DNA of 64,000 bases from Sipunculus nudus (taxonomy: Eukaryota > Annelida > Sipuncula > Golfingiida > Sipunculidae). The notes beneath the pieces were generated by a model, which worked only from the letters and a program-made list of their open reading frames with translations, had not been told where the DNA came from and made no database searches. A program made the position numbers and the translations under genes. Shown here in pieces: positions 1 to 64,000 of this stretch. Location of the stretch: assembly GCA_026874595.1 (NCBI GenBank), contig CM049317.1, positions 32,104,901 to 32,168,900 on the forward strand. The letters are read 5' to 3'. Each line of letters opens with the position of its first letter. Position 1 is the first letter of the stretch.

Positions 1-3000
1 TGAGTCCTACAGAAGTGGGTGATGGTCTCGTGACAGCAGGAGGAGTGTGTGGTGGTTCTGCGGGAACTGGTGATGAGTCCGCAGGAGTGGGTGATGGTCT
101 CGTGACATCAGGAGGAGTGTGTGATGGTCCTGCAGGACTGGGTGATGAGTCCTAAAGGTGTCTGTGATGGTCTCGTGACATCAGGAGGCGTGTGGGATGG
201 TCATGCGGGACTGGGAGATGAGTCCTGCAGGTGTGGGTGATGGTCACGTGAAATCAGGAGGAGTGTGTGATGGTCCAGCGGGACTGGGTGATGAGTCCTG
301 CAGGAGTTGGTGATGGCCTGATGACATCAGGAGGAGTGTGTGATGGTCCCGCAGGACTAGGTGATGTGTCCTGCAGTGATGTTCCTGCCGGACTCGTTGA
401 AGAGTTCTGCAGGAATAGGTGATGGTCTCATGACATCAGGAGGAGTGTGTGATGGTCCTGCCGGGCTGGATGATGAGTCCTACAGGAATGGGTGATGGTC
501 TCATGACATCAGGAGGAGTGTGTGATGGTCCCGCGGGAATGGGTAATGAGTCCTACAGGAGTGGGTGATGGTCTCGTGACATCGGGAGGAGTGTGTGATG
601 GTCCTGCGGGACTGGGTGATGAGTGCTACAGGAGTCGGTGATGGGTCTCGTGACATCAGGAGGAAAGTGTGATGGTCCTGCGGGACTGGGTGATGAGTCT
701 ACAGGAGTGTGTGATGGTCCTCAGGGACTGGATGATGAGTCCTGCAGGAGTGGGTGATGGTCTCATGACATCAGGAGGAGTGTGTGATGGTCCCGCGGGA
801 CTGGGTGATGAGTCCTGCAGGTGTGGGTGATGGTCTAATGACATCAGGAGGAGTGTGTGATGGTCCCGCGGGACTGTTTGATGAGTCCTGCAGGAGAGGG
901 TGATGGCCTCATGACATCAGGAGGAGTGTGTGATGGTCCCGCGGGACTGGATGATGAGTCCTGCAGGTGTGGGTGATGGTCTAATGACATCAGTAGTAGT
1001 GTGTGATGGTCCGGCGGGACTGGGTGATGAGTCTACAGGAGTGTGTGATGGTGCTCAGGGACTGGATGATGAGTCCTGCAGGAGTGGGTGATGGTTTCTT
1101 GATATCAGGAGGAGTGTGTGATGGTCCCGCGGGACTGTTTGATGAGTCCTGCAGGAGTGGGTGATGGCTTCATGACATCAGGAAGAGTGTGTCATGGTCC
1201 CGCGGGATTAGGTGATGAGTCCTGCAGAGTGGTTGACGGCCTCATGACATCAGGAGGAGTGTGTGATGGTCCCGTGGGACTGGGTGATAAGTCCTCCAGG
1301 AGTGGGTGATGGTCTCATGACATCAGGCGGAGTGTGTGATGGTCCCGCGGGACTGGGTGATGAGTCTACAGGAGTGTGTGATGGTCCTCAGGGACTGGAT
1401 GATGAGTCCTGCAGGAGTGGGTGATGGTCTCATGACATCAGGAGGAGTGTGTGATGGTCCCGCGGGACTGGGTGATGAGTCCTGCAGGTGTGGGTGATGG
1501 TCTAATGACATCAGGAGGAGTGTGTGATGGTCCCGCGGGACTGTTTGATGAGTCCTGCAGGAGAGGGTGATGGCCTCATGACATCAGGAGGAGTGTGTGA
1601 TGGTCCCGCGGGACTGGATGATGAGTCCTGCAGGTGTGGGTGATGGTCTAATGACATCAGTAGTAGTGTGTGATGGTCCCGCGGGAGTGGGTGATGAGTC
1701 CTGCAGGAGTGGGTGATGGACTCATGACATCAGGAGGAGTGTGTGATGGTCCCGCGGGACTGGGTGATGAGTACTGCAGGAGTGGGTGATGGTCTCATGA
1801 CATCAGGCGGAGTGTGTGATGGTCCTGCAGGACTCGTTGAAGAGTCCTGCAGAAATAGGTGATGGTCTCATGACATCAGGTCGAGTGTGTGATGATCATG
1901 CCGGACTTGGTGATGAGTCCTTCAGGAGTGGGTGATAGTCTCATGACATCAGGAGAAGTGTGTGATGGTCCTGCCGGACTGGGTGATGAGTCCTACCGGT
2001 GTCGGTGATGGTCTCGTGACATCAGGAGGAGTGTGTGATGGTCATGCGGGACTGGGTGATGAGTCCTACAGGACTGGGTGATGGTCTCATGACATTAGAA
2101 GGAGTTTTGGATGGTCCTGCGGGACTGGATGATGTTTATTGGAGGAGTGGGTGATGGTCTAATGACATCAGTAGTAGTGTGTGATGGTCCTGCGGGACTG
2201 GGTGATGAGTCTACAGGAGTGTGTGATGGTGCTCAGGGACTGGATGATGAGTCCTGCAGGAGTGGGTGATGGTTTCTTGATATCAGGAGGAGTGTGTGAT
2301 GGTCCCGCGGGACTGTTTGATGAGTCCTGCAGGAGTGGGTGATGGCTTCATGACATCAGGAAGAGTGTGTCATGGTCCCGCGGGATTAGGTGATGAGTCC
2401 TGCAGAGTGGTTGACGGCCTCATGACATCAGGAGGAGTGTGTGATGGTCCCGTGGGACTGGGTGATAAGTCCTCCAGGAGTGGGTGATGGTCTCATGACA
2501 TCAGGCGGAGTGTGTGATGGTCCTGCGGGACTCGTTGAACAGTCCTGCAGGAAAAGCTGATGGTCTCATGACATCTGAAGGGGTGTGTGATGGTCCTGCT
2601 GGACTGGGTGATGAGTCCTACAGGAGTGGGTGATCATCTCATGACATCAAGAGGAGTGTTGTATTGTCCTGCGGGACTTGGTGATGTTTCCACATGTGTG
2701 GGTGATGGTCTAATGACATCAGGAGAAGTGTGTGATGGTCCTGCTGGACTGGGTGATGAGTCCTACAGGAGTGGGTGATCATCTCATGACATCAAGAGGA
2801 GTGTTTGATTGTCCTGCGGGACTTGGTGATGTTTCCACATGTGTGGGTGATGGTCTAATGACATCAGGAGAAGTGTGTGATGGTCCTGCAGGACTGGGTG
2901 ATGAGTCCTACAGGAGTGGGAGATGGTCTCGTGACATCTGGAGGAGTTTTGTGATGGTCAGGCGGGACTGAGTGATGAATCCTACAGGAATTGGTGAAGG

Positions 3001-4764
3001 TCTCATGACATCAGAAGGAGTTTTGGATAGTCCTGCTGGACTGGATGATGGCTTTTGCATGCGCGGGTGATATTCTCATGACATCAGGAGGAGTGTGTGG
3101 TGGTTCTGCGGGAACTGGGTGATGAGTCCTACCGGTGTCGGTGATGGTCTCGTGACATCAGGAGGAGTGTGTGATGGTCATGCGGGAATGGGTGATGAGT
3201 CCTAGAGGAATGGGTGATGGTCTCATGACATTAGAAGGAGTTTTGGATGGTCCTGCGGGACTGGATGAAGGCTATTCCAGGAGTGGGTGATGACCTCATG
3301 ACATCAGGAGGAGTGTGTGATGGTCCCGCGGGAGTGGGTGATGAGTCCTGCAGGAGTGGGTGATGGACTCATGACATCAGGAGGAGTGTGTGATGGTCCC
3401 GCGGGACTGGGTGATGAGTACTGCAGGAGTGGGTGATGGTCTCATGACATCAGGCGGAGTGTGTGATGGTCCTGCAGGACTCGTTGAAGAGTCCTGCAGA
3501 AATAGGTGATGGTCTCATGACATCAGGTCGAGTGTGTGATGATCATGCCGGACTTGGTGATGAGTCCTTCAGGAGTGGGTGATAGTCTCATGACATCAGG
3601 AGAAGTGTGTGATGGTCCTGCCGGACTGGGTGATGAGTCCTACAGGAGTCGGTTATGGTCTCGTGACATCAGGAGTAGTGTGTGATGGTCCTGCGGGACT
3701 GGGTGATGAGTCTACAGGAGTGTGTGATGGTCCTCAGGGACTGGATGATGAGTCCTGCAGGAGTGGGTGATGGTTTCTTGATATCAGGAGGAGTGTGTGA
3801 TGGTCCCGCGGGACTGTTTGATGAGTCCTACAGGAGTGGGTGATGGCTTCATGACATCAGGAAGAGTGTGTCATGGTCCCGCGAGATTAGGTGATGAGTC
3901 CTGCAGAGTGGGTGACGGCCTCATGACATCAGGAGGAGTGTGTGATGGTCCCGCGGGACTGGGTGATGAGTCCTCCAGGAGTGGGTGATGGTCTCATGAC
4001 ATTAGAAGGAGTTTTGGATGGTCCTGCGTGACTGGATGATGGCTATTGCAGGAGAGGGTGATGACCTCATGACATCAGGAGGAGTGTGTGATGGTCCCGC
4101 GGGAGTGGGTTATGAGTCCTGCAGGAGTGGGTGGTGGCCTCATGACATCAGGAGGAGTGTGTGATGGGGCCCGCGGGACTGGGTGATGAGTACTGCAGGA
4201 GTGGGTGATGATCTCATGACATCAGGACGAGTGTGAAGATCATGCGGGACTGGGTGATGAGTCCTACAGGAGTGGGTGATCGTCTCATGACATCAGGAGA
4301 AGTGTGTGATGGTCCAGCGGGACTGTTTGATGAGTCCTGCAGGAGTGGGTGATGGCCTCATGACATCAGGAGGTGAGTTATGGTCCCGAGGGATGAGGTG
4401 ATGAGTCCTGCAGAGTGGGTGATGGACTCATGACATCCGGAGGAGTGTGTGATGGTCCCACGGGACTGGATGATGAGTCCTCCAGGAGTGGGTGATGGTC
4501 TCATCACATCAGGCGGAGTGTGTGATGGTCCTGCGGGATTCGTTGAAGAGTCCTGCAGGAAAAGCTGATGGTCTCATGACATCAGGAGGTGTGTGTGATG
4601 ATCCTCAGGGACTGGATGATGAGTCCTGCAGGAGTGGGTGATCGTCTCATGACATCAAGAGGAGTGTTTGATTGTCCTAAGGGACTTGGTGATGTGTCCA
4701 CATGTGTGGGTGATGGTCTCATGACATCAGGAGGAGTGTGTGATGGTCCCGCGGGACCGGGTGA
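1..4764. repeat. Higher-order repeat block I (4764 bp)
   Basis: This block begins with a diagnostic junction (a unit with AGAAGTGGG, then CTCGTGACAGCAGG and a TGGTGGTTCTGCGGG variant) that recurs at 4765, 7142 and, slightly altered, 10728. Block I equals block III plus a 1178-bp insertion: bases 1-1340 match 7142-8481, and bases from about 2190 to 4764 match 8153-10727 at a constant offset of 5963. The insertion shows as a direct repeat within block I, where about 1010-1340 recurs at 2188-2518 with an offset of 1178. A second internal repetition of 656-1000 at 1323-1680 has an offset of 667. These are offsets between diagnostic variants that I read directly. Confidence 0.85.
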
Positions 4765-7141
4765 TGAGTCCTACAGGAGTGGGTGATGGTCTCGTGACAG
4801 CAGGAGGAGTGTGTGGTGGTTCTGCGGGAACTGGTGATGAGTCCGCAGGAGTGGGTGATGGTCTCGTGACATCAGGAGGAGTGTGTGATGGTCCTGCAGG
4901 ACTGGGGGATGAGTCCTAAAGGTGTCTGTGATGGTCTCGTGACATCAGGAGGCGTGTGGGATGGTCATGCGGGACTGGGAGATGAGTCCTGCAGGTGTGG
5001 GTGATGGTCACGTGAAATCAGGAGGAGTGTGTGATGGTCCAGCGGGACTGGGTGATGAGTCCTGCAGGAGTTGGTGATGGCCTGATGACATTAGGAGGAG
5101 TGTGTGATGGTCCCGCAGGACTAGGTGATGTGTCCTGCAGTGATGTTCCTGCCGGACTCGTTGAAGAGTTCTGCAGGAATAGGTGATGGTCTCATGACAT
5201 CAGGAGGAGTGTGTGATGGTCCTGCCGGGCTGGATGATGAGTCCTACAGGAATGGGTGATGGTCTCATGACATCAGGAGGAGTGTGTGATGGTCCTGCGG
5301 GACTGGGTGATGAGTGCTACAGGAGTCGGTGATGGGTCTCGTGACATCAGGAGGAAAGTGTGATGGTCCTGCGGGACTGGGTGATGAGTCTACAGGAGTG
5401 TGTGATGGTCCTCAGGGACTGGATGATGAGTCCTGCAGGAGTGGGTGATGGTCTCATGACATCAGGAGGAGTGTGTGATGGTCCCGCGGGACTGGGTGAT
5501 GAGTCCTGCAGGTGTGGGTGATGGTCTAATGACATCAGGAGGAGTGTGTGATGGTCCCGCGGGACTGTTTGATGAGTCCTGCAGGAGAGGGTGATGGCCT
5601 CATGACATCAGGAGGAGTGTGTGATGGTCCCGCGGGACTGGATGATGAGTCCTGCAGGTGTGGGTGATGGTCTAATGACATCAGTAGTAGTGTGTGATGG
5701 TCCCGCGGGAGTGGGTGATGAGTCCTGCAGGAGTGGGTGATGGACTCATGACATCAGGAGGAGTGTGTGATGGTCCCGCGGGACTGGGTGATGAGTACTG
5801 CAGGAGTGGGTGATGGTCTCATGACATCAGGCGGAGTGTGTGATGGTCCTGCAGGACTCGTTGAAGAGTCCTGCAGAAATAGGTGATGGTCTCATGACAT
5901 CAGGTCGAGTGTGTGATGATCATGCCGGACTTGGTGATGAGTCCTTCAGGAGTGGGTGATAGTCTCATGACATCAGGAGAAGTGTGTGATGGTCCTGCCG
6001 GACTGGGTGATGAGTCCTACAGGAGTCGGTTATGGTCTCGTGACATCAGGAGTAGTGTGTGATGGTCCTGCGGGACTGGGTGATGAGTCTACAGGAGTGT
6101 GTGATGGTCCTCAGGGACTGGATGATGAGTCCTGCAGGAGTGGGTGATGGTTTCTTGATATCAGGAGGAGTGTGTGATGGTCCCGCGGGACTGTTTGATG
6201 AGTCCTACAGGAGTGGGTGATGGCTTCATGACATCAGGAAGAGTGTGTCATGGTCCCGCGGGATTAGGTGATGAGTCCTGCAGAGTGGGTGACGGCCTCA
6301 TGACATCAGGAGGAGTGTGTGATGGTCCCGCGGGACTGGGTGATGAGTCCTCCAGGAGTGGGTGATGGTCTCATGACATTAGAAGGAGTTTTGGATGGTC
6401 CTGCGTGACTGGATGATGGCTATTGCAGGAGAGGGTGATGACCTCATGACATCAGGAGGAGTGTGTGATGGTCCCGCGGGAGTGGGTTATGAGTCCTGCA
6501 GGAGTGGGTGGTGGCCTCATGACATCAGGAGGAGTGTGTGATGGGGCCCGCGGGACTGGGTGATGAGTACTGCAGGAGTGGGTGATGATCTCATGACATC
6601 AGGACGAGTGTGAAGATCATGCGGGACTGGGTGATGAGTCCTACAGGAGTGGGTGATCGTCTCATGACATCAGGAGAAGTGTGTGATGGTCCAGCGGGAC
6701 TGTTTGATGAGTCCTGCAGGAGTGGGTGATGGCCTCATGACATCAGGAGGTGAGTTATGGTCCCGAGGGATGAGGTGATGAGTCCTGCAGAGTGGGTGAT
6801 GGACTCATGACATCCGGAGGAGTGTGTGATGGTCCCACGGGACTGGATGATGAGTCCTCCAGGAGTGGGTGATGGTCTCATCACATCAGGCGGAGTGTGT
6901 GATGGTCCTGCGGGATTCGTTGAAGAGTCCTGCAGGAAAAGCTGATGGTCTCATGACATCAGGAGGAGTGTGTGATGATCCTCAGGGACTGGATGATGAG
7001 TCCTGCAGGAGTGGGTGATCGTCTCATGACATCAAGAGGAGTGTTTGATTGTCCTAAGGGACTTGGTGATGTGTCCACATGTGTGGGTGATGGTCTCATG
7101 ACATCAGGAGGAGTGTGTGATGGTCCCGCGGGACCGGGTGA
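4765..7141. repeat. Higher-order repeat block II (2377 bp)
   Basis: This is the shortest clean copy of the block. Its start matches base 1 onward, and its end (6174-7141) matches 3797-4764 at an offset of exactly 2377. Against blocks I and III it lacks one 73-bp unit near 5300: the offset to block I changes from 4764 to 4691, and the offset to block III from 2377 to 2450, both by exactly 73. It also lacks the 1-2-kb central portion present in I and III. The step of exactly one unit points to unequal exchange or replication slippage in register. Confidence 0.85.
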
Positions 7142-10100
7142 TGAGTCCTACAGAAGTGGGTGATGGTCTCGTGACAGCAGGAGGAGTGTGTGGTGGTTCT
7201 GCGGGAACTGGTGATGAGTCCGCAGGAGTGGGTGATGGTCTCGTGACATCAGGAGGAGTGTGTGATGGTCCTGCAGGACTGGGTGATGAGTCCTAAAGGT
7301 GTCTGTGATGGTCTCGTGACATCAGGAGGCGTGTGGGATGGTCATGCGGGACTGGGAGATGAGTCCTGCAGGTGTGGGTGATGGTCACGTGAAATCAGGA
7401 GGAGTGTGTGATGGTCCAGCGGGACTGGGTGATGAGTCCTGCAGGAGTTGGTGATGGCCTGATGACATCAGGAGGAGTGTGTGATGGTCCCGCAGGACTA
7501 GGTGATGTGTCCTGCAGTGATGTTCCTGCCGGACTCGTTGAAGAGTTCTGCAGGAATAGGTGATGGTCTCATGACATCAGGAGGAGTGTGTGATGGTCCT
7601 GCCGGGCTGGATGATGAGTCCTACAGGAATGGGTGATGGTCTCATGACATCAGGAGGAGTGTGTGATGGTCCCGCGGGAATGGGTAATGAGTCCTACAGG
7701 AGTGGGTGATGGTCTCGTGACATCGGGAGGAGTGTGTGATGGTCCTGCGGGACTGGGTGATGAGTGCTACAGGAGTCGGTGATGGGTCTCGTGACATCAG
7801 GAGGAAAGTGTGATGGTCCTGCGGGACTGGGTGATGAGTCTACAGGAGTGTGTGATGGTCCTCAGGGACTGGATGATGAGTCCTGCAGGAGTGGGTGATG
7901 GTCTCATGACATCAGGAGGAGTGTGTGATGGTCCCGCGGGACTGGGTGATGAGTCCTGCAGGTGTGGGTGATGGTCTAATGACATCAGGAGGAGTGTGTG
8001 ATGGTCCCGCGGGACTGTTTGATGAGTCCTGCAGGAGAGGGTGATGGCCTCATGACATCAGGAGGAGTGTGTGATGGTCCCGCGGGACTGGATGATGAGT
8101 CCTGCAGGTGTGGGTGATGGTCTAATGACATCAGTAGTAGTGTGTGATGGTCCGGCGGGACTGGGTGATGAGTCTACAGGAGTGTGTGATGGTGCTCAGG
8201 GACTGGATGATGAGTCCTGCAGGAGTGGGTGATGGTTTCTTGATATCAGGAGGAGTGTGTGATGGTCCCGCGGGACTGTTTGATGAGTCCTGCAGGAGTG
8301 GGTGATGGCTTCATGACATCAGGAAGAGTGTGTCATGGTCCCGCGGGATTAGGTGATGAGTCCTGCAGAGTGGTTGACGGCCTCATGACATCAGGAGGAG
8401 TGTGTGATGGTCCCGTGGGACTGGGTGATAAGTCCTCCAGGAGTGGGTGATGGTCTCATGACATCAGGCGGAGTGTGTGATGGTCCTGCGGGACTCGTTG
8501 AACAGTCCTGCAGGAAAAGCTGATGGTCTCATGACATCTGAAGGGGTGTGTGATGGTCCTGCTGGACTGGGTGATGAGTCCTACAGGAGTGGGTGATCAT
8601 CTCATGACATCAAGAGGAGTGTTGTATTGTCCTGCGGGACTTGGTGATGTTTCCACATGTGTGGGTGATGGTCTAATGACATCAGGAGAAGTGTGTGATG
8701 GTCCTGCTGGACTGGGTGATGAGTCCTACAGGAGTGGGTGATCATCTCATGACATCAAGAGGAGTGTTTGATTGTCCTGCGGGACTTGGTGATGTTTCCA
8801 CATGTGTGGGTGATGGTCTAATGACATCAGGAGAAGTGTGTGATGGTCCTGCAGGACTGGGTGATGAGTCCTACAGGAGTGGGAGATGGTCTCGTGACAT
8901 CTGGAGGAGTTTTGTGATGGTCAGGCGGGACTGAGTGATGAATCCTACAGGAATTGGTGAAGGTCTCATGACATCAGAAGGAGTTTTGGATAGTCCTGCT
9001 GGACTGGATGATGGCTTTTGCATGCGCGGGTGATATTCTCATGACATCAGGAGGAGTGTGTGGTGGTTCTGCGGGAACTGGGTGATGAGTCCTACCGGTG
9101 TCGGTGATGGTCTCGTGACATCAGGAGGAGTGTGTGATGGTCATGCGGGAATGGGTGATGAGTCCTAGAGGAATGGGTGATGGTCTCATGACATTAGAAG
9201 GAGTTTTGGATGGTCCTGCGGGACTGGATGAAGGCTATTCCAGGAGTGGGTGATGACCTCATGACATCAGGAGGAGTGTGTGATGGTCCCGCGGGAGTGG
9301 GTGATGAGTCCTGCAGGAGTGGGTGATGGACTCATGACATCAGGAGGAGTGTGTGATGGTCCCGCGGGACTGGGTGATGAGCACTGCAGGAGTGGGTGAT
9401 GGTCTCATGACATCAGGCGGAGTGTGTGATGGTCCTGCAGGACTCGTTGAAGAGTCCTGCAGAAATAGGTGATGGTCTCATGACATCAGGTCGAGTGTGT
9501 GATGATCATGCCGGACTTGGTGATGAGTCCTTCAGGAGTGGGTGATAGTCTCATGACATCAGGAGAAGTGTGTGATGGTCCTGCCGGACTGGGTGATGAG
9601 TCCTACAGGAGTCGGTTATGGTCTCGTGACATCAGGAGTAGTGTGTGATGGTCCTGCGGGACTGGGTGATGAGTCTACAGGAGTGTGTGATGGTCCTCAG
9701 GGACTGGATGATGAGTCCTGCAGGAGTGGGTGATGGTTTCTTGATATCAGGAGGAGTGTGTGATGGTCCCGCGGGACTGTTTGATGAGTCCTACAGGAGT
9801 GGGTGATGGCTTCATGACATCAGGAAGAGTGTGTCATGGTCCCGCGGGATTAGGTGATGAGTCCTGCAGAGTGGGTGACGGCCTCATGACATCAGGAGGA
9901 GTGTGTGATGGTCCCGCGGGACTGGGTGATGAGTCCTCCAGGAGTGGGTGATGGTCTCTTGACATTAGAAGGAGTTTTGGATGGTCCTGCGTGACTGGAT
10001 GATGGCTATTGCAGGAGAGGGTGATGACCTCATGACATCAGGAGGAGTGTGTGATGGTCCCGCGGGAGTGGGTTATGAGTCCTGCAGGAGTGGGTGGTGG

Positions 10101-10727
10101 CCTCATGACATCAGGAGGAGTGTGTGATGGGGCCCGCGGGACTGGGTGATGAGTACTGCAGGAGTGGGTGATGATCTCATGACATCAGGACGAGTGTGAA
10201 GATCATGCGGGACTGGGTGATGAGTCCTACAGGAGTGGGTGATCGTCTCATGACATCAGGAGAAGTGTGTGATGGTCCAGCGGGACTGTTTGATGAGTCC
10301 TGCAGGAGTGGGTGATGGCCTCATGACATCAGGAGGTGAGTTATGGTCCCGAGGGATGAGGTGATGAGTCCTGCAGAGTGGGTGATGGACTCATGACATC
10401 CGGAGGAGTGTGTGATGGTCCCACGGGACTGGATGATGAGTCCTCCAGGAGTGGGTGATGGTCTCATCACATCAGGCGGAGTGTGTGATGGTCCTGCGGG
10501 ATTCGTTGAAGAGTCCTGCAGGAAAAGCTGATGGTCTCATGACATCAGGAGGAGTGTGTGATGATCCTCAGGGACTGGATGATGAGTCCTGCAGGAGTGG
10601 GTGATCGTCTCATGACATCAAGAGGAGTGTTTGATTGTCCTAAGGGACTTGGTGATGTGTCCACATGTGTGGGTGATGGTCTCATGACATCAGGAGGAGT
10701 GTGTGATGGTCCCGCGGGACCGGGTGA
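7142..10727. repeat. Higher-order repeat block III (3586 bp)
   Basis: A nearly perfect copy of parts of block I. In the stretch compared at offset 5963 (about 2190-4768 against 8153-10731) the only differences I found by eye were A3884/G9847, T3419/C9382, A3996/T9959 and G4768/T10731. The block is 1178 bp shorter than block I. Such similarity over kilobases, in an array whose neighbouring units differ from one another at many sites, shows that the duplicated entity is the whole block and not the single unit. Confidence 0.85.
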
Positions 10728-13700
10728 TGATTCCTACAGGAGTGGGTGATGGTCTCGTGACAGCAGGAGGAGTGTGTGGTGGTTCTGCGGGAACTGGTGA
10801 TGAGTCCTATAGGAGTGGGTGATGGTCTCGTGACATCGGGAGGAGTGTGATGGTCCTGCGGGACTGGGTGATGAGTGCTACAGGAGTCGGTGATGGTCTC
10901 GTGACATCAGGAGGAAAGTGTGATGGTCCTGCGGGACTGGGTGATGAGTCTACAGGAGTGTGTGATGGTCCTCAGGGACTGGATGATGAGTCCTGCAGGA
11001 GTGGGTGATGGTCTCATGACATCAGGAGGAGTGTGTGATGGTCCCGCGGGACTGGGTGATGAGTCCTGCAGGTGTGGGTGATGGTCTGATGACATCAGGA
11101 GGAGCGTGTAATGGTCTTGCGGGACTGGGTGATGAGTCTACTGGAGTGTGTGATCGTCCTCAGGGACTGGATGATGAGTCCTGCAGGATTGGGTGATGGT
11201 CTCTTGATATCAGGAGGAGTGTGTGATGGTCCCGTGGGACTGTTTGATGAGTCCTGCAGGAGAGGGTGATGGCCTCATGACATCAAGAGGAGTGTGTGAT
11301 GGTCCCGCGGTACTGGGTGATGAGTCCTGCAGGTGTGGGTGATGGTCTAATGACATCAGGAGGAGTGTGTGATGGTACCGGGGGACTGTTTGATGATTCC
11401 TGCAGGAGTGGGTGATGGCCTAATTACATCAGGAGGAGTGTGTCATGGTCCCGCGGGACTGGGTGATGAGTGCTGCAGGAGTGGGTGATGATCTCATGAC
11501 ATCAGGAGGAGTGTGTGATGGTCCCGCGGGAATGGGTGATGAGTCCTACAGGAGTGGGTGATGGTCCCATGACATGAGGAGGAGTGTTTGATGGTCCTAC
11601 GGGACTTGTTGATGAGTCCGCAGGAGTGGGTGATGGTCTCACGACATCAGGAGGAGTGTGTGATGGTCCTGCAGGACTGGGTGATGAGTCCTAAAGGTGT
11701 CTGTGATGGTCTCGTGACATCAGGAGGCGTGTGGGATGGTCATGCGGGACTGGGAGATGAGTCCTGCAGGTGTGGGTGATGGTCACGTGAAATCAGGAGG
11801 AGTGTGTGATGGTCCAGCGGGACTGGGTGATGAGTCCTGCAGGAGTTGGTGATGGCCTGATGACATCAGGAGGAGTGTGTGATGGTCCCGCAGGACTAGG
11901 TGATGTGTCCTGCAGTGATGTTCCTGCCGGACTCGTTGAAGAGTTCTGCAGGAATAGGTGATGGTCTCATGACATCAGGAGGAGTGTGTGATGGTCCTGC
12001 CGGGCTGGATGATGAGTCCTACAGGAATGGGTGATGGTCTCATGACATCAGGAGGAGTGTGTGATGGTCCCGCGGGAATGGGTAATGAGTCCTACAGGAG
12101 TGGGTGATGGTCTCGTGACATCGGGAGGAGTGTGTGATGGTCCTGCGGGACTGGGTGATGAGTGCTACAGGAGTCGGTGATGGGTCTCGTGACATCAGGA
12201 GGAAAGTGTGATGGTCCTGCGGGACTGGGTGATGAGTCTACAGGAGTGTGTGATGGTCCTCAGGGACTGGATGATGAGTCCTGCAGGAGTGGGTGATGGT
12301 CTCATGACATCAGGAGGAGTGTGTGATGGTCCCGCGGGACTGGGTGATGAGTCCTGCAGGTGTGGGTGATGGTCTAATGACATCAGGAGGAGTGTGTGAT
12401 GGTCCCGCGGGACTGTTTGATGAGTCCTGCAGGAGAGGGTGATGGCCTCATGACATCAGGAGGAGTGTGTGATGGTCCCGCGGGACTGGGTGATGAGTCC
12501 TGCAGGTGTGGGTGATGGTCTAATGACATCAGGAGGAGTGTGTGATGGTACCGCGGGACTGTTTGATGATTCCTGCAGGAGTTCATGATGGCCTAATGAC
12601 ATCAGGAGGAGTGTGTGATGGTCCCGCGGGACTGGGTGATGAGTCCTGCAGGAGTGGGTGATGATCTCATGACATCAGTAGGAGTGTGTGATGGTCCCGC
12701 GGGAATGGGTGATGAGTCCTACAGGAGTGCGTGATGTCCCATGACATGAGGAGGAGTGTTTGATGGTCCTACGGGACTTGTTGATGAGTCCGTAGGAGTT
12801 GGTGATGGTCTCACGACAACAGGAGGAGTGTGTGATGGTCCTGCAGGACTGGGTGATGAGTCCTAAAGGTGTCAGTGATGGTCTCGTGACATCAGGAGCC
12901 GTATGGGATGGTCATGCGGGACTGGGAGATGAGTCCTGCAGGTGTGGGTGATGGTCTAATGACATCAGGAGGAGTGTGTGATGGTCACGCGGGACTGTTT
13001 GATGAGTCCTGCAGGAGTGGGTAATGGCCTCATGACATCAGGAGGAGTGTGTGATGGTCCCGCGGGACTGGATGATGAGTCCTGCAGGAGTGGGTGATGG
13101 TCTCATGACATCAGGAGGAGTGTGTGATGGTCCCGCGGGACTAGATGATGAGGCCTGTAAAAGTGGGTGATGGCTTTATGACATCAGGAGGAGTGTATGA
13201 TGGTCCCGCGGGACTAGGTGATGTGTCCTGCAGTGATGTTCCTGCGGGACTCGTTGAAGAGTTCTGCAGGAATAGGTGATGGTCTCATGACATCAGGAGG
13301 AGTGTGTGATGGTCCCGCGGGACTGGATGATGAGTCCTGCAGGAGTGGGGGATGGTCTCATGACATCAGGAGGAGTGTGTGATGGTCCCGCGGGACTAGA
13401 TGATGAGGCCTGCAGGAGTGGGTGACGGCCTTATGACATCAGGAGGAGTGTGTGATGGTCCCGCGGGACTAGGTGATGTGTCCTGCAGTGATGTTCCTGC
13501 GGGACTCGTTGAAGAATTCTGCAGGAATAGGTGATGGTCTCATGACATCAGGAGGAGTGTGTGATGGTCCTGCCGGGCTGGATGATGGGTCCTACAGGAG
13601 TGGGTGATGGTCTCATGACATAAAGGGGAGTGTTTGATGGTCCTGCGAGACTTGGTGATGAGTCCGCGGGAGTGGGTGATGGTCTCATGACATCAGGAGG

Positions 13701-14202
13701 AGTGTCTGATGGTCCTACAGGACTGGGTGATGAGTCCTACCGGTGTCGGTGATGGTCTCGTGACATCAGGAGGAGTCTGTGATGGTCATGCGGGACTGGG
13801 TGATGAGTCCTACAGGACTGGGTGATGGTCTCATGACATTAGAAGGAGTTTTGCATGGTCCTGCGGGACTGGATGATGGATATTGCAGGAGTGGGTGATG
13901 ACCTCATGACATCAGGAGGAGTGTGTGATGGTCCCGCGGGAGTGGGTGATGAGTCCTGCAGGAGTGGGTGATGGCCTCATGACATCAGGAGGAGTGTGTG
14001 ATGGTCCCGCGGGACTGGGTGATGAGTCCTGCAGAAATAGGTGATGGTCTCATGACATCAGGACGAGTGTGTGATGATCATGCGGGACTTGGTGATGAGT
14101 CCTACAGGAGTGGGTGATAGTCTCATGACATCAGGAAAAGTGTGCGATAGTCCTGCCGGACTGGGTGATGAGTCCTATAGGAGTCGGTGATGGTCTCGTG
14201 AC
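10728..14202. repeat. Partial and rearranged higher-order copies
   Basis: The fourth block begins like the others but soon jumps, skipping the portion equivalent to roughly 70-540 of block I, then resumes (10907-11095 matches 656-844). A further partial copy restarts inside it: 11610-12420 matches 76-900 of block I at offsets near 11540. Beyond 12600 the units keep the 73-bp plan but no longer follow blocks I-III closely, for example a local repeat of the segment with TGTCCTGCAGTGATGTTCC at about 13225 and 13480. This arm ends inside module A at the transposon target site. Confidence 0.75.
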
Positions 14203-14210
14203 ATCAGCAG
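14203..14210. repeat. Left 8-bp target site duplication (ATCAGCAG)
   Basis: These eight bases directly precede the CAGGGTT end of the inserted element. They match the right-hand flank ATCAGGAG except for one base. The undisturbed array has ATCAGGAG at this position of module A, so the C is a later change in the left copy. An 8-bp duplication is the hallmark of the hAT superfamily. Confidence 0.75.
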
Positions 14211-15737
14211 CAGGGTTAGGTTTTAGGCTGCCCAAAACCTGTTTTCGGCAGGGCAGAGCCTAAAACATGCCTTTAACTGCCTAAAATAGGTTATAACCTG
14301 CCTTAAACTGCCTTTAACTGCCTAAAACCTTATTTACCCTTACCTATGACTTTTAGTTTAACTATGTTTTTTTGTTAAACATCTAAATGCATTAAAGAAA
14401 TATGCTCAACAAATTATAATTGAGGATCATTTTATTCAAACTAAACAAATTAAACCATGACACAATAAAAAGCAACAAATGAATTCAACACTACTTCAGG
14501 GATTTCATTATGAACACAGTTCTCCGACTCTCCTACCTCCATTACTGCCAATTTATAAAAAAATGCTCTTACTTTAAGCTTATAACCAGATACTTTTATT
14601 GGCTTTTTGATCACAAGGGATTAAATTTTGTGATAAATGGAAAAGAAGTTTTCCTGGATTTAAAATGTTGTTCCATTTACACTGATGAATAGTTCTTTAT
14701 ACTGTAGCTTCACTAACATAACATGTTTATTTTGTATGCCTGTAGCTTCAATGGCAAAAAGCATTGGATTGGATTTATAAATTATTACATATCTTTATGC
14801 TAGCCATAAAACTAAAAATATGATAATATCTGATAATGAACAAGAATTTCCACTATTTGTTTATTCCCTTAGCTAGGTCATCCCTTGTCAAATTTTAAGA
14901 TTTTGTGCACATACTTATCTTCTATATAATGATGGATATACTCTGTTAATTGTATGATGAAATTGTAAAAATGGAACCCTCATTAAACACTATAATTAGT
15001 ATAAAACTGAAAATGTGAAAATATTTTGCAATGAATATGTTGCAAACCACAGAATATTCATAATTACTCAGGGGCTGTGTTAAACCTAAAGGCCTGAGGG
15101 GCACTGACTGCATCACTCAGTAAAATGTTTGCTCAAGAACAGTCTTCAGGGCAAGGGCTTTGATTGCATCCTCCTAGTCACGTATGAAAGTTGACATGAA
15201 CATCTACTAGGACACAGTAGTAGGACTTATGACCATTAGGTCTTATGACCCCATCACCCTGATAAATTGTAATTAACTTGTCTAATCAAGTAGTCCTCCC
15301 CTCTGATAGTGATACCCTGTCTTACAAGGGCAAACTGGAGGCTGTATTACATCATTCAAGGTAGCTGGGCACTCATCAGGAAACCCAAAAGGTCCTGATA
15401 ATGTCATTACCTTGGCCAATAAAACTATGTGCCACACAAACATGGTCTCATGTTCAGACACCTATACAGGCTCTTTGAAGACTGCATGGTACCAGCCAAC
15501 AGGAAATCATGCATTTTTAATACTTGATAGCTTCCAGAAGCCCAGCAAAGCCTTGTGACTGCTTCACCCCAGCCAGTATGGTAGTTTTACAGATCTTTAA
15601 GTAAAAAATGTAAACAAATATAGGTTTTGGGCACTTTTAGTCCCTAAAACCTGCCTAAAACCTGTTTTAGGCGGGGCGGTTTTAACCAGGTTATAACCTA
15701 TGGTTAAAACCTTCATGCCTAAAACTTGCCAACCCTG
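14211..15737. mobile_element. Non-autonomous hAT-like DNA transposon (1527 bp) inserted in the array
   Basis: The element replaces nothing: the array stops in module A and resumes in module A after an 8-bp duplication. Its ends are inverted: the left begins CAGGGTTAG and continues GTTTTAGGC after a short gap; the right end, read on the other strand, begins CAGGGTTGGCAAGTTTTAGGC. The CAGGG start and 8-bp duplication fit hAT elements. Both subterminal regions (14211-14345 and 15620-15737) are crowded with CCTAAAAC/GTTTTAGG motifs, and both hold the palindrome AGGTTATAACCT as part of a 15-bp perfect inverted match (14286-14300 and 15687-15701). The interior is AT-rich with no transposase-like frame: the longest frame with a start codon is 60 codons (14510-14692) and resembles nothing I know. 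It must have been mobilised in trans, if at all. A piggyBac or Tc1 assignment is excluded by the duplication length. Confidence 0.82.
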
Positions 15738-15745
15738 ATCAGGAG
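15738..15745. repeat. Right 8-bp target site duplication (ATCAGGAG)
   Basis: The unchanged copy of the target, identical to the consensus of module A. It is followed directly by GAGTGTGTGATGG of the same module, so the array reads through if the element and one duplication are removed. Confidence 0.8.
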
Positions 15746-18700
15746 GAGTGTGTGATGGTCCTGCGGGACTGGGTGATGAGTCTACAGGAGTGTGTGATGG
15801 TCCTCAGGGACTGGATGATGAGTCCTGCAGGAGTGGGTGATGGTTTCTTGATATCAGGAGGAGTGTGTGATGGTCCCGGGGGACTGTTTGATGAATCCTG
15901 CAGGAGTGGGTGATGGCTTCATGACATCAGGAAGAGTGTGTCATGGTCCCGCGGGATTAGGTGATGAGTCCTGCAGAGTGGGTGATGGCCTCATGACATC
16001 AGGAGGAGTGTGTGATGGTCCCGCGGGACTGAGTGATGAGTCCTCTAGGAGTGGGTGATGGTCTCATGACATCAGGCGGAGTGTGTGATGGTCATGCTTG
16101 ACTCGTTGAACAGTCCTGCAGGAAAAGCTGATGGTCTCATGACATCAGAAGGAGTGTGTGATGGTCCTGCGGGACTGGGTGATTAGTCCTACAGGTGTGG
16201 GTGATCGTCTCATGACATCAAGAGGAGTGTTTGATTGTCCTGCCGGACTTGGTGATGTGTCCACATGTGTGGGTGATGGTCTAATGACATCAGGAGAAGT
16301 GTGTGATGGTCCTGCAGGACTGGGTGATGAGTCCTACAGGTGTCGGAGATGGTCTCGTGACATCTGGAGGAGTTTTGTGATGGTCATGCGGGACTAAGTG
16401 ATGAATCCTACAGGAATTGGTGAAGGTCTCATGACATCAGAAGGAGTTTTTAATGCTCCTGCGGGACTGGATGATGGCTCATCCAGGCGCGGGTGATATT
16501 CTCATGACATCAGGAGGAGTGTGTGGTGGTTCTGCGGGAACTGGTGATGAGTCCTATAGGAGTCGGTGATGGTCTCGTGACATCGGGAGGAGCGTGTGAT
16601 GGTCCTGCGGGACTGGGTGATGAGTGCTACAGGAGTCGGTGATGGTCTCGTGACATCAGGAGGAAATGTGTGATGGTCCTGCGGTACTGGGTGATGAGTG
16701 TACAGGAGTGTGTGATGGTCCTCAGGGACTGGATGATGAGTCCTGCAGGAGTGGGTGATGGTCTCATGACATCAGGAGGAGTGTGTGATGGTCCTGCGGG
16801 ACTGGGTGATGAGTCCTGCAGGTATGGGTGATGGTCTAATGACATCAGGAGGAGTGTGTGATGGTCCCGCGGGACTGTTTGATGAGTCTTGCAGGAGTGG
16901 GTGATGGCCTCATGACATCAGGAGGAGTGTGTGATGGTACCGCAGGACTGGGTGATGAGTCCTGCAGGTGTGGGTGATGGTCTAATGACATCAGGAGGAG
17001 TGTGTGATGGACCCGCGGGACTGTTTGATGAGTCCTGCAGGAGTGGGTGATGGCCTCATGACATCAGGAGGAGTGTGTGATGGTCCGCGGGACTGGGTGA
17101 TGAGTCCTGCAGGAGTGGGTGATGATCTCATGACATCAGGAGGAGTGTGTGATGGTCCCGCGAGAATGGGTGATGAGTCCGCATGTCTGTGTGATGGTCT
17201 CATGACATCAGGAGAAGTGTGTGATGGTCATGCATGACTTGGTGATGAGTCCTACAGATGTCGGTGATGATCTCATTACATCAGGCGGAGTGTGTGATGG
17301 TCCTGCGGGACTGGGTGATGAGTCCTACAGGAGTGGGTGATAGTCCCATGACATGAGGAGGAGTGTTTGATGGTCCTACGGGAATTGGTGATGAGTCCGC
17401 AGGAGTTGGTGATGGTCTCAGGACATCAGGAGGAGTGTGTGATGGTCCTGCAGGACTGGGTGATAAGTCCTAAAGGTGTCTGTGATGGTCTCGTGACATC
17501 AGGAGGCGTGTGGGATGGTCAGGCGGGACCTGGTGATAAGTCCTAGAGGAGTTGGTGATGGTCTCATGACATCAAGAGGAGTGTGTGATGGTCCCGCGGG
17601 ACTGGCTGATGATTCCTACAGGAGTGGGTGATGGTCTCATGACATCAAGAGGAGTGTTTAATGGTGATGCGGCACTTGCTGATGAGTCCGCAAGAGTTGG
17701 TGATGGTCTCATGACATCAGTAGGAGTGTATGATGGTCCTGCAGGACTGGGTGATGAGTCCTACAGGAGTCGGTGATGGTCTCGTGACATCAGGAGTAGT
17801 GTGTGATGATCATGCGGGACTTGGTGATGAGTCCTACAGGAGTGGGTGATAGTCTCGTGACATCAGGAGGAGTGTGTGGTGGTCATGCGGGACTGAGTGA
17901 TGAATCCTACAGGAATGGGTGAAGGTCTCATGACATCGGAAGGAGTTTTGGATGGTCTTGTGGGACTGGATGATGGCCCTTGCAGGCGCGGGTGATATTC
18001 TCATGACATCAGTAGGAGTGTGTGGTGGTTCCTTGATATCAGGAGGAGTGTGTGATGGTCCCGCGGGACTGTTTGATGAGTCCTGCAGGAGTGGGTGATG
18101 GCTTCATGACATCAGGAAGAGTGTGTCATGGTCCCGCGGGATTAGGTGATGAGTCCTGCAGAGTGGGTGATGGGCTCATGACATCAGGAGGAGTGTGTGA
18201 TGGTCCTGCGGGACTCGTTGAACAGTCCTGCAGGAAAAGCTGATGGTCTCATGACATCAGAAGGGGTGTGTGATGGTCCTGCGGGACTGGGTGATGTGTC
18301 CTACAGGAGTGGGTGATCGTCTCATGACATCAAGAGGAGTGTTTGATTGTCCCGCGAGAATGGGTGATGAGTCCGCATGTCTGGGTGATTGTCTCATGAC
18401 ATCAGGAGAAGTGTGTGATGGTCATGCATGACTGGGTGATGAGTCCTACAGATGTCGGTGATGATCTCATGACATCAGGCGGAATGTGTGATGGTCCTGC
18501 GGGACTGGACGATGAGTCCTACAGGAGTGGGTGATGGTCCCATGACATGAGGAGGAGTGTTTGATGGTCCTACGGGAATTGGTGATGAGTCCGCAGGAGT
18601 TGATGATGGTCTCAGGACATCAGGAGGAGTGTGTGATGGTCCTGCAGGACTGGGTGATGAGTCCTAAAGGCGTATGTGATGGTCTCGTGACATCAGGAGG

Positions 18701-20229
18701 CGTGTGGGATGGTCATGCGGGACCTGGTGATAAGTCCTAGAGGAGTTGGTGATGGTCTCATGACATCAGGAGGAGTGTGTGATGGTCCCGCGGGACTGGC
18801 TGATGATTCCTACAGGAGTGGGTGATGGTCTCAGGACATCAAGAGGAGTGTTTAATGGTCCTGCGGCACTTGGTGATGAGTCCGCAGGAGTTGGTGATGG
18901 TCTCATGACATCAGTAGGAGTGTGTGATGGTCCTGCAGGACTGGGTGATGAGTCCTACAGGTGTCGGTGATGGTCTCTTGACATCAGGAGGCGAGTGGAA
19001 TGGTCATGCGGGACTAGGTGATGAGTCCTACAGGAGTGGGTGATGGTCTCATGACATGAGGAGGAGTGTGTGATGGTAGAGCGGGACTGGCTGATGAGTC
19101 CTATATGAGTCGGTGATGGTCTCGTGACATCGGGAGGAGTGTGTGATGGTCCTTCGGGACTGGGTGATGACCCCTACCGGAGTCGGTGATGGTCTGGTGA
19201 CATCAGGAGGAGTGTGTGATGGTCCTGCGGGACTGGGTGATGAGTCTACAGGAGTGTGTGATGGTACCTCAAGGACTGGATGATGAGTCCTGCAGGAGTT
19301 GGTGATGGTCTCTTGATAACAGGAGGAGTGTGTGATGGTCCCGCGGGACTGTTTGATGAGTCCTGCAGGAGTGGGTGATGGCCTCATGACATCAGGAGGA
19401 GTGTGTCATGGTCCCGCGGAATTAGGTGATGAGTCCTGCAGAGTGGGTGATGGCCTCATGACATCAGGCGGAGAGTGTGATGGTCCTCTGGGACTTGGTG
19501 ATGTGTCCGCATGTGTGGGTGATGGTCTCATGACATCAAGAGAAGTGTGTGATGGTCCTGCAGGACTGGGTGATGAGTCCTACACGTGTCGGTGATGGTC
19601 TCGTGACATCAGGAGGAGTGTGTGGTGGTCATGCGGGACTGAGTGATGAGTCCTACAGGAATGGGTGAAGGTCTCATGACATCGGAAGGAGTTTTGGATG
19701 GTCTTGTGGGACTGGATGATGGCCCTTGCAGGCGCGGGTGATATTCTCATGACATCAGTAGGAGTGTGTGGTGGTTCTGCGGTAACTGGTGATGAGTCCT
19801 ACAGGTGTCTGTTATGGTCTCGTGACATCAGTAGGCGTGTGGGATGGTCATGCGGGACTGGGTGATGAGTCCTAGAGGAGTTGGTGATGGTCTCATGACA
19901 TCAGGAGGAGTGTGTGATGGTCTCGCGGGACTGGTTGATGAGTCCTGCAGGAGTGGGTGATGGCCTCATGACATCAGGAGGAGTGTGTGATGGTCCCGCG
20001 GGACTGGGTGATGAGTCCTGCAGGAGTGGGTGATCGTCTCATGACATGAAGAGAAGTGTTTGATGGTCCTGCGGGAATTGGTGATGAGTCCGCAGGAGTG
20101 GGTGATGGTCTCATGACATCAGGAGGAGTGTGTGATGGTCCTACAGGACTGTGTGATGAGTCCTACAGGTGTCGGTGATGGTCTCGTGACATCAGGAGGA
20201 GTGTGTGATGGTCATGCGGGACTGGGTGG
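15738..20229. repeat. 73-bp three-module tandem array, right arm
   Basis: The same 73-bp unit continues after the transposon for about 4.5 kb, roughly 60 units by length. The higher-order structure differs from that of the left arm: a segment around 17520-17776 recurs at 18715-18970 with an offset of 1194, and a segment with GGAAGGAGTTTTGGATGG at 17880-18010 recurs at 19620-19760. More units carry private changes, and some junctions are out of register (for example near 18025, where a TGGTGGTTC variant runs into CTTGATATCAGG). The array stops cleanly within module B at about 20229, where the sequence changes to AT-rich DNA within one or two bases. Its open frames are by-products of the repeat. 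Confidence 0.95.
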
Positions 20230-22570
20230 TCATTGACAACCTCACAATAGTCAATAGTCAACAGTGTTATTGTCAAGACTGTGCCAGTCTGTAATGAGTT
20301 TGCTGCATTGGTTCTGTTGAATTATTATTGATATAGTCAATACTAGGGTACACTTTTATTTTTACACATATTGCTGGTTAATTCAATTCTTAAGTCTTAT
20401 CATATTCTGATTAAAGCAGTTAACATATCTAAAATGATCACACAGGAAACTGATAATTTTAACTTGTATGAGAATTCGAATATTTAAAGAGAAAACAGGG
20501 AGCCATCTATTAGATAGTTAATTGGTGAATAGAAATGATGTTTCTTCTGTTATTGATAGATATACTATTTCAATAGTAGCGAACACTTTTATATAATACT
20601 GGTCAGATCCTCATTTAAGTCAAATTATATTCTGTGATTAGCAGAATATATAGCTAATTCAGTATATTACATAGAACATTTGAGTTTCTTAGATTTAAAC
20701 ATTTAATGAGCAACCAAGGAGCCATTGTAAATATATTGGAATGCGCATAGTGTGGGCTACTGTCTGAAAAAAAAAATTCCATTCAAACCACATTATATTC
20801 TGCTAAAAGGAGGGTACAGAAATCAGAATATGACACAGGATATTTGAGTTTTAGTGAGAAGTTACCATTTAACAAGTAACCAGGGAACAATTGTAAATAT
20901 ATTGGAATATGCATACAGTAGGCTCGTGTCTTAAAAGGTGGTAATTTGTCTGGATCTGCACCATGCATTATTATGAAAATAGCAACGCTGCAGCGAATTA
21001 TTAGTGTATGGGTTTTACTGTTTCCTGCCTCGATACACGTGTATACACAATGCCGTCCAGATTATTACTAAAGATTTATCATATTTTATTAAAAGCTGTG
21101 TATATATTTAAACTCTTCTATTATATAGGATTTATTAGATTTATGAGAATTATAACATATGATGAGAAACTAGACCCATTGGAAACATATAAGAATGTGC
21201 ATACAGTGGTCTCTTGTCTTAAAAGAAGTTATATTGGTTTAGATCTGCATTAGGCATTATTAATACAACAACACCGCAGTGAGTTAATGGTGTAACTCTG
21301 TTAGCGTTTACTGCCTTTGTTGTGTTGTCCGGCAAAATATTAAATATGATTAATGCAATGAAACACTTTTATACATAATGCTTTTCTAATCTTTACTCTA
21401 GTCAAATCATTTCCTGTTTAAAGTTGTGAAAATGTTTGACTACTATACTACATAGGGTATCTTTCATCTGAGTTGCTTTGTGAATTTTAACCTGAATGAG
21501 TAACCAGGGAGCCATTGTAAGAATATTATAAGAATGTGCTAACAGTTGATTTGTGTCTTGAAAGAATTGGTAATATATTTGAACTGCATTAGTCAGTATG
21601 GAAAACTAACAACAATGCAATGAGTATAATTAGTGTATAGCAATAACTTTGCCTGAACCAGGTGTGTTGGACAGTATATTTTCTTTGGTAAATACTATGC
21701 AAAAACAAATATTCAGAATGCTGGTCAGATCCTTACTCTTTTAATACCATATACTGTTGAAATATAAAAATTTGTATATCTTATAGGATATCTGAGCTTC
21801 CATGAGATTTTGAATATTTTATAAGTAACCAGAGAGCCATTGTAAGCATTATAAGGATCTGTATTCAGTAAAATGGTGTTTTTTTAAGTAGTTATTCCGT
21901 GTTTCCGTTCGCATAAAACGTAATAAACATAACACAGAAGTGTAATAGGTATTTCAAGCGTTCCCTACCGCATTTGTGTTTACAAAAATAGTTTTGGCTT
22001 AAACCATGATTTACCTCTATACATTAAATAAAGAATCTTATTTAAGTAAAATGATATTCTATTAAAACGAGAGGATGTGTAAACTTTGTTAATCGTATAG
22101 GATAACATAATTTCCAAGAGAATGTGCACAGTTAATTAATAACTAGGGAGCCATTGTAAAAAAATATAACAATTTGTATACAGTGGACTTATTTCTGAAA
22201 AGTAGTAACAATTTGTTCAGAATCACATTTTGTATTATAAACATAACAGCTCAGAAATGTGGTAATGATGTATCAATGTTACTGCTTACTGCACCGGCTG
22301 TGTTGGAAGACGTGTTTTTTCATGGGTAATATTATATTTAATTCTTATAATACTGAACAGATCAATATTTTATTCAAATAATACATTTGAAAAATATATT
22401 ATACACATGAATTTAACTAAGAGATATAAAGATTTTCCTTGCTTGCATCGGACCTGTTATGTTACTATTAAAGGAGTGTAGATGTCAACTATTAGATAAA
22501 TGTGATTGTGGATATTTATGAAAATTTAACATTCAATAGGTATCCATTGAGACTCTGGATACAGTAGACT
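20230..22570. repeat. Old AT-rich tandem repeat, unit about 310-340 bp
   Basis: A second tandem family, unrelated to the 73-bp unit, abuts the array. A conserved anchor (AACCAGGGAGCCATTGTAA and near variants) occurs at about 20498, 20720, 20885, 21170, 21508, 21833 and 22147. The later full units are spaced 314-336 bp, while the early ones are shortened to about 166-288. Other shared blocks in the same order are an ATACAGT..GTCTTAAAAG segment after the anchor, a GCATTA..AACAACA.. segment, and AATACTGGTCAGATCCTCA with TTTAAGTCAAATTATATTCTG before the next anchor. Copies differ strongly, so the array is ancient or not being homogenised. The two frames of 61 and 81 codons in it are not supported as genes. 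Confidence 0.8.
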
Positions 22571-23330
22571 TGTGGTTATGAGAGGTGCTAAGTTCTAGAG
22601 ATGGATTAAAATTTTGAGCCTAATAGGAGAGGCTGAAATAGAGAAAATAAAGGACATTAAACAGTAAATCACATTAACTTTATGATAATTTTATATAAAA
22701 CCAGTTTTATATTGTCATATTGTTACAATGGTGCATTGCCTATCGTCAACATCATCCGTTCAGAAACGATATCCGCATTCTATGAAAATACATAATATGG
22801 ACGTTAACAATAAAGCGATTCAATTACATCTTTTGACACCTCATCTAACGACCACATCAAAATAACTACCTCTTTATTATTATGTTTCTTTATATCTACA
22901 TTTAACATCAGAAAAGCAGGCAGCCGTTTACCGTTTATCGGGCACTTCACTTGGTTCTAACTGGTCACATGGAACATGCGACTATTAAGTACAGAGTCAA
23001 CAATGTCTTGCAAAGTGTTTTTGTGCACGGACAAATGCATAGTAATTTTAATGGCAGCAGATCGAAAAAAATGAAGCAAATGCATCATACTGGTTTATCA
23101 TGTCTAAGCGGTGTTGTCAGATGTTGAACAGGTAGTGTTGGGCATGGGAACCACCACTAAAGCTACTTGCATTATCGTGTCTACCACAGCGTGTGGGTTG
23201 TCTTGTTTTCAGAGCTGCAAATCAAATTTGACAACTTTGCATAGACCAGTTTGTAAGGAAACAGACTTTATCATGTTTTTTTTTACTTGGTGGTCATGTA
23301 GCATGAATACTTCAGCTGTACTTGGTTAAC
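22571..23330. other. AT-rich stretch without recognised content
   Basis: I see no repeat anchor, RNA gene or convincing coding frame here. A 72-codon frame at 23111-23329 shows no recognisable motif and lies beside the start of dispersed family 1. Confidence 0.5.
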
Positions 23331-25000
23331 ATTTACTATATATACTGTGTATGTATTGAGCATGCATTCATTGAACATATTGTAATATTATTCATAAACG
23401 ACTCACATGATGTTTAAGATTCGAATAAACATGAACTTTTCAGCAGGATTTTTGCTAAATTGTCAATATTTTAAATTAAAATTTTGCCGAGTCTATTATA
23501 ATGATTTGGTATCTTTTCAGGCAGAGGTAAAGGTAAAATTTTGCAAATTATATTGAAAAGCTTACTGTCGGTCACTGACCACTGAAGTTGACGGCCGGTT
23601 GGCTGTTGTTATATTCTTGCCAGTCAAACCTAATATAAACGAACATTTAAGAAATGTTAAAAATTTATCGAGATCACTAAGTGGTCGTAATTTCGAGGTT
23701 GTACTGTAGGTGACTGTTAATTAAGTTTTCCTAAGAGCATATTCTTAATATGAGGTCTATTAATTATGCAGTAAACATTATTTTGTTAATCATGCCGATT
23801 AATATTTTACTTTTCAAATTTTCAACAGCAAATATCAATTAATAATTAACTAATGAAACAAGTTGCTTATTACAGGTAAAAAAATGATGTAACCCGTATC
23901 AATGACCTCCATTATTCTTAGGAAATAAAATGTCTTATCTTACTTTATCTTATGAAAATTGGATATTGCCTGCAAAAGGAAAAACCTTAAACAAATCCTT
24001 GAAAAGATATATTCTGGTCCTTTTACTGTATGCTGGAACTCTTCACTCTTTTCGTCATAAAATTAGGCTCAGCTACATCATTGGATGAAGACGATAAGCT
24101 TTGGTGAAAATCTGTTAGCAAAGTAGGCTGTTGAAAAAGGGAAACTTATTTAACCAAAAAAGAGGGCGGTTGTTTTAAATCAGTCGGTCACCACAGCACA
24201 GTCCTGTTGGAACCCATGCATAAACATTACCCGAGTAAACTAGAGTAATCTGATTACTAACCTCAAAAAGGTTCCGCTGCTTTTATATACTATTTAGATG
24301 GGAAAAACTGGTATCGAATCCTGATTTACAAAAGTTATAAATGTGTTGTTATTTCTATAAAATTATCTGAAGGGTAAGAGCCGGACACCGGCGCGTATGA
24401 CTATGAACTCACCAGAGCGCCCTAATGAACAACAAGGAACCTGTCAGGATTCCATCCGTCGCTGTATACAATATATTAAGAAATGCTGAAGAATTGCAGT
24501 ATGGTTATGGGAAGGGTTAAACAGGGTACAGTGAAAATTAATTTATCACCGAATACCTTTACATGAAACAATAGACAGGAAATTCCATCAAAAGACAAAT
24601 ATGGAGTTGGGGAATCATGTCGTGGAATTTTATCCTTTATAATGATAAATATTACTCCTTAGACGAGTCGTCATCAGTAAGTTCATTTTATAAAACCACA
24701 CACACTGTTTTATTCGTTCTGTTCAGGGGCTACTGCTGTCGACAGCTCCAAGGACTGATATACTTTCAATTGTATGTCCCCCAAACATGTGGTGGCATGT
24801 GGTGTCAGCATGGGCTCTATCTGGTGAATTATCTGGTGATAACGTCGATGTGCTGTAAAACTAGCCAGTACCAGTCCCTGGAGTGTAATGGCGGGAAGGG
24901 TTTGCAAACACTACGTCCACCCGACCCGAGGCGGCTGGTTCTGTACTCTATTTTTACTATGTGCGTTGGTAGCATTAGCAATTAAAATAATAAATAAGGT
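23330..25000 (+). repeat. Dispersed repeat family 1, copy A
   Basis: Long stretches match, in inverted orientation, 54280-55130 and, in the same orientation, about 31290-31990. Shared landmarks are the TTGACGGCC..TTGTTATATTCTTGCCAGTC segment (23590 here, 31540, and the complement near 54800), the CATAAACATTACCCGAGTA segment (24220 here; complement near 54555), and GGAACCTGTCAGGATTCCAT (24437; complement near 54330, one difference). The tail at 24800-24960 (GGTGATAACGTCGATGTGCT and following) matches 31860-31960. Copy C goes directly from the segment ending near 23890 to the segment starting near 24800, so about 0.9 kb is missing there or was added here. No transposase or reverse transcriptase frame is visible; the 122-codon frame at 24617-24985 is not recognisable. 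The class of transposable element is unknown. Confidence 0.7.
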
Positions 25001-25592
25001 ATTTCTTCGGTTCAATTTGATCCAGTAAAGTAGGGCCACGTAGCTGCGACAATATAAACGTGTGTTGGTTTCCTCAAACCTAAACTCAAATCATCTTGCT
25101 GCAGAAATGATCAATCCTACGTTTAAAATGGCGATAATGGACGTACACTTAAATAAATTACGTGGTAGAGCATATAAGAAACAGTAATTGATCGGTCCAA
25201 CTATACAGTTATACAGTATTTGAACAGGAGATAATAAATGTTCATAAATGGCTACACGTCAAGAATTCGTTTTCAGATCACTGAAAAGGAGTTTCATTGT
25301 TCAAACATATAATTTAAAAAATACGAATGATGACAACTAAACTATTCTGTTATTTTGCCAATGTGTACAACAAAGAATAGAGCAGATATTTCGAAATAGT
25401 GCGTGTTGCCGGTGAGGCAACATGCACCCTAAATGTCTTCTGTGTCTGGTCCAGAGATTGCCTCGTGGTATTGCCCTTATAGGCAACACATTCAACATCG
25501 TATCCTACAGGATAAAAAAATTATGGTGGTCAGTATGTGGAGAATAGATTTACACGTACCATCGTGACCCAATAAGGCATCGAAGAAAACAC
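25001..25592. other. Non-coding stretch with a small dispersed motif
   Basis: The motif GGCAACACATTCAACATCG at 25482-25500 recurs with one inserted base at 29438-29458. A small inverted repeat, GTTGCC..GGCAAC, lies at about 25407-25423. Otherwise I see nothing in this stretch, which is on the downstream side of the minus-strand gag remnant. Confidence 0.45.
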
Positions 25593-26268
25593 TCATGCCG
25601 TGCACCATAATGATATCAGCTGAATACATCGCCTCTGAATTCCTTGTTCTAAGGATTTAAGATCCTCTCGAATTGACGAAATGTCAGAAGGGTTATTAAT
25701 AGCATGAACATGGTCTGGAAATTAAACAGTTTTAGGCGTATCTTGGGACAGGTCAAGGTATTTCTGAGCGAGATTAGCTAACTGCTCAGCTCTTGCAGCT
25801 GCTGGAGCTGCCATTACAATTGCCCGCTGACAATCACTTGGCAAGGTATGCAGAAATTTATTTATGATCTGATCATCAGAATACGATATACGTTGTGCTG
25901 CAATGCGTATCCGACCTAAATTATGCTCAGCTGACTCACCTGGTTTATACCCAAGTTCATTGAAATATTTAACATTTGCAAATTCTGTATGAGTTGGATT
26001 AAATCGATGAATGAAAGCATGTTTCAAATTCTGTACATCAAAAAATTTCCCCTGTATCCACAGTCTTACTTCACCTGTGAGGGAAAGACGAAACCGAGTG
26101 GTAACATCATTCATTTGTTCCCCTTCCGGTTCTTGGAGACCATGCATATGCAAATAGTCCATAAAGTTTTACCAGTGGCTAATAGCTTTTTCATGGCTAA
26201 CCATTCTCCACGTCAAACTTTGGATCAGGCAAAAAATCAGTGGGACGAAGGGCCGGAGCCTGTGCCAT
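25593..26268 (-). pseudogene. Broken retrotransposon gag (capsid region)
   Basis: On the minus strand an ATG at 26268 opens a frame with the N-terminal pattern M-A-Q-A-P-A-L-R-P-T-D and a P-K-F-D motif, typical of LTR-retrotransposon Gag N-termini. It reaches a stop at 26197-26199. The next segment continues in another frame (H-E-K-A-I-S-H-W), is stopped by TAA at 26169-26171, and then runs for 146 codons from 26162 to 25722. That segment contains F-R-L-S-L-T-G-E-V-R-L-W, a helix-rich A-F-I-H-R-F-N-P stretch, G-E-S-A-E-H-N-L-G-R-I-R and F-L-H-T-L-P-S-D, the usual order of the Retrotrans_gag capsid region. After the stop at 25722-25724 the same frame stays open for another 42 codons, rich in charged helix-forming residues. 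I see no zinc knuckle, protease or reverse transcriptase nearby. It has at least one frameshift and two internal stops, so it is dead as a unit. Assignment to Ty3/Gypsy is inferred from the Gag style. Confidence 0.78.
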
Positions 26269-26270
26269 AG

Positions 26271-27480
26271 CGAGTGGATGTTTGTGCAACTGATACACGC
26301 AGTGTAAAAAAATCTACCAAAGTTAAGAACAGAGAGAATAATACAATGAGAAAAAAAATTAACATTTAAAAAAAATTGTCACCCTCGGCAGTAATAACAC
26401 AGTCAACCTGTACAAAGAAAACATCTGAAAGAAAATCACATATGCTGAAACAAAGAAATCTGCATACTCATAATGTCAGGGTATTGAATAAGCACTGATT
26501 TAAATGTTATTTCAAGTTGTACCTTTGTTAACTTGTAACCTTTGTAACCTTTGTTAACAAAAATGTGTGCATGCATGTGTGAACAGGTATGCAGCAAAAT
26601 GTAATACTGTTCAAGGTATGAAGTAAGCAGAATTCTCACTGGTTAATGGTATACAAAGTCATTCAGTAAACAAGAGTTATCACGGATATATTGTATACAA
26701 AGTCATGATGTAAGGAAGAGTCTCTCTGGTATCTGTTTTGTCAGATGCTGCCATCTGGTGATTGACACACTAAAACAATCAACGCGTTATACATCGTATT
26801 ATCTGGTGAATAAATTGCCGTTCAGCCGTATTCACGTGTTCATGTTAAACAGCACTGCAGTATTCGTATACACAGTCCATCAACAGAAAAAACCATTGGC
26901 AGTGCGTCCTGACGATATGACACACATGTACAGTATGACAATATTTGCAAACCTCCATAATCAAGCTGGCCTCGAAATCTCAGGTGCCGTAATCTGTGCG
27001 TGTCCCGGTATTAATCATGTAGATGGTCAAAGCGGATCCTTACACGAGGTAAACTAAGAAAGTAAATATCCTCGCGTATCTACAAAAGGTCTTAAATATG
27101 CACTTGTCCGAGTTATCAGCTGATTAAGCCACAAATATGTCCACTGACGTGAAACACGTATAACCTGCTGCGTAACTAGTTGACATCAACTGTAGTAAAC
27201 GTTTGTATAAATTGTCTGCAGTAAGTACCCGACTTACAGCACAAATGACGGCCAAATACAACATTCAGGTCCCAGAAGTCGAGAAATATCACATGCTCAG
27301 TTCTCAACGAACTGTTATGCGGAACTGAGTTTTTTCCCAGTTTATGAAATGTTCAATAAAAGACGTGCAATCATGGGAGAAATTCACTAGCTCTGTGTAA
27401 TAATGCGTTATAACAAAGGTTTAAATGGCCGTAATGACACTTGAGAGGTTCAGAAAGTCTGGCAAAAAATTACAAAGATC
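26271..27480. other. Non-coding stretch with short direct repeats
   Basis: Short local repeats are visible: a CCTTTGTTAACTTGTAACC cluster at about 26524-26560, and GTATACAAAGTCAT at 26650 and 26693. A 99-codon plus-strand frame (26758-27057) has no recognisable motif, and I leave it uncalled. Confidence 0.45.
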
Positions 27481-27522
27481 CCAAATCGGCGGATTTGCAA
27501 TACGGGAATGACGATCGGTCAC

Positions 27523-27600
27523 TGACGTCATGCCTAAAGCACTCCTATTGTCCAATCAGTGTCCTCCTGTGATGGGTGGAAACAAAATCCATAATGGCGA
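27523..27600 (+). promoter_or_regulatory. Possible promoter-like patch (CRE, CCAAT, start context)
   Basis: Within 78 bp there is a perfect CRE palindrome TGACGTCA (27523-27530), a CCAATCA box (27552-27558) and an ATGGCG (27594) with A at -3 and G at +4, a good animal start context. The plus-strand frame from 27594 is only 27 codons before a stop, so it would have to be a short first exon or an upstream frame. The surrounding 400 bp are richer in G and C than their neighbourhood. No TATA box is seen. Each motif is short and can occur by chance; the combination and spacing are the argument. Confidence 0.3.
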
Positions 27601-27624
27601 CCGCGAAATTGTTCACTCAGAAAA

Positions 27625-27852
27625 CTAAAAAAACACACGATGTTCTGATACACGGAATCCCACCATGTCGTATTTGAGGTCCGGGTCGAGATAAAAAGGT
27701 AGTCCAACGTATTTCATAAGTCCTTTTATTCCTGGACACTGCCAACATGGGCAATTTACATGAACTTTGTGGTTACAACTAAACGAACGCTGCTCGCCCT
27801 TTCTCCCAGCCGCCAATTCTCTTCCTTCACATGCTGCCGGTAGGGGCCGCAT
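27625..27852 (-). CDS. Unrecognised 75-codon open frame, possible exon fragment
   Basis: I do not recognise this protein. It has a basic, Cys/His-containing middle (C-N-H-K-V-H-V-N-C-P-C-W-Q-C-P-G) followed by a hydrophobic and aromatic tail (Y-V-G-L-P-F-Y-L-D-P-D-L). The Cys-Pro-Cys-x-x-C pattern and a lower AT content than its surroundings make it more gene-like than most frames here. It ends at a stop directly beside the promoter-like patch, which lies on its 3' side and so would not serve it. It may be a piece of a transposon-encoded protein, a host exon, or chance. Confidence 0.22.
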   Translation of the reverse strand: MRPLPAACEGRELAAGRKGEQRSFSCNHKVHVNCPCWQCPGIKGLMKYVGLPFYLDPDLKYDMVGFRVSEHRVFF

Positions 27853-30490
27853 ATATGCATTACCGGCTTAACAACATAACACTGCAAGTCCTGCCAAAGC
27901 TCGCACTGTATCTCGACAAACGAGAAAACAAGATTTTATGGATATGCTTATAACTCAGCAACTTTAACAGCTACACTATCCCAGTTTTCGGCATTTCGTA
28001 ACATATGACCAGCTCAACAAGATAAAACTGGAAGTCTTGCCAAATCTCGTTGCTCATTTTCTATTGCTGTTTCAACATCTCGTGTCTGTCTGTCTGTCTT
28101 TAGCTATGTCTGTTTTATTTAGATTTCCGGCAAGCGCGTGACCATTAATCATCTTGTTTCTCTTTTGGCTTAACCACTGCGTAAGTTTTGTTTATGTTTC
28201 ATGATTTAAAATGGTGAACTCGAGGAAAAGTTAATTCATATGGCGTATCATTTTGAAAGGGATGAAAATAAGATACGTTTTCATAGGTACCTGACCATAA
28301 TCAACGGCTAAGAAACCAGCGGTTAATATATGACGTGGGGTCACAATTAAACTGGATTTATTCATATATTTTATAATTATATTTATAGTGATATTCAAAC
28401 ATTTGTATGTGAGATTTTATTCATCAATAATGAAAATGAGGTTGAGGAAAGTCCAAGATGCAAAAAGAATTCCATTGCCTGATTGCTAAGCCCGATGGTA
28501 GTGTCTGTATGATAATTTTATGAACTTAGTCCTGCTATCTGTTCACACGAACACAAATCTATAAGGTTCATCCCCGTAGCTTTGAACGGCATTACCTTGC
28601 ATAGAATAGAATTCATAGGACAGCAGCACATATTCCTCCTATTAAAATCGCCGACCCATGCCATTTATCAAATTTTTCAAGCATATCCGATAAGGAGAAT
28701 GTAAGACAGTGTAAGAATATGAAAGGTCTTCTCTGTAAAAATTTGAATGTTATGAATGTAGTAAACCAGAACATTACCAAGTTATCCATTTACTAAAAGG
28801 GAAGTAAAAGAGAAACATTGTGTTATATAACGTATTAGCACACGCCTTTTTCATTGCTTTATTTAGTGTCCGGGTATATTATGGAGCGAGTTTTCTGATC
28901 ATTACATGGAGGTTGGTGAAAGAGGAACGACAAGGAATTTAGTTATTTAATTTTTTTTAATATAAAGGACCAGTTAAGAATCTAAGCCATAAACAAGTTT
29001 GGATATTTACTGGAAAGCAACCGGGACATTCCCAGTGGAATTTTTCAAACGGCACTATACATTTTCAATCTCTGTCCCTATTACGTGTTAATAACGGTAA
29101 AATAAGCATTGATAATATCAGCAAGAAACATCCTAAGAATTTTTTTATAAAAAAAAGTTTTTACCTTGGTAAAATTCATAGGGGATCTCCCGTTTGCTCA
29201 GATCACCATGGTCCAGCGTATCCAGCGCATCAGTACCGGCGTGGTGGTGCTTGTTTGGTTACACGAAAAGCCTTGATTATAATGAGTAAAATCGACTAAA
29301 TCATATTTGCCTTTTTCATATTCTAATTGCAAGACTCATCAACAATCTATGAGGGTTAAGTTAGTAGCGCACGAAAAGAAATAAAATATAACCGATAACC
29401 ATAGATATTTTTACATCATTTATGGCGCTCTGCTATTGGCAACACATTCAAACATCGGAATGTTTACCTTGAAGGCCTTGTCATTGATGGTGTTTACATT
29501 TGCAAACCGAAATGGGACGCAGCGGCATCGAGATTCTTGAAGATCTCTGACAGGCTGTTTATGTATATATTATTGTTTTTAGACGTAAGCAGGAAAGATT
29601 TATAGGAAGATATGAAATATAGGAAAGATGAATGTATCTTTTAAGGCATTATCGACTAAATGATATATCTTATAGCTAAAACCACTCAATGTAAGGGACA
29701 ATTGTTTTTCTTGAAGCTTTATTACAAATTTGAGAGTGGAAACCACTCATAAAAAGGAATGTGTCTTGTAGGGATTTTAAATGATGAATTTAAGAGGGTG
29801 AACAACAACAAGTTAAGAAAATTATGTATTATAGAGACAAATATTGAATACCATTTAAAGTAAGAAAACATACTTCAGGAAATGAAACCATAATTAAGGG
29901 CTTGCGTGGTTGATCCCTGGTTATCGGCCGGGTAATATGCATGTTTGCTTTGGGTCAGAATTCCCACACTGAAGTGCTATCTTGAATGTCAAGGATAAAC
30001 CTCCTGCCCACATTAATTCATACAACACATAATTCAGTAAACATTGAACTGGCAAAACTGAGTAATAATTTATTAGTATTGATAAAATGATTTAACGCAA
30101 TTAAAGGGAGGTAATAATATGTGCTCTAAATTTCTGAAAAGTGGAGAAAACGTAGATTCTAATGAAACGTAAAGGGGTCCCTCTAATTTATAAGCTGATC
30201 GATTATCAGTAAGATCCAGGTATTCATTACTGGTACTCATACAGTATGAAAAAATACAAATTAGCAAGGTGAAATTTTAAAAGTTTGCAATTGTCACAGT
30301 GTAAGTCAGCAACGGTTAAGAAGTGTCTGGGCTATTTTTTCACATGATCACAAACGTATATTTGCAAATGATTACCAATGGTTATTAAGTTGGGCTGAGT
30401 CAGAATTTTTTTTTTCAGCAGAGAAGACTAAAAAAAAGTCAGATTTATAACGTGCTGAATTTTTGAATGGATTAAATACTTCTCTTATTT
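27853..30490. other. AT-rich stretch without recognised genes
   Basis: About 2.6 kb with no coding frame above 64 codons that I can support. It holds a short GTCT run at 28084-28099 and the second copy of the GGCAACACATTC motif (29438-29458). Confidence 0.5.
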
Positions 30491-30800
30491 ATCAAATAAA
30501 TATTATTGCCCTGTTTTATAAAAGGTAATGTTTATACAAAGGTACCACATGGCACCTGGCGAGGTGACCGCCTAATTGAAAACAAACCCTTCTTGCTGAT
30601 CGTCAGTAAATTCGACAAGCCTAGAGGTTACAAATAAGACAGAAATTACCAATGTATGTTTTGTTATATTTGTCTATCAGTAAAAACAAAGGAGGCGATG
30701 CAGACAGTACCTATTGGGACTCATTCATTTCCGTGTGCAATGCAACAGGGAAACAAATATGGCTGATCCTGAAACTGCACTGAGGCATGGACCACCATAA
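30490..30800 (+). repeat. Dispersed repeat family 2, copy 1 (short)
   Basis: It matches 41460-41790 in the same orientation. The shared landmarks are GGTACCacatGGcACCT followed by a GAGGTGACCGCC segment (30541-30573, against 41501-41533), and AGGAGGcgatGCAGACAGTACC with GGGACTCAT and AGGGAAACAAAT (30690-30757, against 41679-41754). The complement of both landmarks is at 52670-52975. The copy is shorter than the other two. No coding capacity is visible. Confidence 0.6.
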
Positions 30801-31290
30801 CATAAACATCATTGCACCGATGTTGGAAAATGAATGTGATTCAGACTGATACGATTAGGTTAACATGTTTACATATTAGTCCAGGGATGTAGAAGGGAAG
30901 TCTGTTTTGTGGTCAAAATGTAAATAGTCCCATCATGACATTATCAAGCAAGGGTTGCATAAGTGTCACCAAAAGTTATAATGGACATATTACAAGTTTA
31001 TACCATTGCGGGTTACTATTATTTTGTTACACCTTTTCAAATTCTTCTATATGACCAATATTTGACTAAATGCATTCAATGCAGAGTATATAGGTAATTA
31101 TATATTTATTATTTTAAAAGGCTTTAACGAAAATGTCTAAAATAGTCCTTATTTATTTTACCATAACTTTCCTGTTATACATCATTTATGCGTAATAATG
31201 GCATTATTGTAATGAACATAAGCTTTATAATGCTAGCTACTAATGTATTATAAGTAATATATAGTAATAATGAATCACATTTACATGTGC
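30801..31290. other. AT-rich stretch, nothing recognised
   Basis: No repeat landmark or supported frame. Confidence 0.45.
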
Positions 31291-31990
31291 AGATTCTTTG
31301 GCCATTTTGTACTTCCACCCCTTATTTTTTTCTGACAAATTGACATATTTGAATTAAGGCACACCCATGTGTCTTACTGTGTTTACACCATCTTTAGGCA
31401 CAAATGCGTATGCATATTTAACATTAGTTTTCTACATTATGCAAAACAAGACACAGTAAACAATCATGAAAAGTAACATATTTTTAAGAAATGCCGCCTT
31501 CACAATGTCTTTTGCTTCATGGCTTTTGCAAATCGGGCCGGTTGGGTTGTTGTAATATTCTTGCCAGTGAAACAGATGAACACTTAAGAAATGCGTAAAC
31601 TTTATTGAGTTCAGTAAATGCTCGAAATGTGAAGGTTCCACTGTACTTCCTTTCTAATGACGTACTCTAAGAACATTATTTTAATATACAGGGTGAAAGA
31701 ATTCAGCAGTAAACAATCGTTCGGTTTCATTATTTCGGTTTAAACGCCAGTTAATATTTTACCAGACAAATGGTTAACGGCTTAGATCAAATAATATGTA
31801 ACTGACTCAAGTTGCTTGTTTAGGGTAAAGAATTGGTAACTGTTGCATATTGTGGCTAGTGATATTAGGTGGCGATAACACCGATGTACTTTATAACTAG
31901 GCAGTACTGGCCCCTGCATGTGCCGGAGCGGGAAGAGTTAGCCCCCATATTTTTTTTCCACTCTATTGGTAGCATGACCACTTAACAGGT
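31290..31990 (+). repeat. Dispersed repeat family 1, copy C (internally deleted)
   Basis: Bases 31540-31830 follow copy A from 23590 to 23890, including GTTGTAATATTCTTGCCAGTGAA, a CAGCAGTAAACAATCG segment and CAAGTTGCTTGTTTAGGGTAAA. After a short spacer it joins GGCGATAACACCGATGTACT, which in copy A lies some 0.9 kb further on. The missing part is exactly the region copy A shares with copy B, so copy C is the deleted form. Confidence 0.6.
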
Positions 31991-33639
31991 GTACAGTGTC
32001 ATCCGATGAAAAATGCCCTTTACCTGTGCCCTAGATAAAAAAAAAAACACATCATTGCTAAATGACAAACCAGGTTGCCTTTGTTCTCACGTGATAGAGG
32101 TGGTGTGATTTGTGATGGCTAACTCATTGCATTAGCACTCAGGTATGTAAAGACCACAAGGGAGTGGCTAACACATTCACTGCCAAGCCCATGTTCACCT
32201 CAATGCCAGGCCATACACAGGGACCCAACCAGCCCCATGAGCTGCAGTGGTACCAAGACTAGGTGCTAATTACCTGATAATAAAGTAACTTGGGATAACA
32301 CAGGGGCAACAAAACTTAGGGGAGGTGTAAAGTTGGGCACTGAGCCATATGACCGATACAAGTTACAGGATGGCTCGATACATCGGACTGGTCAAATAGC
32401 GTCTACGTTGACACCAGCATAAAGCTAACAACTAATTCAAATAACGATATATATTTATTGTAAATGATGAACTAAAGGAAAAGGTGTATTTTGGCGCGAA
32501 AACTGAACTGAGAAGAGTGAAATGACTGAGAGGCACTGACATATAGCTTATATCTATCCAAATAAATTTATAAAATTACTATAAACACATTACCCGTTAT
32601 AATAGGCAGAAAGGCACAGTGGATAAAACAGGCGGTTCACATATGCAACAAGGCTTACCCCATGAGACTGAACCTGTAAAATTTTAGTGTTAATGCTCAA
32701 CCATTTATTTTTTTCAAATCCTTCAAAACGAACACAGCGATTCTGCCAATCAAAAATTTTGTAAAACTGTAATCATTTTTATATTACACATGTAATTTTC
32801 AAATATAGTCATGTTTATATAGACTGTTTATTTACCGACAGTTATAAGAACCTTGCAAATGAGAATGTATTACATAAAATGATCAGTTTTGAGGCACTCT
32901 TTTTAGTTTTAGGATATAATACCAAGATAAGGCATTCGGAATAGTCTAAAAGTCATCAGGAGTTAGATAGGCCTATTTCCGCAACAGAATGGCAGAGAAT
33001 ACTACAGTTTTGCTATTTGGGAGCACTTGTTTGTAAAGTTACTAATATATACATCTATATATATAAGTAAATAAGGAACATGAAATCAACCAAAGGAATG
33101 ATTTGCAGCCGCGTTCTGATTAATCTGTTGATTTGTGTGTGAATTATGTGGCACGCGCCCTTTGTTGTTGATTGCGCAATACGCTGTCCTCGCAGGCAAA
33201 AAACTTGAACGACCTCTCGCTTCGCTTTTTTTGAGTCCACACCTAAGGTGCGATCTATCACACCTTGGTCTCCTCAAAGAGTCTGCCGTAAATAAGTGGA
33301 CAAAATATGCTTTAATATAAAACTAGCTCCATATTTTTACGATCCTCGCTTTCATTTGATTCAAAGTAGTATTCTTTCAGGGAATCGACTTCAAACTGGG
33401 GCGCGTCGTGAAGTTTTTTTCACGACAAAGGACCGGAGCCGTGGATTTTGTCACCCCCTGCTGTCAAATGATGCAGTACACTATTGAATAATTCAATGTG
33501 ATACTGCGAGACTATTTTACAAATGGACTACTACACTTCTCCAAATTATGTATTGATAAATTTATAATAATTCCTGCTAAAATTGCTGATAAATAAATGA
33601 CGTGTATATCCGACCTTCGCACTGAGGGAATCATAAAAA
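31991..33639. other. Non-coding stretch with a small perfect hairpin
   Basis: No supported gene. The segment 32050-32400 is less AT-rich than its surroundings but has no open frame. Near its end is an 8-bp perfect inverted repeat, GTCGTGAA (33405-33412) and TTCACGAC (33419-33426), around a T-rich 6-base loop. The 60-68-codon frames at 33055-33487 overlap one another on both strands and carry no motif I know. Confidence 0.4.
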
Positions 33640-34230
33640 ATGACGGGTATACACGTTATTGGTAGAAAATGAGTTAATGGCTAAGCAAAACGGAATATAT
33701 TTCCAAATATTCTTTATTCAAAACCACCTGCAAATACGGTTCCCAGTCAGTTTCGCCTAACATGGAAAGGACCAATAACACATTAATTGCACTGGCTGCA
33801 CAAACAAAATTGGTTGAACACAGAGCCTGGCTTAACATTCGCCACCTAACCCCGAATAACATCACGGGATCCCGATTGGCGGCACTGGGCCCTGTTTTGT
33901 GGCGCTCGTCTCTGACAGGTTACACTGGTCCCCCTGGCGGACCAATTTGCGGCACTTGTCATCAGCTGGCGGCTGGTTCGCTTCTTGGCACCGGTAACTG
34001 ACTCTCAATGAATCACTTTGTGTATGCGGCCCTTTGAATTGGGATCCATCCTGAACTCACACTCATATTCATAAGTGTAATACAATGACTACGACCTCCT
34101 GCCGTATGAGGCTCATCTGTATTTACGAGCACGCTACATACTCAGTAAGAAACAATACGAAACGCCGGGTGACCTATTTTTAATACACCGAATGTCCTTA
34201 CCACAAATACAAACGGTACAGCTATATAGC
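33640..34230 (-). repeat. LTR-like dispersed repeat, copy on the minus strand
   Basis: It is the inverted partner of 46424-47023 and reads, on the minus strand, from AGCTATATAGCTGTACCG through a GTAAGGACATTCGG segment to a GTATACCCGTCA end. A TG...CA boundary (TGTACC...CCGTCA), a length near 590 bp and a GAATAAAG polyadenylation-like motif near the 3' side are features of LTRs, but I cannot confirm a target duplication and the similarity reaches about 11 bp outside the TG. Both copies keep the same 62-63-codon frame open (33674-33865 here), with about nine of ten residues alike by eye. I read that as recent divergence, not proof of a gene. Confidence 0.5.
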
Positions 34231-35590
34231 TTTCATAATTAAGCAAAACAGAAGAAACTTGCCTTGATGACACGATTCCTCCCATGTTATACATACCTAA
34301 AAGGTAGATACTATTAACCCGTCTACATAATATTCCATACTCTGGATTTCTTTTATGTGTATCTTAAACCCTTCTACAAAGCTATGTGAAGTTATGTCTT
34401 CGGTATTCAGGCCGTTTTTTGCATGGTAAATGAATGAAACATAAAAGTTGGAGATATTTTTTTCCTCTATAGTAATATAAAATAAAAACCGAACTTTCCC
34501 ATCAATATCAATGTAAACAATAACGATGAACTGTAGCCTACCTTGGAAATCAATCTAAAATAAGTATTACGTAAGACGTTTAGTGAACAGGCCGCGGTCT
34601 ATACCAATATGTACAGCTGGCCATGAATCTCGGCATCTTTTGTTCCTTTGTTTCTCTATCCAAAGTTGCTAAACAACTTAAGGCCCTTTATTGAAGTATT
34701 TTCTTTTCCACTCAGGATGCTTATATGAAGCTATCTTTATGAAACTACAAGTTATGATCAAAGGCCCATGATTACATAATTGCGGTTATGGAATTTTTTT
34801 TAATATTCCTTTTTTTCAGAACTACTTAACACTTTGTAAACAAACAAAAACATATCAAAGACGCATGGATAAAACAATGGAAAATGTCAAATCAAATGCA
34901 ATGAATGCAGTCGATATGAACGCTGAATGATGACCTAATTACACCATTGTGCCATTAATGCCATCAGGTGAAGGGTCAAATAATAGAAAGTTACTTATTT
35001 AAGCAATTACTTTAACCTGTATCACATTTTCATAAAAGTGATCATTAAATGACTGGAACATTATACTCTTTACATTATACTCTTTGAAGGTAACTCATCT
35101 TAGGTATAGGTACTATATTTCTGTTTTCTAATGACTGACAGTGTTTTCAATTAAAGATATGTTAACTATATGATAATAAATGGGAGGTAGATCATCTGCA
35201 CAGAATTAAAGCGCTTGAGGTGAGACACGATGTGGTCCTGAAGATACGTTAACATATTTAACACTTCTAACCTGTTGTTTAGTTATCCCGGTAACAGTGT
35301 CACTAAACAAAGACAGTGCACATTGTAATCCTTCAAATAAATGTTGTTACATATCTTGACCAATCCAATTTTAGCCATCTCTCTCTGCAATAAATGCTTG
35401 TACTCAGGAATTAGATGAATATGTTTAGGTCTTTTTTACCAAGGGTCAGAACTTGGCACCCTTTATGTTACAGGAACATAGTTCAAGGGTTGTCTCATAT
35501 CTGGGTTTCCATGTCAAACACTGCTGGTCCTGCTTGATCACTTTAGCATCAAAGGCAATGAAATATCCAAACTGAATGACTGGTGTATCT
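34231..35590. other. AT-rich stretch, nothing recognised
   Basis: No supported frame, repeat partner in the window or RNA gene. Confidence 0.45.
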
Positions 35591-36500
35591 GGTTTTTAGC
35601 TCAGCTGATTGAAAACATCTGAGTTTTTATAATCCCGCTTTGTTTGTCGTACGTCCGTTTCTCTGTTTGTATCTTCGTTTTTCCATTAACCAAGCACAAA
35701 TTGTAACCGCTGGACCTTGAATCTTCTAATTTAACATCCTCGGAGTTCCAATAAAAATCTCCTGGGAAAACTAAAATTAGGATTCTATTTACCATATCCT
35801 CAGAGCTATGGGGATCAGAAGTACCCCCAGAAATACTTAAACATTGATATAAAAGCTCCAGGATCTGAACAACGAATTTAGCACCATGATTCTTTTCTTT
35901 CCTTTTTATCATGCACTCTTTCATCAGTTCCTGCAGACAGGTGATGCCGTCTGTTTTTTTAGTCGTCCGTTAACAGGGTAGAAATCGAAACACCTGAGAT
36001 CTTACAATTCAACATCCAGGGAGATCCATGATAAAAAAATCCGCTTAAAAAACAGGAAAAAAGTCTCTGTTAACCATATCCTTTGAGCCATAGGGTTTGT
36101 AATACCCCTCAGTGTGATTGAAAATTTGATACCAAACCTCCAGTTTCTGAAAAACTAATGCCTTCATCTCTATGATTCTTTGCATGCACACTCATCATTG
36201 ACCGTTCTATCAGTTCCTGTAGGCTGGTGGCACTTCCTGCATTGTTTTCTTTTTTTACCGTAAACTTTTATTTTCAAGACCTTCAAAGATTAATAGGGCA
36301 CAAATCATTACCATTGCAACTAGAATCTTCGCACTTGTCATCCAGGGAGGTCTGTGAAAATTTTTACTAAATCTGAAATATGGTCACCTATTTGTTACCT
36401 ATATTCTCTGAGCTATGCTTCAGGTAAATCGGGATACCACCTACAAAATTAGGAATCAAATGATAAATTTCCTTTCTTGAATCTTTTCCATGTCAGTTGG
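35590..36500 (-). repeat. Dispersed repeat family 3 with three internal repeats, minus strand
   Basis: Read on the minus strand this ends with a segment matching TAGCTCAGGTGAC..CAGCTAAAAA at 59905-59935. Upstream are three successive diverged units of about 290-320 bp. Each carries an AACATCC..GGAGxTCC segment, a CATATCCTCAGAGCTATGGGG-like segment and an ATGATTCTTT segment (plus-strand positions near 35735, 36010 and 36335). The equivalent at 59280-59940 has two units. No transposase is seen. The end block is nearly palindromic. The 107-codon frame 35601-35924 lies wholly inside one repeat unit and is not called as a gene. Confidence 0.65.
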
Positions 36501-39500
36501 CGTCATGACCCCTGGGTCACTTGTTCATTTTTACAAACAATCACAATCGAGATCAACTTCTATCATATATAGCTGTCATCTTCTCTGTAACAGTTTTCTA
36601 GGACGTACATTACAATAAACTGTATACAAGATATTTCCATCGGCAAATAAAAAGGTCTGCAGTTCAGTTCACATGATTCAAATAGGGAGAAGCAGTAAAC
36701 GGATACTATGATTATTTTGGTATTCAATTTCTTGTTAATAAACATTCATTGTCCACCCTTTATTGTTTCAACAAAATAGTGCTTACACCTGTCAACTCAC
36801 ATAAGTTAAAACATTTTTACTACAATACTAAAATTTGAAGTATTTCATCGACTACAGACACAGCATTGAACCTATGTGTCCTGGTTATCTGGATTGTTAA
36901 GGTGAACTTTGATCAGTCGGTCAAAATAAAAATAGATACCCTTATCTTTAAATTACCATGAAGGTCTGTCATAAGTGCAATGTCCGGGGAATGTATTATT
37001 TTATTCATGCGACTTGTATGTAAATATTCTGTGGAAAGCAGTGTAGATAGAAATAATAACGAGGACAGAATGATAATTGTTATAAAACTAATTTTTTATC
37101 AGACATTAAAACCAATAGGGTATACAATATATATCAGTCGGAAAATGAATTCAGAAACTATTTTTGCGAATGTAAAGGTATTGCGGATATGTATATACGA
37201 GACATTAAACGGGATAGGTGTGAGTAAAAACCCGTTATGGTGTTTTGAAGTCTCTCATTATGACCATGTTCAGCAGCTACCTAACTTTGTAAAAACGATA
37301 TGATACGAGTATCTTACTGCTAACTTGAGAAAGCATTCAAGTCTTTTTTTATATTAGGAGAACAGTTGTTTACTTCATTACTGCAGAAGCGAGTGTATAT
37401 ATTTGCTCCAAAGGCAAAAAGTATTAGCTGCACAGGCTTTGATGTTGAATATTATTAAGTCCTTCCTTATTTTTTCAAGTCTCACATCACATCATTAACC
37501 TTAACATTTTTTCAGGTTTTCTTAAACGACACGTGAAAAAAAGTGAACAACATCATAGAACGCAACTGTAAACTAAGACTTCGGTACTATTTTTGAGAAA
37601 AATATTAAACGAAATTTAAATAAACAATCAAATAAATTACAGCATAAGAATGTCTACTAACACAAGCGGGCGTCCTTCCTCATGCACATTTTGTTTTAAA
37701 TTATCTACGATGTTTCACTATACGGATTGATTTATTTTGATGTTCTAATTGGACAACAAATAATTGTCAAACTAAACGTTAAAAGTAAAGTTAGTCTATG
37801 TTTAATACTGACACAAGTGTATATTAATGTATCCACTCATAGCACCAAAATTTAGGTGATACAAACGGACAAGAGTAGTCAGTGTTTTATTGTGCAAAGA
37901 ATGTAAGGGAAATAACATTAAGTTTCAAGAATGAAATGAATAAATGAAAAATGTACCAAAGACGGCTTTCATCTAGAAGATAATTTGTTTAGATATTTTG
38001 ACATCGGATAAATGTGTCCTTTGATATATGAAATGCGCTAAACCTTATTTTATTATAAGTTTAATTTATTTCATGTGTTTTTTAAACGTAAAGTCCTTTA
38101 AAAAGTACAAAATTGACTTACTTTATAATTTTCAGAAAAAAAATAACAAGATCTGCAATGTCTGCATGTAAATTTTAACTTCCCTGGACTGATGGTTTAA
38201 CTTTATGCCCGGTGAAGGCTCCATCTTCTGAGTAGCTGCTGTGTTATAGCCTGTGTCTTTGCTGACTAACCAAAATGCAGCTACTTCTGGTCAGCCCTAC
38301 TGCAAATTATTGGAAAATTTTACATTTCTTGACGTGAAGCTGAATCTATGCGTCTTAAAGCTACAAAACATGGTGCTCTGCAGAGGGACAAATAAATATC
38401 ATTTTCAAAAATCGAAGAAAATTGAGTATATATGAAAACATTACAGGGGTGCAACCAGTCCTGCAGCAGTAACAAGTTTTCAGTAATTAATAGGTTGATC
38501 ATTTTCGTGAAAATACATATATTATTGAGTATGTATTTTTTCTTCAGAAAACGTTTCCTCTGGTACAGTGAAAATATTTAAACACTATAATTTGGTTACA
38601 TAAAAATAGTTTGTAGTTAATACAGCCGGCGAATATGTTTTTAAATTAGAAGGTTAACCTTTATTTTCACAATATTTTATATTATGTTTCAATTTGAATA
38701 CGTTTTTTCTACACAGCCCTAGATTAAATCTTTCTGTCGAAGAGAACTTCACGCAGCTTACTTTTTAAATTTAAACTCAGGCAAATTTGTTTAACTATCA
38801 TTTGTAAATAGCAGCATCTGGAGTGTCCTTTTATAAAATAAATGATGAACTCTTGGCGAAGAGCGGTAACTGAGAATTTAAACATATTTCCTACAAGAAA
38901 AAGGTAGTAAGTGACGATACTGCCTTTTATCATCAATATGGCAGTATGTTAACTAAAATACGATGATGTTACTGTCCTCATATCTCCGGATTATATATTG
39001 TATGCATGTCAAAATTCACAAAAAATGAGGGTGGGTGTTGCATGTTTAAAATTTGGAGCTTGATGCACAATGCGAAACCACGCTCTTATTTGTCTTATAA
39101 CAATTCAGCCCAGACAACTGTAGTATCAAACGTTTTTGAAACGACTACAGTGTGTAACCGATGCGCGAGGAGAGTATGGATCATAAGCTGGACTCCGTTT
39201 ATGCGAAATAATGTATATATCCATAAATGCTACAGTGAACATATATAACATCAGTTTATTCACGTAATTCCTAATTATCTCATCGAGTACGTGTAAATCG
39301 TGATTCACTAAGGGATTTCATGTATTTACTGATAGACCTCTAAAACACGAATTTTTATTTAACTTTAGAGTCAAGGTTTCCATGTATTTACCGATGTGAA
39401 ACAGGAATAAGTTAATGTCAATACAGCAGAATAGGATACTTACCACATTGTATAAATTTTCTTTTTTTTAATCATATTTCTTATAATTTTGGTTATCTTT

Positions 39501-39949
39501 CCGTGTTAGTACTCCGTTTGATTTTTTTTTTAAATGAAGCGATCTTTCTGACTATGAATTTGTTTGGCCAGAATTCTTGCTTATTAGATGCAGATCTCGC
39601 AGTAACAGCACATATGAAAAAAAAAATCGTTTTCACATTACTACCCATCATCAAATTATCAAATTAAAGGCCTTAACGTGTTCACTGAATATGGAATTTG
39701 TGAATTGAAAAAGCATGTCAATTGTGCTTAAAAACATGTCGTAGGAGTCAATTAGCTAGAACTTCTTCGATCCCCAAGTCTTTGAATAAGTTTTTTAGAG
39801 TGAACGCGCAGCTTATCATGTACAGACAGGGACAGTGATATTTATTTGATTTAATAATATATTGATTTTATTGTTTAAACAATGTTAACAATAAACCACA
39901 CAAGAATCTCAGTTTAAAAAAAAAAGATTTACTCCTAACAATTACACAA
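36501..39949. other. AT-rich stretch without recognised genes
   Basis: About 3.4 kb. The longest frame is 107 codons (36980-37303) and shows no recognisable domain. I find no partner for this stretch elsewhere in the window. Confidence 0.45.
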
Positions 39950-40260
39950 ACATGAAACTAACAAGTGCTGTCACTTATTTTGGGACCACTAACTCGAGAC
40001 CACACTTGTGTACCAAGAGATTCCTCTGGCAATCCATGGTTAAATACATACCCAGTCAATCTTTAGACTTGTGAGTTTTATCAAACTCTTACTGCAACCA
40101 ATCCAGTATACCTTTATATATAAAGGAGCCCTTAATTTTAGGAAATGCATTCCTTTTCTTTATCTTTTTGTTAATACATGTTATCACCAATAAACATAAT
40201 ACTTCTTAAGTGCCTTAAATTTCAACCAAGCTTAGTTTCCATCAAGGAACTATGGTCGAC
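39950..40260 (+). repeat. Direct repeat, first copy (offset about 871 bp)
   Basis: A diverged direct repeat of 40895-41165. The matching landmarks keep a nearly constant offset: ACTGCAACC at 40091 and 40961 (870), and TAAGTGCC at 40207 and 41079 (872), with a TTAGGAAATGCATTC-like segment between them. The spacer of about 0.6 kb is not repeated. It may mark the two ends of an old element or a local duplication. Confidence 0.5.
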
Positions 40261-40894
40261 AAATAATGTAAATAACCCCTTTCTATCATGGATTGCCACC
40301 GGCCTGAGGGATACCATATGATTGCAAACTAAACATGAGTGCACGGGCAATAATTCCACCATGCCTCCCTCCCTCATCGATTGCCATTTCTCCCACGATA
40401 CTGTGTATAGGAGTTGCTTGCCTGGTTTATGAATAGTGCATTCATAAATTCAATTACATATGCCCATATCGGTTTGATGCATGTTCATACAGGAACAGTC
40501 ATCTTATTGAATTTCCTCTTTTATTACCATTAAAAAAATCTTCATTAAATACTCAATTAAAACCCAAAAAAAGTATAAGTGCTTCAGTAAATCAGAGAAC
40601 TTCCTATTTTCACTTTTTTACTGCCCAACATTTGCAGCATTGTTAAATCAAATATTCTACAGTCAGCCCCATTTCTTGCACCACGAGATTTGGTAATCGT
40701 TGGAAGGGTCCGATTCATTTGGAAATGGTTTTCCTATTAGAAATGCGAAGAAAGATGACACTGCTAGGAATATGAAAATAAATTATCTTCAATTCCTAAG
40801 TAGGCTCTGTCTGTTTTGGGGTTTTAAGAGTGATAAACTAGCTTTCTTTCGGCTTTCTTTTTTAAGCTTACACTATATTCTGTAATGTAAATCT

Positions 40895-41165
40895 ACAAAA
40901 CTGTGTATGGTGAACAACACTTAGGAATAGTTGTATCCATACACATCTTTCAGTTACCATACTGCAACCCATGCAGTTTATCTTGATATATATTATATAT
41001 CTTAAAAGAAACTCATTTATTAGGAAATATATTCATACTTTTCAGGTAATATTTGTCATCCCGAAGTTACATAGGAATTAAGTGCCATAAATATCAACCG
41101 AAATGAGTTAAGTTGGCACATTTCCTTGCAGGAATCAAATGTGAAAAGTTTTGGAGTTATGACAT
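40895..41165 (+). repeat. Direct repeat, second copy
   Basis: Partner of 39950-40260. It is followed almost at once by family 2 copy 2, so the repeat may be part of that family's longer form. Confidence 0.5.
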
Positions 41166-41179
41166 AAATCCTATTTTAA

Positions 41180-41930
41180 CAAGTTTTTCACTTATACCTG
41201 GCTATGTCAAATTATGCTAAAATGCAAAAGATATTTAAAATGCATATGCCTTAATGTAACTTGATCCTTGAAAATCGTAGATCCGCTTTTGATTTCCTTT
41301 ATATCCAATCCGGATAATTATCATTTTTTGGTCATTTACATTTAGAAATTCTTACTTTTGAAATAAGAAGCATTATGATTAATGGGATTCCAGTCCTTAA
41401 ACGCAAAAACTTGACAAACAATCTATGTTAAACTAATTCTGCGTTATCAGCTATCATAATGAGAATTGATTATTGTATAATCGGGTAATGCTTTCGCACA
41501 GGTACCTCACGGGACCTATCAAGGTGACCGCCTGATTGAAAACATACCAAACTTTATCAGATATATAAATATAACATCACCAAAACGATGTTTAGTTCAT
41601 ATAGTTCCGGTGATGCTGTATAGGGATAATGTGATCATTCTATCATATTGTAATTTTTATTTATCAGTACAACATAGGAGGTTAAGCAGACAGTACCAAC
41701 TGGGACCCATGTTTATCATGTTTATGTTGTCTATCAAGCAATAGGGAAACAAATTGCCTTGGCTGACCCAGTGGCTGATTAGAGGTGCGTACGTATAAAG
41801 CACAAAAAGGAAAGTGATACTTGCTGATATAAAACAACATGCTGTTAGCTGCTGCTCCCAGATTAAATCGCCTGTAATGTGAGTTATCGTTTTTGCGATA
41901 TCAACCGTCATATTAACAGCCTACGGTTTG
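41180..41930 (+). repeat. Dispersed repeat family 2, copy 2
   Basis: It pairs with 52520-53250 in inverted orientation and with 30490-30800 in direct orientation. Landmarks are GGGTAATGCTTTCGCACAGGTACC (41484-41507; complement at 52960-52983), CGCCTGATTGAAAACATACC and GGGAAACAAATTGCC. On the minus strand an 84-codon frame (41657-41911) resembles the frame of copy 3 (52529-52798) over a stretch with S-H-W-V-S-Q-G-N-L-F-P-Y-C-L against S-H-C-V-S-D-G-I-L-F-P-F-C-L. I do not know this protein, and the copy-1 equivalent is broken. Confidence 0.62.
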
Positions 41931-41939
41931 GCCACCTGT

Positions 41940-43460
41940 CACACATAATGTCTATCTTTAATAATACTTAGGAAATGCAAGATATATCTTTCCATTCTAG
42001 CTATTGACATCAGTATTGCAAACTATATACTCTTCTTTGAAATTATTTTTCTCGGCTATCATGGGCTGGACTTCAAGTGGGATTGACAAAAATAAGTCTA
42101 ACATAATTTTAGAAAGGTTCCGTACTCCTTTTTTTCATGACATCCTGGAGAAGGAAAGGTCGGTGACGCCACCATTGGTGTTCATTTCTCTAATATCTCC
42201 CTGGCGATGCAAGTGAATTACACGTGTAATCAAAGAAAGGCGAGGGAAATTAAGTTTTTGAACGATGAACAAGCAGAATAGCGGCGAGTTTAATTCTATA
42301 ACACCATTACTTCGGAGTGAACTGCTCAGTGGTCAGGTTCGCATGCTATGGTAGGAGCTATGGATGAATGATACCTCACTGATGCTTATGTGAGAAATTG
42401 CTCAGTTGTTTTGCCTGACATTCCAGGAAACAAAATAACAACATAATATTGGCACTATAATGGTGATTATTGAGCATTATGTTAGTAAAGACCACATACA
42501 CTGGCTCACACATAGCTCTGGGCGAATACAGCTATGGAGAACCGCGGGAGAACCAAGGAGGCAGACAATCAACCAGATTTACCTAAATTCGATACTATAA
42601 GACATGCTAAGAAAGTGGCGAACTTACTTTTTTGTGTGCCTTTGTCCTTCATTCCTGTTCCCAACATTGGGCTTTGTTTCAAACAGCATGGGTCACGGTT
42701 TAAAGGTCAGTCAATTTCACGGCTGAGCAATGTTGTTGCGTACCATGTTAAACACGCTAGTTGAAGTCAATTGGCATTTGATACAATGTTTTAACCGGGG
42801 CACCGGTGGACCCGTCAACTCAGCACAGTTACACTGGAATACTGCATTACATTTCTATAAGAGCAAACTCATAAAAATAAAGACACTTTCATCTACCCAG
42901 GGATACCTAACTCAAACTTGAAAGATGTTTTAATCTCTCATACTGTATTCAGCAATCGAGGGAAAGGTCTGATGACTGTGCTCCTGTGTCAGCCAAAATA
43001 ATAAATAATTTCAGGCCATTATCTTTACTTAAAAAGGACCAAAAACCAACTCAAAAAATAATATTAGGTATGAGCGTAATAATCTTAATTTATTATTATG
43101 AAAATGCTTCTAAAGTAAAATTTACTGTAAAAAAAGAAAAATGCGGTTTAAACAGAGTATTAACTTGAACTTCAAGGTGAAACAAGGTACAATGATGATT
43201 TGATACAATGCTAAAAGTAAAGGTACACACTGTTATTCAACCAATTTACAAGGTGAAATTACATTCCATATTTTCTTTATCAAACTTGATAAACAAATTG
43301 TATCCACAAGTTATAAACAAGAGGATATGTGATACAACAATTTATTTAATTATTTCTTGTACGAGTTTGGAAATGGCTGACTTTTACCTTGATTCTCAAG
43401 GTCAAATCACCTCATTATCAGCGAAAGACGTTATGGATATAACAGTGGATCTGGTTCTTA
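41940..43460. other. Non-coding stretch left of the TA tract
   Basis: No supported genes. Several 60-76-codon frames overlap here without motifs. Confidence 0.4.
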
Positions 43461-43464
43461 GACG

Positions 43465-43466
<2 letters not shown>

Positions 43467-43541
<75 letters not shown>

Positions 43542-43568
43542 GTATTATATATATATATATACATGTAT
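43467..43568. repeat. (TA)n microsatellite
   Basis: About 100 bp of nearly pure TA dinucleotide with a few interruptions. It borders the left terminal repeat of the 2.56-kb element. Its run of Tyr-Ile in translation is meaningless. Confidence 0.97.
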
Positions 43569-43580
43569 ATAAAACAGTAT

Positions 43581-46161
43581 ATGTGTAAACTCAGTCAATT
43601 TGTTAATAACCTGAAATTTTCAGCCAATTTACAAATTGCCTGGTTCAGTCAGGAGTGCAATTTTCAGGCATTTTACAAGTGACTAAAATATCAGCCAATT
43701 TATATGACAGATTGACTGATTCGATATGAAATAATGTTTTGCTTACATGCCAGGTTTAGTGTGAAATATACACATATAGCATGACCTGTTACTTCTGAGT
43801 AAAATATATTCCTGTTTTGTTCTTTCTTGGCTTTGTGTGATAGATACTAACCGGATAATAAGACTGGAAAAAAACTTAAAATTGAGGAGTAACCAGAAAC
43901 ATATAGCTGAAAATTACATACGATTATAACATAATGAAATATGCATACTATTTTACATTTCAAATGACAACGTTTGAAAGTTCAACGCGTCGGGGTTTAT
44001 GAAACATTAAGAAGTCCATATATATTTGAAATATAAGATGACGAACGGTGACGAATAAACATATTTATATATTTGCTTTTATAAAATAAACCCGATTGTT
44101 ATATGCTTAGGTGAGATGCAAAAGGTATGGTTCAATCAATAGTCAGCTTTTAATGTGACAGTACATGGACGCAATTAGGAGGAGGCGATAGACACCCTAT
44201 AGGAGACAACAAGTTTATGTCCATTATGGAACAATTATTGAATTCCACTAAAGATAAACAAACTAAATTATTCGTGATATTTTATTTTGAAAGGAACAGC
44301 GGTTGATCTAAGGGATTCCGGGGGGGGGGGGGGGGGGGGGGGTGCTGCCCAGACTATTTATAGGTCGAATGTTCCTGACGCGAGAATAGTCCTTGTTATG
44401 TTAATTGAATCACTATTTCATCACTGAGGAAAGGGGACACCCGGCCAGCACCCATTCCTTCGGCCGATACTTTCCCTGGAAATTGGGAAATTTTTATTTT
44501 TTTCAAAATACTTGCACCCTTCAAATTCATTTAGGTATTTAGATGCAACCTTGGATAAAATCATTAATTTTGCGAAAATAATGTGTTTGTGTGAGGGAAG
44601 ACGGGGATGAGGGATGCTGGCAGGGTTTTGATTCTATGCTCCCACCCCATACTGTGGATTCAGTAAAATTTCGAACCTGAATCACTATTTGTTGGGTTAA
44701 ACTTTCATGGATTTATCATTCCTAGTCAGGCATTGTATCAAAATTAATATTTGAACATACCTGAAAATAAGCCAAAGTCTTGGCAAAGATCTGTGATTTC
44801 CCTTTTAAATAAAAATCACACAGTCCCGGTACAAGCGATAGGCTCAGTGACACAAATGACAAATATATCGGCTGACTTATCTGACAATTTTTGGGTTAAG
44901 AGAAGGAGTGCCTACTCTGATATCAAAGACACCGTGCCAAGCATTTCCTAGAATGTTAATGCCCAGTCGTATTGTCCCGGCGGTGACCGGTTATTATACT
45001 CCGCTTCCCCGCTTATGTTGACATCCGCTTATATTTAGCCCAGCCGGACAAATTGCGAGGTCCAATGGCGTCTGCGCTCCTGAGAACAAATCAACCGATG
45101 AACTGACATACCGGTGGGATTATATGAATTATTAATGACGGAAGTCAATAGTTATATTCTGCGTATTCATTAATTAAAATAAAAAAAAAAAACTTCTTGG
45201 TATGGCGTTCGTTCAGGATGGAACCCCAAGTTGACTGACGTTCCCGGGGACGAGGCCACAGTTAGACTGGGCTCCAGTTCATATAATTGTGTTTAGCTGA
45301 CCGTGCCGTATCACTAAGCTGGGGGAAAAACTATATTGACTCTGCCGCACGGTTGTTTATTTTATTTAAACAAGATATTCTTTCAAACGAACTATCAAAT
45401 AAGATAAGCAAGGCTAAAAGACCTTTACCTACGAGTTTTAGCGAAATAATATGAGAGAGAGAGAGCAAGTCCACATATACCAGTGTAGGTGCAGACGCAC
45501 TTTTATACAGTCACTTGTAAGTCCGACACTGATGAAATCTTGGTTTGTTTGCTCCCCCGGATGGAACTGAATATCTTTCCTCACAATATATTTTTTTTAA
45601 TTTAGGGGCTTAATATCGTTTTCTTTGCGTTTCATTTATCATTAGCATTTGCTAGCATGGAGAGTGAAAGCGGGCCAACACGATAACTAAAAACACAGGG
45701 TTGATGGACTTTCAAAAATCCTATAATATACCTAATGATCGTTGGAAAAGGTAACCCACGAATTTCACGAAAATAAAAACCCAACGAACAATTCTGAATC
45801 CACAGTATTTCAAGGAATTTGCAGCCCTGAGTTAGTATATTCTTTCTCTTATGATTACACAATTATTTCTTAAAGAACTAGAATTAAGCTTAATAGACAC
45901 TTTTGAATAAATAAAGCAATAGATAGTGCAATAATATTGTGTACAATATATGAATATATTAAAAGGGTAAGGCAAATGAAAAAAAAGTATTGTCCATTAA
46001 ATTTTTGTTAGTATATAACCATTTTATTTCATTCTTTTTACATTTTACATTTTACAATGCCTGAAAATTCGCGTCATATTATGAATTTCTATGAGTGAAT
46101 CAGGCAATTTTTAAACTGCCTAAAGATTTCAGGCGGTTAACAAATTGACTGATTTTACACA
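43581..46161. mobile_element. Probable DNA element of about 2.56 kb with long terminal inverted repeats
   Basis: The left end reads CAGTCAATTTGTTAATAACC then TGAAATTTTCAG (from 43592). The right end, on the opposite strand from 46151, reads CAGTCAATTTGTTAACCGCC then TGAAATCTTTAGG. The inverted similarity continues inwards for about 90 bp, including AAATTGCCTG and TTTTCAGGCATT on both sides, and also extends outwards by about ten bases (TGTGTAAA followed by CTCAG or ATCAG), so the exact boundary is uncertain. I found no convincing target duplication. The interior holds no transposase-like frame; its largest frames are 66 and 76 codons. It contains a 23-base G run. The superfamily is not assigned. 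Confidence 0.55.
44320..44342 (+). repeat. Run of 23 consecutive G
   Basis: A pure homopolymer in an otherwise AT-rich element, long enough to form a G-quadruplex-like structure and to be miscounted by sequencing. Confidence 0.95.
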
Positions 46162-46423
46162 TTGACCGTAACATGTACAGTGGCGCCAACTAGAAAAGCT
46201 TTATGACAGTAATTTTAGGTTTTTCCCAACAGATGGATCCTATTATTCACCACAATGCTCTTTCATTATTATAAAATAGGTGCGAGAAATTAGTGTCACT
46301 GATACAGCAAAGGCACCGTTTTCATGTTGGAAAGTTAACACACTTTCGTTGTTTAATATTTTCATATTTACCTTCCGTGTGTTGTCCCGACTTGTCTGTG
46401 ATCTCACCAATAATATTAGCTAT
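46162..46423. other. Short spacer between two repeats
   Basis: AT-rich, no content recognised. Confidence 0.4.
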
Positions 46424-47023
46424 AGCTATATAGCTATATAGCTGTACCGTTTGTATTTGTTGTGAGGACATTTGGTGTATTAAAAAGAGGTCACCCGGCG
46501 TTTCGTATTATTTCTTACTGAGTATGTAGCGTGCTCGTAAATACAGATGAGCCTCATACGGCAGGAGGTCGCAGTCACTGTATTACACTTATGAATATGA
46601 GTGAGAGTTCAGGATGGATCCCGATTCAAAGGGCCGCATACACAAAGTGATTCATTGAGAGTCAGTCTCCGGTGCCTAGAAGCGAGCCAGCCGCCAGCTG
46701 ATGACAAGTGCCACCAATTGGTCTGCCAGGGGGACCAGTGTAACCTTTCGGAGACGAGCGCCACCAAACAGGGCCCAGTGCCGCCAATTGGTACCCACTG
46801 ATGTTATTCGGGCTTAGGTGCCGACTGTTAAGCCAGGCTCAGTGTTTAACCAATTTTGTTTGTGCAGCCAGTGCAATTAATGTGTTATTGGTCCTTCCCA
46901 TGTTAGGTGAAACTGAATGGGAACCTTATTTGCAGGTGGTTTTGAATAAAGAACATTTGGAAATATATTCCGTTTTGCTTAGCCATTAACTCATTTTCTG
47001 CCAATAACGTATACCCGTCATTG
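46424..47023 (+). repeat. LTR-like dispersed repeat, copy on the plus strand
   Basis: Inverted partner of 33640-34230, running from AGCTATATAGCTGTACCG to a GTATACCCGTCATT end. It has a GAATAAAG motif at about 46945 and the same conserved short frame (46801-46989). Flanks differ completely beyond the ends. A solo LTR is the simplest reading, but no coding part, primer-binding site or target duplication supports it directly. Confidence 0.5.
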
Positions 47024-49479
47024 ATTTGATTTGCACAAAAAAAAAAAAAACAACCATATCCTATATTATGTATAGTTTTGTCACAAGGACATAGAGTCAA
47101 AGACATACCATTAAGTTGATAAAATACAGTATCATTTCCTGATGAATAAACATGAACGGTCAGAATAAAATTATACAATAGTATTAAATAAACATCGGTT
47201 CAATAGTGTGTTCTCGAAGAAATACTGTACACAAATCTTAACTATACAGCCGATATATGAAATACTATACACATATCTTAACTATACAGCGGATATATAT
47301 CATATCACACGGACAGAGTCAATGACATACAATTATGGAAAAGAAAAAGCTTTGCACCAAATTAGAGTTATCCTCCTAGAATGTTTGGTAACAAAGATAC
47401 GTTGATAAATATGCTTGATTCAAGTATCTAAGAAATTAGATTCCTGTTGTTACCTGGCAGTATTTATAACATTATTTGTTATATTATTATTTGACAAATG
47501 ATTTTTTTCTTACATATTTGAAAGATACTGGTTGTGATGATTGCAGACTGAGCTGATCTCTCAGGCACCTGGCTACCGAGTTAGCTAGGGTAGGCTTCTG
47601 GAACCTCAATAAGTTTAATGATTCGATATATCACGTAATCTGCAAAACCTTGCCTAAGCATCAATAAAGTGTCTGCGTTCATTATTTCAGACAAATGTTA
47701 AGTAGTTTATTATTTCAAACCTTGCACGGTATGTACATTTTAAATGTTTATTACTTATAATGTCATTTGAACTTTGACCCCCTTGAAATCACCATGGCTA
47801 TGTCTTTTCTTTAGGTAAGACACATTTAACTTCTTCTCTCCAAGTTTTGTTTCAACTTGTCCCTGAAATCTCATTTAGGTACGGCACTGCCAAGATAATC
47901 CGAGCATAAAATTAAAGTTTATATCAAGTTTAATACACAGAGTACTTTTAAAAGGTCTCTGAAAAAAATGTCGAATGCTTGTTTCACCTGAGAGAATTAT
48001 ATCCTACCATTTCACCAATAAGCCTTTAAAATTAAATCATAAGCAAATTAAGAGGTAGGTGTTTAACATTTAGCTGGCTTTCATTGCACTGTAAAAGAAG
48101 TGTACAGACCTGGGAGCAAAATAGAAAACCACTGTGTAAATGCTTTAAGGGATGATGTCTGCTCAGCTGGTAACAAATAGCCTTTGTCTCGACATATATG
48201 AGTCTGCAAAATAAAAATATGTTTTTGATAAAGGCCGTAGATTTATTCATACTGTTCTCTCTTCTATTCTATTCTGACTGTTTTCTATTGGATACAAACG
48301 TTAAGCGTTTATGTGTAGCCATTCCTGAATTTTCTTTTTTTTTACGCTGTAACTGATCCCATAATATAATAAGTATGCATATAGCTTATGAACGTGATAT
48401 TCATTAGACCTCTGAAAGATTCTCACAACCAGACTGTGTTACGGTATCTGAAGCTATGAAGTGAAACTGGTAAATAACCTGTAATGTGTACTAAGCTTTA
48501 GCTTTGTTTGTTAACGAGCTATCATATCAAGTATTTGATAAACCTGAATTTTGTCAAAATTGTCTTTAACTGCTCCATTAAATATGGAACTATCAAAAGA
48601 TTTAAACATATTACATGCATAATATAAATGGCATACAGTTAAAAATAATATATAACACAAAACAAACAGAAAAAAGTGTTTAGGTACAGGTTTCCAGGGA
48701 TATTGTTCATGTGTCTAAAGATATATATGATTCAGATTATTACACTAGAATCGCTTGCTGGATTTATGGTGCAATTGGTAAAAATACATTTTTAAGAAAA
48801 GGGGATTAACTGTTTGGGATGTTTGTAACTATTTCTGGTTGGCGAACTGAAATAAAAATGCACGTTTTAGTTTTATAAAATAATTCCAAATGATTTCGCC
48901 TACTCCTTCCTTATTAAGTCTTAAGCACTCATCATATGCTACTTTTTAATGATAAAATTTATATCCAGCATCACATTTTGTGGCATATGGGTATTTTATA
49001 GAATGGATGGCTTATTTTTTATCCTAAAAAAAGTATTATTTATAAATGACAATAAATGTTAAATTTTAAAATACCCAGTCATTTCTCAGTTCATTCTTAC
49101 ATAAAGTATAGAGTTTCATCACGCTCGTTTACTGCTATTTCTTGCCTTTAATATAGCTGACAACAGCACAGCAATATCTGTAACATGTATATATTTCGGT
49201 GGAGTAATCTTTTTCAATTAAATAATAACAAATGTCATGTCAACGTTAAAGTTTGACATTTTTATCAATTTGATGATACTGCCTTTGTTCTCTTATTGCA
49301 GCAAGCTTACATAAGAGAGTTAACGACGAGATTACCTCAGTTACCTTGCCTTTCTACACAAAATATTTCAAAGCTGTGAGTGCATTTAGATAAAAAATAT
49401 TTTAGAAGTCTAGTGGTACAGAGGTTTAGACAAAGGTGCTTAAATTCTGAGGCGAATAATCTTTTCAGCGTATCGTCCT
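47024..49479. other. AT-rich stretch with a small tandem duplication
   Basis: At 47220-47300 a unit of about 40 bp (AAATACTxTACACAxATCTTA then ACTATACAGC) is present twice in tandem. A CACAAGGACATAGAGTCAAA segment near 47081 recurs in shortened form near 47308. The rest shows no supported frame. Confidence 0.5.
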
Positions 49480-50216
49480 TCAGTCCAAATACAGATTGTC
49501 AAAACAACGGTTAATTACATTTTTTCCTATAAGCAGTGGGGTTTACGGTTGAATGGTGTGTCCTTCACTAGTAAAATTGTTGTAGGGAATAACATTACAA
49601 AATTAGAAAAGGTTACAACTACTTCTACAAACCCGTGGTACTCCAATTTCTCCCCAACTGCTACTTCTTTATCCTGTATTTGATAAATGTCTGGCGGTAC
49701 TAAGCAACTGCTCAAATGAAGCACAGGTCGTAAGGGGAATCTTAAGGGCCTCTTTTACCTGATTGTAAGATTCGTTAAGCCCGTACCAGAATCTAGACCG
49801 TAAACTAATAGCTGCTTCCCTTGCTCTGATGGCCTCAACGGTTTTCAAGCTAAATAGCATTTTCTGTAATATACAGCTCCATTTTACCACATTTTTCCCA
49901 GACGCCTGTTTCGTCCCATTGAACTGCTCTCTCACTAAATCAATATCAACGACTTACTCAAAAGTTAGGTAAATTGTTGGAGGAGTTCTCGGGATGAACT
50001 ATCGGAATCTAAACACACGCAGAGTCATGCTGAGGTACCCCTTAGGGAGGACCTAATGGCTTCAACCACTTCAGCATCTGAATGTAAAGGGTTATCTAAT
50101 AGGAACTGAACATGGTACCTCCACTGAAGATACGGAAGATATTGAGCAGAAAGAACTCCAGAAAAGCAAGGTAATCTTGGTTTTTGTGTTATCATGTAGT
50201 TAAGAGATGGTGTCAT
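49480..50216 (-). pseudogene. Broken retrotransposon gag followed by aspartic protease end
   Basis: Read on the minus strand. Segment 50216-50025 carries P-R-L-P-C-F-S-G, then Y-L-Q-W-R-Y-H-V and A-I-R-S-S-L-R-G, a pattern I associate with PNMA-like Ty3 Gag. After stops and frame changes, 49965-49669 continues with D-I-D-L-V-R-E-Q-F and L-R-S-R-F-W-Y-G-L, also typical of Gag. Overlapping in another frame, 49724-49527 shows Y-H-G-F-V-E-V and V-K-D-T-P-F, and the third frame at 49536-49480 holds L-L-I-G-K-N-V-I-N. That sequence of motifs is the C-terminal half of a retropepsin (the L-L-x-G-x-N element). The catalytic D-T/S-G motif is not visible in the remaining sequence. At least two frameshifts and several stops separate the parts, and no reverse transcriptase follows downstream. 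Identification by motif order is fairly secure; the exact clade is inferred. Confidence 0.75.
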
Positions 50217-50427
50217 AGGTCTGTGTGTTCAATTCTTTCGTCAAATTGTTATAATTGTTCATGTTTCAAATTGTCTAAGAAGTGATCTAATGGATCACTC
50301 TTTTTCTAATTTAGTATCATACACCTCCTTTTATACTTAAGTTGCGAATACTGGCTCAAACATATACATATACATTCTACACATACATGTACAATATATA
50401 CATATATAATATATATATATATATATA

Positions 50428-50471
<44 letters not shown>

Positions 50472-52520
50472 CTTTACAAGCCTTACATGGTGCAAATTAA
50501 CGTTAACATGTATATAAAGGTTTCTCCGTGAGGAGACTACAGTACTCGCGCAGTAATCATATGGACTGGAAATAGTGTGGGTTCTTCCCTGCTTATGGAG
50601 ATATTACAATAAGAAAGTATTGTTGCAATAATATTGGGCTGAAAGAAACAAGTAAAACACGTGACGTAGCAGATATGAGTAGAATAACCTAATTTATAAA
50701 CTGAAAACTCAAAACTGTTTCTGCTTGTGACTGCGTTTTTTGTGTTCTTAGACTAAAAAAAAAACTAAATACGTTCACTTCAGCCCTGACCGATAAGGCG
50801 GACGGACGTATAGAGGGGCTGCGCGGTAATGTATCGGTGAGTTTTCCTTATTCTTTAATAAGATACAGTCAGCTCAATATATTTATTCAGATTATAATCA
50901 GTAATATGTTATATACTATGTTATAAAATTCAAGATCCATTTAAACCAGGAATTTCCATTTCATGCGCTATTTACACCAACTTGTTACCAATTCAGAGAG
51001 TCATGTGATACGACCGCCACCCCACATTGTCAAGAAAACAATAAGATTAGTGCAAGCTGATTTTGAGTGAGTAAAGACTACTCTGACAATCTTAACATCA
51101 ATTGAATAACGAGTCGCGTTAAGCAATGTTACAAACAGTATTTTATTATCTTCACTCATGTTATCAATAATTCAGATATATAATAACAGCCTAGTCGGAA
51201 TATTCGTACTTTGTTGTTAACCAAGAGATGATATATAGTAATAAATATATGTGTTATGACAATTACTTCGTATTTCTAGCCGACTGGACCAAGCTTTCCG
51301 TCCGAGTTGAGCAGTTACCATTAAAAAAATAAAACCATTGACAAAGGGAATAATTTAAAGGTTTAAACAGTAAATTTACTCAAACAGTGCTGTTTTGTTA
51401 GAAGAAAAATAGGGGCCCGAATTAGTTCCAGATTTGTTCGCCAGATGGCGGCACTGTTGTTAGATGACATTATTTCTCTCAGTGTTAAAAGACAATTTTG
51501 AAATGGAGTGCTCCATGTAGAATGTATTTAAATGGGAAATAAGAATATTTCGTTTACTTTATTTAGAGAGTTCCCATCAGTTTCCCCAATGCTTAAGAGC
51601 CTTATTTTTTACTGACGTGAGCCATTGGGGTTTATAAACGTGGTCCAGTGGCCTCCAGTTCATAATGTACATATTTATCTCGTATCTTTCATAGGTTTGC
51701 AATGCAACGGAGTATTACTTGTTAATCTAAATTCATGTCACATAAAATTCGTATTGCATAAAAACATGATAAATAAAGTATAAGACAAAAGTTATTACTG
51801 CCCTGCTTTCTGGTAACCTACGCGAACAAAGATAACAAAGTGAGCCTACCAGTAAACGAAGAGCATACACTTGAAGCAACCTATCGTGGTGCCGTACGGA
51901 AGTCAACGGAATCTTGCATTCTCCATAGGACACCTCGTCAACAGAGGAAACGTCACTTGTTTATAAAACTTGTCAGAAAAAGTTTTAGAAAAAATTTGCC
52001 ACGCAGAACATAAACACATTTATACGTGTTGACACGTGAGACTTGCGGTCAACTAAAATTAAATATTCATGAACACAACAAACGCCAGGTCATGGCCCGT
52101 GTCGTACTATAAATACATCAGTACACGGAGGACCAATATACAGTTGGTCTCTGCAACGCTAAATGATTCCACCCGTACATATACATTAAGGTTATAAATG
52201 TATAAAAACAACGGGAGCACCTTTGTTTACCAGTGGACATACATAAAAGCATATACATCATTACGACCGGTATTGTGCTGTTATAATTTAACAATATAAC
52301 AATTCCTTGACACCTGACAGTATATATGAAAGAATATTAATACAATAGCTACTGTGAACAAACAATAACCTTATTTGATAAATAATCTACCAAGGATTAT
52401 ATAAACAGATGAACCATAATTAAATATTTCTTTCCATGCTCACTCCAGGGGAGCAGTTGGAATCAATAAAAAAAATAGAGGGGCGGAGGGTTGAACAGTC
52501 AAATCCACCTAAAGGGGTTA
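50217..52520. other. AT-rich stretch including a TA tract
   Basis: Apart from the TA tract listed separately I see nothing supported. CCAGATGGCGGCAC at about 51441 resembles a CTCF-type core, but a single match is weak. Confidence 0.4.
50403..50469. repeat. (TA)n microsatellite
   Basis: About 65 bp of TA repeat with two AATAA interruptions. Confidence 0.95.
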
Positions 52521-53250
52521 CACACTAGTTGTCACTTCACACCCTGGGATTACAAGCATACCGCATTAAGGACAAATCACTTTACAGGGAATGTAATCAG
52601 ATAGCCGCAGTTTACAGCATGCTGGTTTATATCTCTTCCCTTTGTCTCATTAGCGTTATGATGCTTCTGTTAGGCTTGTATACTACTCTGAAAAGCCACT
52701 GCGTCAGCGACGGCATATTGTTTCCCTTTTGTTTGAGAGACAAAACAAGGTTGATGAACGGGTCCAAATTGGTATTGTCTGAATACCCTCCTTACTGATA
52801 AACAAAATCTTCAATATCAGTTCAGGATCACAATATCTCTAATCAGCATTACCGGGCCCTATGTATACTAAATATTGATTTGACGATGCTATATTTGTAT
52901 CTCCGATACAGTTTGGTATGTTTTCAATCAGACAGTCACCATCAGAAGTCCCATAAGGTACCTGTGCGAAAGCATTACCCGATTTACAATGATGAATTCT
53001 ATTACGAAGCTAATATCGAAGATTCTTAATAGCATTTTTTATTTTCAACCCCTTACCTGTCCAGTACCTGAATTTAATCCAAGATTGCGCTTCATATTTC
53101 TAAAGTAAAAAATTTTAAACATGTATAAAAAAACATAATTAAGCGAAATGTGAGTCAACAGAATAAGACGACCATCCAGGATTCTTAAGGGTCAAGTTAT
53201 GCTAAGGCACATTTAACATGTCTTTTGCATTTGAGCAAAACCACTCTCCA
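52520..53250 (-). repeat. Dispersed repeat family 2, copy 3
   Basis: The inverted partner of copy 2. The landmark GGTACCTGTGCGAAAGCATT with ACCCG at 52960-52983 is the complement of 41484-41507, and CAAGTTATGCTAAGGCACAT near 53192 corresponds to the complement of 41250 downward. It keeps an 89-codon plus-strand frame (52529-52798) of unknown nature that resembles the one in copy 2. Confidence 0.62.
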
Positions 53251-54112
53251 TTCAATACTAATCACTAATTAAAGACTTACATTATCGATGTGAACAACAA
53301 TTTATTAAATTATTCAATTAAGACAATCATGTTGAAATAATATATGTTGATGCATATGTATATAATTCCTTTTTGAGTAGGCGAAGAATAATAGATGGTT
53401 GAATTATCTGTTTCATACACACTGGTTATGGCAATATAGATACATTGTGTACAAAGGTATGCAATCATGTTACATGTGAAAGTGACATTATATATTATTA
53501 ATAATTATACTGTTACTTTATGTTCTATTTATGCAATTATTTGATTGAATTATTGTTTTTAAAGTATTTAACTTTGGGCCTGAGGCCTTCTCCTGAATAA
53601 ATTTATGTTCTGTACTGTTCCTCAAATTTTGTAATATGAAATTATTTTATAAATATATATGCCATGAAAAATGTGTTGGGTGGCGGTGGGCAACACGATC
53701 TAGATATATTCCCCCTCCTGCAAAGAGTTGCTTGTTAGGACCGCAAGATATTAATATGAGGCCATTGTTGTCTCAGCAAACTACCTTGATACAACGACGC
53801 CGAAAGGCCGTTTTATATTTCTGTAGTTCGCAAGGTATTTAAAATTCTTTATTGATTTTAATGCAATTTGTATGGGAGGAACAATCGAGCTAAGGAATAA
53901 TAAATTGTGGGGCGGATCGATTATTCTTTTAGAGATGTAAGGGTACACAGAAAAAAGAGCATGCATAAAGACAAAACATTCAATGTGAAACAATGCATGT
54001 TTTTTTGTTCACGTGGTTATTGATAAGAATTATCAGTTTTCAGTATACTATACTGTAGAGTAACCTATCACAAAATACGAGAGTAAAGATTGTTAACTCT
54101 TAAACATCGGCC

Positions 54113-54158
<46 letters not shown>

Positions 54159-54279
54159 ATTATATATAATTATTTAATATTAATTATATAATCTCTCGTT
54201 TTGCCCATTGATAGGATTTTCTCAATAACTAACATTGGTATAGATTTTCCAAATAGCAATTATAAGACTGTATTAAAAT
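53251..54279. other. AT-rich stretch including a TA tract
   Basis: No supported genes. Two short frames overlap on opposite strands near 53636-53993 without motifs. Confidence 0.4.
54115..54156. repeat. (TA)n microsatellite
   Basis: About 42 bp of TA dinucleotide directly left of dispersed family 1 copy B. Confidence 0.93.
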
Positions 54280-55130
54280 AACTGTAACCATGCCGCATTT
54301 CTGCAGCATTCTGGATATGTTTTTGACAGCAACGGATGGTATCCTGACAGGTTCCTTCTAGTTCATTATTCGGCACTGTTGACTTCATAGTAACGTCATA
54401 CACGCCGGTTCCCAGCTTTTATATCGATATACCAACACATTAATAACATTTGTAAATCAAGATTCGATGCTAGTTTTTTTTCAACTACAAAGTATGTTGT
54501 TCCCTATATAATACCAAAGGAAAAATTTCGTGGTTAGTAATCAGATTTCTGAATACTCGGGTAATGTTTATGAATTGGTTTCAACGAGATCATTTTATGG
54601 TGACCAACGGATATAAAACATCCGCACTCTTATCTGCAAAAAGACTGTTTTCTGCAGAATGCATTCACCTCATGGCAAATATATTCTCTGGGATAACATT
54701 TTGAATGCATATCTACGGTTAAACCTGGATTTCTGACCACTAACTGGACGCGAAAAAGCTATTACCATTATAAAATGCTTGCCTATGTTTGGTTCGACTG
54801 GCTAGAATGTAACAAGGGCCCGACTGGCCGTCAATCACAGTTGTCAGTGACCTAAATGCAGCTGTTCAATATAATTTACACAGTTTTAACTCTACCTCTG
54901 ACTAAAACCCACAAAATTATTATACAGACTCGGCGATATTGTTATTAAAATTTTGTAAAATCATGCTTAATAGTCGTAACCATTGAAATCATAAACGACA
55001 GTAAATTATAAAAAAAAAAATATTACAGTGTGCTAATTGAAAGTTTGTTTGAAACTCACTAAGAAATTTATTACAAATAGTAACTATTTATATGTGTACA
55101 GATAAAGTATTCATTATATATGACCACAAA
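54280..55130 (-). repeat. Dispersed repeat family 1, copy B
   Basis: The inverted partner of 23380-24510. Complement landmarks are AAGGAACCTGTCAGGATACC, CATAAACATTACCCGAGTA, ATCTGATTACTAACC, TTGACGGCCAGTCGGGC and GTCAGAGGTAGAGTTAAAA. The copy spans the part that is missing in copy C. No coding capacity was found. Confidence 0.7.
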
Positions 55131-57500
55131 GTGAAATGTACATGATGATGTATGTTTCCATAGAAACTGGCCCATGCAAAATTGACGACCTTAACCTGCG
55201 GCTCTGCAAACAGGTCAAGCTACAAGCAATGTAGTTTTATTTGTGGTTACTGTCGTGAATGTCTGAGCTATATGAGATCAGACTCCTTGGGCTGCCTCGA
55301 CAGTCCGTCCTTGCATCAGCATGATAAAACGGGTCGAAGCATATGCCGTATCCTTCTTTATCTGCCACGTTTAACAAAAATAGTATGCATTGTTCTGTGC
55401 CAAAACACATTGTTGACATTGTAGTTTATGATCGTATGCTCTATGTGGCAAGAGGGAAACTAAGGTAAGTGCCCGCTAACAGGAAAACGAAATTTCTGCT
55501 ATTCTGAATCTCAAATGTTAATTTTAGAGAGAAAAAAATAATAACCTGCTAGTTATTTTCAGGTGGTCGCGAAAACGAAGTGGCCGTTAGACAAGATGTC
55601 ACCCGAAAATGGATTTGGATTGCACTTTGAAAGATTAGGGATACTGTATCTGAACTGGTAATTTTGCCCGGAGAAACGGTTATTTGGGGATACAGATATT
55701 TTTTTGAAAGGTACCCCCTAGTCAATTTCGTAAACATCTTGAGTGGACATGCATGACATTTCAAAGTTACTGTTCTTGACAATCAGGCATATTCTATCTG
55801 ACTCTGTACAAACTTTGAACAAACCTATCAGTACACATTGCATACTTGAAATCTTTTAATATTTTCCGTGTTTATCGATTTTCCGCAGTGAACTTTTTCA
55901 TGTCCTTGTATGAGAGCTCTCTGAGACAATAGGTAGATACAAAGTTCATGTTGTATAAAGGAACATGGTCTCCTCAAAATGTGTCTTCTTATTCAAAGTG
56001 CCTTTGTCCTAGTAACTAAAGATTGCAACAGAAAACAAAAATTAGGATTGACGAATTAGCTCCCGGCTTTCAGTCCTGTACTCTCCGCCGGACAAAAGGA
56101 GCTAACATGGCAAGACGTATGACACAATGTAAGCTGAAATTAGGTCACAATGAAATTCGATATTGCGACCAAGTTCAATTCGTAGCAACTATGGCTTTTT
56201 ATGCTTATAATGGAACATCTGGTACCGCAAACATAGTGTTGCTTCCATTTATATCAATCTACAATGCTCTTAGGTCCAACTGTAACAAAAAAAAAAAAAA
56301 TAGAAAAAATGCGGCCATTTTGACATTCAAAATGGCGGCTGGAGTCACGGCTAAATAACGGCACCTGACATTTGAGAAATCAGCACTACTATATTGAAAA
56401 TGTAAGCCAATAAAATTTACTTTGGCTCAACAATCCACCTGTATCCATATATCTGTAATGTATACTATAACATACACTGTCTCAACATACTTGCCGGTGT
56501 CAGAATTTGATAACTTAATTGTCATCACAACTTATGAATAATTGTAAATATGACATACCCCTTAGAAGGGTTTATGGCGTGTTGCGGTGATTCGAAGCCA
56601 CACACACATTGCGGAATGGCTACTAAATCGGTAAGATTAGTGAAAAAAAATAATTGAAAATAGCAAATGTGTCTTAAGATAAGCCTGTGGTAGTATATTC
56701 GAAAACGTTTAAGTATAGGCTTGATACACCATATGAGGTCCGTCCCAACTAAATTATTTCCACACACAGAAAGGAAGAAGTATCCAACACTATAAAAAGG
56801 TAACTATTCATTGCCTCTGCCAGGAGGGTATGCGTTCATCTTCGTTTGTGCGTGTGTTTGTGTGCTAGTTCACAACTTACTCCCAGAGATTTATTAATTT
56901 CATAATATAAAACATTTAGAGCCTTTCGGAAATGGGCCAATGAATAATCAATCATTTTTTTGGTGTGGATCCGGGATATGACCGGATTCAGTACTGCCAT
57001 CAAAGAAAATTCACAAATGGAGAGTAACTTATGCTATAATATGGTACGGATAAGTGATTGCAAATATGCGTTTGGGAGCATATCTACCATGGAGTTTGCT
57101 TGGACTCCTGATTAGTGGTTTATTCGTCCAATGTATATTGTTTTTCGTTGGCGTTTCATTTACTCTAGACCTAGACGCAAAAAAATCAAGAAAACAGTCC
57201 AGTGTACCTAATTTTGTAAATCTTCAATTCATATGACGTGGTTGACATGGTGATGTGATTCACGCACTATATTAACATAATGACAGCAGCAAAAATTAAT
57301 CCATGATTTGCAACACTTGCTATAGATAATAATACATCTAAGGTTCTGACCGCCTGCCCCTTAACTTCATTTATTTCTTTGTTCCAACGGGACGGATTTC
57401 CAACAAAAGTGACCGATCGGCCATGACGCTTGGCCGACAAGCATGAAATTTTAGACCATCAAACACAATAGTAATTTTATCAAATTGAAAAAGCCAAATT
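55131..57500. other. Non-coding stretch with one strong hairpin
   Basis: No frame I can support, including the 111-codon one at 56023-56358. An inverted repeat at 56310-56338 (GCGGCCATTTTGA, three-base loop, TCAAAATGGCGGC) has one mismatch over 13 bp. Confidence 0.45.
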
Positions 57501-57790
57501 AAGACTTCAGATGTCATCTTGACCTTTGACCCTTTGACACCAAAGTCGACAGGGTTCTTCCTTTAATGATGGGTCACACACATGTTAAGACTAAATCAAA
57601 ACAGGACTTGTCTCTACTGGTTGATAAAGGTCAAGGTAACCTGTTTTCAAACGAATCTCACAACTTGGTTTACATATTTGTGTTTCCTATCAAATTTGAA
57701 GACTTACTTTGTTCAAACATTCACAAGAAATCCAAAAATTCCACATATAATTTGTCTTGTTTTATCGGATAATTTATGGCCAATGTCACA
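57500..57790 (+). repeat. Probable dispersed repeat with TTGACCTTTGACCC motif
   Basis: The segment starts with TTGACCTTTGACCCTTTGAC followed by ACCAAAGTCGACAGGG and a GATGGGTCACAC segment. This order resembles a dispersed repeat I remember as common in bivalve genomes. I cannot find another full copy in the window, so this rests on general knowledge. Two overlapping frames here (57566-57803) are not supported. Confidence 0.3.
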
Positions 57791-58121
57791 AGTGTATGGG
57801 TAATGATGCAATAACAATATTATTATACACCAACATTGAATAATTTTGACACAAATTGAAATGACAGAAAATAACATTACTTATATAATTACTGTTTACA
57901 CACTAATTTTGAGGCCATTTCCTACCCCCTCTTATCCTCAATTTATTTCCCTAAAATTATCACTTGCACATATACCATTTATATCACAGGCATATTTGTA
58001 GGATTAAGACATATAATTGGGTTTTAATACCTACCGATCTTCTTCGCGCCAGGGGTGGCGTATAAGGCCATAAATTGAGGCTTAATAAATGTTTAATAAT
58101 TCTTTAAGCACAAATTACACA
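57791..58121. other. AT-rich spacer, nothing recognised
   Basis: No supported content. Confidence 0.4.
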
Positions 58122-58182
58122 AATATATATATATAAATAAATAAATATATATATATATATATAAATATATATATATATATTA
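58122..58182. repeat. (TA)n microsatellite with AAATAA interruptions
   Basis: About 60 bp, 100 bp left of the longest TA tract in the window. Confidence 0.93.
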
Positions 58183-58283
58183 ATATGACAGAATATTCAA
58201 AATAACATTATAATAAAACGAATACTTTTTCAGCCGTATTGATGTCACTATGTATTCTTCTTTACAATGAACCAGCATGGCTA

Positions 58284-58285
<2 letters not shown>

Positions 58286-58342
<57 letters not shown>

Positions 58343-58348
58343 ATACAA

Positions 58349-58429
<81 letters not shown>
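58286..58429. repeat. (TA)n microsatellite, longest in the window
   Basis: About 144 bp, nearly pure TA with two short interruptions. It causes four overlapping Tyr-Ile open frames on both strands, none of which is a gene. Confidence 0.97.
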
Positions 58430-58431
<2 letters not shown>

Positions 58432-59279
58432 GCCTCACAGCATATATTGCCACCAGCTCTCCCTGCTGCATGCAAAGTCTCCCTGCCGACACTTAATTCT
58501 TTTGTACCCTTCCAGTACAAATGAAAGGTATCCAGTAATACTCACTGATAACAACACTGTACACCATACTACAGTTGCGAAAACCATTCTGCGGATCCCC
58601 TGAGTTTTAATACTAATGGAAATAATAATAACAGGATGTATTATTCACTAACGGCTCCAGCAGAAAACCCATATGCATCCGAGTAAATTGGATTAGTGGT
58701 ATGGCCATAGGCGTATACAGCAAACTGAAGCTGATAACATTGTCATCAACAGCGTATCCGTTGGCCCCTATATTTTAAATTGTCGCATCGTACCAAGACG
58801 GCAGTATAACCAAAACAGGGAACTATCCGGGAAAGGTTTGGCAATGGTTGTATGAATAGGTATGAAACATACTTTCATTTGCATTTTACAGTCAGTACGA
58901 ACGTCTTCACAGACAGATCTGATTTTGAATTGTCTGCGTCAAAACCTTTGTTGTACTGTTATAAAAAAAAAGTTTTATTTGCAATTGATTGAAAAGTTTT
59001 TTTTTTATGTTACTTTGAATAATTCAACCAAACAATGTCTTATTAAAATAGGTGACCTATTGGTCATGACGGTCAGCTGATTGTTGATTTGTTCGTATTG
59101 GTTAATGTGTGATATTAGCGGCATCTATGTGTTTGGTACTGGTTGTCCTAAAGGCTCTGAACAAAATCCTAATGTTTATCCAAATGAAGTCATATTGACC
59201 TAATTACCAATTTAGAAGAATAAGCACCTGTAATGATGAAAATGTCTTGACAATTAAAAAAAAAAACACAGGTTGCGTG
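58430..59279. other. AT-rich stretch, nothing recognised
   Basis: No supported frame or repeat partner. Confidence 0.4.
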
Positions 59280-59940
59280 GCCAGTCTGTGGGTACCTAGG
59301 AAACCCTCCATGATTAATATGAAAGCAAAGAATCATTGGGACCAATGTACTAGGTATTCAGATACAGGAGCGTTTTCTGTCATTTTTTTATTATTCTAGG
59401 GATGTTTACGAGCTCCATAATTTGAAGGATATGGATACCAGAGACCTAATTTCAGGTTTCCCAGGATATATTTCATGGACCTCTTTGGATATCAGGTAAG
59501 AATATTCTAGTTCGAATGTGACGAATTGTGCCTTGTTAAGGGACAACCGCTTCATTTGAAGGTCCAAAATAGGGAGGAAGTCGAAAAAATACAAAAATAA
59601 TAAACAGTTTGAGCCAACAATTTGCATGAACTTATGAAATACTTAGAATCAATATGTGTGCAAAGGATCATGGCGAACAAGCATAAGTTATTCAGATACT
59701 TGAGCCTTAGTTTCAAGCTTTAATTATTCTGGGAACATTTAGCTCAGAGTATATGGGTAACAGAGACCTAATTTTAGGTTTCCAAGGATATATTTATTCA
59801 CTTAGAAGTTTCTAGTTCCAGTGTTTATGATTTGTGCCCTGCTTACGGACGGAAGGCCGGACAACCGGACGGAAGGACGACTGACAAAGGCCCATCGCTA
59901 TAGCTCAGGTGACTTTCATTCAGGTCAGCTAAAAACGGAA
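59280..59940 (+). repeat. Dispersed repeat family 3 with two internal repeats, plus strand
   Basis: Two tandem units are visible. Each carries AAGxATCATxGxG, a TATTCAGATAC segment, ATTATTCTxGGxA, GAGACCTAATTTxAGGTTTCC and a TTGTGCCxTG segment (59330-59550 and 59665-59840), spaced about 340 bp. It ends in GGAC-rich repeats (GGACGGAAGG repeated, 59848-59880) and a near-palindromic TAGCTCAGGTGAC..TCAGGTCAGCTA block (59904-59934). It matches the minus strand of 35590-36500 over its full length. Confidence 0.68.
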
Positions 59941-61250
59941 GTGCTGAAATGACTCTACAAGGAGAGATCGCTTCAATTACCCATATTTTAGAGACTTAAA
60001 CAAACAAGTGGGGTGATTTTCGACCCAATATAAATAAAATATTTGAACTGGTTTTTTTTGTGATGATCATACCTATGCCCCTCCAATTTTTAAAACAGCC
60101 TAAAGTGTTCGAATAAAAAGTTTATTTTGGTTTTCATCCATTTTAATCAAAATGTTATAAAAAGATACTTCATTTCCTTTTTTCTTCATAGAAACTTTGT
60201 TTTTTGTTGTTATAATATAGGAAAGAAATTTTTAAAATTTGTTAAATCGAACTAATTGATAAAGTTTGTTAGTTTTATATAACCACCAAAATATATATGA
60301 TCAAGTAACTGATGAAGTCTACTTTCAAGAGATAATATGATCCTACATTAACCGGTTTGTTTAGTTGTGAGCCTGACAACATCTCTATCTGCCTCTAAAC
60401 GCTACAAGCTGATCGATCATCAACCAGCTGATCATCTACTATCATACCCTGAAAATAGGAAATATAGGTTTAGGTAAATGGGAGCGCGTCCCCACAAACA
60501 TTATCCACATATCTTTGAAAGCAAACACTTGTGCAGTCACATATCGGAACCTATGGATATTTGGTCATTAATGCTGCGAAAACTGTTCTTCCATCTGATC
60601 AACAAGGTGTTGTGGTCAAGAGTAGTTTTGTAAAATCATACAAAAAATAAACATTCTATAAATAATTGTATCTGCAACTGATTTCCATCTTGTATTTGAT
60701 TTTAATGATGACTGTCGTTAACTCCCTAGGTGTTGCCTGACTTCTCTGTCAGTTTCTAGTGCAAATAACAGAACCTGTATCGTGTCTACTGTCTCTGGTG
60801 AAATAAACATGGACAACAATGAATGAATGTTGTCAAATTGTATTTGTTGGGCTTAACGGGTTGATTTCTGATAAAGTCGCAATATCTTAGTTAAAAGACT
60901 TCTAAAGCAGTGAACGTTTCTATGTCTAGGCGTTTTAGTCATGATTCAATAGAATAAAATGCATTATGCAGATAATAAATGAAAAAAAAATATATAATAA
61001 AATCAGAGTCTACAATGTTAAAGAAAATACATTTCCAGGTGGGTTACAGATAACCCCACGTAAACCTTCTTAATAGCCCAATTTCTGCTAAGATATATTA
61101 AAGCTAAAGAAAGTCTATATTGCAAATTCCTGGTAGAAACCGTTTCTCCGATTAAAACTTTTAAAACGGAACATATGAATGCATAGCTGGGGTCATAAAT
61201 GACTAAACTTGGACGCTTGAGGGTTGTACACTTGGATTGCTAAAAACTCC
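59941..61250. other. AT-rich stretch, nothing recognised
   Basis: No supported frame. T-rich runs and short local repeats only. Confidence 0.4.
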
Positions 61251-61575
61251 AGCCATGCAGGTGTCGCATTATTCTTACATAATAAACTAACCCTGGCATC
61301 AGGATATATCGCTTATTAAACACCAGCATTGCTGAAATATCTCTCCAAGCAGGGGTTGCTTTAATTCTCGTATATTAAAATACCCTTCTGCTGTCATTAT
61401 GTGAAGATCATGATGATTTCTGTTTTTACAGGTAACAACTTGATATCTGGATATTATATTTCAGGAATTGCTGAAATTTCGTCCCACGCTTTTGTTGCCT
61501 TAATTCTCCTGTATAAAAAAAACCTGACACTGCCATTATTTCAATGTCATGATGCCACTGATATTTTCAGGGAAA
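61251..61575 (+). repeat. Diverged local direct repeat, period about 139 bp
   Basis: ATTGCTGAAATATCTCTCC (61328) recurs as ATTGCTGAAATTTCGTCCC (61467), both followed by a GTTGCxTTAATTCTCxTGTAT segment. A third, more distant unit probably precedes them at about 61255. Confidence 0.55.
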
Positions 61576-61913
61576 AAACATGATATCGCTACACGATTAA
61601 TACGGCATGTTATTGTCATAAGTATTGTGGTGTCCGGAAATCCGGTAACGAAATGTAATGGGTAATAACTACGCCGGAAATGGCGCGATGCATACTGGTA
61701 TCAGATGCTGTTGTGTTTTTTGCAAAACTGTGTGTTTGTTTGATCGATAATCCACTTTTACTAAGAACATGGGATTTATGAAAATCCGGAGTTTCATTCA
61801 ATGGGGAGAAGACAATAATGGTTAGAATCTTACTTCAGAGTCACGAAGACTGCTGGCGCTGCAAAGGTCGATACCCTGATAATAGGGCAGTGTGACCCAA
61901 TATCAAACGCTAA
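61576..61913. other. Region upstream of the gag remnant
   Basis: The reading frame of the gag remnant continues upstream to an ATG at 61818 but is interrupted by stops at 61893 and 61911, and its residues do not clearly match Gag. The N-terminal part of the gag may be here in decayed form. The minus-strand 61-codon frame at 61616-61801 has no motif. Confidence 0.35.
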
Positions 61914-62561
61914 AAAATTGTTGCTCCAGATACGCCTTCGACTAGAAGTTATGAGGACGTCTTTACCTTACCAGCTCAGCATTCCGAGGGAATAGAGAAA
62001 CCCAAGAGCAGAGAGGTCGAATTCAGGATTGTCGTAAAGAAGGATGACGAGTTTATCTATGATTATGGGATCAGACAAAAATGCGCGGTTAAACACTGCA
62101 AATTTGGGACTGATCTCAATCAAGTGCTCGTTGACTAACTTGTTGTAGGTGTAAGAAATAAAGCCATTGTATCAAAACCTTTAGAAGCGACAGAGGGCCT
62201 TGGAATAACGTTTGCTAAAAAAAAAAGGAAAGTGCAAGTACCTCTCACACAAATGAAGAAAACACTGCACAGTACTTCAGCCGCACCAAGCTGAAGCGAA
62301 TGCTCTGTTAATGAAGACAAAAGCCATGCCACCAAAATTGCAGTATTTAAGCCCTGTGTCTCGCATTCACATAAAAAGATAAATTCCGGAAAACAAAAAC
62401 AATGTTTTTGTTTTAATTCTACCAATCACCAGGCCAATATCTGCAGATTTAAAGATTGTAAATGCCGAAAGTGAGGCCGAATCGGCTACATACAGAGAAC
62501 ATGCCGGAACGGAAGAGAACCTGCTTCACATCACTCGGTTTACATTGCTTCAGGTGCCTGA
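61914..62561 (+). pseudogene. Ty3/Gypsy-type gag with two CCHC knuckles, interrupted by three stops
   Basis: One plus-strand frame runs 216 codons with no frameshift but with stops at TAA 62136, TGA 62292 and TGA 62472. The first part has A-P-D-T-P-S-T-R-S-Y-E-D-V, then D-D-E-F-I-Y-D-Y-G-I-R-Q-K-C-A-V-K-H-C-K-F-G, then L-V-V-G-V-R-N-K-A-I-V-S-K. This is the familiar capsid order of Ty3-type Gag (the conserved helix with H-C-x-F-G followed by L-V-x-G-V-R). About 70 codons later come two tandem CX2CX4HX4C zinc knuckles. The first keeps Cys 62403, His 62427 and Cys 62442, but its second Cys position is Phe. The second keeps Cys 62463 and Cys 62502, while its second Cys is the TGA stop and its His is Tyr. 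Protease and polymerase are not visible downstream. It could be a gag-only remnant or the left part of an element cut off by later insertions. Confidence 0.85.
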
Positions 62562-63218
62562 GTTGAGATGGAAAACGAAGAAACATGCCGCCAACGGGTG
62601 AATATGGAATTATTTGGTTTACTTGGACTCACTGACATAATGGTGACCGATCGCACAATCTCCTGCCCCTTTGTTTGAATAGGTAATGACTACTTATGAT
62701 TTTATTTAGTGTTTAGCCATTATTCATACCTAAAGGTTCTTAATATTTATATCATTTCTAATATGAATTTATTTTCACTTATCTTTATATTTGTTCAGTA
62801 CGTCAAACGAGCCCAGAAACATTTTCTTTTATTAAAACAGGCCCAAAATTGGATCAGCGACTGTCCTCTTAAAGGGTGGTTATCGCCTGACACGGAGTTT
62901 AAGATGTGTGTATTAGTCACAAAATAAGAATAAATCGATAAAACTAACACAATTTCTACGGAATAGTTCGGGGGAACGCTGAACACGGGCTAAGGCATAC
63001 TAATTAATTTTTGCTGCTGATTCGGAGAAGGGACGGTTAGAAGTGGGTATTGATTCATCTGCAGCCTTAAATGACAATCAAAATATTGTTTTAAAAAATC
63101 CAAATATTATTATTTTATAAACCTTAGATAAAAATTGAAATTGGTGACAATATCACCCCAAAGCAACTATTCATCGTTACTGTTTACATCGATATTGATA
63201 ATAATTTCCGCTTTTCAG
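62562..63218. other. Stretch between gag remnant and terminal-repeat element
   Basis: A 43-codon run at about 62797-62927, after a pyrimidine-rich tract ending in CAG, has a coding-like look (Y-V-K-R-A-Q-K-H-F), but I recognise nothing in it. No polymerase motifs are seen. Confidence 0.35.
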
Positions 63219-63220
63219 TA

Positions 63221-63860
63221 CAGTGGAGCCCCCCTTAAGACCACTCTACTTCTAGGCCCAATTTTACAAATAAGACCACTTAGTCTCTATACACCTTAGG
63301 ACACTTAGGCATGGTAATTACCAACGTGTGTATCTCTTCTTGTAATAAATGACAACTTTTTTTTCAGTTAGGATAAGCCGCCCTTTTTACCTTTATTGAC
63401 TTCCTTGCTACTGCACTGCACTGCATAGCCTATAAAAACTTTCTACAGGAAAAAGGTCATTCAGAACTATGGAACAGACATTTTTATCTGTAGGACGTCA
63501 ACGCTCATGTTGTTCAAGCCAAGTGTATGAACACTAATCAAACGCGCTAGATACCTTTTTCAGAAAGTAAAGTTTGTCTTTCTGAATTAGACACACAGAG
63601 ATTAAATTGCTTTGTTTGATTTTTTTTTTTTTGCACTTTCATGAATGTATGATTTGACAGTAAACAAATTAATATTGACACAAGTTTTGCTTTTAATTCA
63701 AACCCTTAATAAATTAAACTCTAGTTTAATTAATCATAACCACCTATTATTTACCCACAATACGTCATATATTCAATATGGGTTCAGAAATAGGACCACC
63801 CTGGAATTAAGAGTATTTCCACTGGTCCCAAAGGTGGTCTTAATTATCTGGGTTCCACTG
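63221..63860. mobile_element. Non-autonomous Tc1/mariner- or pogo-like element (640 bp)
   Basis: The left end is CAGTGGAGCCCCCCTTAAGAC and the right end, on the other strand, is CAGTGGAACCCAGATAATTAAGAC. The terminal CAGTGGA is perfect, the next bases are near-identical, and a second TTAAGACCAC block follows on both sides. The element is flanked by TA at 63219-63220 and at 63861-63862, the TA duplication of this superfamily. No transposase frame is seen; the 72-codon frame at 63645-63863 crosses the right end and is not a gene. Confidence 0.72.
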
Positions 63861-63862
63861 TA

Positions 63863-64000
63863 AAATTTTTAAGAGTACCGTGTCTCAAACAACGAGTGTT
63901 AACATAGTTAATTACTAAATTAAGCCATTGATACCGCAGAGTTTCTTGTTTGTGTACACACAAACAAACACACACGCCAGTATTAGGTGTAACAAATATC
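63863..64000. other. Right edge, nothing recognised
   Basis: AT-rich with a short imperfect inverted CAAACA/TGTTTG motif near 63948-63972. Confidence 0.4.

Follow-up and report, generated by a model that had tools for sequence, protein, structure and literature searches.

Tetris/TIR-220 of Drosophila virilis has been described as a foldback-like, apparently non-autonomous element, the internal repeats of which gave rise to satellite arrays (PMC4079207), and judged by analogy it is the system closest in behaviour to the repeat family of our study. Both harbor internal tandem repeats, with target duplications of 8–10 bp there and 9 bp here, and in both the same repeats form long arrays, which in the case of Tetris are considered to have expanded inside the element and thereby broken it up (PMC4079207). 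As far as the description of Tetris goes, differences concern the unit (73 bp here vs. about 220 bp there), the array (~60 kb here vs. up to 66 copies there), and the 34-bp terminal repeat found here in the copy on contig C7; in addition, unit and end of Tetris have a stretch of 37 bp in common, whereas no significant similarity was detected here, Tetris being compared by description only (PMC4079207). In Galileo, binding sites were mapped to tandem repeats within the long element ends (PMC3688188). The Mutator/Foldback element Tm1 of root-knot nematodes resembles our family in its 9-bp duplications, composite ends, and variable tandem-repeat numbers, but repeats of ~14 bp form most of the Tm1 terminal repeat, and some Tm1 copies encode a transposase, which was not found in the copies scanned here (PMC3169594). 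Merlin elements likewise display ends starting with GG and target duplications of 8 or 9 bp, though the agreement is limited to these end letters and the duplication size, and no Merlin transposase could be tied to the copies here (PMC8101967). In Crassostrea gigas, satellites are likewise transported and spread by mobile elements, in this case Helitrons (PMC8268682). The family of our study differs from these in its 9-bp duplications and inverted ends. Helitrons are not known to make target duplications. We regard the array analysed here, with a probability of about 0.85, as a satellite that originated from a non-autonomous DNA transposon of the cut-and-paste type, its palindromes being a by-product.

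The window, a stretch of 64,000 nucleotides from Sipunculus nudus (C12:32104901-32168900), was compared with a genome of 1.43 Gb in 153 contigs, C12 being the contig that bears it. Its tandem unit of 73 bp is composed of the modules B (21 bp), C (22 bp), and A (30 bp). An earlier note on this DNA had assigned positions 1-20229 as a whole to the repeat; the array was recovered with its end at 20228, but 14211-15737 turned out to be an insertion and not array (Table 1). Parsing of the array (1-14216 and 15738-20228) resulted in 779 modules (266 B, 267 C, 246 A), the surplus of B and C over A coming mainly from BC doublets without A. Exact matches in 1-20229 amounted to 533 for GTGATG, 49 for GTCCCGCGGGAC, 80 for TCCTGCAGGA, and 145 for TCATGA. 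The roughly 250 units given previously are not independent, as blocks have been duplicated and only ~90 distinct forms per module type occur (90 among 266 B, 89 among 259 C, and 90 among 245 A modules counted). CpG reached 0.42-0.45 of expectation in the array vs. 0.70-0.75 in the flank, which agrees with CpG decay and is no proof of it. A coding array was rejected, as the window has only three stop-to-stop frames that reach 130 codons or more, all of them outside the array. Module C resembles CTGATGAGTCC, but a hammerhead ribozyme was also dismissed: Rfam gave no match in the window at the gathering score, and the hammerhead family was absent among 15 weak Rfam matches in 700-2200.

Table 1. 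Positions of the repeat array, its palindromes, duplicated blocks, and insertion within the window
Feature	Position	Strand	Remarks
73-bp tandem array, left part	1..14210 (parse to 14216)	+	runs past the left edge of the window
73-bp tandem array, right part	15738..20228	+	stops directly behind a B module; no transposon ends
Perfect B palindrome, example	790..801		GTCCCGCGGGAC; seen directly in the sequence
Perfect C palindrome, example	740..749		TCCTGCAGGA; seen directly in the sequence
Duplicated block	1..1372	+	recurs 7141 bp downstream, 99.3% identity
Duplicated block	2107..4856	+	recurs 5963 bp downstream, 99.1% identity
hAT-like non-autonomous insertion	14211..15737		ends CAGGGTT; 8-bp target duplication ATCAGCAG/ATCAGGAG, 7/8

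To the left, the array extends beyond the window to an edge near L040:9222 (about C12:32,064,621), giving a total of about 60.5 kb that was partly sampled: the loci L019 and L020 (minus a copy of the insertion) and the samples L029-L033 all consisted of array, and coverage of C12 32,065,501-32,083,900 was limited to three samples of 600 bases. Within L020 (4855-7532), a segment of 2.7 kb is inverted. In the window, array blocks of 0.4-2.7 kb are repeated at 95-99% identity, with at least fourteen offsets in addition to the two listed in Table 1. The insertion, which we take to be hAT-like on account of its CAGGG-type end and 8-bp duplication, has a second copy 26.4 kb to the left that is 99.74% identical and revealed a target duplication of 8/8. 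Since the flanks of both copies also match (one flank at 99.7% across 286 bp, the opposite one at 99.5% across 600 bp), a block already carrying the insertion was duplicated. Block duplications and the copied insertion show that the C12 array grew in place, and with ~60.5 kb and block duplications at 95-99% it is a satellite in the sense of a long tandem array homogenised by exchange.

Arrays of the 73-bp unit were also identified on C5, C6, C7, C9, C10, C14, C16, and C17, a set to be taken as a lower bound. When the arrays were masked, their flanks matched one another, with long matches mostly at about 80-99%, and array-flank junctions were common to copies on several chromosomes. Using names coined here for parts of the element (OUT, S338, R9, end I, and end II), the order in C16 is end, OUT, array (-), spacer, array (+), OUT, end; C14 follows the same order, but its right end was not found. 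Copy C9b reads end I, S338, R9, array (-), spacer, array (+), OUT, end II, and C7 is organized as end I, array (+), OUT, end II. In C5, C7, and C16, OUT stops at the identical point ...GGAATAACCCTCACC, and the opposite element end begins with the inverse complement of this terminus. The terminal inverted repeat comprises 34 bp (GGTGAGGGTTATTCC...), with arms 97% identical in the C7 copy; the letters of the element end are GGTGAGGGTTATTCCGCTCCCAGTCACGC, and two kinds of sequence follow this common end.

A 25-base pattern of the end matched the genome 39 times, compared to 0 matches for the reversed control, and 20 of the 39 ends form ten facing pairs. Six pairs revealed a perfect 9-bp target duplication (C5, C7, C8b, C10, C14b, and C16; TGGTAAAAC on both sides of C16, TAGGCTGTA in C7), two matched at 8/9 (C6, C8a), and two did not match (5/9 in C9b, 4/9 in C14c). 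The two pairs out of ten without matching duplication and the 19 of 39 unpaired ends count as counterpoints to a transposon origin. Since two right ends on C17 have an identical flank of 14 bases, the C17 loci look like one duplicated segment and not like two insertions. An array lies clearly inside six of the ten paired copies (C5, C6, C7, C9b, C10, and C16); C8b harbors short remnants of 15 and 6 modules, C14c a trace of 3 modules, and C14b none, with C8a being read at its ends only. Copies span 3.7-52.9 kb, and where the distance was measured, between 0.4 and about 5 kb separate the array from an end. The C16 copy (47,083,051-47,135,978, 52.9 kb) contains a (+) array of about 43.7 kb (~47,088,593 to 47,132,305), of which both ends and four 601-base samples were read. 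With inverted ends at exact boundaries and a duplication of fixed size (9 bp), the copies display the features of terminal-inverted-repeat transposons. C16, with both ends found and its arms alike, additionally shows the long inverted repeats with tandem repeats of foldback elements, C14 resembles it except for the right end, which was not found, and C9b and C10 carry inverted arrays around a spacer; the C7 copy, with one array and inverted ends of 34 bp, does not have this structure. Altogether, the family is a non-autonomous DNA transposon with an internal 73-bp tandem repeat.

The unit consensus of C12 differs by one base from that of the arrays on C7, C9, C10, and C16. Of the ten loci compared, all except C12 have an element flank or end adjoining the array. 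Neither L040 (9.2 kb on the left side) nor the window contained an end when as many as 8 edits per 30 bases were allowed. Most likely, the array of the window is a greatly expanded copy without the ends of the element. As internal junctions are common to the copies and a single locus lacks ends, the direction from transposon to C12, and not the reverse, would be the simplest order of events by parsimony. The middles of the C12 and C16 arrays are represented by samples only.

Regarding the unit itself, both palindromes put forward in the earlier note proved to be perfect at their positions (Table 1), and the base-for-base alignment of modules B and C with one insertion was reproduced with a score of 30 (shuffled mean 7.2, sd 3.4). 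Module A aligns to B (score 20) and C (score 23) with an insertion of 9 bp. Its TCATGA core is present as claimed but lies inside this insertion relative to B and C, so that three homologous cores are not established. Hence, of the proposed tripling of a ~21-22-mer, it holds that the unit consists of related ~21-mers, B and C being close and A carrying the 9-bp insertion, but not that the cores were kept. The unit probably grew from a shorter ancestor. In the divergent arrays of C5 and C6, the majority core of module C is TCCTGCAGGA, and the majority B module of C6 contains CTGCAGGAC. An ancestral palindromic core of ~21 bp, similar to TCCTGCAGGA, may thus have multiplied and then drifted, partly at CpG/TpG/CpA steps; the palindromes would be a by-product of this process and no conserved code for binding sites or foldback. 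When the unit with perfect palindromes was shuffled by dinucleotides, a palindrome of at least 12 bp arose in 68 of 3000 cases, and a pair of palindromes with 10 bp or more each in 8 of 3000, where B and C, because of their shared ancestry, have to be regarded as one event.

Among modules without gaps or insertions, palindromes in the window are perfect in 68/247 B, 66/207 C, and 138/228 A (6 bp). At position 11 of B, T is commonest (153 vs. 100 for the letter C) and breaks the palindrome if position 14 is G. The counts for the C12 locus were 116/423 for B, 115/361 for C, and 240/390 for the A 6-mer. Perfect B and C modules, respectively, numbered 13/40 and 18/40 on C5, 2/11 and 6/12 on C6, 4/31 and 1/32 on C7, 7/37 and 3/34 on C9, 20/56 and 1/58 on C10, 2/14 and 0/14 on C14, and 4/129 and 0/126 on C16, and at the two C17 loci 6/11 and 0/11 as well as 5/10 and 1/11; the 6-mer of A outside C12 ranged from 1/13 to 51/55. 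The majority B core outside C12 is the imperfect GTCCTGCGGGAC in 6/9 arrays and the perfect GTCCTGCAGGAC in 3/9 (C6 and both C17 loci), and for module C it is the imperfect TCCTACAGGA in 7/9 and the perfect TCCTGCAGGA in 2/9.

The symmetry of the perfect units suggested maintenance of the palindromes, either as binding sites for dimeric proteins at regular spacing or as nuclei of foldback structures. This appears highly improbable after comparison of ten arrays, one from C12 and nine from eight further contigs, with C17 contributing two. These tests used modules without gaps or insertions; window block 1, L020 7533-7826, L020 1-4854, and one C10 array were included via separate parsing. Palindromic positions were expected to be less variable, which they are not: mean diversity was 0.173 at 28 palindromic positions vs. 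0.160 at the 45 others (p = 0.62; loci with <5 distinct modules of a kind, i.e., C14 for B, left out), the contrast was not significant in any single module (p 0.70, 0.67, and 0.82), and the window alone gave 0.209 vs. 0.177 (p = 0.43). Covariation between the arms, compared with shuffles within each locus that do not control for shared ancestry, was at the level of chance in C (920/1275 paired letters vs. 925.8 ± 4.6), in A (672/807 vs. 672.8 ± 3.0), and between B and C within the unit (2987/4044 vs. 2995.4 ± 6.6; at C12, B-C pairing exceeded 0/300 shuffles). A weak excess was detected in B (1071/1422 vs. 1053.2 ± 5.5), chiefly from C12 (434/570 vs. 419.2 ± 4.5; 0/500 shuffles as high), with no clear excess outside C12 (637/852 vs. 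633.9 ± 3.2, reached by 110/500 shuffles). Double changes in B numbered 44 vs. 35.2 ± 2.9 for all loci and 13 vs. 8.8 ± 2.2 for C12, and 9/13 of the latter fall on pair 11/14, a CpG site. Six single units also fold somewhat better than their shuffles (z -1.04 to -3.39), mostly by pairing of B with C or C with A, which we attribute to the homology of the palindromic cores, there being no sign that the pairing is maintained. The idea of three palindromic cores being kept therefore found no support, given the imperfect majority cores in most other arrays, the equal variability, and the mostly missing covariation. Equal variability together with missing covariation is also what the earlier note had named as evidence against its idea; largely, this is what was found and speaks against conserved palindromes, with the weak B signal as the exception.

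Two further explanations concern the repeat as a whole. The 73-bp repeats could serve as accessory transposase-binding sites, with selection acting on the site and not on its symmetry, which would be compatible with a transposon origin of the array; the position of the repeats inside a transposon, their inverted pairs in several copies, and the binding sites in the long-end tandem repeats of Galileo (PMC3688188) are in line with this. However, the similarity between the unit and the 34-bp end is not significant (246/2000 shuffles score as well), so that such a role is a possibility only, and an unlikely one, considering also the above-mentioned distance between array and end (0.4 to about 5 kb in the copies measured) and that a 3.7-kb copy with perfect target duplication carries no array. 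The same lack of similarity led us to reject a derivation of the unit from the transposon end as in Tetris. Alternatively, the transposon might have picked up a satellite that already existed on C12 or at another site, since among the arrays read that of C12 is the largest and shows the highest number of distinct units (177/433 counted, in what is also the largest sample). This appears quite unlikely to us, as the internal array junctions are common to copies on several chromosomes, no element flank or end is found beside the C12 array, and the more divergent consensus types (C5, C6) sit in elements.

If the C12 array derives from the transposon, as we prefer to read it, transposase supplied from elsewhere would move copies of the element, arrays included, between chromosomes; at C12, an element copy or a piece of an array may then have expanded to about 60 kb via unequal exchange or block duplication, and the array would have outgrown the element and lost its recognisable ends. 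It is possible, though on balance doubtful, that elements of up to ~53 kb, bearing tens of kilobases of their own satellite flanked by intact ends and perfect 9-bp duplications, act as vehicles of the satellite between chromosomes, with the repeat as an accessory transposase-binding array and with copies that lose their ends giving rise to free satellites. Judged by analogy, the locus would add to Tetris a further example of tandem repeats inside a transposon developing into a large satellite, with apparent intermediate stages in one genome, namely small arrays in end-bearing elements, a 53-kb element with two ends, and a free array of 60 kb. Since the palindromes largely failed on comparison with other arrays, they also illustrate that even conspicuous palindromes in the consensus of a satellite may be by-products of inheritance. 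Searches with short strings of unit and end revealed no published description among the matches listed, which contained only a 10-letter string of the unit under unrelated titles, and a literature search for a 73-bp bivalve satellite gave no match.

As for the superfamily, the 9-bp duplication fits Mutator (8-10 bp, usually 9 bp), which is not decisive since it is common to Merlin, and the ends starting with GG together with a duplication of 8-9 bp correspond to Merlin. Of 11 open frames listed for the element loci, the nine scanned gave no match to a transposase, including DDE_Tnp_IS1595 (Merlin), in a scan that spliced genes would escape. Genome-wide, 150 DDE_Tnp_IS1595 domain matches were among the matches listed. 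MULE-domain matches numbered 131 among those listed (150/252 candidates scored), and the nearest one to any end was 99 kb away (94 of the 131 compared, 93 on end-bearing contigs). Thus, an autonomous partner was not found among the element-locus frames scanned and the MULE matches compared. Apart from that, we observed a MULE family of 607 codons with many copies, two of which (L066 and L067) match at 98% across almost the full 6 kb, so that the ends of this family did not come within the stretches read.

Within the array of the 73-bp satellite on contig C12, a hAT-like insertion was identified, displaying a CpG depletion to 0.11 of expectation (over window 14217-15737). Two copies of this insertion were detected within the array, thus indicating a block duplication there. 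Changes of orientation were also found, both in this array and in that on C5 (see table).

Features in and around the arrays
Feature	Location	Strand	Remarks
hAT-like insertion	window 14211-15737		1.5 kb; ends CAGGGTT
Head-to-head junction of oppositely oriented arrays	L009 (C5) 4388-4392		
Inverted segment within C12 array	L020 4855-7532		
Match to 338-bp tandem repeat	window 35686-36417	+	about 64-72%
Match to 338-bp tandem repeat	window 59256-59849	-	about 64-72%
Open frame	window 25722-26168	-	148 codons
Open frame	L069:4679-5068		130 codons; inside element C8b

The 338-bp tandem repeat matched in the window was found in one transposon arm and is perhaps a widespread repeat. Regarding open frames, the 148-codon frame, which we take to resemble a retrotransposon gag, revealed no match in a Pfam search, and the frame inside C8b, an element copy with paired ends, revealed weak leucine-rich-repeat/F-box similarities under the Pfam cut-offs and is possibly a host gene fragment carried by this copy.

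Elsewhere in the genome, 607-codon frames of one MULE family were found, among the matches listed, at C10:17575435 and dozens of further sites, two copies being 98% identical across nearly 6 kb. Frames for IS1595-type transposases, again among the matches listed, were numerous, with near-equal scores, on the small contigs C101-C138, which could originate from a co-assembled organism.
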